Shown here: in pieces, positions 1-64,000 of the stretch
Layout of the letters: every line of letters starts with the position of its first letter
Position numbering within the stretch: position 1 is the stretch's first letter
DNA from: Ceratodon purpureus
Taxonomy: Eukaryota > Streptophyta > Bryopsida > Pseudoditrichales > Ditrichaceae
Length of the DNA stretch: 64,000 nucleotides
Reading direction: 5' to 3'
Assembly: GCA_014871385.1 (NCBI GenBank)
Contig: CM026426.1
Coordinates: 107,923,789-107,987,788 of the forward strand
The notes under the pieces: generated by a model
Seen by the model: the letters and a program-made list of their open reading frames with translations, nothing else
Told to the model about the DNA's origin: nothing
Database searches by the model: none
Translations under genes and position numbers: made by a program

Positions 1-7
1 GTCCAAG

Positions 8-268
8 TTGACAGGGAAGTCAATCGCATTCGTCACTCAAGGTGTGAAGGGCGCAACTTGGATGATTGGCCCAGATGAGAACCCTCTGGGCAAGACACGA
101 GCATTGAAGAGAAGTAAAACCGATGGTACTGCTCAGGATTCCTCTCTTGTGGGTAACTTATCGCGTGATTCCTCAGGGGTTCAGGAAGGGGAGGAGTCCT
201 CTGGGAAGGGCAAACGGAAGGCTGCTTTGAAGAAGACTTCCTCCAAGAAGGGCACATCTAGGGAATAG
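8..268 (+). CDS. Hypothetical basic/Ser-rich ORF, probably a 3' exon
   Basis: Open frame of 86 codons at the window edge, rich in Lys, Ser and Gly, ending in a basic tail (KKTSSKKGTSRE). I recognise no domain. An AATAAA at 475-480 lies about 200 bp downstream of its stop and could be its poly(A) signal, which would make this the last exon of a gene that begins outside the window. It precedes the FCP1-like cluster on the same strand, so it could also be an upstream exon of that cluster. Function unknown. Confidence 0.3.
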   Translation: MTGKSIAFVTQGVKGATWMIGPDENPLGKTRALKRSKTDGTAQDSSLVGNLSRDSSGVQEGEESSGKGKRKAALKKTSSKKGTSRE

Positions 269-490
269 CTCATGAGTCCCAAGAATGTGGACGCTCTAGA
301 GGACGTTCTGTCACCTCCGCGGGCATCCAAACGGGAGCCTAGGTTGAAGAAGCACAAAGGTGGAGGTCAGTAAATCAGGCGGTGGCCCAGTCCATCTTTT
401 AAATGCCTGCATTGATAAATTAGTGTAGTGATCGGGCGCTAGGATTGTGTTAGATGTTTGTACTGCCAAATATGAATAAATTTTCGGTAA

Positions 491-1240
491 ATGCCAAGTT
501 GTACGCTCTCCCTTTTTCCAAATAATGTTGCTTGCAAGTCGGCTGTCCGCCAACCGTCACGTTTGTCCTCTGCTTCGTTTTCTGTCACTCCAGAGTCCGC
601 GGACAAGGAAGTCCATGGAAAACTTCGCGAAGACAGACCCAGTGCAGTTCTAGAGCAGGGACCTCTACCTCTGAATCCACTTCACATAGCCCCGGAACAG
701 GCTGGTACTCAGGTACACGATCCAGTGCTGAAGTACTTTCTGGTTCTGGATATTAACGGCCTGCTATTAGTCCAGACGAAGCAGGGCACTAGGTGGAATA
801 CTAAACTTAGACCGGGTTTAAAGAAGTTCCTAGAATTTTGCCTGGACAATTTCGAGGTGGTCTTCTGGAGCTGCGTTCAGGAAAAGAGGTTCGAGATTCT
901 GTGGACAGTGTTGCAGCAGGGCTTTCCTCGTCTAGATGCCGAAGTGCGCTACAAGTTCGACCAGAGTTTCTGCGAGACTTGCGTTCATAAGGCTGGTAGG
1001 GAGTTTTATTTGAAGAGACTCCAGACCCTCTTTGACCTCGATGACGGGCTGAAGGGGACGGGGGCGTCTTCAATTAACACTCTCTTGATTGATGATTCCC
1101 CTTATAAGAATGTCGCAAACACTTCTTGGAACGCTGTGCACCCTACACGATATACCTTCGATTTGAAGGAGTCGGAAAATAAGAGGAATTATCTGGTTGG
1201 AGAATTGATTCCTTGGCTTACCAGTTTGAAAGAATCTTAA
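491..1240 (+). CDS. FCP1/SCP-like HAD protein, unit 1 (premature stop)
   Basis: The frame holds an FCP1-homology (NIF) HAD domain from about residue 75. It shows the motif I region LVLDINGLL, then FEVVFWS, and late in the domain LLIDDSPYKNV followed by NAVHP. FCP1/SCP proteins dephosphorylate the RNA polymerase II CTD through a DxDx(T/V) motif. Here the second Asp is Asn, as in several divergent plant paralogues, so phosphatase activity is doubtful. A good acceptor (ctccag) ends at 593, so the true exon may start at 594 rather than at the first ATG. The TAA at 1238-1240 is in frame with a further 40 codons to TAG at 1361-1363 that align with the tail of unit 2 (shared YC..., RLFP), so the stop looks like a recent nonsense change. 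AATAAA follows at 1452-1457. Confidence 0.7.
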   Translation: MPSCTLSLFPNNVACKSAVRQPSRLSSASFSVTPESADKEVHGKLREDRPSAVLEQGPLPLNPLHIAPEQAGTQVHDPVLKYFLVLDINGLLLVQTKQGTRWNTKLRPGLKKFLEFCLDNFEVVFWSCVQEKRFEILWTVLQQGFPRLDAEVRYKFDQSFCETCVHKAGREFYLKRLQTLFDLDDGLKGTGASSINTLLIDDSPYKNVANTSWNAVHPTRYTFDLKESENKRNYLVGELIPWLTSLKES

Positions 1241-1363
1241 CTCCCCGTGCCCAAGTACTGCCAGAAATACTCCGAATTCGGTCAGCGTCGTCTGTTTCCG
1301 GGGGATGAAGCTTATAGTCTCTTCTCTCCACACATTGATTGCCCTAAACGAAAGAGAACATAG
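1241..1363 (+). pseudogene. Conserved tail of FCP1-like unit 1 beyond the in-frame TAA
   Basis: Reading on in the same frame past TAA gives LPVPKYCQKYSEFG and then RRLFPGDEAY, ending at TAG 1361-1363. The same order is seen after the HAD domain of unit 2 (LDVQEYCRRNSSVG, then PRLFPESCEY). The stop sits where unit 2 has Arg. Either the tail was lost by a nonsense mutation or the stop is read through; mutation is the simpler view. Confidence 0.55.
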
Positions 1364-1587
1364 TAGATGTAGAAACTGTTTTAGAGAACATGCACATGAT
1401 TCAGTCGGCTGCCCGCCGATGGGATCTTCATGTATTTAGACTTTTACAGTAAATAAAGTTTTCCTCCTTTTAAGTATATGAGAACGGAACTCAGTGTCGA
1501 GACTGTATATTCTGTCGTGGGTGTCTTATTGTATCTCCTATTGTACACTAGAGCAAGTATGAATTGTGAGCACGCGATTGATCACCC

Positions 1588-2718
1588 ATGTTTTCTTGGA
1601 ATTTGTCCTTCATTGTTCAGGAGTCACTGGAGGATGACGCTGAAATTGAAATGCACCAGGGACCTTCCCTTTTTAGTACGCTCTTGAAGCAGTACCCAAC
1701 ATCTCCTGATGGTGATGCTCACAGAGAAGAGTCTCCGGGAGCGGAAGCCGAGAACGACAGTGATGGGGAGGACGAGTACGACTATTTAGTCGGCGGGCCG
1801 CCGACGCTGTCTGCTGCACATAGCTCCGGCCGGTGTGCTATGGCTTCCACCTCGTACGTCGAGACCAATGTTGCGATCCCGCGCACCGGTTCCCCGCGCG
1901 ATGATTCCGTCAGTGTCAGCACTGATATTATTGCGCGTAATATTGAGGTACCTCTCCAACCATACTACCTTGTCCTTGACATTAAGGGATTGCTCACCGC
2001 GGAGCACCACGAGTATATCGGTGATGACCAGAAGACAAAAATTCATATTCGGGCTAGACCGGAACTTCTTTCATTTTTAGAGTTCTGCACGGCGAATTTC
2101 GAGGTAGTCTTTTGGTCCAAGGTTTCTGAAAAGAATCTCGATCGTCTCTACAAGAAGCTGTTAGCCATTCATCCTTTGCTCAGGAGCAATTACAGACGCC
2201 TTCCAGGATACTGGTGTGATATCTCAACAAGAAATAATTCGAATGGAAAACGGGAGTACTTGTTGAAGCGTCTGGATAGACTTTTCTGCGACACTAGGCT
2301 ACTGGCTCGATCAGGTGCCAGTGTCCAGAATACCCTACTGGTAGACGACCGGCCTTATAGGAATGTACTTAATCATCCATTTAGCGCTGTCCATCCTAAT
2401 TCTTTTGTCTGGGACTCTGCAGAGTGCAAAGAACCTCACTCCACCCCCAATCCCTATTTAACTAGGCTAGTTACACCATTCCTTGCAGGACTTAAGCAGT
2501 CTAGATTGGATGTCCAGGAGTATTGTAGGAGGAATTCTAGTGTGGGGAAGCCACGTCTTTTTCCAGAATCTTGCGAATACCAGAAGTATAGGGAGGTTAT
2601 TCCTTCTCATGCATGCGGGTTTGACGTCCCGGGTAATCCTCGATCTTGGTTTGTGAATTTACCTTGTCCTCCGGAGGCCCCTGGTAGTTCCATCGTCGGC
2701 GGGCAGCCGACTGCTTAG
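1588..2718 (+). CDS. FCP1/SCP-like HAD protein, unit 2
   Basis: A 376-codon frame, the longest of the three tandem units. An acidic, Ser-rich N-terminus (residues about 1-120) precedes an FCP1-like HAD domain: YYLVLDIKGLL (motif I, second Asp replaced by Lys), FEVVFWSKV, LLVDDRPYRNV and SAVHPNSF. The altered motif I suggests a non-catalytic or substrate-shifted member. A strong acceptor (ttgttcag) ends at 1620, so the exon probably starts at 1621 and the upstream ATG may be artefactual. A 17-bp quasi-palindrome lies near each end of the coding part (1789-1805 and 2695-2711), read in frame as VGGPPT and VGGQPT. Same strand and order as units 1 and 3, consistent with tandem duplication. Confidence 0.72.
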   Translation: MFSWNLSFIVQESLEDDAEIEMHQGPSLFSTLLKQYPTSPDGDAHREESPGAEAENDSDGEDEYDYLVGGPPTLSAAHSSGRCAMASTSYVETNVAIPRTGSPRDDSVSVSTDIIARNIEVPLQPYYLVLDIKGLLTAEHHEYIGDDQKTKIHIRARPELLSFLEFCTANFEVVFWSKVSEKNLDRLYKKLLAIHPLLRSNYRRLPGYWCDISTRNNSNGKREYLLKRLDRLFCDTRLLARSGASVQNTLLVDDRPYRNVLNHPFSAVHPNSFVWDSAECKEPHSTPNPYLTRLVTPFLAGLKQSRLDVQEYCRRNSSVGKPRLFPESCEYQKYREVIPSHACGFDVPGNPRSWFVNLPCPPEAPGSSIVGGQPTA

Positions 2719-3027
2719 AGCCCATACCAGCGGCGCCGCTTGTTTTAAAAATCACATATGATACTCTACACTCTTTAGTTTAATACGCTAAGACTCTTCC
2801 CTTTCTGAACTTCCCTGCACCACACATTTGTTTCCAGTGCTGCAATTCGGTACTTCTTTTTGTAGATGCATGCATGACATTTCCCTTGCTGCACATTTAC
2901 CTTTGAGGTTTCTTCAATGCATTGTTTTGTCGGCGGGTCGCCGACGACTTTGAATATAGTCCAATTCTTTCATATACTTCGTCCTGTTCCTTGATTTCCT
3001 TCACTGATTGCATTTCATATTCTTCAG

Positions 3028-3705
3028 GGTTCCTCGTTTTATTTCAAATGCCTTCACGGTCCACCTCATCATGTCAAGAAATGTATTGTCCTAGGCGTCA
3101 ATGGCCTTCTCTGCTATGTGGATCCCAGGACAGAGGCTTTGCCATGGGATACGCATCGGAATGTAGTGAAGCGCCCAGGTTTGAAGAAGCTTTTCGACAT
3201 GCTTTTCTTGCATTTCCATGTTGGTCTGTGGTCAAAGATGCCCTTGGGAGAACTGAAGCCCTTACTCACACATATTCTGCTGGCCGGTGTAATGGAGAGG
3301 CTGTCCTTCGTGTATAGCAGAAGTGACCTTATCGACCGGGAGAATTTTCCCTGGAGTTATAAGACGTTAGGCCAAGTTTGCTCCAAGGTACAGTCTCGTA
3401 ACGTCTGCAAACTAGATCAGGTGCTATTTGTGGATGTTGACCCGAGGTCATTGAGGAAGACACCAAATTGTATGTCCTACATTCCTTGGCCTTTTCAGGG
3501 TCATCTAAACTTTCCAAACGATGACGGCGTTATACCTAACATTGCTACAGATATCCTTCCTCTGGTTTATCCCTTGCACAAGTTCGGATCTGTACCGGAG
3601 TATATGGCGCAGGCGTGGACGCCGGGGCAAGTGCAACGGGCAATTGAAGCTGCGAGAAAGTTTGGACGTGCACGAGTGGACTGGACTGAAGTTTGCTGGG
3701 ACTGA
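3028..3705 (+). CDS. FCP1/SCP-like HAD protein, unit 3 (nucleophile lost)
   Basis: I start this exon after the acceptor ttcttcag at 3027, because the frame then reads GSSFYFKC and on into CIVLGVNGLLCYVDPR, which aligns with motif I of units 1 and 2. The nucleophilic Asp is Gly here (LGVNGLL), so this unit should be catalytically dead as a HAD phosphatase. Later blocks are recognisable but eroded: FHVGLWSKM and VLFVDVDPRSL. The C-terminus (YMAQAWTPGQVQRAIEAARKF) is unlike the other two units. An ATG-only search would start at 3118 and miss motif I. Upstream exons are not identified. Confidence 0.6.
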   Translation, partial: GSSFYFKCLHGPPHHVKKCIVLGVNGLLCYVDPRTEALPWDTHRNVVKRPGLKKLFDMLFLHFHVGLWSKMPLGELKPLLTHILLAGVMERLSFVYSRSDLIDRENFPWSYKTLGQVCSKVQSRNVCKLDQVLFVDVDPRSLRKTPNCMSYIPWPFQGHLNFPNDDGVIPNIATDILPLVYPLHKFGSVPEYMAQAWTPGQVQRAIEAARKFGRARVDWTEVCWD

Positions 3706-4886
3706 GTTAGGCGGACTTTTTCGCCTACAACTTGCACTTCTTCCCTCCTCTTGACCAACAGAACACCTTCCATCGGCTGCCTGCCGACTTGGTCGACCCA
3801 TTTGTGCGGCCTTCAAATATATGATTTACTCATTGACCTTACGGCTATGCTTTCAGGGAAATAGTTCCCCGAGTAGGTTATAATGTGATAGGATTTACGT
3901 CAACTTGGTACATAGTGGTGGGTGTAGACTTAATGTTGTAGGACTTAATGACTCAAAGTGCTACGGGACTAGTTAGTTTTGCGTGTTCTGTTATCGGCGG
4001 GATGCCGACTCTGTATTGTACATTTCAATACTTGAATCAACAAGATATTCTTTAAAGTATTCATTGTCACTCTTATTCTGCATCATATGTCGCAATCTTC
4101 GGGTTCATATATCCATCACTGGCAAATTCCGCCCATGCACATCTCGATGTCCAGTTTTGCATTCCATATTCTGTGGTATTCATGTACAATGACAGTGTTC
4201 ATCTGTGGTCTCCATCCATTGGCGGTCCGCTGAGTTCGCATTGGTCATTTTTGAATTCCGGACTTTTTTTTGTCCAGAATTACCTAAATATCCTTTCAAT
4301 TGTCTTCCATTCTATCATCTCATCTCTTTTAACTTCATTATAATTCCATTTTATCTTCTTGTTTTCTTTTCCTTCCATTCTTAGTTTATCATGTCTTTAA
4401 TTATTTGTTTATTCTTCCATTAGTCACCCATTCCATCTTTTTTCTATTTTATTTTTCCAGTTGTCTTCCGTTCTATCATCTTGTTCTTTCTAAGTTCATT
4501 ACTATTCCATTCTATCTTCTCGTTTTCTTTTTCTTCCATTCTTAGCCTATCATGTATTTATTTTATCATTCCCATTCTATGATGTATTTTTTTTTTCCTA
4601 TATTTGTTATGTAAACTTATTGTATGTGCCAATTAAATGAAACATGGTAAATAAATTCAAGAATAACATGAAATATAAGTTATTTACATATTTAATTAAT
4701 GAATGCAATCATGAACAGAATATAAAACTATATTAAACAAGAATAACTTTAATAGTACGAAAATCAGGATTCAAATCATACAAGAACATATCTACATGAG
4801 TTTTGGGAGTTTGGTTTCATTTCATTTTTGTGCTAGTTTTTTCTACGCACACTGACACGCACGCACCCAACCTCCACCAAATAGTT

Positions 4887-4976
4887 GTTCATTTCATTTT
4901 GGTGCTTAATTTTTTCCTATGTGCATGTCTACATGGACATGCCCAAAAGATGAACCATCACCAAAATGAAATGAAC
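4887..4976. repeat. Inverted repeat, 18-bp arms
   Basis: Arms GTTCATTTCATTTTGGTG (4887-4904) and its exact complement (4959-4976) enclose 54 bp that contain a second small palindrome (GCATGTC at 4923-4929 and GACATGC at 4936-4942). It could be a MITE remnant or a hairpin-forming site. Confidence 0.7.
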
Positions 4977-5002
4977 AATTTCTTTGTGAAAGTCTCGCGC
5001 AA

Positions 5003-5121
5003 GCTCTTGAGCGCTTGCAAACGAGCGCAAGCATTCACGCGCGAGCATGTCGGCGCGCACCAAAAAAAAATTAAAATAAAACAAAGTAAAATAATTTCTT
5101 TTTTTTCGCGCGCGCACCAAA

Positions 5122-5182
<61 letters not shown>

Positions 5183-5267
5183 GTTTTGCGCGCGCGCGCT
5201 TGAGTGCTTGCGTGCGTGCCTACGGGCGCGAGCATTCAGACGCGAGCATGTGGGCACGCGCACCAAA
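5003..5267. repeat. Diverged GC-rich direct repeat flanking a poly(T) tract
   Basis: Two blocks (about 5003-5065 and 5200-5267) share CTTGAG.GCTTGC, then GCGAGCATGT, then CGCGCACCAAAAA. They flank a run of roughly 50 T at 5127-5180. Alternating CG tracts occur at the edges. The poly(T) length is likely to be unreliable in assembly. Confidence 0.6.
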
Positions 5268-6265
5268 AACCAAATTATTTTATTTTATTTTATTTTATTT
5301 TATTAAACTAAACCCAACACGTGAAGACTCATCTAACATTATAAATAAAATAAAATGAAATTGTAATCGGTGGAAATAAAAAACATAAAGGGAAAGGAAA
5401 ACAATAAGAAATGGATATAAAATAAATAATTTAATGATATCATATTTATTAAACTAAACCCAACACGTGACGGCTCATCCAAAGATAAAGATTTATTCTT
5501 CGTGGAACTAAATAATAACACTCCTACTTCACAAATAATAACAAACTTCATTTAGTGCACCTTGACTATTAGTCGTATCCAAGAATGAGAGGGCCTATGT
5601 AGTGAGGTTGTAGATGTTTAACTTTAAACTCTTGTTACATCGTAAGGGCATTGTAAATAAAATAGAAAATAAAACTGGGCTATACTGTGATACTCGTATT
5701 GTGATTCTTTCATACAATATATATTCTAAATAATAATACATAACATTACGAACACCGTGTATAAGTACAACTAAATAATAAAATAAATGTAACTACTGTA
5801 GATAGTGTAACAAATCTTCTTGGAAGTCGTAATATGATTGTATTGAAGTTCAAAATTTATATGGAGATCATTAGATAAATTTCAACCTACACTGGGATAA
5901 AGAGCATTACAAAAACATGGCATTTCAGCAGACATCATCGTTGCAATATATACAATTAATTACGTATTAATACAATGTACACGGGAATGTAGTAGAACAC
6001 TATAGTAATTGCCAATAAAAACCAGATACAGTCTCAATTAAATATCCATCTATGGTATCACGTAACACAAGAGTTTTATGTTACAAACATCACATGTCCC
6101 GGCTTTACAAAAAACGAAGCGTTTAAAAAAGTGTGACACTGGATTCCAATGTCACGGAGTTACTGTCACCAATTCAGTGTCACATTACATGGCGACTGCA
6201 GACTACAACGCATCCATATACACCTAACTACGGCGAATCAGTGTATAGTGACCAGCATTACTACT

Positions 6266-8210
6266 TCAGCTATCGTCGTCGTTGAGGCTAGTTTCATCGT
6301 CTTCATCTTTGCTCGTTTCACGCTGTAAGGAATTTGCAACACATATTGGTGCCTTGTACCGTGCGTTGCGACGTGCGGGGTCGAGCTCTCTGCCGAGCAG
6401 GGCTAGGATCTGAATGTTAATGTCTCTCGTGTTGAAACGTTCCAGCAATTTTATCTTCAGACGCTCCTCCCTGTCATCTGTATTCATAGCAGGGGGGAAG
6501 CACAATAAAGTGGACCACCAAGTGCAATATGTGATCACTAGGAAGTGAATACGAAGTGTGCTATTTTTTGTAGCTCAAAGCTGATTTTGAGCATTTTGGT
6601 GTAGTTTTTGAGCATTTTAGTCACTTTTTAAGGTGTCATAAGGTATCTTACACACATCTCCATGAAAATAACATCTTCAATTGAAAATTAATTTGACCCC
6701 TAGTTCTAAATCATGAAAATGAACTTTTCCAAAGTCTTGATTTCTTCATTTGAGGCCCTCTATTGTCTTTAGAGGATGTTTTTCCAATTTTAAAAACAAT
6801 GTTCGGTGAAAAAAACCTCACAAAAAGTTTCACCAAAAAAAGTGTTTTAAAAGCGTCCTGGGGATACTTTTCGCCAATCTAGAATTGCAAACACGGCCAC
6901 CCGGATCATTTCTACAAGCGTAATGTACAAACAAAGGGCCCCACAAAGTCAAAAGTGATTTTTGTCAAAACTACAATGTAATACGGTCACTTTTCCAAAT
7001 GACTGCATTCACTTTGTTCAACTTTGTGGTGTTCATAGAGGTGTCTCAACTCAACAACTACGAACGCAAATTTTGGAAGTTGTAGTACATCAAGTCTACT
7101 TTCTGTATCACAAACTTAATTTCCCATCAAAAAGTTTTAGATGCCACTTTCTAGCGTGTTTACACAACAAGCTGAAATTGGCAATGAGCTAAGCACTTTT
7201 GTGGTCCACTTTATTGTCCTTCCCCCTAGCACGAAACTGTTTTCATTCGAAGTGTTAGGGACCTTTCCATGAATGGAAATACTTACTGTCAATCACAAGG
7301 TAACGATCTACAACATCATTAGTTAAGTAGATCAAGCTAAATACCTTCAAGTATAGAAGCGCATTACGGACTGTGTGATGCCCACACTCGTAGTTCCCTG
7401 GCTGCTGACACACATCTTCCTCTACAATGGGTACGTCGTAGAAATCGACGCCCCGTAAGCGTTGCCATGCCGTGCAAATGCTCGAATTAACTGAGCACCA
7501 TTCCATGTGGGCTTATGACACTGCCCCTCATAGGAGTCGAAGTGGATCACCCTAGCATACTAGAAAACAAGCAATGACCAGTGATTGTTCTCCACCCACG
7601 GAACGAGGATTTCCTTCTGTTGGTGTAGCTGAAACGGCGGTGGTGGCTGTAGAAAGATCTTGCCCCACCTCTCCAACTGTGTGCTTCCTTTCAAGAGGCT
7701 CTGAACGCAAGAACTCACACGTGAAGTGACAAGATGTATTTCGTGTCGCCCATAGCTAGGATACTGGAAATACAATCTTGACATAACAAAATCAACAACA
7801 TCGTTGCCTAGACGTGTGCGTACCCGCTTGAGGTCCCTAATAGCTGCGAACTTCATGTCCAGCTCCTTGCCCTTCTCGTTGTAGAACATGACCGATTCCG
7901 CTCCACCCTTTCGACCTATGCGCCCTGGCAGTGCCATCAGGAAATTGTCTATGTGCAAGTAGTTATAGGCCTGGGTAAGATTCATCGCCTCCGCTTTCCC
8001 TACTTCCACCAGAGAATAAGTTGGCCATGGCTCTGTCACAGCACTCCCGGTATGTCTTGCAGTAATGGGGCCCTTGCTACAAGAAGGCAGTGGACCAATA
8101 TCCGTTAACTTTGAATCAGCAGCAATCGACAGGATCTGCAAATCCGTAACCATGTCCTCACCGTCCTGGAACTGTTTCGCAAAGAGTTTGCTAAGATTTC
8201 GGACAGCCAA
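6266..8210 (-). pseudogene. Ulp1/C48-type cysteine protease, broken
   Basis: Minus-strand frames contain the parts of a C48 (Ulp1-like deSUMOylase fold) catalytic domain in order. WVENNHWSLLVF carries the His. After an in-frame TAG near 7560, YARVIHFDSYEG carries the Asp. In another frame, CQQPGNYECGHHTVRNALL (within 7255-7506) carries the Gln/Cys region. The stop and the frame change mean the copy is not translatable as read. The C-terminal part (from NTDDREERLKIKLL, ending at 6266) is separated from the rest by a MITE-like insertion. Ulp1-like proteases are often carried by plant Mutator-like and CACTA elements, so this is probably transposon cargo rather than a host gene. Upstream minus-strand frames may be earlier exons. 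Confidence 0.6.
6492..7226. mobile_element. MITE-like element with about 32-bp TIRs
   Basis: The ends are inverted copies built on ACAATAAAGTGGACCAC preceded by GGGGGAAG (left 6492-6525, right about 7194-7226). Flanks read TAGCA on both sides (6487-6491 and 7227-7231), a possible 5-bp target duplication. No coding capacity is seen inside. It interrupts the C48 protease locus. The family cannot be assigned from the ends alone. Confidence 0.6.
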
Positions 8211-8216
8211 GTCATC

Positions 8217-9179
8217 CTAGTTAAGAGACGAGGACCCGCTAGTGACTGAAGTCACTATTGATACACCTTTATACGGAGTTTGCAACGACCCCGACGCATC
8301 TTCTTTCACCCACTGTCCGAAACTAGGATCCTGGGAAAAGGTGCACGTCTCTATGCCGTGCATATCTTGACCTGCGTGGGCTGTGTTCTGAAACTGAGTC
8401 AGAGTAAGGAGTGGGTCCGATGTCGGAGACTGACCGTCGTCCAGGATAGCGGTAATCTCTGGGAAGACATTGGGTGGAGCATCCCCTGGAACGAGGTCTC
8501 CGGACTTGCTGTGATCCTCCCCCGCGGGAAAGTGATATTCATCCCGAGGCGAAGACGATGTCGGAGACCTGGTTATTGCGTCCTCCCCCGATTGATCAGC
8601 CTCAAGTTTTTCTCTTAACTGTTCGATGCTGCAAACAGTGGCAGTACAAACTAAAGTGTTGACACGTTGCAGGGGTGCCTTGCTGTCTTCGTCAATGTCC
8701 CCCTGCGGTTTTGTGACACCCACCGTTTGTTCTCCAGTGCGTACCGGGACGACGTCTGCCCCGTTACTGTCCAATGCCACAAGTTCGGTGCATTCCTAGA
8801 CATTTTTTACAATGATTCCTATGTCCCCCCCTCCATTCCCCTCTGTCTCCGTTGGTGCACCTGGTGACTATACATGTACCTCCTCTGTATTTGAAGTGTC
8901 ACGTAGTAGTCGCTTGTGCGATCCTCCAGAATCCACCATAATCCGAGCAGAAATCACATCTAACCGGCTAGTGTCACATATACGAGTATGTGGCTCTTCG
9001 TTTTCTTCCTGTATCCCATCAGTCTTGCAGGTATTGCCGTCAATAATAAGTGATGTCGGCTGACGCATACTCGATACATCAGAGTCACCGACTGTCTTCA
9101 ACGGTAGAGACTCCCGTGCTGTTGAGGCTTCCGTGACACTGCCAGCCGCACACAACCGCCAGTGGTAGTCCTCCTCCAC
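8217..9179 (-). CDS. Low-complexity exons upstream of the C48 protease region
   Basis: Two adjacent minus-strand frames (8868-9179, 103 aa, and 8217-8780, 187 aa) are rich in Ser, Thr, Asp and Glu without recognisable domains. They lie directly upstream of the protease-like frames on the same strand and may be linker exons of the same transposon gene. The stop at 8217 is separated by only a few bases from the next open frame at 8210, so a short intron or decay must lie between them. Function unknown. Confidence 0.35.
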
Positions 9180-9212
9180 TTGAATGGCGTCACCAATCTC
9201 TTGAACCGTATC

Positions 9213-9570
9213 CTAGATTTTAAGCTGTAATGTAGCGACTTTTGGAGTCGACATTGGCGTTACAATAGTACTCACCCATCCCAAGTCGTGCTCTTCCCTG
9301 ACCCGCAAAGCCATTGACCACATCTTCAAATGTTCTATCCACTTCTCTTGGTCAATGGTCTCCCAAGCGCAAATGAACTGCAGAGGTTGACAGACGGCAA
9401 AATCTTGGAGTGCCCTCAACTGCACATTTCGTACCCAGCTCATAACCCCCCCCCCACGAATGCTTCACCCTCACCGTCGGAAACAGCCTGAATTTGCATG
9501 TACACAATATCACGTAATGACTCTCCAGTTGTAAACCCCAACCTCCCGTACTCATAAGCACCTGTGTCAA
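9213..9570 (-). CDS. Hypothetical exon fragment
   Basis: A 76-codon frame (9213-9443) begins MSWVRNVQLRALQDF and contains W-rich stretches (FICAWETIDQEKWIEHLKMW) typical of a folded helical protein. An overlapping frame extends to 9570. It lies between the low-complexity exons and the 9871-10744 block on the same strand. I recognise no family. Confidence 0.3.
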
Positions 9571-9870
9571 GAAACAAAGAGATGGCCTTTTTAAGTTTCC
9601 ATCGCGTTAAGCACTCCTCTCGTATACTTTCAGGTCAGAGTCCGTATGTTGGGCAAGTGAGCTGCCTATAGAGGCCATGCTCGTTTCGGAAAAGTGTTCT
9701 CAGCACGTACACGAGTGGCGTGGGGGGTATTGGCTCGATCCTGGAACACTGAAGCGCTGCCCTTACTTCTTTACCTTCTACCACTGCATTGACAGAACGC
9801 AAAGAAAGGGTTAATAAAAAAATTTAGAACATTACATTTAAGCACTCAACTTTGACTGACCGGTGGAATG

Positions 9871-10757
9871 TCACTCACCATCATGTCGCCATGGAAGCTG
9901 CGGCAATGTCCCTAAAATGTTGTCGTTAGCACATAATATTATCCAGAACGGGCTCCACCCCCACCGAACCTCCTCCACCAATCGCCCATTCTTTCTTCTA
10001 AAATCGTCGGTCTCCTCCTGTTCGAGGATCTCCTTTCTGTTCCGTAGCGCGACTTTGTATTGTTGCATTTCCTCTTCGTATCTAGCATGGTCAAGTGTCC
10101 ACTGTATATATACCTGAAGGCTGTGTAGATCTTCGTAAACGACGTTGCTCTCTACGGTCTGGACCAATGAATCGATAGAGGCGGTGATGGCATGTACCAT
10201 GTCCGATGGTAGCGGCGATGTCTTGTCACCCTGCAATTAAACCACTGTCAATCAGATTCATCCGATAAATGTCGTGACACTGCGACTTTGTGATACTACA
10301 GTTTAGAAAACCGTGACACAGCTTATAAAAGTACTGCATTTGCAGTTCAGGCAGAAAGTAACTTAGCTTTTGTATACAGACCTTACGTGCAGTCCACCAA
10401 TAGGCGCATCGCATGAGCTTGTCCCTGAAGTCATCAGTTCTAACGTCGACATTCCACTTCTGTATGAACTCTTCTCCACTGGTACATTGCCAAGACCATG
10501 GCAGTGTCACCTGACCCTCAAACTGACGGAGGTGATATAACGATGGCATCTTCGGCCTTTCTGGACGCACCGGCGGTATGATGTCCTTCTCAGCCCCTCC
10601 CGACTCCTTACAATAGCGTTCGGCATGGGCCTTTTGCAGGTCTTGTAGTAGTCGTGCTCGTTCTCGGTAGCGCTCCTCTAAGAGAGGATGGAACGAGAAG
10701 GGCACCGGTGAACCCTTCCCATCCGCCCAGAAGTTCTTGAGCATGTCATTATGGCCC
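9871..10757 (-). CDS. Hypothetical helical exons cut by transposon X
   Basis: Two frames, 10226-10744 (172 aa) and 9871-10236 (121 aa), read in the same direction with plausible folded content (coiled-coil-like EERYRERARLLQDLQKAHAERY; Trp/Tyr-rich RCAYWWTARK). The upper frame stays open beyond its first ATG (DDWGHN...) up to the left end of transposon X at 10768, so X probably inserted into this gene. It may be the N-terminal part of the same locus as the C48 protease. No known domain is recognised. Confidence 0.4.
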
Positions 10758-10767
10758 CAGTCATCGT

Positions 10768-10821
10768 GAGGGAGACTTGTATGCGAGCGGAGATTTGGAG
10801 AGCGGAGAGCAGAAAATGGGG
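10768..10821 (+). repeat. Left terminal repeat of X
   Basis: GAGGGAGACTTGTATGCGAG, then GCGGAGATTTGGAGAGCGG and AGAAAATGGGG. Compared with the left ends of elements 1 and 2 it lacks about 26 bp of GAGCGGAGAGC-type repeats. Confidence 0.8.
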
Positions 10822-10930
10822 TCTGAAATCTAAAAACAGTATTTTTTTACTAAAATTAGACACTAAAATTAGAAAATTAGAATATTCTGAGAATATTCTC
10901 CGACTGTTATCTATTAAAAGCTGAATTTAA

Positions 10931-10946
10931 GACCTATGACCGTGGA
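10931..10946 (+). promoter_or_regulatory. Subterminal motif, X left end
   Basis: GACCTATGACCGTGGA, a variant of GACCCTATAACCGTGGA found once inside every family end in the window. Candidate transposase-binding site. Confidence 0.55.
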
Positions 10947-11238
10947 ATTTTTTCAAATATTCAGGGAACTATATGACATTTTGATCCTATTACCGTTTTA
11001 TTGTTTTAAATATTTTTGGTGGGAGATAAAAAATTTGACGCATTCCTGTGAATTTCTGCTTGTTATTGATTCCATTCCGTCTGATGAATGTTGGTGTCTG
11101 GTGCAATGTCCGTGATCTTAGGGTGCCAAGTGAATGCCTTAAGGTATTTAAGTTCAAGGTGAGAGGAATGTCTTCTTCATTTCCGCATTCTTTTCGTTTT
11201 GTGTAAGGGACACTTCTGTTTTGTACCGATCCTCGATT

Positions 11239-11694
11239 ATGGAGGACATCGAGGTGGTTGATGTTTCCCTTGGTGATGTTCTGTGCCCGTTTCAACCTTA
11301 CGTGGAGGTTGACGGGGAAGACGAGCTGTTTGGATGTGGCGAAGCACTTACACTTCCGGAGGTCGTGGATGTTGGAGTGGAGTTGGGAAGAGACCCTTCA
11401 GTGTTACAAGATCCGACGGAGATCATAGTGGTTGAGGACGAGGTGGAGAAGCCGCTGCCAGCTCATGCATACTCTAAGGTTGGGAAGATCCCACCTGGGA
11501 CTTATTCGAGGGAAGCACTTAAAGGGTCAAGTGGGAGTAGTCCATTATTGAAACGTCCCTACCTGGGTTTGGGAGTGCCTAGAGTGGAACCCAAAATGGA
11601 CAAGAATGTAGCTTCTCAAGTACTAGAGTCTGATATTGGTAGATATGCTGAGAATGCAAAGGGCAAAACTAAACGCATTAAGTACAGAGAATGA
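11239..11694 (+). CDS. Small acidic transposon protein (X copy)
   Basis: Starts at ATG 11239 (MEDIEVV), the Met shared with the other two copies, not at the upstream in-frame ATG at 11221. It shares CPFQPYVEV, the KVGKIP.GTYSRE block and SPLLKRPY with the copies at 14190 and 52117, so the gene is under family-wide conservation. EIIVVEDEVE resembles a SUMO-interacting motif. A TATA-like tatttaag lies near 11142. Convergent with the transposase gene. No known domain; by position it could be an accessory or regulatory factor of the element. Confidence 0.7.
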   Translation: MEDIEVVDVSLGDVLCPFQPYVEVDGEDELFGCGEALTLPEVVDVGVELGRDPSVLQDPTEIIVVEDEVEKPLPAHAYSKVGKIPPGTYSREALKGSSGSSPLLKRPYLGLGVPRVEPKMDKNVASQVLESDIGRYAENAKGKTKRIKYRE

Positions 11695-11995
11695 AATAGC
11701 TATTTGCAGCAATTTCTTGGTTGAATGAAAGTGATGATTTACTGTAATATTTCCGTGCTTAACGGGGTGAAGGGTACAAGTGGTCGAATGTAGTAATGTG
11801 ACATGCATTGCATTATTAGTTGGACCAATTACTAGGCGTGTCAATCAATGTGAATAGTGGGACTCTATATATTAAAAAAAACAATACAAATATGTATTGC
11901 TAATTTGATACAGAGAATAATTTAAATAGCAACTACTATGCAACCTAGTTGCCACCGTCCACGTGAAAGAACATGGACTAAAAGTAGCCTGCCCC

Positions 11996-13210
11996 CTAGT
12001 TTCTTGCTGAAGGGTGTGTCAGGATTCCGCTTTCTAGAAGTATCTTGACCTCGTTGAAGCTATAGGTAGGCGCGTGGATGAAAAGGTCGTCGTCGGGAAC
12101 GCGGTTGCAAACCTTCAATAGGATGAAATAAACGTGCTTACAATAGGAGAATTGGACCCGCCCAAGAAACTTAGTCATGGTCTTCCGAAATGCTGGGCAA
12201 CTGCAACCGGGGTTGGAGCTGATGGTGATCTGGTAGTGCGTGACATTAGGTGGAATACCGGAATCCAACTCTATGATGCAACCATGGCCAGGATGAGGTA
12301 TCATGGTGACAGAACGGAGGCGAGCTCTGAGGGTGTCGGAGGAGCCCATGGAGAGTCGCTGCGGCGGATTAGGACGAGTGGCAGTGCGCTTCACCATCTT
12401 CCCGTCTCTCTTGCCTGGGTAGCGGTCAGCATCCGCAGGAACTGGCAAGGAACTTAGATTTGCAGGTGGCGGAGCGAAAGAGAAAAGGCGTCGTGGGGAG
12501 ACCGGCCTCTTCTCAGGGAGCTGGAATCCAGCCGCCTCTAGTGCACGAATTTCTGTGATGTTCAGGTTAGTCCCGAGCTTGACAGGCCAGACGGCTGGAA
12601 TTGGAGGCATCTCCTGGGTTGCAGAGTACTTAGCAACCCACTTGCACCTTGAGCCCTTCACGCACCTTTCGATGTCGTCAGAACAGAAGAAGAATTCCGT
12701 CCTCTCCGAAGTGTTCCGGCGGATGTTGGTCCAAACTCCAGTGTAGGTTGGTGCAGCAGTAGCGTTCACGTTCCTTACAATTTTCTCTGTACATATCTTC
12801 TTACTGATAGCTCTCTGGGCCCAGCAGCACTTTGCAGAAGTTCTTAACAATCTTGCAATGTGCCATTCCTTGACGTCAACCTTGGTTTCCTGAACTGCAT
12901 TCACCTGGCGGATTCGGATCTCGTTTCGTGGGGTCTCCGAGATTGTCACGGCATCCTCTGTAGGAGACTGGCCTTCGTCGACCTGCGTGTCATCTTTGGT
13001 GTCATCCTCAACAATGATGGGCATCTGGGAGATGCGAGCCTTGACATTACGACCGGGTGCTTTTGGATGGGAGTAGTTTACCTTGTCCGGACGGTGAGAT
13101 TCTTCCTCAGCTCCAAGGGGTAGGTCGGGCTTCCGCTTCATGGATCCGAACACTTCCTCTCCAGCTAGGCGTGGCAGACGTGTGCAGAACTCGTCTGCTC
13201 CAGGCATCTC
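11996..13210 (-). pseudogene. X transposase, C-terminal SWIM part
   Basis: About 403 codons open on the minus strand, ending with a SWIM zinc finger: CSCPAFRKT... then YCKHVYF (CxC-x18-CxH), then a conserved tail to 11996. The frame starts abruptly at PGADEFCTR, exactly where element 1 is inserted. The missing N-terminal side (…DPMLDMPG) is at 31380-31677 across element 1. SWIM fingers follow the catalytic domain in MuDR-type transposases. PIIVEDDTKDD resembles a SUMO-interacting motif. Joined with 31380-33893, the gene still has stops, so it is a pseudogene. Confidence 0.85.
13201..13210. repeat. Target duplication, left of element 1
   Basis: CAGGCATCTC, matching CAGGCATGTC at 31380-31389 in 9 of 10 positions. 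Both fall at the same codons of X's transposase gene. Confidence 0.75.
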
Positions 13211-13293
13211 GAGGGAAGCTTGTACGTGAGCGGAGAGCGCAGAGCGGAGAGCGGTGAGCGCAGATTTGGAGAGCGGAGAGCATAGAATGGGGG
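13211..13293 (+). repeat. Left terminal inverted repeat of element 1
   Basis: Begins GAGGGAAGCTTGTACGTGAG and continues as reiterated GCGGAGAGC units, ending near AGAATGGGGG. Its inverted partner is at 31313-31379. Confidence 0.85.
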
Positions 13294-13401
13294 ACAGAAC
13301 CTAAAAATAGCACTTTTTTTACTAAAAATAAATTATAAAATTAGAAGATTCGAATATTCTTAGTGTATTTTTAGAAATTTACTAATTTTAGTAATTTAAT
13401 T

Positions 13402-13418
13402 GACCCTATAACCGTGGA
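13402..13418 (+). promoter_or_regulatory. Subterminal motif, element 1 left
   Basis: GACCCTATAACCGTGGA, 191 bp from the tip. An inverted exact copy lies 95 bp from the right tip (31268-31284). Confidence 0.7.
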
Positions 13419-13933
13419 CTAATTACAGTATTTTCATTGAATTTGTAGTTCATATTCTCTTTTCTTGGTGATTAAATTTTTCATGTGCACCAATTACTAT
13501 GCTCCAGCTCCTTCTAACTAGTTCAGGCATACAGTAATTCCCATTATCTCCTTAAATTTATATGCAAATTACTACTTAAAATGTATTGGTATTGAACCTC
13601 TGAACAGGGATCAAGGAACATTTAATTTCGTAACATTTTCTTAACATTGCTAGAATTCATCCACCATAGTCTACATGCCTTTCTCCTTTTTTTTTTTTTA
13701 TTTTTTTTTTTTTTTTGATATTTGTCTTGTATTTTTTATAAAATTTTCTTTATTAAATCTATCTTGTTAGAGGGGTCAAAAGCCTCTTTTCATTTAATTC
13801 TCTCCTTCATTTTATTTTCACAATCATTTTATTTTCACATTCAATTTGTTAATCTCCGTCATATTATTTTCAACCTTCATATTAAATATTGCTATTCTTT
13901 ACTTTAATCTTTTTAATTTCAATTTATATAAAT

Positions 13934-13969
<36 letters not shown>

Positions 13970-14100
13970 TCATTTTCTAATTCTTTTTAAATGCTAAATG
14001 ACCTCTGCTAAACCTTCATCTTTTTTCATTCGGTTTAGGAGGATGACACCTTTTAAATGAATGAATAGCCGATTTTCAAGGGCGCCAAGCATCTTCTTCA
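13419..14100. other. AT-rich left subterminal region of element 1
   Basis: No supported gene. Two long T runs (about 13690-13716 and 13936-13963) and T-rich low-complexity DNA. The counterpart in element 2 (about 52760-53470) is A-rich, as expected for the inverted copy, and carries an extra duplication. Confidence 0.6.
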
Positions 14101-14103
14101 GGG

Positions 14104-14110
14104 ATATTTA
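14104..14110 (+). promoter_or_regulatory. TATA-like box of the small acidic gene
   Basis: ATATTTA about 80 bp upstream of ATG 14190. The same ATATTTAAG-type string is kept upstream of the element 2 copy (minus strand), and a related tatttaag precedes the X copy. Confidence 0.5.
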
Positions 14111-14189
14111 AGATAAGAGTAGGGAATGTCTCTGCCTCTTTTGTGTTGGTGTTATGTGAAGCTCTTTTCCGTAGTGCGGGACAGCAGCT

Positions 14190-14642
14190 ATGGAAGACGT
14201 CAGAGATATTGTTGTTTCACTTGCTGACGATGTTTGTCCATTTCAACCATATGTTGAGGTGGAGGACGAAGAAGAAGTGATGGCCAACAGCCAAGGGCGT
14301 CCTTTGACAACGGATGTTGACGTGCAACCGGATGTAAGAGCTGACCCTCCACGTTCAGAAAATTCGGATGAAATCATAGTGCTAGAGAAGAACGCAGATG
14401 TGCCTTTGCAACCACATGCATACTTGAAGGTTGGAAAGATCCCAAAGGGAACCTATTCCAGGGAATCAGTTAATCGGAGGCGGGGAGGTGGGCCATTGCT
14501 GAAACGTTCATACCAAGGACACGCTCCAAGTGTGGGAACGAAAGTGAATGCAAATGTAGTTTGTCCTGTAGTACAGTCAGCGGCTGGCAGTCCTGCTGAT
14601 AGTATAGTGGGCAACCATAAACGTGTTAGGTTCGAAGATTAG
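14190..14642 (+). CDS. Small acidic transposon protein (element 1)
   Basis: 150 aa. An acidic N-terminal half (VEVEDEEEV) is followed by a basic C-terminal half (KVGKIPKGTYSRE, RRRGGGPLLKRSY). It is conserved in all three copies of the family, with strongest conservation at CPFQPY and the KVGKIP..TYSRE block. EIIVLEKNAD is a SUMO-interacting-motif-like string. A TATA-like box lies about 80 bp upstream and AATAAA at 14673-14678 follows the stop by about 30 bp, so this looks like a compact single-exon gene. No known family. Position next to the left end and convergence on the transposase fit an accessory protein such as a regulator or anti-silencing factor, which is speculation. Confidence 0.75.
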   Translation: MEDVRDIVVSLADDVCPFQPYVEVEDEEEVMANSQGRPLTTDVDVQPDVRADPPRSENSDEIIVLEKNADVPLQPHAYLKVGKIPKGTYSRESVNRRRGGGPLLKRSYQGHAPSVGTKVNANVVCPVVQSAAGSPADSIVGNHKRVRFED

Positions 14643-14893
14643 AACATCTAATAACAAGTATATGTTTGCTGTAATAAAAGATACATGTCAGGGGATACGA
14701 GGTATATAGTGCACTTGTTCAAGATATAATGTTTTCAAATAGAGTGCAATCAATGTGAACGACAAAGCCTTTATAATGAAAAAGTCAATATAGCTTCCGT
14801 ATTGCGGACTTAGTACATGGGATATTACTAAAATCATTCACTACGTGACAAATGGCCATTGTGGAAATGGCAGTTCTAAAGAAGGAGTGCTAC

Positions 14894-17800
14894 CTACTTC
14901 TTCGCCAAGGGGTGACGCAAGATTCCACTCTCTAGGAGAAGCTTGACCTCGTTGAAGCTAAAGGTAGGCGCATGGATGAAAAGCTCGGCCTCGGGATCAC
15001 GGTTGCAGACCTTCAAGAGTATGTAGTATAGGTGCTTACAATACGTGAACTGAGTCCTGCCTCGGAACGTAGTCATCGTCTTCTTGAATGCTGGGCAAGT
15101 GCAACCAGGGTAAGAACTGATGGTAATCTGGTACCGTGTGATGTGTGGAGCGACGCCCGAATCCAGCCCAATGATGCAACCGTGGCCCGGCTCAGGTATC
15201 ATGGTGACGGAACGGAGGCGCGCTTTAAGAGACTCGGAGGAGCCCATGGAGAGTCGCTGCGCTTGATTGAGACGAGTGGCAGTGCACTTCACCATCTTGC
15301 TGTCTCTCTTGCCTGGGTAGCGGTCAGCGTCTGAAGGGACTGGCACTGAGCTGAGATTTGCAGGGGGCGGGGCAGAGGAGAACAGGCGTCTTGGGGAGAC
15401 CGGCTTCTTCGGCGGAAGTTGAAAGCCCGCTGCTTCGAGGGCAAGAATCTCAGTGAGTTTTAGGTTAGTACCAAGTTTCAGTGGCCACACCTCTGGAATG
15501 GAGGGGAATTCCTGGTCCTTTGAGTAGTGTGCTACCCACTTCCGCTTAGAGCCTTTGACGCAGCGCTCAATATCATCGGAGCAGAAGAAGAACTCTGTCT
15601 TCTCGACTGTGTTCCTGCGGTAGTTAGTCCAAAGCCCAGTGTAGGTCGGGGCAGCTATGCAGTGGGGCCCCTTGTCAATTCTCTCAGTGCACTTCTTCTT
15701 CGTTTCAGCTCTTTGGGCCCAGCAGCACTTCGCAAAAAGTTTGTGAAGTCTCGAGATGTGCCACTCCTTCACGTCCACCTTAGTTTCTTCAACCGCGTTG
15801 ACATGGCGAATGCCGCCCTTGTTCACTTGTGAAGGTAAAGGGGAATCAACTTCCTGGGCAGGAGATTGGGTACCTTCTACCTCGGGGTCGTGTTCGGAGT
15901 CGTCTTCCACAATGACAGGCATCTGCATAGGTTGAGCTCTGACGGCACGTCTTGGGCCTCTTGGGCGTGAGAAGTTTGTCTTGTCCCGGCGATGAGACTC
16001 CTCGTCAGCTCCGATGGGGACGTCGGCTTTTCGCTCCTGTGAACCGAAGACTTCCGCTCCAGGCATGATAGGCTGACGGGTGCAGAACTCATCCGCGCCT
16101 GACATATCGAGCATGGGCTTATCGAGCAGTGTAGGATTTCCCCATTTCTTCGCGTTGCGTTCAGCCATACGGAGCCTGAGTTCCTTCTTGGACGGTCCTG
16201 TTCCGCCGACGTCACCTTTGAGGAACTGGTAGAAGTTGACAACCTGTAGAAAAGCCCGAACGAAATCGTCCACGGTAGCAACGTACAGGTCGTTCCCGTT
16301 GTTTCCTGAAGCTTGGAGCCACTTGTTGTGAACTGTTTCGGCGAGGTTACAGGTGGGCATCTTTGTGAGTTCTTCTTTCGTGAATTTCTGCAGATTTGAC
16401 AGTACATGCCGTGAGATTCACCGATTACAGTTTTGTAGGTTAGGGCTAGGAAACCAATATCAAAAACATGGAAACAGAGTGCAGTAATAATACCTCGGTC
16501 AAAAATCCCCCCCACTGCCGGAAGCGGTGGTGCCAGAATGACAGCCACTGATCGAGTTTGATGAGCCCGCTCTCGCCAACGACCCCGGTGGATGCCCACC
16601 ATGCTCGCAACGCGTGGTACAGAGTTTCCGCCTCTGCCATGCTGGTCGCATTCTTGTACTGAGTGCACATCTTCTTGTGCTGTTCCCAGAGTTCTTCGGG
16701 GAAGTGCTTCTGCGTATACGCCACCATGTTCTGAGTCCAGTGGAACAAGCACGACCTCTCCCGGTCCTCCATTGGGTCCTCTTTGTTGCCATTGCCGTAA
16801 AGGATTCGTACTGCATTCCAATTCGCCTGTGCGTTATCCGTCATGAACCCATTGAAGTTCGGCACTGCAACGCCATTAATCTCCATGACCAGGTTCAGGT
16901 TTTTCCAGAAGACGAGCTGGGCCTCCGTGTCCTCGGACTGCATGTCGCAAGTGGCGATTGTCATCACGCGGCAGTAGGTGGCGTCGTACACATGGCACGC
17001 CATCGTCGACCAGTCTTTGACGCGTTTTACATGGTCGAACATGATCCATGCGTTCTCCAAGTCGCCACCAGCTTGCATTCGGCTGGCCAAGTCGACACCA
17101 CTTCCCGGGCTGACCTCCGACATCTTGAAGAGGAAGACTTTGTCACGCATAGATCCCTCACCAGGAAACCTATTCTCCTGGACATACGCCCAGAGACTGT
17201 TACCAGGGAGCTTGGTGATACCGTCCATGATTCCGTACCTTTTGAATTTTTTGAAGGTGGCGACTTTGTTGCGGATGTTTGGTGACGCCATGTCTTTGCA
17301 TCGATCCCGAACAGGAACCAGCTCCTCCATCGTCAGCTTCCTCGGTGGTGCATCCTTGGGCTGTAGAAGGTAGCTCCCGATGAGGAGTTTGCTCGCCTCC
17401 AGGACAACGGCGCTCTTTGTTGCTTTGTTGTTCATCTCTACCTGCTCTTCTATTAAGCTACTAATCTCTGCTTTAGAGTCTCTGTAGTCTCCAACTTTCA
17501 CTGGACGCTCATGTGATCCTATGTGAATACAAGCTCTGGTCTGATTCGCTTTGCCCACAACGTAATAAATCTTAGCCTCGCATGTAGCTACACATGATGG
17601 AGGTTCTTTACATACCTTGCACACTAGCGTGGAGTCAGATGGAGGAGGCTGATCCATGAGAAAAGCTTGCAGAGTACACCCTTCGAACTCAGTCTCGTTA
17701 ACCTCGAAGATCTTGGGAACACGCTTCAGGAAGTCACACTCCTCGTTTGTGCAACGCAGCCATCCGACGCAGGTGGAACTTCGAAAAGAGAGTCCGAAGT

Positions 17801-18572
17801 CGTTCTTGATGTTTGTTGTGATGGTCTTGGTCCACAAGTGTCCGTCGTATCTTTTGTCCATTCCCTGCATTGATTTGGCGGCGAGCTTAGAGGATCCTAG
17901 AGCAGTTGGGGGGAACTCAAAAACTACCGGACCATCAAACTTCGCAGGCAAGTACTCTACTCTCTCGTGTTTAATAGTGGAATAGTCTATCTTCTTCAAA
18001 ATGTTTTTTGACCCACGCGTCTTAGCAATCTCTTTAAGGAGCGGAACAATGCTAACTGTGACCTGGGACAATGGAGGAGACACATTGGAAGGAGGAGCAG
18101 CAGCGTCGACCTTAGGCACCGACTTGACGGGACTGACTTCATCATCAGAGGAGAGGGATATGACGGACGGAGGAGGAGGTTTTTCTACATCGGAAGTCTC
18201 AGAACCAGGCTCGACTTTGACCTTGACATCACGAGGTAAGGGAGTCTGAATTGTGCAAGTAGAAGAGCGGCGGGGGGTGAGGATCTCAGTGGATGCAGCC
18301 ATTAGAGAATCACTAAGACCATAGACTCTATAGGACCCAGGGAGAAGTCTCCACTGCAATATGTTGTTCTCATCTCTCACTGAAGGTTGCCCGAGGGTGT
18401 GGGTAACCTCGGCAGTAACGTCATCAAAGATCTCCTCTATACTGATGGAATCCTCACGAAAATGGAATCTGAGACTGAGGCGAAGAGAGGACACCGTAGC
18501 TAGGCCATCGTCATCTACGCGAAATCTAAGAGGGATGCCCATGCCTTGGGCGTACAGACAGACCATCCCCAT
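14894..18572 (-). CDS. MULE-type transposase with SWIM finger (element 1)
   Basis: Two exons: 18572-16494 and 16387-14894, with a 106-bp GT-AG intron that joins FLTE to KFTKEELTKM. Open throughout; about 1,190-1,216 aa depending on whether Met at 18572 (MGMVCLYAQ) or 18650 is used. I prefer 18572 because the conserved block VxLYAQGxGIPL starts there in all copies. The first exon carries the catalytic core: DATYC (first Asp, residue about 556 of the longer form), GFMTDNAQ (second Asp, about 605), and CLFHWTQNM (C..H pair), a Mutator-like DDE pattern; I did not fix the last acidic residue. Exon 2 ends with a SWIM zinc finger (CTCPAFK... CKH). VISLSSDDE and MPVIVEDDSE resemble SUMO-interacting motifs. 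It cuts and pastes the element in the nucleus. Head-to-head with the methyltransferase gene. Confidence 0.85.
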
Positions 18573-19172
18573 ATTTGCAAGCAACTTAGAGATACTAGAG
18601 GAAGACGGGAGAAGAAGGATTGAACTAGCGAAGCAGTATCGCGAGAGCAAAGTGAGAGGAATGATGCATCGCTGTTGATCATTTTATTCTAGTTGGAATG
18701 TCCATGTGGACGACTAGGTAATGATTCATTCTGTTAAGTAACGAATGATTGATTAAAGAGAGACGGCGCTAACTAATTAGAATGTTGCTTTTTGCAGGAC
18801 CAAGTTAACATGGTAGGAGTTATTAGAAATACTTATTTATTATATGAATTGTGGAACCGCTTCTGTTCGATGTGCAGTTTGGTGAGATTAGAATGAGCCG
18901 TCAATTGCATCCATATTTAATACAAGTATTCCAGTGCTTAATTCAAATCTTTTAAAATTTTGTGGGCTTGGTTTATTCTCTTCCAATATAGATTGATCTC
19001 ATCAGCTTTAATTCAAAATGCAATTATATATAGTTTTCATTAATTTAAGTAGGTTTAGAATAAGGTCAGTATTTAGGGCTGAGTCAGGGGGTTATGGTTT
19101 GGGATATGTAAGCTAGAGGGAAGTTAGGAGGAGAGCTATATTGTGGGGACAGTTCTCTCATTAGTTAGACAC
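18573..19172. promoter_or_regulatory. Divergent promoter region, element 1
   Basis: About 600 bp between the start codons of the transposase (-) and the large methyltransferase gene (+). X and element 2 have the same head-to-head layout. The forward TATA box is TATATAAG in X (34421-34428) and in element 2 (47652-47645), but TATGTAAG here (19105-19112), a change that could weaken it. No other gene is seen. Confidence 0.55.
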
Positions 19173-20822
19173 ATGAAGGAGAGTGGAGGGTCAGCTCCCT
19201 CCACTTATGTCACTCCTAGACCTAGAAGAAAACCAAGTGGTACAGATTTTACGAATAGGAGAGCGAGGAGGAGGAGAGAATCACGTAGAAAGGCAAAGTC
19301 GGAAGGGGACCTCTTGAGTGCACCTCTAAAGGTTCGAGGGGCTGGGCTGCCTGTGGCAATTAAATTTTGTAGCATTCGTAAACTCATTCTAGAGTCCATA
19401 GTAGAGGTAAAAGAAGAGGTTTTAGAGGACAACGTAGTTGAGCTTCAGGAGCACGAGGTAATAAGTGGGGGGGAGAAACAGATAGAGATGACGGAAGAAT
19501 TAGGTTTCAATTGCAGTCCAACTTTGGAGACACCACAACCTTCTTTCGGATTCAAGGAGTGTTCAACAAGAGGGACGGATACACATTCGGGCGACCACTC
19601 TAACAAGGATATGGTAAGTTTCATAATTGATACATTTAAATATGCTTCATGTAAAGTATGTTAAAGTAAGTTTTACGTTTATTGTAGTAGAGTTATGATA
19701 AGTTTTACGTATTGTCTATGTTGCGGGTTTCTTTTTCACCACACTTAAATTTTTGATGCGTCATGAACTGTATGGTTGTTTAAAATAGGAGAGCCGATTA
19801 GTAATACTGGTCATTTTTAAAATATATGCGCAGATTGTCGATTGGTTAAGGAATGAGCAAGACGTTGCAGAGGATAAGACGCCTGAAGTGGATGCGGGCG
19901 AGGATTCAGATACTGATATTTTGATAAAAGTAGCTCGGAGAGCGAGACGCGAAATCATGGAGGCGGGCGAAGGAGGCGAAGCAATAGCTGCAAGACAGGC
20001 GGGACGAGGGGACCCGGGAAGTCCATCGGAAAGGAGTATAGACGAAGATCATTCGCAAGATACATTGGCGGGACCCGAAGTCGACATCGAGTGTGAAGTG
20101 GGTGAGGTCGCGGATCGAGGGAGAGGGTTCAATATTCCAAAGAGAGGGAGAGGTCGAGGTAGTCGAGGGAAGAGTAGAGGTGAGGGCATTTCTGAACTCA
20201 AACTTGCGGCATTGGAAGTGGAGGCATCTGTTCGGAACATGGATGGGCGTGGAGAGGACCGCGCGGAGCAGGAGATGGAGAGCGCGGGTGGTGAGACGGA
20301 CCGAGGTACGGCCACAGAGGAGGTAAGTAATCGGACTTGGGCTTTTGTAGATGTGGGCTTGGTGAATGTTGCAGGATTTGAGGTCGCGGATTCAGACTTT
20401 GCAGTTCAAAGGAAGGCAATGTCTCAGTAAAGGGTTGCGAATCCCTCTACATCCATGGTTGCGAAGTGCGAGGTTGGGGATTCGGAGCCTGCAGGAGATG
20501 GGTCCGCGAGGTTTGAGGTGGGGATTACGGATCTTACTGCGGCCATGGCCGCAATGTGCGAGGTGGAGAACCCTGACCCTGCAGCAGTCAGGCCTGTGAT
20601 GGGCGAGAGGGGTGATGCAGATCTTACTGCGGCCATAGCCGCAAGGTGCGAGGTGGAGAACCCTGACCCTGCTGCAGTCAGAACCGTGCTGTGCGAGGTG
20701 GGGGATGCAGATTTCACTGCAGCCATAGCCGCAAGTATTTAGGTGGAGAATGCGCAAGGCACGGTCGCGAAGTTAAAGCTTGAGGATGGGAATACTCTTG
20801 TAGAGTGGGCCGAGAGGAACTT

Positions 20823-21408
20823 TGCCAAGGCCGCAAGCACTTGGACCCTGGCAGAGGCGCATTCGGCACCGAATGCCACCCACAAGGAGGTGGAAGGCTC
20901 TGGGAGGGCTTTGGGGGAGGATGGGGCCGCGAGGATTTTAGCCAAGGCCGCAAGCACTTGGACCCGGGCAGAGGCGCATTCGGCACCGAATGCCACCTAC
21001 AAGGAGGTGGAAGGCTCTGGGAGGGCTTTGGGGAAGGAGGGGGCAGCGAGGATTTTAGCCAAGGCCGCAAGCACTTGGACCCGGGCAGAGGCGCATTCGG
21101 CACCGAATGCCACCTACAAGGAGGTGGAAGGCTCTGGGAGGGCTTTGGGGAAGGAGGGGGCAGCGAGGATTTTAGCCAAGGCCGCAAGCACTTGGACCCG
21201 GGCAGAGGCGCATTCGGCACCGAATGCCACCTACAAGGAGGTGGAAGGCTCTGGGAGGGCTTTGGGGGAGGATGGGGCCGCGATGAACCGCGCCATGGCC
21301 GCAAGCACTTGGACCCGGGGAGAGGCGCATTCGGCACCGAATGCCATCCAGAAGGAGGGGAACCGAGCCATGGCCGCAAAGGAGTGGAGTCTCCCCAGGG
21401 GGCATTGA
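20823..21408 (+). repeat. 117-bp tandem repeats (39 residues) in the large gene
   Basis: About five copies of a unit read as KAASTWTRAEAHSAPNAT followed by YKEVEGSGRALGKEGAARIL. Element 2 has a related Ala-rich array with longer, different units (45314-46396). Both strands and several frames stay open, as expected for GC-rich repeats. An in-frame TAG at 20740-20742 separates this frame from the upstream repeat frame (20455-20742), so it is unclear whether the array is exon or intron. Confidence 0.75.
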
Positions 21409-21834
21409 GTGATAAATGCCACTCAAGAGGAGGGGGCATATTTGACTACAACTCTTGTTTTTTTATTGTTATATGATGTTTTTTCCATAATTGTTATAAT
21501 CTGTATATGTTATGTTTTGTAGGAATTCACGGATCAACTTACTGCGACTGAAGCTGATGGCCCAACTCCTGCAGAAACTGAGGTAATTTGATCGTATTTG
21601 CATTTTGTAATAAACATGGCATTGTAGGTTATTTTAAACTAAATTACATGGCATTTTAAATTGACGTTGTCTTTCTCTCTATGCTTGTAGGTATTCTCAG
21701 ATGCACCCTTGTCCATCAGTTCCCCAATCACAGTGATCAATGTCTCGGACCTCTCGGATTCATTTGATCAGCCCCATTTATGTAGATGTGATTTAGGAAA
21801 CCCTGTAGGTTTAGGTAGTGGACCTCTCGAGGTC

Positions 21835-21945
21835 CACTCTCCTCAGTACATGCTTACATCTCCTGTCTATGAGCCTACATCCCCGGGCTACATGCCTACT
21901 TCTCCACGACTTGGTACCTCGCCGATGTCTCCACCCTCTCCTTCC
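21835..21945 (+). other. CTD-like heptads, element 1
   Basis: The exon from 21691 encodes SPQYMLTSPVYEPTSPGYMP and TSPRLGTSPMSPPSPSSP. YxPTSPx units match the RNA polymerase II CTD heptad YSPTSPS except at position 2. Just upstream, ITVINVSDLSD resembles a SUMO-interacting motif. Confidence 0.8.
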
Positions 21946-24900
21946 TCGCCTATTAGAGTGAGGAGGCCAGCCCATGTTGTCTTCGCCCTACCGGCGATAC
22001 TGCAGTGCCCTGTCCAGCAGACCAGGCGTTTTTGGAGGAGGCGCCGTCATTGGAACTGTAGACAGGCTAGGGAGTACTATAGCCGTGCTCCACGTACCTA
22101 GTGGCCTACGTACAACTACCTACTGTGGCTTATGATTTGTTTTTTAAACGAGATGTATCAGTACAGGAAGCTATTGTTCTACTGCTCTTCATAATTGTTT
22201 GAATTTTCTTTTGATCCTCAGAATGTATGACTTATGGCAGATAACCCAGACACAGGATACGTTGCCAGCGCCCTCTTGTCCTAGTGAATTGACGAATGTA
22301 ATGGACAGTGAATTGGGACATCGGGTACAACACAAGCAAGTCTCCAATGGCGTCATCAACAAGCTCCGAGTACATCCAAAGACGAAGTCACGTATCCAAG
22401 TTCCCCTTTGCCGAATGCTCTCAATGGCAAGAGTGCGACCTGTGGGAGAAATGGGAGTTCAACATTTGGAGCGAGAGTTTGTCAAAGGCTATAGAGATGG
22501 AGACAGAGTCATGTACATTTCCATGTACAACCACGAAGAGATGACAGCCGATGTCACTGAGGAGATCAAGGCTGAGTGGAGCCCCTGTTGGCAAAAAGCG
22601 AATGATGCTTTCGAAGATGAGCTCTTGGCTGACCCGGATTGGAAGGAGTTTTCTGGGAAGATGTTCTATGTCTGGGAAGGTAACCATCGCCTTGCCGCAT
22701 GGTACAGACATATCAACATGCATCACAGCGACGATCCAGCGTGGCACATCTCTGTGCATTGCATTGTTCTTGACCCACGCGGACATGTGGGAAACCTTCT
22801 TCATGCCATGCACGACATCAATTGGTGAGAATATGAACCCCCTCTATTCTGGCCAGACGTGTTGATGTTTATGCATTTAACTAACTACCGTCTATTCGTG
22901 CAGGTCTACAGACAATGATCATGTAAAGAGCAATCTTCCGGCTAAACTTTTCCGGATTCGCTCCTTCGGTGTGATGAAATTGGAGGAATTCAAGGATCTG
23001 CTTACAGCAGAGGAGTATCAAATATCTTTGAATCATAAACCATCTACTCCATCCTGGTTTACCTTGCCAACCAAAGTCTTCATCGCGTTTCTTTATCGTG
23101 TGAGCACTTGATCCATCCTTTCTCACACTTCAATTCGACAATTGATTTTTGTTCGTCTGTGTACTAAAAAGGGGGATAACTATGTTTTCCACAGAGAAAT
23201 CACGGCTGCCTCAGACGAAGCTGCCAGAATCTACAAGGAAAAAACAGCCATTGAAGACCAAACCGCAGCAGGTGTTTGGGATGCCATGACAGCGGCTTCA
23301 AACAACATGGTCGAATCCATTAAGAAGAAGGACTTCACCAAGTACTTGACAATTGCAAATCCCAAGAACGGTGACGACTTCCTCAACGAGGTGATATCCT
23401 TACCGTAGTTGACTTAAGTATTTCTTTTCACTACTTTAAATTTGTATTCATATTTCCTAACTCTTCTCCATTTGTTGCAGATTAATCGGCATTATAGTGA
23501 CAACTCTAAACCTGAGATGTCACTCGATAAGCTTCAGAAGGTTGTTCCAGCGGCCATTGAGGCCAAGTACAAGGCTCGTTGATTGAGGTGGTGGAACTCA
23601 TCTCTGACTTCCCGAAAGTCTTACAGATTTCCGCCAGCTGAATTCAAGGACACCGATTTCGACCCTCGGTTGAACAAAGCTTCATTCTGGGCCGGGGTAA
23701 GTTTCATTCATGAAGCGTTCTTCATTCATGACTTGAACCTTTCTTCTGTCCCTCATATCTTTCTTACTACTACTGATATATATTCTGTATATTAGTTGGA
23801 GGAAGCCGTCATCTACGAAGTCGAGGACTTATGCAAGGCGGAGAACCTCGTTATCAATTAGAAGGCATTTCCTGATGTTCAAGAGCCGGGCGATTATGTC
23901 GAGAGTTCACGTATTCTATTATGGGACAAGGCCTTCCCTACGTTCATTGGAAAGAATGCTGAGAAGGTGTTCAACAAGAAGTCCAACTTCGTTAAATTCC
24001 CTGGAACGGCTGAGGTTGTCAAGCGAGTTACTTACTGGTAAGTTACTTCCCTTAATCATATTCAAATTCCATAATGAGCTCTACATATCTTTCTCATACT
24101 AACCTTCTCCATATTGGTTTCCTTAGGTACTTTAAGCGAGAGCTTGTTCTGAAGGGGGCACTTAAAATTCAGCAACAGCCTAACTTCTTTACTGCTTGGA
24201 CTTCAAGAACCTCGGACCAGTGTATGTACTCTCCCCGACAGCTCAAAAAGGACAAAACCCTCACTTGCTTGAGGGATGCTGGTATCTTGATTGCTCTCGT
24301 GGTTTCACGATTGACTCAGAGGCGGACGTCAAGACTCTACACGATGGGGGTGAGGTTGTGGTGGAGGACTCCGTGGATGATGCGGAATGTCCTGAAGGAG
24401 AGCAGGATAAGTCTTCTGCTCCACCACCGAAGAGAAGGAGAGGAAGGCGACTGAAATCTCTGCGTTCTCAGTCGGAGGCCTCACAGCAAACTGGTGCGGA
24501 GTCTTCCGCGCCAACTGAGAAGGCACCGGAGCCCTCTCCGGGTATTGTCATTACGAACCCTTCTCCAGCTTCTTCGCCGGCTCCTTCCTCGATCAGTGCT
24601 TCGGAGATCACCAGAGGGCTCCTCGAGCAGAGGAAGGCCAAACTATATCCTCAACCAACTTCTTCCGCTGGAGCTTCGATTTCCACACATGTTTCTGTTT
24701 TCAACTCATCTGTGGATTCCATGTTACGGCAAAATAAGAGACAGGAGAGAAAAGGTGGCGACCCGGATTGGATCAAGACTCAAGACTTCATTCGCAAGGT
24801 ATGTTCCGATTTTTTGACATTTCATGGATTCTGCCACCTCTACTCGCTATGTAGTTACTAACTCTGCTTTCTTGTTTCCTCAAGTTTGGAGCAGGCCGCG

Positions 24901-25540
24901 AAAACAGAGTTGGAGACCGGTGCAAACAAGAGGACCATCTGGGAGTCGACTTGATCATTGCCGACATCCCTGAGAATCTTCCCGTCCCATCCGTTTCCGT
25001 TCCCCCCACGAGTATTCCGCCTTGGAACTCTCGCGAGAAGGATTATGTGTTCGACATCTTCCGTTTTGCAGATAACTACCTGCAGAAAGATGGTGCCATC
25101 TGCCTCATCTACAACACTGATCAGAAGCTGGCTAAGGATATCGAGGAAGAAGCTGATGGCCGTGTGGAAAGTGATTTCCACGGTTGACACACCGGAATAC
25201 TAATTCCGGTAGGAAAATGATAAAAAAATTTAAAATTTTATGTTAGAAATACGGAAGTACAAAGCCTATAAGTAAAACAACCGGTTAAGCCGGTCGGCTG
25301 AATAAATAAGTGACCGGAAGGCGAGCCGGGTGAGATCCGGTCGTCTGCGGTGGAGGAGAGACGGGTACAGTCCATATGACAGAGCCCTGACCCGGCAGAC
25401 TTAAGGATAACCACCAAAAGGTACAACGCACACGGGGATAATGGCTGCAACCATTAAAACGCCGCCGGTCGCGACCGTCCAATGATGAGGGGCTACGACC
25501 GTCCGTCATGATGAGCTACGAACGGGTGGGCGCGAGGGCA

Positions 25541-25549
25541 GGTATAAAA
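25541..25549 (+). promoter_or_regulatory. TATA box of the inserted element's ORF
   Basis: GGTATAAAAGG-type box about 210 bp upstream of ATG 25751, followed by a pyrimidine-rich stretch suitable as a transcription start. Confidence 0.55.
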
Positions 25550-25750
25550 GGAGGAAGGACCGCCATGCTCTTCCTTTCTCTTTGTCATTTTGTGGCACGC
25601 CGGTCCTTGCGCTCTAAGGCGGTGGGCGCAGTTAGGGTTAGACGGTAGGAGAGAGACGGTGAGACGGAAGTGTTTCCGTTAGGCGAGAGATTGTGGTGAG
25701 GATCGTGCGTGCAGGTGTTACCGGAGTGACGGAGAGGAGGACTTAGCAGA

Positions 25751-27619
25751 ATGGGTAGGAAAGGGAAGGAACCGGCGGCGGAAGGACAGTCGTTCAAGGT
25801 ACAACGGGTAATGCCGTTGATACCGGCCGGCGAGAAGGAGAAGGAGCTCCTCCGGACCGCTTTAGAGTCTATGGGTTGTGAGGTCCTACTGGACAAGGCA
25901 TGGGGTTGGAAGCTTGCCCTTCCGGCCCAGGAGATCCTCGTCAAGAATCCCGAGAATCGAGGAACCATCCGAGGAGAGCCGGATAAGTGGACGGCACAAC
26001 TCTGGAGGGAGACGTATGGTTTCAAGAACTCCGGCGGCGAGGTCTCGACGCCGGAGCCCCGGGACTTCATACATCAGTACCTCAAGGGGACCGGAGACCC
26101 GAGAGAAGGATGGGGGCTGGATGACATTGCGGATCCGGAGGCCCGGAGAGTCGTAGGGTTTATGAACCCTATTTTCCATCCGGAAAAGCCCAAACGGATC
26201 ACCAATAAGTGGGCGTCCGTTTTCATTGGGGCCATGATCGGTGAATTCACGGTGGACTGGGGGGTCATGATGAAGACGATAGTCGACCGACAGGTGGCCA
26301 ATCTCCGGAAGACCAAGAAGCAGGCCACCTGCCTTCCGTCTTTCCTCATTCACCTCTACCGTACTAAGGGACTGTTGAGTGCTGAAGAGGTCCGGGAGTA
26401 CGATGAGCTCTTAAGCTATCAGCAGTTCGCCGAGCCGGAAGAAGTGTCCGACCAGGACGACGAGGATGATGTTATTGAGGTCTCCCCCACGCCGGCTAAG
26501 AGACCCCGTCCTAGCCCGGAAAAGGGACAGCCATCCGGATCACCTCGGACTCCCGCACCGGCCAAGCGAATCCTGAACACGGAGATCCAACAGCCCACCG
26601 GACCACCGGAGCACACCGGAGATCCGTACCAGGACTTAGTTAACCTATCGGAGCAGGCAACGACATATGCCCGGTTCTTACAGTCGACTAGGAAGGCGGA
26701 GGGCCGGTTGGCTAGGGAGGTAATGATCCTTACGGGTTCGGACCGGTTGGAGGATTGCCTGAGCATTCTTCGCAAGCACCGGGACTTGGCCGGTCTCCAG
26801 GAGAAACACATGGACCGGCTGGCGAAGTACCGGGAGACGAATCGGAAGCTCGAGGAGGAGGTGCGTGATGCCCGGAAGGATTTCAATGACGCCCGTGACC
26901 GGGCAGTCGAGGCGATCCGGTCGGTCGCCGAGATCAAGGCCACTTTAGCTCTTCCGGTAGATGTGGCCAATCAGTGCGCCGTTTACCAGGCTTTCCTGAC
27001 CCGTCAACCGGATCCGACTACGAAGAATATTATAAAGTTCATGCACGACCGGACACAGGTGATGAGGGACACATGGACGATGATGAAGAACCTGGTGGAA
27101 ATCCTCGGTTACACAGAGGCCGGTCCATCATCAGGGCCACCGGCAAATCAAGAGGATCCCAGACCACCGTCCCCAACCAGGGAACCGGCACCGGTGCCAC
27201 CTCCAGCCTCTCCGATACGGTCGGCCATCCGGCCCGCCCAACAGGAGATAGGACAACCGCTGGAGGATCCTATTCCGGACACCTTGAGCAGTTTGCACAC
27301 TCTACCCAACTTGGATGGAGTCGAGACTGTTAACCCCGGAAACATTCCCTTGGAACCGGACCAGAGACCACCACCGTCAGATTTTATACCGGTACAGGGA
27401 TCTCCGGAAACGCTCCAGGTGGATCTCAGCGCAGTTCCGGTGGCGGCACGATCTCCATCCCCGGCAGCTCAAGCAGAACGATCCCGGAAGTCCAGTGAAC
27501 CGTCAGCATCTGCGGCTCCGGAAGAAGACCCCCCGTTGAAGAAACTGAAGAGGGTACAGAAGAAGGAACGGTTGGACGGAACCCGGCACAGTCCCCGGCT
27601 CGATAAGCACAAGGAGTAG
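25751..27619 (+). CDS. 622-aa gag-like/coiled-coil ORF of the 3.5-kb insertion
   Basis: Uninterrupted. Residues about 1-230 form a folded, Trp-containing region with WASVFIGAMIG and LPSFLIHLYRTKGLL, similar in style to the putative plant transposon and gag-like proteins. An acidic, Pro-rich linker follows (DQDDEDDVIEVSPTPAKR), then a coiled coil at about 300-400 (KYRETNRKLEEEVRDARKD), then a long Pro/Ser-rich tail ending in basic residues. No reverse transcriptase, integrase or DDE motif is seen, so the element would depend on other proteins to move. VIEVS plus acidic residues is weakly SUMO-interacting-motif-like. Function not established; structural (capsid-like) is a guess. Confidence 0.6.
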   Translation: MGRKGKEPAAEGQSFKVQRVMPLIPAGEKEKELLRTALESMGCEVLLDKAWGWKLALPAQEILVKNPENRGTIRGEPDKWTAQLWRETYGFKNSGGEVSTPEPRDFIHQYLKGTGDPREGWGLDDIADPEARRVVGFMNPIFHPEKPKRITNKWASVFIGAMIGEFTVDWGVMMKTIVDRQVANLRKTKKQATCLPSFLIHLYRTKGLLSAEEVREYDELLSYQQFAEPEEVSDQDDEDDVIEVSPTPAKRPRPSPEKGQPSGSPRTPAPAKRILNTEIQQPTGPPEHTGDPYQDLVNLSEQATTYARFLQSTRKAEGRLAREVMILTGSDRLEDCLSILRKHRDLAGLQEKHMDRLAKYRETNRKLEEEVRDARKDFNDARDRAVEAIRSVAEIKATLALPVDVANQCAVYQAFLTRQPDPTTKNIIKFMHDRTQVMRDTWTMMKNLVEILGYTEAGPSSGPPANQEDPRPPSPTREPAPVPPPASPIRSAIRPAQQEIGQPLEDPIPDTLSSLHTLPNLDGVETVNPGNIPLEPDQRPPPSDFIPVQGSPETLQVDLSAVPVAARSPSPAAQAERSRKSSEPSASAAPEEDPPLKKLKRVQKKERLDGTRHSPRLDKHKE

Positions 27620-28673
27620 GGTTTAGGATAAGGACCGGATAAAATGGCAGCGACTAACGATGGGGCTCCAGTGCACCCGGCTGCCAATCCGGATAGATAG
27701 CAGCAGTAACTAGGAATAGAAGGCGGCCACCGGTCCGGGATTTCCGGATCCAAGATCCGGAATTTCTGGATCTCGGTGGGCCACTTGGTCGCTCTAGGAA
27801 CCGATAGGTTTTAGTATTTAAGATAAACGTTTTTCCAAGGCCGGGGCCTTGTTTTTGTACGCCGTTTTGTTGCAATTGAGAATATATTTTTGGATTTGTT
27901 GTGTCAACCGGCTGCTGACGGGTCCGTTGCCGTATGGTTTGTGGTTCTATTGTCTTCAGTAGTGTTCCGGAGGAGTGTTGAACAGTAGGAAGGTCAGGAG
28001 AGCGCCCGGAGAGACTGGGGAGGTGTCAAGCGTCGAGTGTTGACGGTTTCCAGTCCCGGAAGGAGCCCGTAAGGAAGGAGAGACGTATTGCAGCAGGGCT
28101 GGTAGTCTCAAGGACACGGAGAGCCGTGTGTACACCGGGATCCGGAAACGGACCGGTCGCTTCCTGTAGATGGGATAAAAGCCGGATGTCCTACTGCGAA
28201 CCAATCCGGAAGGGAGATAGTATAGTAGAATACTGTGCAGCCGTAAGGTGATGTCATTGTAGTATGATTTCCGTATCCGTAACCGGCACTGAGTAGTTAT
28301 CCGGACCGGTCCCTAGCCGTACGGAAGGATTATTACTCCACTTCTCGGGTGGTAGATAGGAACAGTGGGGAGTCCAGCCACTATAAGTCACGGGACGGTG
28401 GAAAATCCAGCCACTTGAAAGGATAGACGGATCAGTGGGAACCGGCCACTAGTCTAAAAAGCCGGAAAATAGGAACGAGGCAAAAACTACCGGATTCGTC
28501 CAACCGTCTGTAAGACGGAGTACGGTCGGACACTGGTGGTGATATCCGTTAAAGTCTAAAAGAAAGAAAACTATAGGTCTTCGTGGGAACGAACACGGAG
28601 TGGTTTACTTTGGAGGGTAGTTAGTGTGAATTAAGTGCCTTCCGGAGGAATACGGATACCACGTCGTGCTACA
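27620..28673. other. 3' non-coding part of the 3.5-kb insertion
   Basis: No open frame of note. It is full of CCGG-containing short repeats (for example GGATCCGGAA-like and ACCGGAT-like strings) and a locally repeated CAGTGGG.A../CCAGCCACT pattern near 28340-28450, which recalls the subterminal repeats of DNA transposons. Confidence 0.5.
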
Positions 28674-29731
28674 GGCGGTGACTACGTGCTTTTCAAGGAC
28701 TGGTGGGGCGTCAATGTCCTCGGCCTCACTTCTCCTACGAAGCCCGAGAACTTGGTAATTTCCCTAAACATACCCTTCCCTTTACTTATTGATAACCCTT
28801 CTGCTTAATTTTACTCACTAGTTTTGCTTGAGTGCAGACTATGCGGTTCTGGATTCGCGTCTATGTTCGTAAAGGCAGTACTTTCTCCTTCCAACGAAGA
28901 AATCCGAGCTGATACATGGGCTCCTCAACATTACCGAGAGTGATGCCATTTTCAACTTCACCGATCTGGAATCGCAGCTCATGAATGGGGGGGTGCCGTG
29001 GAGAGGCCCAAGGGAGAAATCCCCTGAGATGATGCAGGGCATAATTGAGGAGCTGTCAATGCCCGGCGACATAGTTCTTGATTGGAATGCTGGGACAGGT
29101 AACTATTCATGCATATCTCTGCTTAATTATTCCTCTCGTTTTTCCCACAGTTTCTCATTTCTTTGTTTCTCTCCGAGTTCCAGGGGCCTCCATCAAGGCT
29201 TCCCAGGCTATTGGTCGTCACATTCTCGCTTTTGAGGAGGACGAAGCCATATTCAACGCCCTTCTCAAACCGTGCATGGCTAGACCATCCGCCATGGGCC
29301 CTCCTAAACATCCTAGACCGGCAGCAGCAGACAAAGCCCCTCCAAAGAGAGCAAGATCTGATAAGTGGTGTAAGTCTTCTATTCTTTGTTCAAATTATCC
29401 AAGCATTACTTCTCTTTGCAGCTCTACGTACTCGATCTAACCACAATCGGTTCTCTATTGCAGAGTAGTTTCAGCAACACCGCCACGTGGGCCAAGATCA
29501 GTGTCCACTCCATCGTGGCGTCTTCATTCCAGCCTGATTCAGCCTTTCATACTTCCGGACTACGCGGAGGGCTTAGCACAGGCGTTTCAATGTGGAGCCC
29601 TTACATATGTTCCTAGTCGGCCAACTACTTTTGATCCCAGGGCCCTTCTATTCGTCGATGATGAGGCGGTAGAAGGAGATTCAGAGTCATCTAGTTCTGA
29701 GAGTGAAAGTAGCGACTGTAGCATGTTGTGA

Positions 29732-30245
29732 GTTTGAAGGAGGCTTCGGTCTATTGTTGTTTTCATTTGATTTGATTTGATTTAATTGGAGTTCATTGCG
29801 TAATCCTTCGTCTACTCTACTACCCTAAACCTAAACTTGTTATGATTCTCATTTCCAAATCGTCTCTTTGTATGTAGAGGATGAAATGTGACAACTGTAA
29901 TGCTCAAAATATAATATGAAGAATGAAATGTTACAAAATAAATGCTCAAAATTTAAATTGCGCGGTAATTTATATTTTAATCATTCAAAATCCCACATTT
30001 CCATAGCCATGTTACCTACTCTTGACTTGGTGTGCATCTTGGTTTCCGCTACTCCATTATTGTACACGAAATCTGAAATATTCCACGAACTTTTACGACC
30101 ATTTCTTTTAGTTGGTTTCGAGTTCTCTTATTCCTAGAATCCTCTATATTATCTAAAACCATCATGCTGGAATACTCGTATCTAGATCCAATAAATGACC
30201 AAATCTAAAGGAATGTATTCGAACACCCCGCTAGACTTCACAGTA
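29732..30245. other. Intergenic, element 1 right part
   Basis: AT-rich region between the methyltransferase gene and the 123-aa ORF. No gene seen. It matches 39943-40456 of element 2 without visible length change. Confidence 0.6.
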
Positions 30246-30617
30246 CTAATCCTTCGGAGGATATACAGTCCAACTCTTGTCCATATCAAACCAGCAAGTT
30301 TCTCCATCCGATATGATCACTTCGGGCAGCTGAACAACTGGATTCTCATCGACGTTCGATAGCAAGGGATACGGGATTAGGGACAACCCCATAATACGGA
30401 GAAGCTCATTGGTACAAAGCACTGTCCAACGCCATTCACCTTCACCAACATGGAGGCTTCCGATGTGCCTAAACGGTGGCAGGTCCATGCCTCGTTCTCT
30501 GGCGCGCTCCACCTCCAAGAGCCAGGGCCGCAGCTCCTGATAACACGCCGGTGCCTTTGGGGGCAAACCTACAGCCGCTCTCGTCCTCCTCGATCTCGCA
30601 TTACACACCTTCGGCAT
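30246..30617 (-). CDS. 123-aa ORF near the right end (element 1)
   Basis: Identical in translation to the copy at 39571-39942 in element 2. The true ATG is at 30617 (MPKVCNARSRR); an upstream GTG is not needed. A basic N-terminus is followed by an ordered-looking core with Trp residues (GEGEWRWTVLCTNELLRIMG, ISDGETCWFDMDKSWTVYPP). No known family recognised. It lies about 760 bp from the right tip, convergent with the methyltransferase gene. X has lost this region, so conservation cannot be tested in the oldest copy; identity between elements 1 and 2 may reflect recent gene conversion rather than selection. Confidence 0.5.
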   Translation of the reverse strand: MPKVCNARSRRTRAAVGLPPKAPACYQELRPWLLEVERARERGMDLPPFRHIGSLHVGEGEWRWTVLCTNELLRIMGLSLIPYPLLSNVDENPVVQLPEVIISDGETCWFDMDKSWTVYPPKD

Positions 30618-31267
30618 CGCGCAACACACTAAATTGTTGTAGTCTTAAAACATTCCACGCAAGCTTGCAGATTGACATCCCCAAACTCCTACGCTACCTT
30701 TGCATACAGCACAGAATGCCAAGGACTGTGTCACTATCCTAATACGTCACCTAGAAACAAGCTAAAGAAACCAAGAGTGACCTCCTTCTCTGGAACCTTG
30801 CTTACCAAGTGCTGTTCGTGATGAAAAATCTCCTACTTGTATCACTCAAATGAAGATGCTTCGATGCCTAGGAAGAGAGAGTAATCTTCGATGAAGACAA
30901 GGACTCTAACAAGGTATATCTTGGGTTCAGCAGTTAAGATATTTACACGAATTTTGAAATATTCCAGGAAGTTTTGAAACCTTGCCTCCTTTATGTTCTG
31001 TGAAATTTGTTTCTTTCCTTGTGCATTTACATAAACCTATGAAAGAATTAATTGTTTGATCTAGAACTTAACGCCTGATCATTATATCTTGCCTAAATCC
31101 ATGATTAATCTAACAAAATATATGCATGACGTCATCATGACATCAGCCCTAATTTGTATCTTAGAGAACAAACGTAATAAATTCTTACCAGAGAGAACCC
31201 TGATTTCCATGGTAATATACTCTTTTCCTAAAAGAAGTGTCAAAATCAAGCCTTAATTTAGTAATTT
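30618..31267. other. Right subterminal region of element 1
   Basis: AT-rich, no gene seen; matches the inverted region 38921-39570 of element 2. Confidence 0.6.
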
Positions 31268-31284
31268 TCCACGGTTATAGGGTC
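31268..31284 (-). promoter_or_regulatory. Subterminal motif, element 1 right
   Basis: TCCACGGTTATAGGGTC, the reverse complement of GACCCTATAACCGTGGA, 95 bp from the right tip. Confidence 0.7.
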
Positions 31285-31312
31285 CACTTTGCTTTTGAAA
31301 ATTTTGCTAATT

Positions 31313-31379
31313 GTCAAATCTGTGCTCTCCATTCTGTGCTCTCCGCTCTACGCTCTCCGCTCACATACGAACTTTCCCC
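31313..31379 (-). repeat. Right terminal inverted repeat of element 1
   Basis: Read inward on the minus strand from 31379: GGGGAAAGTTCGTATGTGAG, then GCGGAGAGCGTAGAGCGG and GGAGAGCACAGATTTGAC. Matches the end at 38809-38875 with at least one difference. Confidence 0.85.
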
Positions 31380-31389
31380 CAGGCATGTC
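31380..31389. repeat. Target duplication, right of element 1
   Basis: CAGGCATGTC; partner of 13201-13210. Confidence 0.75.
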
Positions 31390-33893
31390 TAACATGGGGT
31401 CTTCAAGCATCAGTCTCCCTGTCAACTTCGCCCTGCGCTCTGCCGCTCTAAGCTTCAGTTCCTTCTTGGATGGACCCGTCCCTCCAACTTCCCCTTTCAG
31501 GAACTCGTTGAAGTTGACAACTTGAAGAAACGCCCGAACATAGTCATCAACTGTATCCACGTAGAGGTCGCCGCACTTGTTACCAGAGGACTGAAGCCAT
31601 TTGCTGTGAACGGTTTCAGCAAGGTTACATGTAGGCATTTCTGCAAGTTCATCCTCGGTAAATTTCTGTACATCCAAGGGCAGTACTGGTTAGATGTGGT
31701 TCGGCATTAAGTGCGGTGGGGTAAATGCAAAGTAGAAAACGGAGTGAATGAGTAAGGAAAAAAAAAGGTACCTCAGTCATGAAGCCGCCCCACTAGCAAA
31801 ATCTGAAGTGCCAGAAACAGAGCCAAAGCTCCAATCTAGCTAGGGCCTTCTCTGAGACAGCTCCAGTAGAAACCCACCAACCTTTAATTGCGAGGTAGAG
31901 AGTATCCGCCTCCTCCATTGTTTTCGCCGCCCGGTATTGCTGGCACATTTTCTAGTGTTGCTCCCACAGTTCTTCAGGGATGTACTTCTCAGTATTATTG
32001 ACCATGGACTGCGTCCAATGGAATAGGCAGGTCCTCTATCGATCCTCCATATGGTCCTCCTTGTTCCCTGTACACGATCCGTACTGCATTCCAATTGGCC
32101 TTTGCGCTGTCCGCCATGAAGCCCTTGAAGTTTGGCGCTGCAACGCCATTCCTCACCATGACAGCATTTAGGTTTCTCCAAAATAGGATCTGGGCGTCGC
32201 AGTCCTCGGACATCATGTCACATGTAGCAATCGTCATGACCCGGCAGTACGTGGAGTCGTACACGTGGCATGCCAACGTGGTCCAATCGCGTACCCGCTT
32301 GACGTGGTCAAACATCACCCAGGCGTTCTCGAGATCACCGCCGGGCTGCATCCTGGTCACGAGGTCGACACCGCTTCCGGGACCCACTTCCGACATCTTG
32401 AAGAGGAACACCTTGTCCAGATCTTTTCCTTGGCCCGGGAATTTGTTCTCTTGGACATATGCCCAGAGACTGATTCCACGCAACTTTGTTATGGCATCCA
32501 TAACTCCATAATTCCTCAACTGACGGAATGACATTACCTTGTTGCGAATGTTCGGAGATGCGATGTCCTTGCACCTGTCAAGGATTGGAATAAGCTCCTC
32601 CATAGTGAGTTTCTTGGGAGGTGCATCCTCTGGCTGTAGCAAGTAATTCCCGATGAGAACCTTGCTCGCCTCCAACACCACAGAGCTCTTCATTGCTCTA
32701 GGTGTATTCTCGACCTGTTCTGAGATCAAACTATTGATCTCATCCTTTGAATCTCTGTAGTCGCCAACCTTAACAGGGTGATCGTGAGTACCAAGATGGA
32801 TACACGCCCTTGTCTAGTTGACTGTACCAGACACGTAAAAAATTCGGGCCCCACAGATAGCAATGCAGGCGGGGGGTTCTTTGCATACCTTGCATACAAC
32901 CGTGGAATCTTTTGGTGGTGGCAGGTTGACACTGAAGGCTTGAAGTGTGCAGCCGTCGAAGTCGGTCTCGTTCACATCACGAATCCGGGGGCGGCGTTCC
33001 AGAAATGGGTAGTCTTTGTTGATGCAGCGCAGCCATCCGACACAGGTTGAGGACCGGAAAGACAGCCCCAAGTCGTTGGTGATATTGGTGGTGATGTTCT
33101 TGGTCCAGACGTGGCCATCGTATTGTTTGTCCATTCCCTGCATGGACTTTGCCTGCGACCACGATGCTCCTAGTGCCGCAGAGGGCAATTCGAATAGAAC
33201 TGGTCCATCGAAAACGGCAGGTAGGTACCCTACTCTCTCGTGACGCATTCTAGAGTAGTTTAGTTTTTTCAGAACGTTCTTACTACCAGGTCTCTCAGCA
33301 AGTTTGCGAAGTGAATCGACAATACTGATAGTACTATACTCTGAAATTTGAGAGGAACTGGAGCACTTTACTGGAGGGGGGACTGCGGGCCTAGACTCTG
33401 CAGCGTCCTGTGTGACAGGAGGGTTCGACATAGCAGAACTAGTTTCTTCATCTGAAGAGAGGGAGATGACCGGAGTTTGAAGAGTAGCATCCACGCCAGA
33501 CTCTACCTTGACCTTCACGTGACGAGGAAGCGGAGTTTCAACAGTGCAAGTAGAGGAGCGACGGGAAGTAAGAATCTCTGTAGACGTCTGCATCTGCGAC
33601 TCTGTAAGTCCATAAACTCTATATGTACCAGGATACAAGTGCCAGTACAGAATTCCATCGTCACCCCTCTCAGACAACTGACCTAGAGTGTGAGTGACCT
33701 CAGTTGTTATCTCGTCAAAAATCTTCTCCTCGACCCTGATTGTATCCTCTCTAAAAGTGAATCTCATACTTAGGTGCTGGGAGGACACGCTAGCCATACC
33801 ATCGGCACTGGTCTGAAAAGAGAGAGGGATTCCAAGGCCTTGAGCATAAAGGACGACTGTGCCTTGGACTTCCCGAGGAGCTGCGTACGCCAT
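31380..33893 (-). pseudogene. X transposase, N-terminal and catalytic part
   Basis: Starts at ATG 33893 (MAYAAPREV), about 80 bp downstream of a minus-strand TATA box (about 33976-33985). It aligns with the element 1 and 2 transposase: VLYAQGLGIPLSF, the VISLSSDEE string, the region around VYDSTYCRVM (first Asp), GFMADSAKANWN (second Asp) and LAEMPTCNLAETVH in exon 2. Decay: CAG to TAG at 32816-32814, a frameshift after NAVRIVY, and further stops before the intron. The frame is cut at 31380 by element 1 and resumes at 13210. Confidence 0.85.
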
Positions 33894-33975
33894 CGTGAAA
33901 CGTAGAGTGTGGGGATATGACACTAAACGAGTGAAGGTGCACAAGAATGAGAGACTGATGAGGTCGAGTACAATG

Positions 33976-33985
33976 ATTATATACA
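33976..33985 (-). promoter_or_regulatory. TATA box, X transposase
   Basis: CTGTATATAATC on the minus strand, about 80-90 bp upstream of ATG 33893, in the divergent promoter region shared with the methyltransferase gene. Confidence 0.5.
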
Positions 33986-34420
33986 GTTATAATTGTATCT
34001 TAGGTAATGAATCTGAATCACGAGTAACGGAAGTTAGTTAGACTGTAAGTAACAGAGTTAGTTGTCCCTGACGCCGTAATGAGAATTTAAGTACACTTAT
34101 ATTAACTCATGTCAGTACCACTTTAGATCGTAGTTTGATTTTTTGTTGAAGACAGCATGTCTAGGATTAGTTGTAGCCGCCTTTCATTTTAGAGTTTTGG
34201 CTAGGCCCTCCGTGATGAGTGACTCATTGTCACCAATTCTATTTTAGTGGCGATTTTATTAAATTTTGATAAATTTTAATTATATTTATTTGCACATCAA
34301 CTTTAATTCAAAATTCATTTATCTTTAGTTGTTCGATGTCAGTGACCAATTTTAGAGGTACATGTCAGTGATCAATATTTTGATAAGAGGAGTTGTTCAG
34401 CAGTAGTTAGGAATGATGAG

Positions 34421-34428
34421 TATATAAG
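34421..34428 (+). promoter_or_regulatory. TATA box, X methyltransferase gene
   Basis: TATATAAG, about 60-70 bp upstream of ATG 34489; matches the box in element 2. Confidence 0.55.
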
Positions 34429-35904
34429 CAGAGCTTAAGTTCTAAAGTGTCCTTTATTGTGAAGAGGGTCATTAGGTTACTTAGACACATGAAGCAGAGT
34501 GGAGGGCCATCTCCCTCCACTTATGTCACTCCTAAACCTAGAAGAAAACCAGGTGGTACAGATTTTACGAATAGGAGAGCTAGGAAGAGGAGAGCATCAC
34601 GTAAGAAGGTAGTATTTAAGAGTGACCACTTGAGTGCACCCGTGAAAAGGAGAGGAGCAGGTCTGCCTGTAGCTTTGAAGTTTTGTAGCATTCGTAAACT
34701 CATTCTGGATTCAATAGTAGAGCGAGAGGAAGATTTTTTAGAGAACTCTCTCGTTGAAGAACACGATCAAGAACAGGTGGTACTCTCAAGTGGAGTTGCA
34801 CGTGAGGCCATGACGGAAGAATTAGTCTTTAATTGTAGTCAAAGAGTGGAGTCACCGCAGCCGTCTATCGAATTCAATGACTCTTTGACGGGGAGACGGA
34901 TTCTCAATCAAATCTACATTTTAACTCCGATGAGGTTAGTTATTCTATACCGTCTTGACGGATGTTGATTGTTTATATTAATTCAGTATTGTATTAGGAA
35001 GATGCTTTACTATTTACGTTATCTATTTTGTGTTACGCATATTTCCAATGGATTGCGTAAACTCACAAAAATCAAATAATTTATTGAGGCACTAATTATT
35101 TGACAAAGGCCCGTAATTGCTTCGGACTGCCTGCGAGGAACTTCAGTTTCGTATTGTTCACGGGAACTTGATGTTAAAGTCAATTACTAGGTTGGCTAGT
35201 AAAAGTCAATGGGCGTCCTTGTATTGACTTCGGCCCGGCCTCTAGATCGCATTGCCATTTGGATAGGTTTCGATATCGACTCATAGAAACCTTATTTGGG
35301 TCGAGTGGACTCTTCTGTGGCACTCAGGGATTTCGCATAGAGGGAGAGGAGGGTGAGGAATTGCGAGGGTGCGCAAGGATGGTTCGAGCCGCAATTATGG
35401 AGGCCGGCAGCGACTCTGATGGTGGGGCGGGCCAAGGCATTGCGCAGGACGATGGGCAGGTGCAGCATGCCGAAGGAGCGGGCTGAGGCATTGCGGAAGA
35501 CGATGGCAGGGTGATGCATGCCGATGGAGCAGGGGGATTTGATGGGCCAGGAGAAGCCACCGACAGGGAGGAGTCTTTAGGAGGTGGGCAAGATATTGTA
35601 CGAAATGGTGGAGACGACGACGACGACGACGAAGAAGTATTCTACTAACTTGACCTTCTTGGTTGTAAGCGGATTTGGGTTGTTTAGAAGGGTTTGATTC
35701 TTACAGATTGCGTCTTTATTGTTTGTGGGTTGTAGTTTGTTCGAGGGTATCGAGTTCTTGGTTGCTTGCGATTATCGGGTTCTTCAGTGCTTGCGATCTG
35801 TTCTCGAATTTTGGAGTGGGCGGATTGTGGGTGTTGCGGATTCTTGCGCTGCTGCTGAATTGCATTGCTTGTAACGAGCTGTGAGTGTTGGTCAATCTGG
35901 GCTG

Positions 35905-36128
35905 GTTTGTTCTCGGTGGCTCGCGGCTTGGGACTGTCCATCTGCAATGAATTCTTGAATGTTTACATATTTTATTTTTAATTTAAAAAAAAAAAAATGG
36001 CCCCAAGCCTACTGTCGTTGACGACAGTAGGCCGAGGGCCTTCAGTTGGTTTTCGGGATTTCTTTGTTGTTTATATGGGCTGGTCTGTTCTCGGTGGCTC
36101 GCGGCTTGGGACTGTCCATCCGCAGTGA
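35905..36128. repeat. Direct repeat pair in X
   Basis: GGCTCGCGGCTTGGGACTGT and neighbours occur near 35905-35950 and again near 36083-36128, 178 bp apart. Confidence 0.6.
36007..36032. repeat. Perfect short palindrome, first copy
   Basis: Arms GCCTACTGTCGT and ACGACAGTAGGC around a 2-bp centre. It is the same core as the 212-bp array downstream, but 638 bp from its first member. Confidence 0.85.
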
Positions 36129-36599
36129 CTGGTCACCCGGGGGAGCCTTCAACTTGTATGGCAAGATCTCGATGAGTTCTAGCATGGGTTCTGTTCCTTG
36201 GTTCTGCTATGGTCGTTATGTCTTTCAGCCATTGGGTTGTTGGTGGGGATGGTGCTTGAGTCTGGTCGGAACTGGCTAGGATTCCAAAGATGAAGTTGTC
36301 GCTGATAACCTCAGTCTGGTAGCATCAGAGACTCACAATTGCAAAACTTCATATGAGTCATAGTTTGAATCGTTATCCAATACTTAAAAGTTCTTTCACT
36401 CTATCAGTTTCCTCGCTCTGTATTGACATGTCAAGTTGTCCAATCTGAGTGCAAGTCACTCTGATCATCTACCGCGCTGCATTGTGAGTGCTAGAAAGTG
36501 TATCAATCATTCACCACATTGATACAACAAGACTTTCGGAAATACAGTAAGACGATTACTTGGAAAGCAATTGCTCACTCACATTTCAGCTGCTTCCAC

Positions 36600-37450
36600 A
36601 GTATAATTTTATGTTATTTTTTTGAAAATTAAAAAAACCGCAACCCTACTGTCGTCAACGACAGTAGGTCGGGGGCTGGGTGTTGGATTTGGGGATTTTG
36701 ATTTTTTTTATTTTTTTTATTTTTTTTGGTTCCATTTTGTGTAATGTCAATGCATGGTTGATAACATTATTTTAATTAAATTGTTAAAACTTTGAAGATT
36801 TTAACGGATTTTCTTGGTAATTTTTTTTTTTTTTTGAAAAATAAAAAACCCGGAAGCCTACTGTCGTCAACGACAGTAGGTCCGGGGCGGGGTGTTGGAT
36901 TTGGGGATTTTGATTTTGTTTTATTTTTTATTTTTTTTGGTTCCATTTTGTGTAATGTCAATGCATGGTTGATAACATAATTTTAATTAAATTGTTAAAA
37001 CTTTGTAGATTTTAACGGATTTTCTTGGTAATTTTTTTTTTTTTTGAAAAATAAAAAAACCCGCAAGCCTACTGTTGTCAACGACAGTAGGTCCGAGGCT
37101 GGTTGTAGAATTTGGGGATTTTGATTTTGTTTTTATTATTTTTTTTCTTTGGTTCCATTTTGTGTAATGTCAATGCATGGTTGATAACATAATTTTAATT
37201 AAATTGTTAAAACTTTGTAGATTTTAACGGATTTTCTTGGTAATTTTTTTTTTTTTTGAAAAATAAAAAAACCCGCAAGCCTACTGTCGTCAACGACAGT
37301 AGGTCCGGGGCTGGTTGTTGAATTTGGGGATTTTGATTTTGTTTTTATTATTTTTTTTCTTTGGTTCCATTTTGTATACTGTTAATGCATGGTTGATAAC
37401 ATAATTTTAATTAAATTGTTAAAACTTTGTAGATTGTAACGGATTTTCTT
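36600..37450. repeat. Tandem array of about 212-bp units with a 24-bp palindrome
   Basis: Palindrome cores at 36645-36668, 36857-36880, 37068-37091 (one mismatch) and 37280-37303; spacing 212, 211 and 212 bp. Each core (arms CCTACTGTCGT) follows a T run, GAAAAATAAAAAA and CCCGCAAG, and precedes GGTCCGGGGC. The rest of the unit includes GTAATGTCAATGCATGG and TTTTAACGGATTTTCTTGG. Found only in X within this window. Confidence 0.85.
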
Positions 37451-37914
37451 GGTAAAAGTCTTGATGAAAATCTTATATGTTTTTAAGAGTTTTTAAGGTT
37501 TTTTTGGGAGCCTTGTCGAGGTTGTGGTTTGTTTCTTTATGATTCCTGTTTTTTCTGATAATTATAACATTGTTTATGGTTAAGGACTCTGATGGAGATC
37601 ATCTCGGGAGCGAACGTCAAGACCCGACGCCTGCAGAAACTGAGGTATTTCATTCAATTTACAATTAATATTGTTTTCTTATGTCTATGAATTTGAGTTC
37701 TATTCGCCTTGTACCCTTCTTTGTTTCCTACTCTTTTAAAAATGGAAGTTAATCCTCACTTCATTTCTTCTACTCTAGGTATCATCCGATGTTCCTGAGA
37801 TGTCCGCTACTTCCCCCATTTCAGTGATCAATGTTTCCGATCTTTCGGATTCATTTGATCATGTCTACTGTACTTGTGATGTAGCCAACCCTGTAGGTGT
37901 GGAAAGTGGACCTC

Positions 37915-38070
37915 TCGAAGTCCACTCTCCACAGTACATGCCTACCTCTCCAGTGTACATGCCTACATCCCCGGTGTATGAGCCTACCTCCCCGGGCTAT
38001 ATGCCCACGTCTCCTCCACAGGGCTCCCCGCCGATGTCTCCACCCTCTCCTTCCTCGCCGATTAGAGTCA
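37915..38070 (+). other. CTD-like heptads, X copy (one extra repeat)
   Basis: SPQYMPTSPVYMPTSPVYEP then TSPGYMPTSP, four YxPTSP units against three in elements 1 and 2, then SPPMSPPSPSSP. Confidence 0.8.
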
Positions 38071-38798
38071 GGAGGCCAGCCCATGTGGTCTTTGCTCTGC
38101 CGGCAATTTTGTAGTGCCCTGTCCAACAGACCAGGCGATTTTGGAGGAGACGCCGTCACTGGAACTGTAGATAGTCTAAGGAGTACTATAGTCGATCCTC
38201 ACGTTGATAGTTTTATCAATCACAGATGATGATTGAGTTGTTTAAAGAGAGATGACAGTATGAAGATATATTGTTACTTTCTTTTACATACTTGTCTTCT
38301 TTGCATGACTTTCTTCGATTGTGCTTGTTCTCCTAATTTGCGCACCTTCTCGCAGGTTTCGCAAACACAAGATGTGTTGGTGAAACCATCTTGTCCAATA
38401 AACTTGAAGACTGTTAGGGAAGGGAAATTGGAACATCGAACCCAATATAAGGTGGACTCTATAGCCGTCATCAACAAGCTCAGGATCAAGCCATCGCAGA
38501 AGTCCCGAATGTTGGTGCCCCTGTGCAGGATGATCCCAATGGCAAAGGTTAGATCTGTGGGCGAAGTGGGGGTACAGCATTTGGAGCGGGAGTTCGTTAA
38601 GGGATATAGAGATGGCGACCGCGTCATGTACATCTCTATGTACAACAACGAAGAGCAGACAAGAGATGTTACGGATGAGGTCATGGCTAGATGGAGCCCA
38701 TTATGGAGGGACGCGAATGATGCTTTTGAATTTGAGCTTCAAAGTGACGAGGAGTGGTCGCAGTTCTCGATGAAGATGTTTTTTGTCTGGGAAGGTAA

Positions 38799-38808
38799 CC
38801 ATCGCCTC
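38799..38808. repeat. Target duplication, left of element 2
   Basis: CCATCGCCTC, identical to 53682-53691, in the GNHRL codons of X's ParB-like exon. Confidence 0.9.
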
Positions 38809-38875
38809 GGGGAAAGTTCGTATGTGAGCGAAGAGCGTAGAGCGGAGAGCACAGAATGGAGAGCACAGATTTGAC
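38809..38875 (+). repeat. Right-type terminal inverted repeat of element 2
   Basis: GGGGAAAGTTCGTATGTGAG then CGAAGAGCGTAGAGCGGAG and GGAGAGCACAGATTTGAC; pairs with the GAGCGGAGAGC-rich end at 53599-53681. Confidence 0.85.
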
Positions 38876-38903
38876 AATTAGCAAAATTTTCAAAAGCAAA
38901 GTG

Positions 38904-38920
38904 GACCCTATAACCGTGGA
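38904..38920 (+). promoter_or_regulatory. Subterminal motif, element 2 right-type end
   Basis: GACCCTATAACCGTGGA, 95 bp from the tip. Confidence 0.7.
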
Positions 38921-39570
38921 AAATTACTAAATTAAGGCTTGATTTTGACACTTCTTTTAGGAAAAGAGTATATTACCATGGAAATCAGGGTTCTCTCTGG
39001 TAAGAATTTATTACGTTTGTTCTCTAAGATACAAATTAGGGCTGATGTCATGATGACGTCATGCATATATTTTGTTAGATTAATCATGGATTTAGGCAAG
39101 ATATAATGATCAGGCGTTAAGTTCTAGATCAAACAATTAATTCTTTCATAGGTTTATGTAAATGCACAAGGAAAGAAACAAATTTCACAGAACATAAAGG
39201 AGGCAAGGTTTCAAAACTTCCTGGAATATTTCAAAATTCGTGTAAATATCTTAACTGCTGAACCCAAGATATACCTTGTTAGAGTCCTTGTCTTCATCGA
39301 AGATTACTCTCTCTTCCTAGGCATCGAAGCATCTTCATTTGAGTGATACAAGTAGGAGATTTTTCATCACGAACAGCACTTGGTAAGCAAGGTTCCAGAG
39401 AAGGAGGTCACTCTTGGTTTCTTTAGCTTGTTTCTAGGTGACGTATTAGGATAGTGACACAGTCCTTGGCATTCTGTGCTGTATGCAAAGGTAGCGTAGG
39501 AGTTTGGGGATGTCAATCTGCAAGCTTGCGTGGAATGTTTTAAGACTACAACAATTTAGTGTGTTGCGCG

Positions 39571-39942
39571 ATGCCGAAGGTGTGTAATGCGAGATCGAGG
39601 AGGACGAGAGCGGCTGTAGGTTTGCCCCCAAAGGCACCGGCGTGTTATCAGGAGCTGCGGCCCTGGCTCTTGGAGGTGGAGCGCGCCAGAGAACGAGGCA
39701 TGGACCTGCCACCGTTTAGGCACATCGGAAGCCTCCATGTTGGTGAAGGTGAATGGCGTTGGACAGTGCTTTGTACCAATGAGCTTCTCCGTATTATGGG
39801 GTTGTCCCTAATCCCGTATCCCTTGCTATCGAACGTCGATGAGAATCCAGTTGTTCAGCTGCCCGAAGTGATCATATCGGATGGCGAAACTTGCTGGTTT
39901 GATATGGACAAGAGTTGGACTGTATATCCTCCGAAGGATTAG
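39571..39942 (+). CDS. 123-aa ORF near the right-type end (element 2)
   Basis: Same translation as 30246-30617 in element 1, starting at MPKVCNARSRR. Basic N-terminus, then a Trp-containing core (GEGEWRWTV, SDGETCWFDMDKSW). No known family; function unknown. It is about 760 bp from the element tip and points inward. Confidence 0.5.
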   Translation: MPKVCNARSRRTRAAVGLPPKAPACYQELRPWLLEVERARERGMDLPPFRHIGSLHVGEGEWRWTVLCTNELLRIMGLSLIPYPLLSNVDENPVVQLPEVIISDGETCWFDMDKSWTVYPPKD

Positions 39943-40456
39943 TACTGTGAAGTCTAGCGGGGTGTTCGAATACATTCCTTTAGATTTGGTCATTTATTGG
40001 ATCTAGATACGAGTATTCCAGCATGATGGTTTTAGATAATATAGAGGATTCTAGGAATAAGAGAACTCGAAACCAACTAAAAGAAATGGTCGTAAAAGTT
40101 CGTGGAATATTTCAGATTTCGTGTACAATAATGGAGTAGCGGAAACCAAGATGCACACCAAGTCAAGAGTAGGTAACATGGCTATGGAAATGTGGGATTT
40201 TGAATGATTAAAATATAAATTACCGCGCAATTTAAATTTTGAGCATTTATTTTGTAACATTTCATTCTTCATATTATATTTTGAGCATTACAGTTGTCAC
40301 ATTTCATCCTCTACATACAAAGAGACGATTTGGAAATGAGAATCATAACAAGTTTAGGTTTAGGGTAGTAGAGTAGACGAAGGATTACGCAATGAACTCC
40401 AATTAAATCAAATCAAATCAAATGAAAACAACAATAGACCGAAGCCTCCTTCAAAC

Positions 40457-43400
40457 TCACAACATGCTACAGTCGCTACTTTCACTCTCAGAACTAGATG
40501 ACTCTGAATCTCCTTCTACCGCCTCATCATCGACGAATAGAAGGGCCCTGGGATCAAAAGTAGTTGGCCGACTAGGAACATATGTAAGGGCTCCACATTG
40601 AAACGCCTGTGCTAAGCCCTCCGCGTAGTCCGGAAGTATGAAAGGCTGAATCAGGCTGGAATGAAGACGCCACGATGGAGTGGACACTGATCTTGGCCCA
40701 CGTGGCGGTGTTGCTGAAACTACTCTGCAATAGAGAACCGATTGTGGTTAGATCGAGTACGTAGAGCTGCAAAGAGAAGTAATGCTTGGATAATTTGAAC
40801 AAAGAATAGAAGACTTACACCACTTATCAGATCTTGCTCTCTTTGGAGGGGCTTTGTCTGCTGCTGCCGGTCTAGGATGTTTAGGAGGGCCCATGGCGGA
40901 TGGTCTAGCCATGCACGGTTTGAGAAGGGCGTTGAATATGGCTTCGTCCTCCTCAAAAGCGAGAATGTGACGACCAATAGCCTGGGAAGCCTTGATGGAG
41001 GCCCCTGGAACTCGGAGAGAAACAAAGAAATGAGAAACTGTGGGAAAAACGAGAGGAATAATTAAGCAGAGATATGCATGAATAGTTACCTGTCCCAGCA
41101 TTCCAATCAAGAACTATGTCGCCGGGCATTGACAGCTCCTCAATTATGCCCTGCATCATCTCAGGGGATTTCTCCCTTGGGCCTCTCCACGGCACCCCCC
41201 CATTCATGAGCTGCGATTCCAGATCGGTGAAGTTGAAAATGGCATCACTCTCGGTAATGTTGAGGAGCCCATGTATCAGCTCGGATTTCTTCGTTGGAAG
41301 GAGAAAGTACTGCCTTTACGAACATAGACGCGAATCCAGAACCGCATAGTCTGCACTCAAGCAAAACTAGTGAGTAAAATTAAGCAGAAGGGTTATCAAT
41401 AAGTAAAGGGAAGGGTATGTTTAGGGAAATTACCAAGTTCTCGGGCTTCGTAGGAGAAGTGAGGCCGAGGACATTGACGCCCCACCAGTCCTTGAAAAGC
41501 ACGTAGTCACCGCCATCAGCTTCTTCCTCGATATCCTTAGCCAGCTTCTGATCAGTGTTGTAGATGAGGCAGATGGCACCATCTTTCTGCAGGTAGTTAT
41601 CTGCAAAACGGAAGATGTCGAACACATAATCCTTCTCGCGAGAGTTCCAAGGCGGAATACTCGTGGGGGGAACGGAAACGGATGGGACGGGAAGATTCTC
41701 AGGGATGTCGGCAATGATCAAGTCCACTCCCAGATGGTCCTCTTGTTTGCACCGGTCTCCAACTCTGTTTTCGCGGCCTGCTCCAAACTTGAGGAAACAA
41801 GAAAGCAGAGTTAGTAACTACATAGCGAGTAGAGGTGGCAGAATCCATTAAATGTCAAAATATCGGAACATACATTGCGAATGAAGTCTTGAGTCTTGAT
41901 CCAATCCGGGTCGCCACCTTTTCTCTCCTGTCTCTTATTTTGCCGTAACATGGAATCCACAGATGAGTTGAAGACGGAAACATGTGTGGAAATCGAAGCT
42001 CCAGCGGAAGAAGTTGTTTGAGGATATAGTTTGGCCTTCCTCTGCTCGAGGAGACCTCTGGTGATCTCCGAAGCACTGATCGAGGAAGGAGCCGGCGAAG
42101 AAGCTGGAGAAGGGTTTGTAACGACAATACCCGGAGAGGGCTCTGGTGCCTTCTCAGCTGGCGCGGAAGACTCCGCACCAGTTTGCTGTGATGCCTCTGA
42201 CTGAGAACGCAGAGATTTCAGTCGCCTTCCTCTCCTTCTCTTCGGTGGTGGAGCAGAAGACTTATCCTGCTCTCCTTCAGGACATTCCGCATCATCCACG
42301 GAGTCCTCCACCACAACCTCACCCCCATCGTGTAGAGTCTTGACGTCCGCCTCTGAGTCAATCGTGAAACCACGAGAGCAATCAAGATACCAGCATCCCT
42401 CGAGCAAGTGAGGAGCTTTGTACCTTTTCAACTGTTGGGGAGAATAGATACACTGGTCCGAGGTGTTCGACGTCCAAGCACTAAAGTACTTAGGGAGCTG
42501 CTGAACCTTGATTGCCTCCTTCAGAAGAAGCTCTCGCTTGAAGTACAAATGTAAACCAATATGTAGAAGGTTAGTATCAAAAAGATAAAGAGACCTCGTT
42601 CTGGAATTTGAATCTGATTAAAAGGAATTTATCGTACCAGTAAGTAACTCGCTTGACAACCTGAGCGGTTCCAGGAAATTTAGCAAAAATGGACTTCTTG
42701 TCGAAGGGCTTATCAGCCGATTTTCCAATGAACGTAGGGAAGGCCTTGTCCCACAAGAGAATACGTGAACTCTCCACATAATCGCCCGGTTCTTGTACTT
42801 CAGGAAAGGCCTTCCAATTGATAACGAGGTTTTCCGCCTTGCATATATCCTCGAATTCGTTAATGACGGCTTCCTCCAACTGTAATTCAGAATTCAATTA
42901 ATTAGCAATGAGAAAGAATCGAGGAAGAGAATAATGGATAATGTAATTGGAAAGGTTTTTTAAGAAATTGTACCCCAGCCCAGAATGAGGCCTTGTTCAA
43001 CCATGGGACAAATTCGGTATCCTTGAATTCAAGTGGTAGAAATCTGTAAGACAATTGGGAACTCAGAGATGAGTTCCACCACCTCAACCAACAAGCCTTG
43101 TACTTGGCCTCGACGAATGCTGGAACAATCTTCTGGAACTTATCAAGTGACATCTCAGGTTTAGAGAAGTCACTGAAATGCCGATTAATATGCAACAAGT
43201 ACAGGAGTTTTAGAAAAAATGAATACGTAAATGTTGTTGTGATACAAAATACTGAACTCTGCCACGATGAGGGTCTCACTTTGTTGAGGAAGTCGTCACC
43301 ATTCTTGGGATTTGCAATTGCCAAGTACTTGGTGAAGTCCTTCCTCTTAATCGATTCCACCATGTTGTTTGAAGCCGCATTCATGGCATCCCAAACAGCA

Positions 43401-46400
43401 GTCGCGGTTTGGTCTTCAATGGGTGTTTTCTCCTTGTAGATTCTGGCAGCTTCGTCAGAAGCAACCACAATTTCTCGCTGGAACACAAAGTAATGTTTGA
43501 GGAACTATATGAAGCAGCGTAAATCAATTGCCAAATGGAAGCGTGAGGGGGGGAGGAATAAGTGCTTACACGATAAAGAAAAGCGATGAATACTTTTGTT
43601 GGCAAGGTAAACCAGGATGGAGTAGCTGGTTTGTGATTCAATGCTAAAGCATACTCCTGTGGTGAAAGCAGATCCTTGACTTCCTCCAATTTCATCACAC
43701 CAAAGGAGCAAATACGATAAAGTTTTGCCGGAATATTACTCTTTACGTGATCATTTTCCGTAGACCTGTACAAATAGACGGAAGTTAATAATAAGCAAAA
43801 AGTACGAGTTGAATCGGCGTTCAAGAGGTGTAGACAAAGTAGAGGGAGTTAATTCTTACCAGTTAATGTCATGCATGGCATGAAGAAGGTTTCCAACATG
43901 ACCGCGTGGGTCAAGAACAATGCAATGCACAGAGATGTGCCACGCTGGATCGTCGTTGTGATGCTTCTTGATATATCTGTACCATGCGGCAAGGCGATGG
44001 TTACCTTCCCAGACATAGAACATCTTCCCAGAGAACTCCTTCCAATCCGGGTCGGCCAAGAGCTCATCTTCAAAAGCATCATTAACTTTTTGCCAACACG
44101 GGCTCCAGTCAGCCTCGATCTCCTCAGTGACATCGGCTGTCTTCTCTTCGTGGTTGTAGATGGAAATGTACATGACACGGTCTCCATCTCTATAGCCTTT
44201 GACAAACTCTCGCTCCAAATGTTGAACTCCCATTTCTCCTACAGGTCGCACTCTTGCCATTGATAGCATTCTGCAAAGGGGAACTTGGATACGCGACTTT
44301 GTCTTTGGAAGTATTCGGAGTTTGTTGATGACGCCTACGGAGTCCTGTTTGTGTTGTACACGATGTCCCAATTCACTCTCCTCTGCATTCGTAAAATTAG
44401 GAGGACAAGATAACGCTGGCAACATATCCTGTGTCTGAGTTACCTGCAAGAAGTACTACATTTTCAAAATTGATTCCAAGATAAGGATCAAAACAAGTAA
44501 TGCAATTATGAAAAAGAATAGAACAATAGCTTCATGTACTGATACCAATCGTCATCAGTAGAAAGGTGTACATAGGCAACTATGTACGTGGAGCACGGCT
44601 ATAATACTCCCTAGCTTGTCTACAATTCCAATGACGGTGCCTCCTCCAAAAACGCCTGGTCTGTTGGACAGGGCATGGTAGTATCGCCGGGAGGGCGAAG
44701 ACAACATGGGCTGGCCTCCTCACTCTAATAGGCGAGGAAGGAGAAGGTGGAGACATCGGCGGGGTACCAAGCCGTGGAGAAGTAGGCATGTAGCCTGGGG
44801 ATGTAGGCTCATAGACAGGAGACGTAGGCATGTACAGAGGGGAGTGGACCTCGAGAGGTCCACTACCTAAACGTACAGGCTTTCCTAAATCACATCTACA
44901 TAAATGGGGCTGATCAAATGAATCCGAGAGGTCGGAAAGATTGATAACTGAGATCGAGGAACTGATGGACAAGGGTGCATCTAAGAATACCTACAAGCAG
45001 TGGAACAAAGACATTGTCAAGTTACCATTTTAGTTTACAAAACTTCTAAAGGACGTTTAATTGACAATGCAAAATTCAATACAAAAAGTAAAATGGATTA
45101 AATTACCTCAGTTTCTACAGGAGTTGGGCCATCGCCTTCAGTCGCAGTGAGTTGATCCGTGAACTCCTACAACACATATGATATACAAATTTTAATAATT
45201 TTAAAGAATACATCATTAAAAAAAGCAAGAGTTCTAATTCAAATACATAATTTCCAAAGAGCTGCCCCCTCCTCATGGGAGGCATTCTGTACAGGATGCC
45301 ACTCCGATTGGGTTCAATCTCTTGCGGGTATGGTGTGGATCCTCGCGGCTTCCTCTTTCCACCCCTTGCCCTCGTACCTCGCGGCCCATTCTATTGCAGG
45401 GTCGGTATCCCCCACATTGCACCTAGCGGCTATGGCCACTGTGAGATCCACCTCCATCCTCCCGGCCCCATGTACTACAGCCTCCAAATCCGCGACCTCG
45501 CACTTCGCTACAGTGGCATTCTGTACAGAATGCCACTCCGATTGGGTCCACTCCCTTTCGGAGTTAATGTGGTTCCCCGCGGCCCCCTCCTTCCACCCCT
45601 TGCCCTCGTACATCGCGGCCCACTCAACGACCGTAGCCGCGTCCCCAACCTTGCAGCTCGCGGCCCCAGGCTCCAAATCCGCGACCTCGCACTTCCCTAC
45701 AGTAGCATTCTGAACAGAATGCCACTCCGATTGGGTCCACTCCCTTTCGGTTGCAATGTGGTTCCCCGCGGCCCCCTCCTTCCACCCCTTGCCCTCGTAC
45801 ATCGCGGCCCCATCCTCTGCAGACCTTGAGTCCAGAGCCTCCCCCCATGCGGCTATGGCCGCTGCGAGTGCCGCATCTCCCACCTTGCAGCTCGCGGCCC
45901 CAGGCTCCGAATCTGTGACCTCGCACTTCGCTACAGTGGCATTCTGTACAGAATGCCACTCCGATTGGGTCCACTCCCTTTCGGTTGCAATGTGGTTCCC
46001 CGCGGCCCCCTCCTTCCACCCCTTGCCCTCGTACATCGCGGCCCCATCCTCTGCAGACCTTGAGTCTAGAGCCTCCCCCCATGCGGCTATGGCCGCTGCG
46101 AGTGCCACATCTCCCACCTTGCAGCTCGCGGCCCACTCTACTGGAGGGTCCGAATCCTCAACCACCCACCTTGCGGCTATGGCCGCTGCGAGATCCGCAT
46201 CACCCACCACGTACCTCGCGGCCCCATCCTCTGCAGGCCTCGAGTCCAGAGCCTCCCCCCATGCGGCTATGGCCGCTGCGAGTGCCGCATCTCCCACCTT
46301 GCAGCTCGCGGCCCACTCTACTGGAGGGTCCGAATCCTCAACCTCGGACTTTGGTACGATGGCTGCAGAGGGAGTTGCAATCCTTTTGTCACGCATAGCT

Positions 46401-47584
46401 TCCCCTCATACTGCAAACTCCAAATCCGCGACCTCACAACCTGCAACAATCACCAAACCCAAATCATCAAATGCCCAAGTCCGATCCCTTACCTCTTCTG
46501 TGGCTGCACCTGGGTCCGTCTCACCACCTGCGCTCTCCATCTCCTGCTCTGCGCGGTCCTCTCCACGCCCATCCATGTTTCGAGCACTTGCCTCCACTTC
46601 CTATGCCGCAGGTTTGAGTTGAGAGATGCCCTCAGCTGACTCCTTCCCTCGACTACCTCGACCTCTCCCTCTCCCTGGACCACCTATCCATCTCCCTCGA
46701 TCCGCAACCTCAAACTCTTCACATTCGTTGTCATTAACGGGCCCCGCCATTCTATGCTGCGATTGGTCTTTGTCTAGAATCCTCTGCAATGGACTTCCGG
46801 GGTCCCCTCGCCCCGCTCGTCTTGCAGCTACTGTTTTCCCACCTTCGCCCGCCTCCATAATTTTGCCTCTCGCTCTCCGAGCAACTTTTATCAATGTCTC
46901 AGGATCTGACTCCTCGCCAGCATCCACTTCTGGCGTCTTTTCTTCCACAATCTCTTGACCATTCCTAAACCAATCGACAATCTGCACAAATATTACTACT
47001 TCTGATCTTTTACTCTGAACAACCACCCGGACTGATGCGGTATCATAAATCTATACAGTTAAACTCGAAGACATAACATAGACATTAATGCAACTCTCAA
47101 AAATACATGATTTACATTTAGCATATTTTAATGTATCGATTATGAGACTTACCACATCCGTGTTAGAATGCTCGCCCGTCTGTGAATCCGTCCCTCTTGT
47201 CGAACACTCCTTAAAACTGAAAGAAGGTTGTGGTGTCTCTATAGTCGGACTGGAATTGAACCCTAATTCTTCCGTCATCTCTATCTGTTTTTCTCCGCTA
47301 CTTTTTACGTCCCGCTCCCGACGCTCAACAATGCACTCCTCTAAAACCTCCTCTACTATAGACTCCAGAATGAGTTTATGAATGCTACAAAATTTCATTG
47401 CCAAAGGCAGCCCAGCTCCTCGAACCTTCAGAGGTGCACCCGACAGGTTGCCTCTACACTTCGCCTTCCTACGTGATTCTCTCCTCTTCCTCGCTCTCCT
47501 ATTCGTAAAATCTGTACCATATGCTTTTCTTCTACGTTTAGGAGTGACATAAGTGGAGGGAGCTGACCCTCCACTCTCCTTCAT
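40457..47584 (-). CDS. ParB-like / beta-class DNA methyltransferase-like gene (element 2)
   Basis: Inferred exons: 47584-47153, 46981-46493, repeat-rich part (46396-45314, status unclear), 45166-45107, from 44990 (CTD-like heptads), 44443-43860 (ParB-like; YVWEGNHRLAAW holds the GNHR motif), 43765-43570, 43477-43280, about 43195-42974, 42879-42638, about 42556-41874, 41787-41434, 41309-41090, 41004-40819 and about 40718-40457. The methyltransferase part has motif IV-like DLIIADIPENLP before motif I VLDWNAGTGASIKA..., followed by GRHILAFEEDEAIF: the permuted order of N4/N6 DNA methyltransferases. ParB-like domains fused to such methylases are known in bacteria and phages. The tail is acidic and Ser-rich. 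Concerns: the acceptors before 43195 (gcat for gcag) and 42556 (attt for ttag) are altered, and motif IV lacks the second Pro and the aromatic residue. Confidence 0.72.
44700..44860 (-). other. CTD-like heptads, element 2
   Basis: SPLYMPTSPVYEPTSPGYMP and TSPRLGTPPMSPPSPSSP on the minus strand within the exon starting at 44990. Confidence 0.8.
45314..46396 (-). repeat. Ala-rich tandem repeats in the large gene, element 2
   Basis: Continuous 360-codon frame made of reiterated blocks such as AASCKVGDAALAAAIAAWGE, ALDSRSAEDGAAMYEGKGWK and EREWTQSEWHSVQNATV. It is related to the array at 20823-21408 in element 1 (EAHSAPNAT corresponds to EWHSVQNAT) but reorganised. It may be translated as a spacer between the N-terminal and heptad exons; in-frame stops at its edges leave this open. 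Confidence 0.7.
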
Positions 47585-48186
47585 GTGTCTAACTAACGAG
47601 AGAACATTCCTCACAATATAGCTCTCCTTCTAACTTCCCAGCATCTTATATATCATACACGTCCAACCCCTCAGACTCTGCCCTAAGAAGTTACCTTATA
47701 TTTAAACTCTTGAAATTCATTAAAACTATAAATAAATGCATTTTGAATTAAAGCTGATGAGATCAATCTATATTGGAAGAGAATAAATCAAGTCCACAAA
47801 ATATTAAAGGATTTGAATTAAGCATTGGAATACTTGTATTAAATTTGGAAGCAACTGACGGCTCACTCTAATCTCACCAAACTTCACATCAAATAGAATC
47901 GGTTCCACGATTCAAATATTAAATGCGTACTTCTAAAAACTCCTACCTAGTAAACCTGGGCCTGCAAAAAGCAACATTCTAATTAGTTAGCGCCGTCTCT
48001 CTTAAATCGTACATTCGTTACCTAACAGAATGAATCATTACCTAGTCGTCCACATGGACATTCCAACTTGAATAAAATGATCAACAATGATGCATCTTTC
48101 CTCTCACTTCGCTCTCGCGATATCGCTTGGCTAGTACACTCATTCCTCTCCCTTCTATCACAACTACTACAAAGTTGCCTGCGAAC
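47585..48186. promoter_or_regulatory. Divergent promoter region, element 2
   Basis: About 600 bp between the start codons of the methyltransferase gene (47584, minus) and the transposase (48187, plus). TATATAAG on the minus strand at 47652-47645 and an AATAAAAT-like box near 48071 on the plus strand. Confidence 0.55.
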
Positions 48187-51100
48187 ATGGAAATGGTCTG
48201 TCTGTACGCCCAGGGCATGGGCATCCTCCTTAGGTTTTGCGTTGATGACGATGGTCTAGCTACAGTTTCTCCTCTTCGCCAGAGTCTCAGATTCCATTTC
48301 CGTGAGGATTCTATTAGTGTAGAGGAGGAGATCTTTGATGACGTTACTGCCGAGGTTACCCACACCCTCGGACAACCTTCAGTGAGAGATGAGAACAATA
48401 TGTTGCAGTAAAGACTCTTCCCTGGATCCTATAGAGTCTATGGTCTTACTGATTCTCTAATGGCTGCATCCACTGAGATCCTCACCCCCCGCCGCTCTTC
48501 TACTTGCACAATTCAGACTCCCTTACCTCGTGATGTCAAGGTCAAAGTCGAGCCTGGAACCGAGACTTCAGATGTAGAGAAAACTCCTCCGACCGTCATA
48601 TCTCTCTCTTCTAATGACATAGTTAGTCTCGTCAAGTTGGTGCCTAAAGTCCACGCTGATGCTCCTCCTTCCAATGTGTCTCCTCCATTGTCCCAGATTT
48701 CAATTAGCATTGTTCCACTCCTTAAAGAGATTGCTAAGACGCGTGGGTCCAAAAACATTTTGAAGAAGATAGACTATTCCACTATTAAACACGAGAGAGT
48801 AGAGTACTTGCCTGCAAAGTTTGATGGTCCGATTCTTTTTGAGTTGCCCCCAGTTGCTGGAGGTTCCTCTAAGCTCGCCGCCAAATCAATGCAGGGAATG
48901 GACAAAAGATACGACGGACACTTGTGGACCAAGACCATCACAACAAACATCAAGAACGACTTCGGACTCTCTTTTCGAAGTTCCACCTGCGTCGGATGGC
49001 TGCGTTGCACAAACGAGGAGTGTGACTTCCTGAAGCGTGTTCCCAAGATCTTCGAGGTTAACGAGACTGAGTTCGAAGGGTGTACTCTGCAAGCTTTTCT
49101 CATGGATCAGCCTCCTCCATCTGACTCCACGCTAGTGTGCAAGGTATGTAAAGAACCTCCATCATGTGTAGCTACATGCGAGGCTAAGATTTATTACGTT
49201 GTGGGCAAAGCGAATCAGACCAGAGCTTGTATTCACATAGGATCACATGAGCGTCCAGTGAAAGTTGGAGACTACAGAGACTCTAAAGCAGAGATTAGTA
49301 GCTTAATAGAAGAGCAGGTAGAGATGAACAACAAAGCAACAAAGAGCGCCGTTGTCCTGGAGGCGAGCAAACTCCTCATCGGGAGCTACCTTCTACAGCC
49401 CAAGGATGCACCACCGAGGAAGCTGACGATGGAGGAGCTGGTTCCTGTTCGGGATCGATGCAAAGACATGGCGTCACCAAACATCCGCAACAAAGTCGCC
49501 ACCTTCAAAAAATTCAAAAGGTACGGAATCATGGACGGTATCACCAAGCTCCCTGGTAACAGTCTCTGGGCGTATGTCCAGGAGAATAGGTTTCCTGGTG
49601 AGGGATCTATGCGTGACAAAGTCTTCCTCTTCAAGATGTCGGAGGTCAGCCCGGGAAGTGGTGTCGACTTGGCCAGCCGAATGCAAGCTGGTGGCGACTT
49701 GGAGAACGCATGGATCATGTTCGACCATGTAAAACGCGTCAAAGACTGGTCGACGATGGCGTGCCATGTGTACGACGCCACCTACTGCCGCGTGATGACA
49801 ATCGCCACTTGCGACATGCAGTCCGAGGACACGGAGGCCCAGCTCGTCTTCTGGAAAAACCTGAACCTGGTCATGGAGATTAATGGCGTTGCAGTGCCGA
49901 ACTTCAATGGGTTCATGACGGATAACGCACAGGCGAATTGGAATGCAGTACGAATCCTTTACGGCAATGGCAACAAAGAGGACCCAATGGAGGACCGGGA
50001 GAGGTCGTGCTTGTTCCACTGGACTCAGAACATGGTGGCGTATACGCAGAAGCACTTCCCCGAAGAACTCTGGGAACAGCACAAGAAGATGTGCACTCAG
50101 TACAAGAATGCGACCAGCATGGCAGAGGCGGAAACTCTGTACCACGCGTTGCGAGCATGGTGGGCATCCACCGGGGTCGTTGGCGAGAGCGGGCTCATCA
50201 AACTCGATCAGTGGCTGTCATTCTGGCACCACCGCTTCCGGCAGTGGGGGGGATTTTTGACCGAGGTATTATTACTGCACTCTGTTTCCATGTTTTTGAT
50301 ATTGGTTTCCTAGCCCTAACCTACAAAACTGTAATCGGTGAATCTCACGGCATGTACTGTCAAATCTGCAGAAATTCACGAAAGAAGAACTCACAAAGAT
50401 GCCCACCTGTAACCTCGCCGAAACAGTTCACAACAAGTGGCTCCAAGCTTCAGGAAACAACGGGAACGACCTGTACGTTGCTACCGTGGACGATTTCGTT
50501 CGGGCTTTTCTACAGGTTGTCAACTTCTACCAGTTCCTCAAAGGTGACGTCGGCGGAACAGGACCGTCCAAGAAGGAACTCAGGCTCCGTATGGCTGAAC
50601 GCAACGCGAAGAAATGGGGAAATCCTACACTGCTCGATAAGCCCATGCTCGATATGTCAGGCGCGGATGAGTTCTGCACCTGTCAGCCTATCATGCCTGG
50701 AGCGGAAGTCTTCGGTTCACAGGAGCGAAAAGCCGACGTCCCCATCGGAGCTGACGAGGAGTCTCATCGCCCGGACAAGACAAACTTCTTACGCCCAAGA
50801 GGCCCAAGACGTGCCGTCAGAGCTCAACCTATGCAGATGCCTGTCATTGTGGAAGACGACTCCGAACACGACCCCGAGGTAGAAGGTACCCAATCTCCTG
50901 CCCAGGAAGTTGATTCCCCTTTACCTTCACCTATGAACAAGGGCGGCATTCGCCATGTCAACGCGGTTGAAGAAACCAAGGTTGACGTGAAGGAGTGGCA
51001 CATCTCGAGACTTCACAAACTTTTTGCGAAGTGCTGCTGGGCCCAAAGAGCTGAAACGAAAAAGAAGTGCACTGAGAGAATTGTCAGGGGGCCCCATTGC

Positions 51101-51865
51101 ACAGCTGCCCCGACCTACACTGGGCTTTGGACTAACTACCGCAGGAACAAAGTTGAGAAGACAGAGTTCTTCTTCTGCTCCGATGATATTGAGCGCTGCG
51201 TCAAAGGCTCTAAGCGGAAGTGGGTAGCACACTACTCAAAGGATCAAGAATTCCCCTCCATTCCAGAGGTGTGGCCACTGAAACTTGGTACTAACCTAAA
51301 ACTCACTGAGATTCTTGCCCTCGAAGCAGCGGGCTTTCAACTTCCGCCGAAGAAGCCGGTCTCCCCAAGACGCCTGTTCTCCTCTGCCCCGCCCCCTGCA
51401 AATCTCAGCTCAGTGCCAGTCCCTTCAGACGCTGACCGCTACCCAGGCAAGAGAGACAGCAAGATGGTGAAGCGCACTGCCACTGGTCCCAATCCGGCGC
51501 AGCGACTATCCATGGGCTCCTCCGAGTCTCTCAAAGCGCGCCTCCGTTCCGTCACCATGATACCTCAGCCAGGCCATGGTTGCATCATTGGGCTGGATTC
51601 GGGCGTCGCTCCACACATCACACGGTACCATATTACCATCAGTTCTTACCCTGGTTGCACTTGCCCAGCATTCAAGAAGACGATGACTACGTTCAAAGGC
51701 AGGACTCAGTTCACGTATTGTAAGCACCTTTACTACATACTCTTGAAGGTCTGCAACCGTGATCCCGAGGCCGAGCTTTTCATCCATGCGCCTACCTTTA
51801 GCTTCAACGAGGTCAAGCTTCTCCTAGAGAGTGGAATCTTGCGTCACCCCTTGGCGAAGAAGTAG
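48187..51865 (+). pseudogene. MULE-type transposase with SWIM finger (element 2, early stop)
   Basis: Exons 48187-50265 and 50372-51865 mirror element 1. TAA at 48409-48411 replaces the TGG present in element 1 (…LQW), so the full-length protein would end after about 74 codons. The frame is open from the next Met (48460) for 617 codons and keeps the whole catalytic core (DATYC, GFMTDNAQ, CLFHWTQ) and the SWIM finger, so an N-terminally shortened product is conceivable. In its SUMO-interacting-like string, SSDDE has become SSNDI. Large parts (about 48880-50680) match element 1 with almost no differences. Confidence 0.8.
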
Positions 51866-52116
51866 GTAGCACTCCTTCTTTAGAACTGCCATTTCCACAT
51901 TGGCCATTGATCATGTAGTGAATGATTTTAGTAATATCGCATGTACTAAGTCAGCAATAGAGAAGCTGTATTGACTTTTTCATTATAAAGGCTTTGTCGT
52001 TCACATTGATTGCATTTTATTTCAAAACATTATATCTTGAACAAGTGCACTATATACCTCGTATCCCCTGACATGTACCCTTTATTACAGCAAACATATA
52101 CTTGTTATTAGATGTC
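51866..52116. other. Intergenic, element 2
   Basis: Between the convergent transposase and small acidic genes. TTTATT at 52081-52086 is the minus-strand AATAAA of the small gene. Confidence 0.6.
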
Positions 52117-52569
52117 CTAATCTTCGAACCTTACACGTACAGGGTTGCCCACTACACTATGAGCAGGACTGCCAGCCACTGACTGTACTACATGACAAAC
52201 TACAGTCGCGTTCACTTTCGGTCCCACACTTGGCAAGTGTCCTTCGTATGAACGTTTCAGCAATGGCCCACCTCCCCGCCTCCGATTCACTGATTCCCTG
52301 GAATAGGTTCCCCTTGGGATCTTTCCAACCTTGGAGTATGCATGAGGTTGCAAAGCCACATCTGCGTCCTCCTCCAGCACTCTGATATCATCCGAATTTT
52401 CTGAACGTGGAGGGTCAGGTCTTACATCCGATTGTACGTCAACATCCGTTGTCAAAGGACGCCCTTGGCTGTTGGCCATCACCTCTTCTTGGTCCTCCAC
52501 CTCAGCATATGGTTGAAATGGACAATCATCGTCAGCAAGTGAAACAACAATATCTCTGACGTCTTCCAT
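52117..52569 (-). CDS. Small acidic transposon protein (element 2)
   Basis: 150 aa, colinear with 14190-14642. It keeps CPFQPY, KVGKIPRGTYSRE and GGPLLKRSY. The SUMO-interacting-like string is weakened (DIRVLEEDAD). Minus-strand AATAAA at 52086-52081 and an ATATTTAAG-type box upstream (about 52650). The open frame in all three copies supports a real protein. Function unknown. Confidence 0.75.
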   Translation of the reverse strand: MEDVRDIVVSLADDDCPFQPYAEVEDQEEVMANSQGRPLTTDVDVQSDVRPDPPRSENSDDIRVLEEDADVALQPHAYSKVGKIPRGTYSRESVNRRRGGGPLLKRSYEGHLPSVGPKVNATVVCHVVQSVAGSPAHSVVGNPVRVRFED

Positions 52570-52759
52570 AACCGCTCTCCCGCACTACAGAAAAGAGCTT
52601 CACAAAACACCAACACAAAAGAGGAAGAGACATTCCATAATCTTGTCTTAAATATCCGTGAAGAAGATGCTTGGCGCCCTTGAAAATCGGCTTTTCATTC
52701 ATTCAGAAGTTGTCATCCTCCTAAACTGAATAGAAAAGGATGAGGGTTTAGCAGAAGTC

Positions 52760-53470
52760 ATTTAGCATTTTTTTTTAAAATTAAAAAAAAAAACTAAAAA
52801 TTTTAATTGTAAAAGGAAAAAAAAAAAACATTTATAAAAAATGATATCAAAAACATATAAGTAAAGATGAGCAAAAATAAATATTAAGTTTGAAAATAAT
52901 AGGAAGGAAATTAAGAAAATGAAGGAAAAAATAAAATGGAAGAAAAAATAAAAAAATTTAAATTGTAAAAGGAAAAAAAAAAAACATTTATAAAAAATGA
53001 AATTAAGAAAATATAAGTAAAGATAAGCAAAAATAAATATTAAGGTTGAAAATAATAGGAAGGAGATTAAGAAAATGAAGGAAAAAATAAAATGGAAGAA
53101 AAAATTAAATGAAAGGACTCTTTTGACCCCTTCAACAAGATAGATAGAATAAAGGAAGTTAATAAAAAAAACAAGACAATTCTAATAAATATAAGAAATA
53201 AGAAAGTTGAAAGGCATGTAGACCATAGCGGATGATTCCTAGCAATGTTAAGAAAATGTTACGATATTAAATGTTACTTGAACCCTCTTAAGAAGTTCAA
53301 TACCAACACATTTTAGGTAGTAATTTGCATATAAATGTGAGGAGATAAGGGGAATTAATGTATGCCCGAACTAGTTAGAAGGAGCTAGAGCATAGTAATT
53401 GGTGCACGTTAAAAATTTAATCACCAAGAACAGAGAAAATGAACTACAAATTCAATGAAAATACTGTAAT
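52760..53470. repeat. A-rich left subterminal region of element 2 with a 156-bp duplication
   Basis: AATTGTAAAAGG occurs at 52805 and again at 52961, followed in both places by an A run, ACATTTATAAAAAATGA and further shared sequence, so about 156 bp are duplicated in tandem. Element 1 has a single version. No gene seen. Confidence 0.7.
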
Positions 53471-53473
53471 TAG

Positions 53474-53490
53474 TCCACGGTTATAGGGTC
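53474..53490 (-). promoter_or_regulatory. Subterminal motif, element 2 left-type end
   Basis: TCCACGGTTATAGGGTC, 191 bp from the tip, the same distance as in element 1. Confidence 0.7.
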
Positions 53491-53598
53491 AATTAAATTA
53501 CTAAAATTAGTAACCTTCCAAAAATATACAGAGAATATTCAAATCTTCTAATTTTATAGTTTAATTTTAATATAAAAATTGCTATTTTAAGGTTTTGT

Positions 53599-53681
53599 CC
53601 CCCATTCTGTGCTCTCCGCTCTCCAAATCTGCGCTCACCGCTCTCCGCTCTGCGCTCTCCGCTCACGTACAAGCTACGTCC
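53599..53681 (-). repeat. Left-type terminal inverted repeat of element 2
   Basis: Read inward from 53681: GGGACGTAGCTTGTACGTGA, then GCGGAGAGCGCAGAGCGGAG and GCGGTGAGCGCAGATTTGGA. It corresponds to 13211-13293. Confidence 0.85.
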
Positions 53682-53691
53682 CCATCGCCTC
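53682..53691. repeat. Target duplication, right of element 2
   Basis: CCATCGCCTC, identical to 38799-38808. Confidence 0.9.
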
Positions 53692-56152
53692 TCAGCATGG
53701 CTTCGTCATATCAACAAGCACCATGCAGACGACCCGTCATGGCACATATCTGTGCACTGCATAGTACTCGATCCCCGTGGCCATGTTGGCAATCTTCTTC
53801 ACGCAATGCATGACATCAACTGGTAAGTACTTGTTTCTTTTTTCCTGTTTTTCCATTTGTTACTTTATCTCATCTCTATTATTCATCATACGTATTTTGG
53901 TTTATTTTCAGGTCCACTGAGAATGACCACGTGAAGAGTAATCTCCCCGCAAAACTATTTCAAATCCGCTCATTCGGAATGATGAAGCTGGAGGAATTTA
54001 AAGACCTCCTCAGTCCTGAAGAATTTGACGCATGTTTAAAGATCAAGCCACCTAATCCCTCCTGGTTTCCCTTGACAACTAAAGTTTTCATCGCATTTTT
54101 GTACCGAGTAAGTCCTACCTCCTCTCTCTATTTGCTTCTTATTATTCAATACTCATGGAATTCCCTAAGGCTTAATTATCTTTCTACAGCGGGAACTCGC
54201 TGTGGCCTCCGATGAAGCAGCCAGGGCCTACCGCAACAAGACACCCGAGGATGAACAGTCTGCAAGTGCAGTTTGGGATGTCATGAATGAGGCATCAGAT
54301 AGAATGGTCGAAGCCATCAAGAAGAAGGATTTTACCAAGTACTTGGCTGTCGCAAATCCCAAGAATGGTGACGACTTCCTCAATGAGGTGACTCACTGAT
54401 CATTGTTCAATTCACTGTTTCGTATGACTTCAATAATTTCTGTATTAATCCTTTTTAAAACTTTGGTGCTTCTTGCGGATCAATCGCCAATTCAGTCTCA
54501 ACAATAAGCCTGAGATGTTGCTCGAAAATCTTCAGAGGACTGTTCCAGCGGCCGTTGAGGCCAAATACAAGGCTCGTTGGTTGAAGTGGTGGAACTCATC
54601 CCCGAGTGCTCGAATGTCTTACAGATTTCTGCCATCTGAATTCAAAGACACCGAACTCGACCCATGGTTGAACAAAGCTTCATTCTGGGCTGAGGTAATT
54701 TCCATAAAAAATCCTTTCCAATTCCTTATTCCTTTATTATTTTACCATATTCCTTCTTCGTTGCTACTTATATGAATTTTGTATTACAGTTGGAGGAAGC
54801 CGTCATCCACGAAGTCGAGGACATATTCAAAACAAAGAACCTCGATATCAATTGGATGGCATTTCCTGATGTCCAACAGCCAGGCGATTTTGTCGAGAGT
54901 TCACGTATTCTGTTGTGGGACAAGGCCTTCCCTACGTTCATTGGAAAAAATGCAGATAAGCACTTCGACAAGAAGTCCAACTTCGCAAAATTCCCTGGAA
55001 CCGCTCAAGTTGTCAAGCGGGTTACTTACCGGTACGTGAAGTAACTTAATCGCATTTCCATTTCATAATTTTCATTGCAATTATTTCTTATACTTACATT
55101 CCATATGTCTTCCCATAGGTACTTCAAGCGAGAGCTTCTATTGAAGGGGGCCATCAGCGTTCAGCACCTCCCCAAGTACTTCAAGCTTTGGACGCAGACA
55201 ACCTCGGACCAGTGTATGTACTCTCCCCAACAAATAAAAAGGTACAAAGCTGCTCACCTGGATGCTGGATGCTGGTATCTTGATTGTATTGGTGGTTTCA
55301 CTATTGACTCGGAGGCGGATGTCAAGATGCTACACGATAGGGGTGAGGTGGTGGTCGAAGCCTCCATGGATGGTGCAGACAAAGACGAAGGACAGGAGGA
55401 TCAATCTTCTGCTCCTCCACCGAAGAAAGGAAGAGGAAGGCGACTGAAATCTCTCCGTTCTCAGTCAGAGGCATCACAGCAAACCGGTGCGGAGTCTTCC
55501 GCGCCACGGCAACAGGCACCAGAGCCCTCTCCTGGCAATGTTGTTACGAAGCCTTCTTCAACTTCTTTGCCAGCTCCTTCCTCGATCAGTGCTTCCGAGA
55601 TCACCAGAGGTCTCCTGGAGCGGAGGAAAACCAAGAAATTCCCGCATACTACCTCTTCCGCTGGTACTCTAAATTCCTCTCAGGTTTATGTCATCAACTC
55701 CTCTCTGAATTCGGTTCTATCCCGACACAAGGAACTTGAAGACGTTGGTGGCGATCCCGAATGGGACAAGGCTCTAGACATCATTCAAATGGTATGATTC
55801 GTTGTTTCATGCTTTCCCTTGAATACTTATATTCTGTAAACCTTATATTTTCTAACTCTGAATTCTTGTTTACTCAAGTTTGGGGCAGGCCGCGAGAACC
55901 GAGTTCTTGATAGGTGCAAACAGGAGAATCACTTGGGATTCGACTTGATCATTGCCGACATTCCAGAGAATCTTCCGGTCCCCACGATATCCAATCCTGC
56001 CTACGTCGCTCCGTCTTGGAACATACGCGGATTATTTGGAGGACCTCTTCGAATTCGCAAGACATATCTTACAGTTTGATGGTGCTCTCTGCATCATCCA
56101 CAACAACGACCAACGTCTGGCTTCGAAGATTTCCGAAGTGGCTACTGGGTGT
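53692..56152 (+). mobile_element. Transposon X, right segment (truncated)
   Basis: Resumes X's ParB-like exon directly after element 2. Homology to the family stops at about 56152, in the codons EVATGG that correspond to EEADGG of elements 1 and 2. Methyltransferase motif I, the 123-aa ORF and the right end of X are not found in the rest of the window. Confidence 0.8.
53692..56152 (+). pseudogene. X ParB/methyltransferase gene, 3' part
   Basis: The rest of the ParB-like exon ends at HDINW (about 53823). It is followed by exons starting at 53912 (STENDHVKSNLPAKLF), 54190 (RELAVASDEAARAY), about 54480, 54790 (LEEAVIHEVEDIFKTKNL), 55121 (YFKRELLLKGAISV) and 55880 (FGAGRENRVLDRC). The last contains LIIADIPENLP, then a frameshift after SWNI; the second frame continues as YADYLEDLFEFARHILQFDG. 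Acceptor AG before 54480 is altered (gcgg). Where elements 1 and 2 have sequence changes, X helps to show the older state, for example Trp at the two element 1 nonsense sites. Confidence 0.75.
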
Positions 56153-57091
56153 AAGTACACTAGACCCATGTACTATTCCAGTCACAGTCGTATTTTTCCA
56201 GGGTGCCGTCTGTTTGGTTAAAAAAATACCATCCAAGCTAAATGTTTGTACGGTTTGTAATAGGTTTGCACAATAACTTTGATTGTTTAGATTGTATTTG
56301 CAGTGTCAAAATAGTTTAGATATGCGATCGCCTAGGTTTAAATTGTACTTTTTTACAGTCCAAAAAAAAGTCACAAGTACTAGTTCAACGTAAAAGTACA
56401 AATTTCTTGATTGTCCAAAACTTCGAATCTGATCTCTTTCATGCAGAGGAAAGGAAAGCATGCCGTTTTTTAGATTCTATCATTGAATTGACGGTTTAGT
56501 GGCTTATTTGTGGAAGATCTAAAAAAGTAGTACTGAATGCTTAGCAAGGAAAAAAGGGGGGAAATATTCTACATTTTCAAGATCCAGCGGTGGATTCTCG
56601 ACGCCTTAGGATAGGCCTGGGTTGGCTTATTGTTCAATTTGGAAAAAGAGAATTTTTCCGTTATTCATTTAGTAGCTGATCACACTGCGTTCACAGTGTA
56701 CATACAGTACTTATAGTATGCAATGTACATTCAATGTCGCATCCTGACCGTCCACGTGGGCGACCCTATCACTTGGGCCGTTCGTTTTCGCGATGAAGAT
56801 CCGAAATTCAAGGGCGCCGAGCTTGGGAGGGAGCCCATGCATGACCCATGGAGCAGATCCCTTCAACGCCCCTCGAATATGCCGCCGCCACCTGCAATCA
56901 ACCCCAGCTTTGACATTCTCTTCGTCTCCCCCATGCAGTTTTTCCCACCTTTCGTGGCGGCTGCGCTCTGTGCTCATGTTTAGCTGTGTTTTCAACGTCT
57001 AAACGATTAGGGCACTCAATGTCGGGCTGGTTGCGTAGTATTTTTTCCATAGTTGCTTGCAGATTCTTTGTGTTTGCTGTGTTCATGCAAA
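56153..57091. other. Region after X without a supported gene
   Basis: Starts TGTAAGTACACTAG where X homology breaks off. Several GTAC strings. The open frames near 56711-56995 overlap on both strands and show no domain. It may be the 5' flank of the DDE-type gene or part of another mobile element. Confidence 0.5.
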
Positions 57092-60000
57092 ATGTCTAGG
57101 TCCGCTCAGAGGTCGAATCTGGTGCAGAAGTTGATTACTTCGTACTTCACCTGTATCCCACAAACTTCAGAGGTCGAATCGATTTATTATACAGAATATA
57201 GCCAAACTAGTGACTCCTGTTACGTATCTGAGACCCCTATTTCAAAGCAAGGAAACCGAGATTTCTACTTAGGAAAGTGCAACGCTGCATCTGAAGACTC
57301 TCCTAGGCGTGGATTGTTTCTTGCCGCAGTTTCTACTGATTCTTGTAGCTATCCCAATAGTAGCTATGACGTTTTACCTTCTCTTTCTGATGTGAGGTAT
57401 CATATATCTTCCCCTACTAGAAGCGAGGAGTCAGTTGCATTCAGAAGGTGATGCTTGTCAGCAATTTCGGTGAGCTTTGTGGGATAGATTCTGCATTCTT
57501 CGTGGAACTCTTCATTCAGATGTATAGGACCCTGCTAACCTCTCAACTCCACAACTATGTACCGAGTTTGTCTATAGATTACTAACAAAGCTCCGGGTGT
57601 CGTGCTTAACTGCTAGGTCTCATGGGAAACACCGCCAAGAGCAGCGTGTGAGACATGGTGTTAGCCGGCCCGGACCAGCTGCTAGAGCCGCTGAAACTAG
57701 GTTGCCGAATGAACAGAGGTCGTCGACAATTGAAGGGGCGAGAGAGAGGAAAGCTCGCCAGAGAGCACGTGAGAGACAGATGGTTGAGGAAACACGAGTG
57801 TTGGCGACTGAGCTTCCAGATGAGGACGTTGAGGACCCTCTGAGCGTGAGGGAGTCCAATCGGATTTCACTACGCATAGCTCAGTACATAGTTGAGGAGT
57901 TGAGAAGTTGTCCCGGTCCTTTGAGTCGAAAAGGTGTCATGGAGAGTTTGTTGCGTCGTGACACTCTTTGGCCACTATTACCTGATTATTACCCTCGACC
58001 GCAAGAAGCGAAGGTCGTCATGGTTTTCTCATGAACTTCAGGCATGAGCTTTCTATGGTGAAGGTGGCGAATTCAAATGAGTTGTTAGCACGTAAGAGTG
58101 CCCTTTTAGATGCTGCAGTGAGCATGGGGATTGGTGGGGTGAGAGCGCTGTCACGAGTTCTGCACACAAGTACAAAGAGCATTACGATAGCAAAGAATCG
58201 TAGGGTCTATGCTCTCAGCCCCGAAGAAGCTGTACCAAGACTCCGTCTCCAACGCAAGAAGAGAGGAGGCTTATCCAACTACATCAAGGACCAGATCGAG
58301 GCGTGGTGGAGGAGTCAGACTAAGGTGTCACCTAATAAGAAGGATATTGTGAAGCACAGGGTTGGCAGGAATCTTTGGGCCGAGCCTCATCCTACTCACT
58401 ACTTGTGTGAGGCACAAGTACGTTTCCCTCTTCCACTTGTATCTGTTGCCTTCGTAAAATCAGTGATAGCTGTCTAATTGTACACGGAGTTTTAGTTGTT
58501 GCTCGAAGGGTTTTTGGGTACTGTATTCTTAGTACTTTGAAAGCCTGTGTTTCATACTTCTCTTGTACCCTGCCTGTGGCTATATGTACTTTACCATACT
58601 AGATGAGAATTACTGGTGGCCATTGATGTACAAAGACAAATTTGCAAAGACACTGTATACTTTGGATACATTGAGGTGCTGGACGACTGTGTAATCTTAG
58701 TACTTAGAGTAAACGCATTGTATGGGTCTGTGGTAGAAAATGTAGAGTCCACGAACATACTGTACAAACTGTATACTTCTGGACTTCAAGAGTCTGTATA
58801 GATAGTACTCCATGTGGTAGCAGCTGAAAACAACGTACTTGGCTTGTACAAATATATATAGGTTGTACTTTGATGTTGTATCAATTGTAAAGTCCAAGAG
58901 TATATGCGTACTCAATGTTTACTTCTATATTGTTTGTACACAATGAAACGTCATTTGTACGCAACCATAGTATTGTTTTAGTATTGTACGAGTACTTCTT
59001 CAGTACTTCATACTCTGGTTTTGGGTACTCCTCTTACTTATTAGTGGTACTAATGTACTATGATACTCATTTGTACTCTATGATGGATTGCAGACAACGT
59101 TCTTCTTGCGGTTTACAGAGGCGCATCCAGAGTGTAGTGTTTGCCAGAGAGCTTTCGAAAGGTTGAAGCCTTGGTGGGTGCGAAAGCTAAAAGAGAGGAA
59201 TACCTGTTGTTGTATCTACCATGTAGAAATGGATCTGATGAAGGTTGGTCTGAGAAATTTGAGGGACAAAGTGCGGGGCCTTCATGCACAGTCCAACTGT
59301 GATTGTGGGTGCTTCGTATGTGCTAGTGAAACGGAGGGGATTTGTCATGCTCATTGTCAGATTTATAAGCGCATAACCTTGATGTGGGAAGCTTGTGTTT
59401 GTCCCAAAGGGGAGCTTGATGTTTGGCACAAGCTTGATTGCCTCATGGGGGATTGCCCTGATTGTGGCTTTGAGTTATTTCCTTTGTGTCCAATAGAATT
59501 GGATAGTATTGACTCATTCACGTTGAAGTGGAAGTGCTTTGAGTATTACGAGGTGGGCGTGGACAAGAAGACAGGGAGGCCAAAGAAACGACTGAGGGAG
59601 GCTTTTAAGGAGACACCCGTTGACGAATTCTTGACCTACATGGAAAAGACAGTGACAACGTTTATCACTCACAATTTCAGAGCGAGATGGCAAGATGAGC
59701 AGTGTCAAAAGATGATGAAGAACGTACCTGAGGGAGTGATCATCTCCCATATTGATTTCGCAGAAAATTACAGTTTTGCAATTCAGAATGAGGTGCAAAG
59801 TATGTATTACTTTAGCACCTCTGTCACTATCCTAGTTCACATTACCATGTGGAGAGAAGGAGAGGACATCATGAAGCAAACACACTTCTATGTGTCTGAC
59901 GACAAGGACCATGATTCGGCATATGTCCAGCATTGTTTGCTCTTGCATTGGGACTGGTTGCAAGATTCTGGCTTCAGTCCAGAAGAACATTGGGTGTATA

Positions 60001-61001
60001 GTGACGGTTGCAGCGCCCAATTCAAATGTGCCACGGCTATGTATTTTGTGGCAAGATACCCCATCCTTACCAAGGGTTGCAAGATGCGATGGAGCTACTT
60101 CGAAAGTGCTCACGGGAAGGGCGAATGGGATGGTGCCGGTGCGGTTGTGAAGAAAGCGTTGACTTTGGAGCAGATCTTAAACCCCTCGAGGCCATTGCAG
60201 AATGCTGAACAAGTTGTCCAGTTCCTACAGGAGAGATACACCGAGCGGGTCACAAGCACGTACAAGCGGACAAATACCCCATCCCTTTCTCGTGTGTTTT
60301 GGCACATTGGGGAAGATGAGATCGACCATGGTGACACGAGCATACGCTGCAAGACACTGCCGGGCTCAAAATCACTTTATTCGATTATGGGCTTCTCTGA
60401 TACTGACCCTACTTTGTTGAGGACACGATCTTTGTCTTGTTTTTGTATACCCTGTGTTGATTGCGACTGGGCTAACTGTGAGAACTTATCTCATGTGCAG
60501 GGCTGGGACGTTAAAAGGTTGGTTCCGGATAGCGCTGGTGCAGTAGCAGAGGTGATAGAAGAGTTGGACGATGAGGCCAACTGGATGCATGACGGTGTCT
60601 CGATGTCTCTCGGTGACTTGGTGGACGTGGGGGATAACTTCATGATACCTGCTGAGGACGATAATGAAGATGGGGTCGAATTTTATATTCTTCAGTGTAC
60701 GAAACGAAAGTTTGAGTTGCACGAGCATCTTAACTGTCCATAGGGGGGCGTCTTCAGTGCTGGCGATGAGGTAATTAGAGCAAAGTATTTCAAGAAGTTT
60801 GGACGTGGCGACAAGACCTTTGTGTTCTGTGACAAAGCAGTGGACGCTCACGTTGATTCGCACTTGGTCAGGGCGTGCAAATTTCCAATGATTCTTGCTG
60901 CACATAGGGTGAAGGGCTCCCCTGTATACAAGATGTCCAAAGAGAGCTTGAGGGTCTGTGAGGATGCTTTACAGGAATGGTGGGCTTTCAATGAGGAATA
61001 G
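57092..61001 (+). pseudogene. DDE-type transposase-like gene with an in-frame stop
   Basis: Inferred exons: 57092-57447 (Ser-rich N-terminus), 57617 to about 58030, about 58060-58417 and 59094-61001. The 676-bp intron 58418-59093 joins HYLCEAQ to TTFFLRFTEAHPECSVC in frame. Cys/His-rich N-terminal part (CDCGCFVCASETEGICHAHC). Candidate acidic triad: HIDFAENY, VYSDGCSAQFK and ESAHGKGEWDGAGAVVKK, the layout of a large family of uncharacterised eukaryotic transposase-like proteins with an HGKG..DG motif. TAG at 60741-60743 is in frame with 85 more sensible codons (GGVFSAGDEVIRAKYF... to QEWWAFNEE) ending at 60999-61001. A frame change near 58030 (overlapping TGA and ATG) is another lesion or a missed intron. 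Family name not assigned. Confidence 0.65.
58418..59093 (+). other. Intron of the DDE-type gene, strongly enriched in GTAC
   Basis: GT-AG intron (gtacgt...attgcag). By eye I count about 23 GTAC in 676 bp, against about 3 expected by chance. No gene seen inside. Confidence 0.7.
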
Positions 61002-61170
61002 TCATATTGTACTTAAAAACTTAGAAGTACTAATTATACTATTGGTGCACTGTACGTGGTATTTGTGAATACTCTTTGTACGGTGTAAAAAGGACAGGAA
61101 GCGTGTTGCTCAAGTTATTTGACCGTTACTCTTTTTATAGATTTCGGCAGAGTTCTCACCCCTCGCCTTT

Positions 61171-61178
61171 GTATAAAT
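61171..61178 (+). promoter_or_regulatory. TATA box of the small membrane-protein ORF
   Basis: GTATAAAT, about 90 bp upstream of ATG 61266. Confidence 0.5.
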
Positions 61179-61265
61179 GGACGACTCTTATGTAATACCT
61201 TCTTTGAGTGTGACTATGTGCTTGTGTGAGAATGCTACTGTTCTTTGCTCCTCTGATCCTGCAAT

Positions 61266-61652
61266 ATGGACCCTGAGTTAGCCGTAGATGAATTTGTGGT
61301 TGTTTTGGGGTGCTTTCTAATGCTCTATCTAGGAATGCTCGTTGTTTCAGTAGTGGCATGTAGGAGGATATTGTATGGCGTTTGGGTAGCAAGCTCCCGT
61401 GTACAACAGTGGAGCATGCAACATGGAAGGAAAGAAACGTTCTATTCCCTTCTCTGGAAGCTGAGGGCGGTTTTTTCTACGCAACGATGGTCTTCATGGA
61501 CAGGAGGGTTCGACAGAACCGCGGAATCACAGAGCTCTTGGAGCACGAGTCCCCAATGGACGAGGGAGGAAATTCAAGCTCTTTGGGATGAATTTTATAG
61601 TGGAATGTGTGAGGAGGGACTAGAGAATTTGGAGAATTATCAAGAGTCGTGA
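61266..61652 (+). CDS. Small predicted membrane protein, 128 aa
   Basis: A hydrophobic segment at residues about 10-35 (VVVLGCFLMLYLGMLVVSVV) suggests a single membrane span or signal anchor. The rest is polar, Trp-rich (QRWSSWTGGF, ALWDEFYSG) and ends acidic. TATA at 61171-61178 and AATAAA at 61716-61721 (64 bp after the stop) fit a compact single-exon gene. The 3' flank is again GTAC-rich, like the DDE-type gene upstream, so both may belong to one mobile element. No family recognised. Confidence 0.5.
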   Translation: MDPELAVDEFVVVLGCFLMLYLGMLVVSVVACRRILYGVWVASSRVQQWSMQHGRKETFYSLLWKLRAVFSTQRWSSWTGGFDRTAESQSSWSTSPQWTREEIQALWDEFYSGMCEEGLENLENYQES

Positions 61653-61715
61653 CAAAACAGACTGTATCACTTGTAGTATTTGTACTTAATGTACAAATGA
61701 TATACTTCTAGTATT

Positions 61716-61721
61716 AATAAA
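61716..61721 (+). terminator. Poly(A) signal
   Basis: AATAAA 64 bp after the stop of the small membrane-protein ORF. Confidence 0.5.
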
Positions 61722-61893
61722 GTACTATCTGTACGTTAGATTCTGACCAAATTGCTTTTCCCATCACTAGTTCAGTTTACAACACATATCAGTTTCATGC
61801 AATCAAGAAAAATTGTTGTTTGACTATTAAGTGAGAGTTTTCACAGATGTGAGATTCATCTTAATATCTGCTGAGGACTGGTTCCAAACACGA

Positions 61894-62947
61894 CTAAGAA
61901 ATGTCAACTACAAGGGAGAGTTTGTCCCTACACATGCTGCTCTGACACTTGCATGCACAGGATGGCAACTCTGGGTCTTCAATGTCAAAATCTATGCCAT
62001 AGTCCCATGTGAGCTCCTCTAGTTCTGGAATTAGACGTTTCGTAAAGAAGGCTACGTGATAAAAACTCTTGTCCCGTTCATCAATCAATACTGGCATGTC
62101 TATCAAATGCGCATCTTCGCACCTACAGCCATTCGCATACAAAAATTAGTTGACGTTTTAGTGAAATCAAACAACACTTAATGAATGCATGTCATCATAT
62201 TACAAACCTGTGATTCAGAAATCTTGCAACATTTCCAAACCAAGTGGAATCCAAGCAGAGGGCGCTGTTGTCATCAAGTTTCCTTTCGGTAACCCAATCA
62301 GCATCCAATTGTAGTCCATAAGAGGGTCCTTTCCACACTGCAAAGTTTCTAACATCCATCTCTGCATTTGTTAAAATCTCCCCACTCAACTGAAACACAA
62401 ACGCACCTCCTGGAATAGTCTTCTTCGCCCTAATCCCCCAACCCCTCTCGCCCGTGTGGAAAACCTCTACTGGGTACCTCATTCCCTGTTGTACAACGCG
62501 ATTGCCACATTTATGGTTGCAGCCACACTTCACACGACACTCTTTAATGAAAGTGCGTTGAATTGGACGTGTTCTAATTCTCGGTCTAGCATCTACATGT
62601 GATACATCAAGACAATAACAGCCTCCTGGATTCTTACAACTGCTGCAGTCACTTATTCCCATTTGGAGGTAGCAATCCCTGAGGAGACCATCTTCTCCAT
62701 ATGCAAATTCCCCTCCTGTTTCTTTTGCACAGTCGCAAGGCCCTGGAGCTATCAAGCAATCACTAGGCCCACATCTGCAGCTGTCTCCCGGAGTCAAAGG
62801 ATACAAACTCTGGTCGACAAGGGCTTTTTCGTGAACCATGCTTGAGGACATGTAACGAAACGGAGTCATAGTAACATTAGAACTAGCTACGGGAACAAGA
62901 ATGTTCTCCATGCCCCGGGACAAATCTTTGTAGTCAAACAGGACTCA
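61894..62947 (-). CDS. SUVR-like SET-domain histone methyltransferase (partial)
   Basis: Two exons: about 62947-62208 and 62122-61894, with an 85-bp GT-AG intron that splits the conserved NHRC (CACAG joined to GTGCGAAG). Pre-SET Cys cluster (CRCGPSDC, CDCAKETGGEFAY, CSSCKNPGGCYC, KCGCNHKCGNRVVQQG), SET domain (RGWGIRAKKTIPGGAFVFQL, GEILTNAEMDVRN, NVARFLNHRCEDAH, ELTWDYGIDF) and post-SET CACKCQSSMC. TGGEFAY and GNRVVQ.G are typical of plant SUVR1/2/4-type H3K9 methyltransferases, which act on chromatin and silence transposons. The usual NHS is NHR, as in SUVR proteins. The frame upstream meets TGA, so 5' exons lie above 62947, perhaps in 63199-63992. The start is not determined. Confidence 0.85.
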
Positions 62948-63198
62948 TCTTGATATAGCCCCCAGCCCAACAAGCCACATCCCCACTGTCAAAGACCTAG
63001 ATGGACTGGGTGCAGAACTGCAAGTGCAAAAAACTACTCTACTCACACAGCCACGGCACAGACACTTGTAAAAACAGGAACGTACTCACACAACGAGACT
63101 TACAAAATAATAGAACCATACAAATCACCAATACTCAGAGTCTCAAAGAACAACAAAGTACAAATAGAAAAGGAGGGCAGTACCCCCACGTTCCTGTT

Positions 63199-63609
63199 CT
63201 AGAAACCATTCCCCGCTGACTTCACCTTCGATTTTTCCCTCCCCTTCTTCCGCTCTAGTACCTTCTCAGTTTGAACTCCTTCACCTACCTCCACCTGCGT
63301 CTCCTTCACTCTGCCCTTGGCCTTCCCTTGCACGAGATCTTGCTCAGGGGCATAGAAATAGTCACTTTCCTGCCCCTTGTCTTCAACCACCTCCTTCTCG
63401 TGTAAAGTCGACTTAGTGCTCTTCTTATCCTTCTTCTTTCCACTTGACTTCTCTAGATTGCAGCGGCCTGGCAGACAGTCAGAGCCTCTTTCTTCTACAA
63501 TCCCCTCCAGCCCCAAAGCATTTGAAGCCCTGAAGATGCTCGGTTGAGGTGTTGGTATACTGTTACGAAGGTCTTCTTCAATCACCTCCTTCTCCTCTCC
63601 TAGTAGCAT
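63199..63609 (-). CDS. Lys/Glu-rich low-complexity ORF
   Basis: 136 codons of charged, repeat-like sequence (KKKDKKSTKSTLHEKEVV, EKVLERKKGREKSKVKS). It overlaps the preceding frame by TGATG. Possibly a 5' exon of the SUVR-like gene, whose N-terminal regions are poorly conserved, or a separate nuclear protein. No domain. Confidence 0.35.
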   Translation of the reverse strand: MLLGEEKEVIEEDLRNSIPTPQPSIFRASNALGLEGIVEERGSDCLPGRCNLEKSSGKKKDKKSTKSTLHEKEVVEDKGQESDYFYAPEQDLVQGKAKGRVKETQVEVGEGVQTEKVLERKKGREKSKVKSAGNGF

Positions 63610-63992
63610 CAGTGCCTCGGCCGGTGGCGTGACAAACTTCTGAGAAGCTTTCTTCGTCTTTGGGCCTCTTGAGGACTAACAAAGCGAGGGTCGTAAGATT
63701 TTAAAACCGGCAATTCAACACCCTCGCTTACCTCCTCTACCTCTTCATCTGCGTCACCTTGCCCTCCAGTCCGTTCACCGGAATCCTCGGACCTCTCACC
63801 ATCTGAGTCACCATCCTCCTTAGAAGTGCTCCTTGTCGTACCTGAGCTTGAGGGCAGAACAGGGTCTTTCTGATTCTCTTCTTCTTCATCCGACTCATCT
63901 TCTGAATCAATCTCAGGCTCCTTCAGATTTCCTCGTGGCCGTTGTCCCGTCAGACATTCAAAGATGTCATCCTTCTTTTGACGCTTCCCCAT
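63609..63992 (-). CDS. Acidic Ser/Glu-rich ORF, possible N-terminus of the SUVR-like gene
   Basis: 127 codons beginning MGKRQKKDDIFECL near the window edge, followed by acidic Ser-rich tracts (EIDSEDESDEEEE) and a short ordered part (LPVLKSYDPRFVSPQEAQR). It reads toward the SUVR-like gene on the same strand. The start could lie beyond the window. No known domain. Confidence 0.35.
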   Translation of the reverse strand: MGKRQKKDDIFECLTGQRPRGNLKEPEIDSEDESDEEEENQKDPVLPSSSGTTRSTSKEDGDSDGERSEDSGERTGGQGDADEEVEEVSEGVELPVLKSYDPRFVSPQEAQRRRKLLRSLSRHRPRH

Positions 63993-64000
63993 GCTCTTCT

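Follow-up and report, generated by a model that had tools for sequence, protein, structure and literature searches.

A moss DNA transposon carries a conserved gene for a protein with an N6/N4 methyltransferase-like domain and an altered catalytic motif

Introduction

Arabidopsis VANDAL transposons encode VANC proteins, which combine conserved domains with fast-changing tandem peptide arrays, and motif arrays lie in noncoding parts of these elements (excerpts of PMC5735166 and PMC10398659). Fungal DNA transposons encode TET/JBP proteins and oomycete MuDR/Harbinger elements encode SET proteins (excerpts of PMC12730594); SET-encoding elements are also described in part of PMC6446971. Dam-like adenine methyltransferases occur in DIRS retrotransposons, DNMTs occur in LINE and DIRS elements, and DNMT-encoding DNA transposons of marine viruses are cited in the same source (excerpts of PMC5890265). 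Among the literature matches listed by our searches, none described an N6/N4 methyltransferase-like domain of beta order in a DNA transposon of a plant.

Here we describe an element of the moss Ceratodon purpureus that resembles VANDAL/MuDR transposons with VANC in its MULE-type anatomy, its extra gene, a unit in which conserved domains accompany tandem peptide arrays, and motif arrays in noncoding parts. Unlike the moss protein, VANC has no methyltransferase fold mentioned in the descriptions that were compared, and the word "methyltransferase" occurs 0 times in the PMC5735166 text used. Like the TET/JBP and SET transposons, the moss element is a DNA transposon with a protein of a type that may make or regulate epigenetic marks, but enzyme folds, hosts, and transposase lineages differ. 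A DNA methyltransferase domain in a mobile element is common to the moss and to the DIRS, LINE, and viral cases; those, however, are retroelements or viral and have Dam-like or C5 enzymes, whereas the moss element is a DNA transposon of a plant and its domain is of the beta-order N6/N4 type.

Results

Three nested copies of a Mutator-like element

The window, which is the whole 64,000-nt stretch analyzed from the 362-Mb genome, contains three nested copies (A, B, and C) of one DNA transposon.

About 10785-13216 and 53683-56076: further parts of copy C
13217-31387, plus strand: copy B, with the ParB-like/methyltransferase gene on the plus strand
Near 25160-28673: 3.5-kb insert in copy B, splitting its methyltransferase exon
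31388-38808, plus strand: central portion of old copy C, which B and A interrupt
38809-53682: copy A, 14,874 bp, inside older copy C
38800-38808 (left, in the GNHR codons of copy C) and 53683-53691 (right): 9-bp target-site duplication of copy A, CATCGCCTC
38809-38873: candidate left terminal inverted repeat of copy A, GGGGAAAGTT followed by GAGCG-type repeats
53611-53682: candidate right terminal inverted repeat of copy A, with a 7-bp GAGCGGA-type array

The limits of copy A are set by the 9-bp duplication on both sides, and its insertion disrupted the old copy C inside the GNHR codons. In the region of the DWNAGTG and HILAFEEDE peptides, 2.7 kb of copies A and B align at 99.85% identity. Both ends of copy A begin with GGG and contain GAGCG repeats, and their local score of 52 equals the top value among 200 internal controls; 8 of the 12 GAGCGnA sites of copy A fall within the two terminal 120-bp stretches, placing the motif arrays in the noncoding ends. 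The terminal sequence of copy A also occurs in 15 of 20 copies fetched from the genome; three others end before the terminus within the fetched stretch, and two lack it. MULE target duplications measure 8-11 bp (excerpts of PMC6446971), a range that the 9-bp duplication of copy A fits. By anatomy only, we place the element among Mutator-like DNA transposons.

48412-51865, plus strand: transposase-like gene, with a DDE pattern and a SWIM-like CxC...CxH pattern, both read by eye
About 50266-50371, plus strand: intron of the transposase-like gene, the first of six candidate joins

Neither the joined 1114-residue protein nor its DDE part matched a MULE/DDE transposase profile in Pfam, and the SWIM zinc finger appeared in a fragment only, with a score (E 0.11, 12.6 bits) below the cut-off of 19.6 bits. 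A KDZ transposase, considered as an alternative, was rejected, as the joined protein had no Pfam match of any kind.

The 20 fetched copies are the best-matching ones; the 799 and 3246 candidates of a first look at the genome are not element counts. No copy in the window is intact. In copy A, one base breaks the frame of exon M1; copy B, besides its split methyltransferase exon, carries stops in P4 and P5; and copy C is disrupted as noted above. Uninterrupted copies are found elsewhere: the 110-Mb contig and several smaller contigs carry them, and the element system is therefore accessible.

A nine-exon frame under purifying selection

In copy A, the gene that contains the methyltransferase-like domain runs on the strand opposite to the transposase-like gene.

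43860-44443, minus strand: first exon, containing VWEGNHRLAAW
43570-43765, minus strand: exon P2, conserved
43280-43477, minus strand: exon P3, likewise
42974-43153, minus strand: exon P4, likewise
42638-42879, minus strand: exon P5, likewise
41874-42546, minus strand: exon P6, ending in a Ser/Pro-rich linker with a basic KRGRGRR-type stretch
41434-41787, minus strand: exon M4, methyltransferase motif IV region, DLIIADIPENLP
41090-41350, minus strand: exon M1, motif X and motif I (VLDWNAGTG), with the frame break in copy A
40819-41004, minus strand: exon M2, GRHILAFEEDE and a basic Pro-rich tail
40457-40747, minus strand: further open stretch with an acidic end, SESSSSESESSDCSML, which may be spliced to the gene

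A preliminary description of this DNA had drawn one multi-exon gene, present in all three copies and extending from 47584 to 40457. Its nine-exon part stands, although no window copy preserves it intact. First, the nine exons join into one frame without a stop in 14 of the 20 fetched copies, giving 953 residues in most, 958 in two open ones, and 937 in copy L022, where part of the first exon is missing. Second, the internal junctions have a GT donor and an AG acceptor in 20/20 copies; the acceptor of exon P6, missing in copy A, is present in every one of them. Third, purifying selection acts on the frame, as seen between subfamilies that share as little as about 61% identity. Of 13 pairs tested, the 11 with defined Ks gave Ka/Ks values of 0.05-0.30 in the ParB-like first exon, and M4 and M1 gave 0.23-0.60 in every pair except the close pair L015/L009. 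Together, the open copies, the selection, and the conserved GT/AG introns rule out chance open frames, and conservation among copies shows the predicted gene structure. Values for L015/L009 (M4, 0.93; M1, 1.59; P3, 1.06) and for L029/L035 (M2, 0.93) indicate that constraint is uneven and that the methyltransferase part may be relaxed in some copies. Among eight divergent copies, exon order is preserved in seven, and one or more exons contain in-frame stops in six.

It is known that MULEs can pick up pieces of host genes (excerpts of PMC6446971), and a Pack-MULE-type passenger fragment without function for the element would be one origin for such a gene. The full-length open frame in 14/20 copies, the conserved introns, and the low Ka/Ks over deep subfamily splits make this origin extremely improbable, and we reject it on the Ka/Ks evidence.

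The peptides by which the gene had been recognized in all three copies are only partly shared. EGNHRL (within VWEGNHRL) occurs in A (43859-44455, minus), B (22148-22825, plus), and C (38233-38871, plus), as does IADIPE (A, 41383-41817; B, 24855-25184; C, 55840-56076), but motif I is found in two of the three, as DWNAGTG and HILAFEEDE are present in A and B only.

Upstream exons and peptide repeats

44580-44990, minus strand: exon with Pol II CTD-like heptads, YMPTSPVYEPTSPGYMPTSP, ending in a conserved stop
45107-45166, minus strand: small exon (EFTDQL...) that ends in phase 0 and could join the CTD-like or the ParB-like exon
45281-46405, minus strand: array of hypervariable tandem peptide repeats in an open frame, with periods of 234 and 90
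47151-47584, minus strand: exon (MKESGG...), probably the 5' one of the minus-strand unit

The CTD-like exon is found in 13 of 15 copies examined; its in-frame stop is conserved and its donor is not, which points to an alternative end or a separate gene. Because this stop closes the exon that precedes the ParB-like exon, the single chain drawn from 47584 to 40457 becomes doubtful. The hypervariable array, placed upstream of the CTD-like exon, may not join the methyltransferase-like protein, which weakens the analogy with VANC.

A beta-order methyltransferase fold without the catalytic box

The C-terminal part of the protein matched Pfam N6_N4_Mtase (PF01555; E 1.2e-7, 32.4 bits against a cut-off of 26.7) and PHROG 6952 (E 2.8e-9). 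In hhalign, it aligned with 12 phage or viral-contig methylases at 98.0% probability over 208 columns, with a maximum of 19.2% among 50 column-shuffled controls, and PDB matches included 5hek, 5hfj, and 6pbd, with CcrM covering profile positions 20-229. A scan of viral contigs with the methyltransferase profile found no relative. The order of motifs in the moss domain, IV-X-I-II, is the beta order common to phage and bacterial beta-class methylases (DpnA-like, CcrM, and a phage WO ParB-methyltransferase). These profile results bear out the permuted N4/N6-type core read earlier from the letters, including by the comparison with the N6_N4_Mtase family proposed at that time, and support a beta-order N6/N4 amino-methyltransferase fold for the predicted C-terminus.

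Of the 18 M1 rows that extend to the AdoMet-binding motif I, [DE]xxxGxG, 17 begin it with an acidic residue: 16 have D and L035 has E, against N in L009; the row of L031 stops short. AdoMet binding is expected because this motif is kept. Motif IV is different. The catalytic pattern [DNS]PP[YFW] occurs in 0/20 M4 exons read, with DPPY, NPPY, and SPPY all missing; DIPE is present in 16, and DVPE, NIPE, HIPE, and DIPK in one each, so that all 20 lack both the PP and the aromatic residue, whereas DPPY is present in 12/12 of the phage or viral-contig relatives compared. Classical methyltransferase catalysis by the moss domain is doubtful, judging from this sequence change in motif IV.

An active N6A or N4C methyltransferase could mark element DNA in a way that aids transposase recognition or blocks host silencing. 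Such an enzyme would account for the retention of motif I, motif X, and motif order and for conservation of the fold among subfamilies as little as about 61% identical, and adenine or cytosine methyltransferases are already described in retrotransposons (excerpts of PMC5890265). Set against the replacement of DPPY, NPPY, or SPPY in every M4 exon read, these points leave an active enzyme unlikely.

A conserved N-terminal part with one ParB-like motif

The preliminary description had read a ParB-like block in the N-terminal part. A GxxR box after a hydrophobic stretch is indeed present, YVWEGNHRLAAW, but the pattern G[NHECDQ]xRxxA, picked post hoc, arises in 1894 of 200000 shuffles. ParB homology gave no match in Pfam, PHROGs, or NCBIfam, and none in the PDB with one sequence and a nine-row profile as queries. 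No support came from phages, plasmids, or viral and prokaryote contigs, the contig scans using narrow peptide patterns that would miss distant relatives; five weak plasmid matches (E 0.5 to 7) included two that were inspected, both judged chance. Two AlphaFold2 models of this part, with mean pLDDT of 37.4 and 41.1, are unusable for fold. The proposed HMM comparison with ParB likewise returned no profile match: hhalign gave 0.6% probability, and 20-50% of 5000 shuffles reached the HMM score. With profile tests at chance level and no family match, ParB homology by sequence is rejected, and one short GNHR motif is the sole support for a ParB-like block in this strongly conserved N-terminal domain, which we assign to no fold.

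These results bear on descent from a bacterial or phage ParB-methylase fusion captured by the transposon. The phage WO methylase offers a model, having a ParB_N match at residues 7-88 (E 1.6e-5, just below the cut-off) and an N6_N4_Mtase match at residues 189-378, and the moss methyltransferase part aligns with the phage WO group over the same 208 columns. In phage WO, however, the ParB domain ends shortly before the methyltransferase (88 to 189), a spacing absent from the moss protein (GNHR at residue 147, DIPE at 718), and given the chance-level scores of the ParB-like part, we regard this descent as very unlikely.

Discussion

The altered catalytic motif within a preserved fold suggests that the element uses the fold to manage its own DNA or host silencing. 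We tentatively favor, by analogy with VANC, a pseudo-methyltransferase-type factor that recognizes element DNA and acts against silencing or in aid of transposition. The transposon would encode a large accessory protein opposite its transposase-like gene, the C-terminal third of which would have an N6/N4-type fold that should still bind AdoMet, its DPPY box having been lost. Inside the nucleus, this protein would recognize and bind sequences of the element itself, perhaps the GAGCGnA arrays in the termini; given the DIPE box, it would lack methyl transfer. Once bound, it may protect the element from silencing or aid transposition, in the manner of VANC in the VANDAL elements of Arabidopsis. 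Against this reading, the arrays may be no more than a site for the transposase.

A role like that of maize mudrB or other MULE second genes, in integration or end synapsis and with the methyltransferase fold as a protein or DNA scaffold, is somewhat unlikely. Several MULE groups have second genes, some of them antisense, and integration is said to require mudrB (excerpts of PMC6446971). The terminal GAGCGnA arrays are candidate sites for such a co-factor, but this role does not require a large methyltransferase fold.

A wider arrangement is conceivable but, in our view, improbable: a plant DNA transposon family that runs its own epigenetic system, in which a GNHR-domain protein would recognize the element arrays, a repurposed or active N6/N4 fold would label or shield the DNA, and an alternatively spliced form with CTD heptads would recruit transcription factors to the same sites.

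Transposon-borne epigenetic tools are already known in VANC, TET/JBP, SET, and DNMT. The presence of 6mA in plants is a disputed question. An active moss domain would supply 6mA or 4mC to a plant directly, and the 6mA question would become testable at defined loci. If it is inactive, the family would provide a conserved pseudo-methyltransferase, comparable to METTL14-type partners, that acts in transposon biology.

The nine-exon gene encodes a methyltransferase-like domain

The transposon carries a frame of nine exons (on the minus strand in copy A), running from VTQTQ... through ...DKW, in which a ParB-like first exon with a GNHR motif is followed by middle exons (P2-P6) and by three methyltransferase-like exons, M4 (motif IV), M1 (motifs X and I), and M2. 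The assembly searched comprises 151 contigs and totals 362,488,568 bases; the window lies at 107923789-107987788 of contig C6 (110.5 Mb). Twenty genome copies (L-numbers), the next best after the window among 39 matches scored, were aligned with window copies A, B, and C. The nine exons form a single frame of 953 residues (for example, in L013 and L015) that was stop-free in 14 of these 20 best-matching copies; the remaining six had 1 to 13 stops. Among the open copies, L009 and L016 encode 958 residues and L022, with part of the first exon missing, 937. Internal splice sites were GT and AG in 20/20 copies, and the acceptor preceding the ParB-like exon was AG in 18 of the 19 scored. Eight divergent copies were picked from the best-listed of 324 exon matches to cover 82 to 61% identity. 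Seven kept the series from the ParB-like to the methyltransferase-like exons (L030 from residue 45 onward), and L032 had only its 3' half; in-frame stops occurred in at least one exon of six (L029, L030, L031, L033, L034, L036), with none in L035 or in the retained part of L032. In window copies A and B alike, a single base breaks the frame of the motif-I exon; copy A is without one splice acceptor, and exons P4 and P5 of copy B contain stops.

The preliminary description had read a permuted N6/N4-type methyltransferase core with a DIPE-type motif IV into this gene, and profile comparison bears this out. The spliced domain matched Pfam N6_N4_Mtase (E 1.2e-7; 32.4 bits, cut-off 26.7), PHROG 6952 (E 2.8e-9), and a PADLOC type II methyltransferase model (E 2e-7); unspliced, the motif-I exon gave E 0.0019 with the Pfam model, below cut-off. 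Against the PDB, the profile found a DpnA-like chain (3.8e-4) and a CcrM chain (6.8e-3), and a 7-sequence moss profile aligned with 12 phage or viral-contig methylases at 98.0% probability over 208 columns, from motif IV to beyond motif II, with 50 column-shuffled controls reaching at most 19.2%. The motifs were seen in the order IV, X, I, II, which we take to be the beta order of amino-methyltransferases, and motif I was DWNAGTG or a near variant.

The compared phage and viral-contig methylases have DPPY in 12/12 cases, whereas motif IV of the moss M4 exons is DIPE in 16 of 20 and otherwise HIPE (L029), DIPK (L030), NIPE (L031), or DVPE (L035), with a [DNS]PP[YFW] box in 0/20. The DPPY-type box has a known role at the target base, which makes classical amino-methylation by the moss domain unlikely, as judged from its sequence. 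That the accessory protein is an active DNA methylase, a reading with the retained motifs I and X and the motif order on its side and the missing box against it, we consider improbable. No plant DNA transposon with a beta-order N6/N4 methyltransferase-like domain appeared among the literature matches listed, which were mainly titles and abstract openings and included few subscription papers; PMC5890265 cites marine-virus DNA transposons that carry a DNMT.

Selection on the nine-exon protein

Ka/Ks was calculated per exon by Nei-Gojobori counts for 13 pairs of copies, in many of which Ks was near or past saturation. Values were 0.05-0.30 for the ParB-like exon (11 pairs with defined Ks) and 0.23-0.60 for M4 and M1 in all pairs except the close pair L015/L009 (M4 0.93, M1 1.59, P3 1.06); P3 reached 0.79 in L015/L025 and M2 up to 0.93 in L029/L035. 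The nine-exon protein has thus long been maintained by selection, with the methyltransferase part more weakly constrained. Because Ks varied among exons within a given pair (for L015/L035, the ParB-like exon gave 1.8 and P4 0.35), the counts suggest that modules have been exchanged between subfamilies of the element.

ParB is an unproven label for the N-terminal part

In the first exon, YVWEGNHRLAAW followed by WHISVHCIVLD resembles the box at the centre of ParB/Srx, and the sequence IIVGNHRFKAA occurs in one ParB-like protein of a phage (Grekaycon). The proposed ParB-like block nevertheless found no ParB match in Pfam, PHROGs, NCBIfam, or the PDB, and PF02195 had no match across the whole moss genome in a search whose control was positive in 11 of 14 known genomes. 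Comparison with 11 phage ParB sequences by hhalign gave 0.6%, and unfiltered HMM scores were reached by 20-50% of 5000 shuffles. Two AlphaFold2 models were of low confidence (mean pLDDT 37.4 and 41.1). The GNHR motif pattern occurs in 1894 of 200000 shuffles, a post hoc figure. On these grounds we regard the name ParB as unproven.

An upstream exon with CTD-like heptads

Upstream of the ParB-like exon lie further features:

44580-44990 (-), 21691-22098 (+), 37779-38111 (+): exon with heptads like those of the RNA polymerase II CTD, most of them Y[ME]PTSPx; also in L029, L031, and L033-L036
45281-46405, 20530-21387: hypervariable in-frame tandem peptide arrays; also in L013 and L025

The CTD-like exon was found in 13 of 15 copies examined (no match in L030 or L032), with 3-5 tandem heptads per exon (three in copy A, five in L035). 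Its match to Pfam RNA_pol_Rpb1_R was below cut-off (E 0.0019), and its Ka/Ks was 0.12-0.37 (nine pairs); the heptads are under purifying selection. A single gene chain from 47584 to 40457, as first drawn, is not supported by this exon: in 13/13 copies that have it the frame stops no more than about six codons from SRAPR, and a conserved donor GT is absent from its end, with none there in L029, L033, and L036. A small EFTDQL exon further upstream finishes in phase 0, the phase in which the CTD-like exon and the ParB-like exon each begin; most simply, this layout would mean two alternative 3' ends of one 5' region, or two genes.

Tandem peptide arrays lie further upstream of the CTD-like exon and vary in unit and copy number among copies ~93-97% identical to A downstream. 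Copy A has array periods of 234 and 90, and copy B has periods of 45, 90, and 117. L025 shows 54, 117, and 171, the last in 15 copies, while periods in L013 run from 60 to 435. Every period reported within the arrays is divisible by three. In copy C, four ~212-bp repeats (36604-37455) are arrayed upstream of its CTD-like exon.

Element anatomy and nesting

Self-comparison of the window gave three related copies, one of which contains the other two:

about 10785-13216, 31388-38808, 53683-56076: copy C, old and fragmented
13217-31387: copy B, inside copy C
38809-53682: copy A, inside copy C
48412-51865 (+): transposase-like gene of copy A, one intron, join picked among six candidates
13228-13281, 53611-53664: 7-bp GAGCGGA-type tandem array in element ends

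Copy A is flanked by a 9-bp duplication, CATCGCCTC (38800-38808 and 53683-53691), a 9-mer with a third occurrence in the window at 7983. Its first end starts GGGGAAAGTTCGTATGTGAGCG, and the opposite end, read inward, starts GGGACGTAGCTTGTACGTGAGCGG; the terminal repeat has a local score of 52, and the top score among 200 internal controls was also 52. Copy A landed within the codons for GNHR in the gene that copy C itself carries, and copy C reads VWEGNHRLGESS as a result. In the transposase-like gene, a D-D-E pattern and, at the end, CxC...CxH can be read by eye. We call the element Mutator-like from the 9-bp duplication and the antisense second gene, a call that profiles did not back, as the joined transposase-like protein had no match in Pfam and a fragment of the gene matched only SWIM (E 0.11).

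Copies A and B are 99.85% identical between 38800-41514 and 28674-31387, and 98% identical between 41508-42413 and 24259-25164; elsewhere identity is 80-94%, and the copies are thus mosaics, in line with the per-exon Ks differences seen between genome copies. A 3.5-kb insert (about 25160-28673), holding a 622-residue open frame with an ATG start and its end at 27616, interrupts a methyltransferase-like exon of copy B.

Possible roles of the accessory protein

Twelve GAGCGnA sites occur in copy A, eight within its two terminal 120-bp stretches, and 40 across the window; the terminal GAGCGnA/GAGCGGA-type repeats are candidate protein-binding sites. A transposition co-factor might act at such ends; we find this role for the accessory protein rather doubtful. 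The nearest working model is VANC of Arabidopsis VANDAL elements. As described in PMC5735166 and PMC10398659, VANC proteins have conserved domains and tandem peptide arrays and bind, sequence-specifically, to short motifs lying within tandemly repeated noncoding stretches of the element, and they induce loss of silent marks. DNA transposons also take up epigenetic enzymes, as illustrated by TET/JBP in transposons of fungi and by SET in MuDR elements of oomycetes (PMC12730594). The reading to which we give the greatest single weight, tentatively, is that a pseudo-methyltransferase binds the element's DNA, which would serve anti-silencing or protection.
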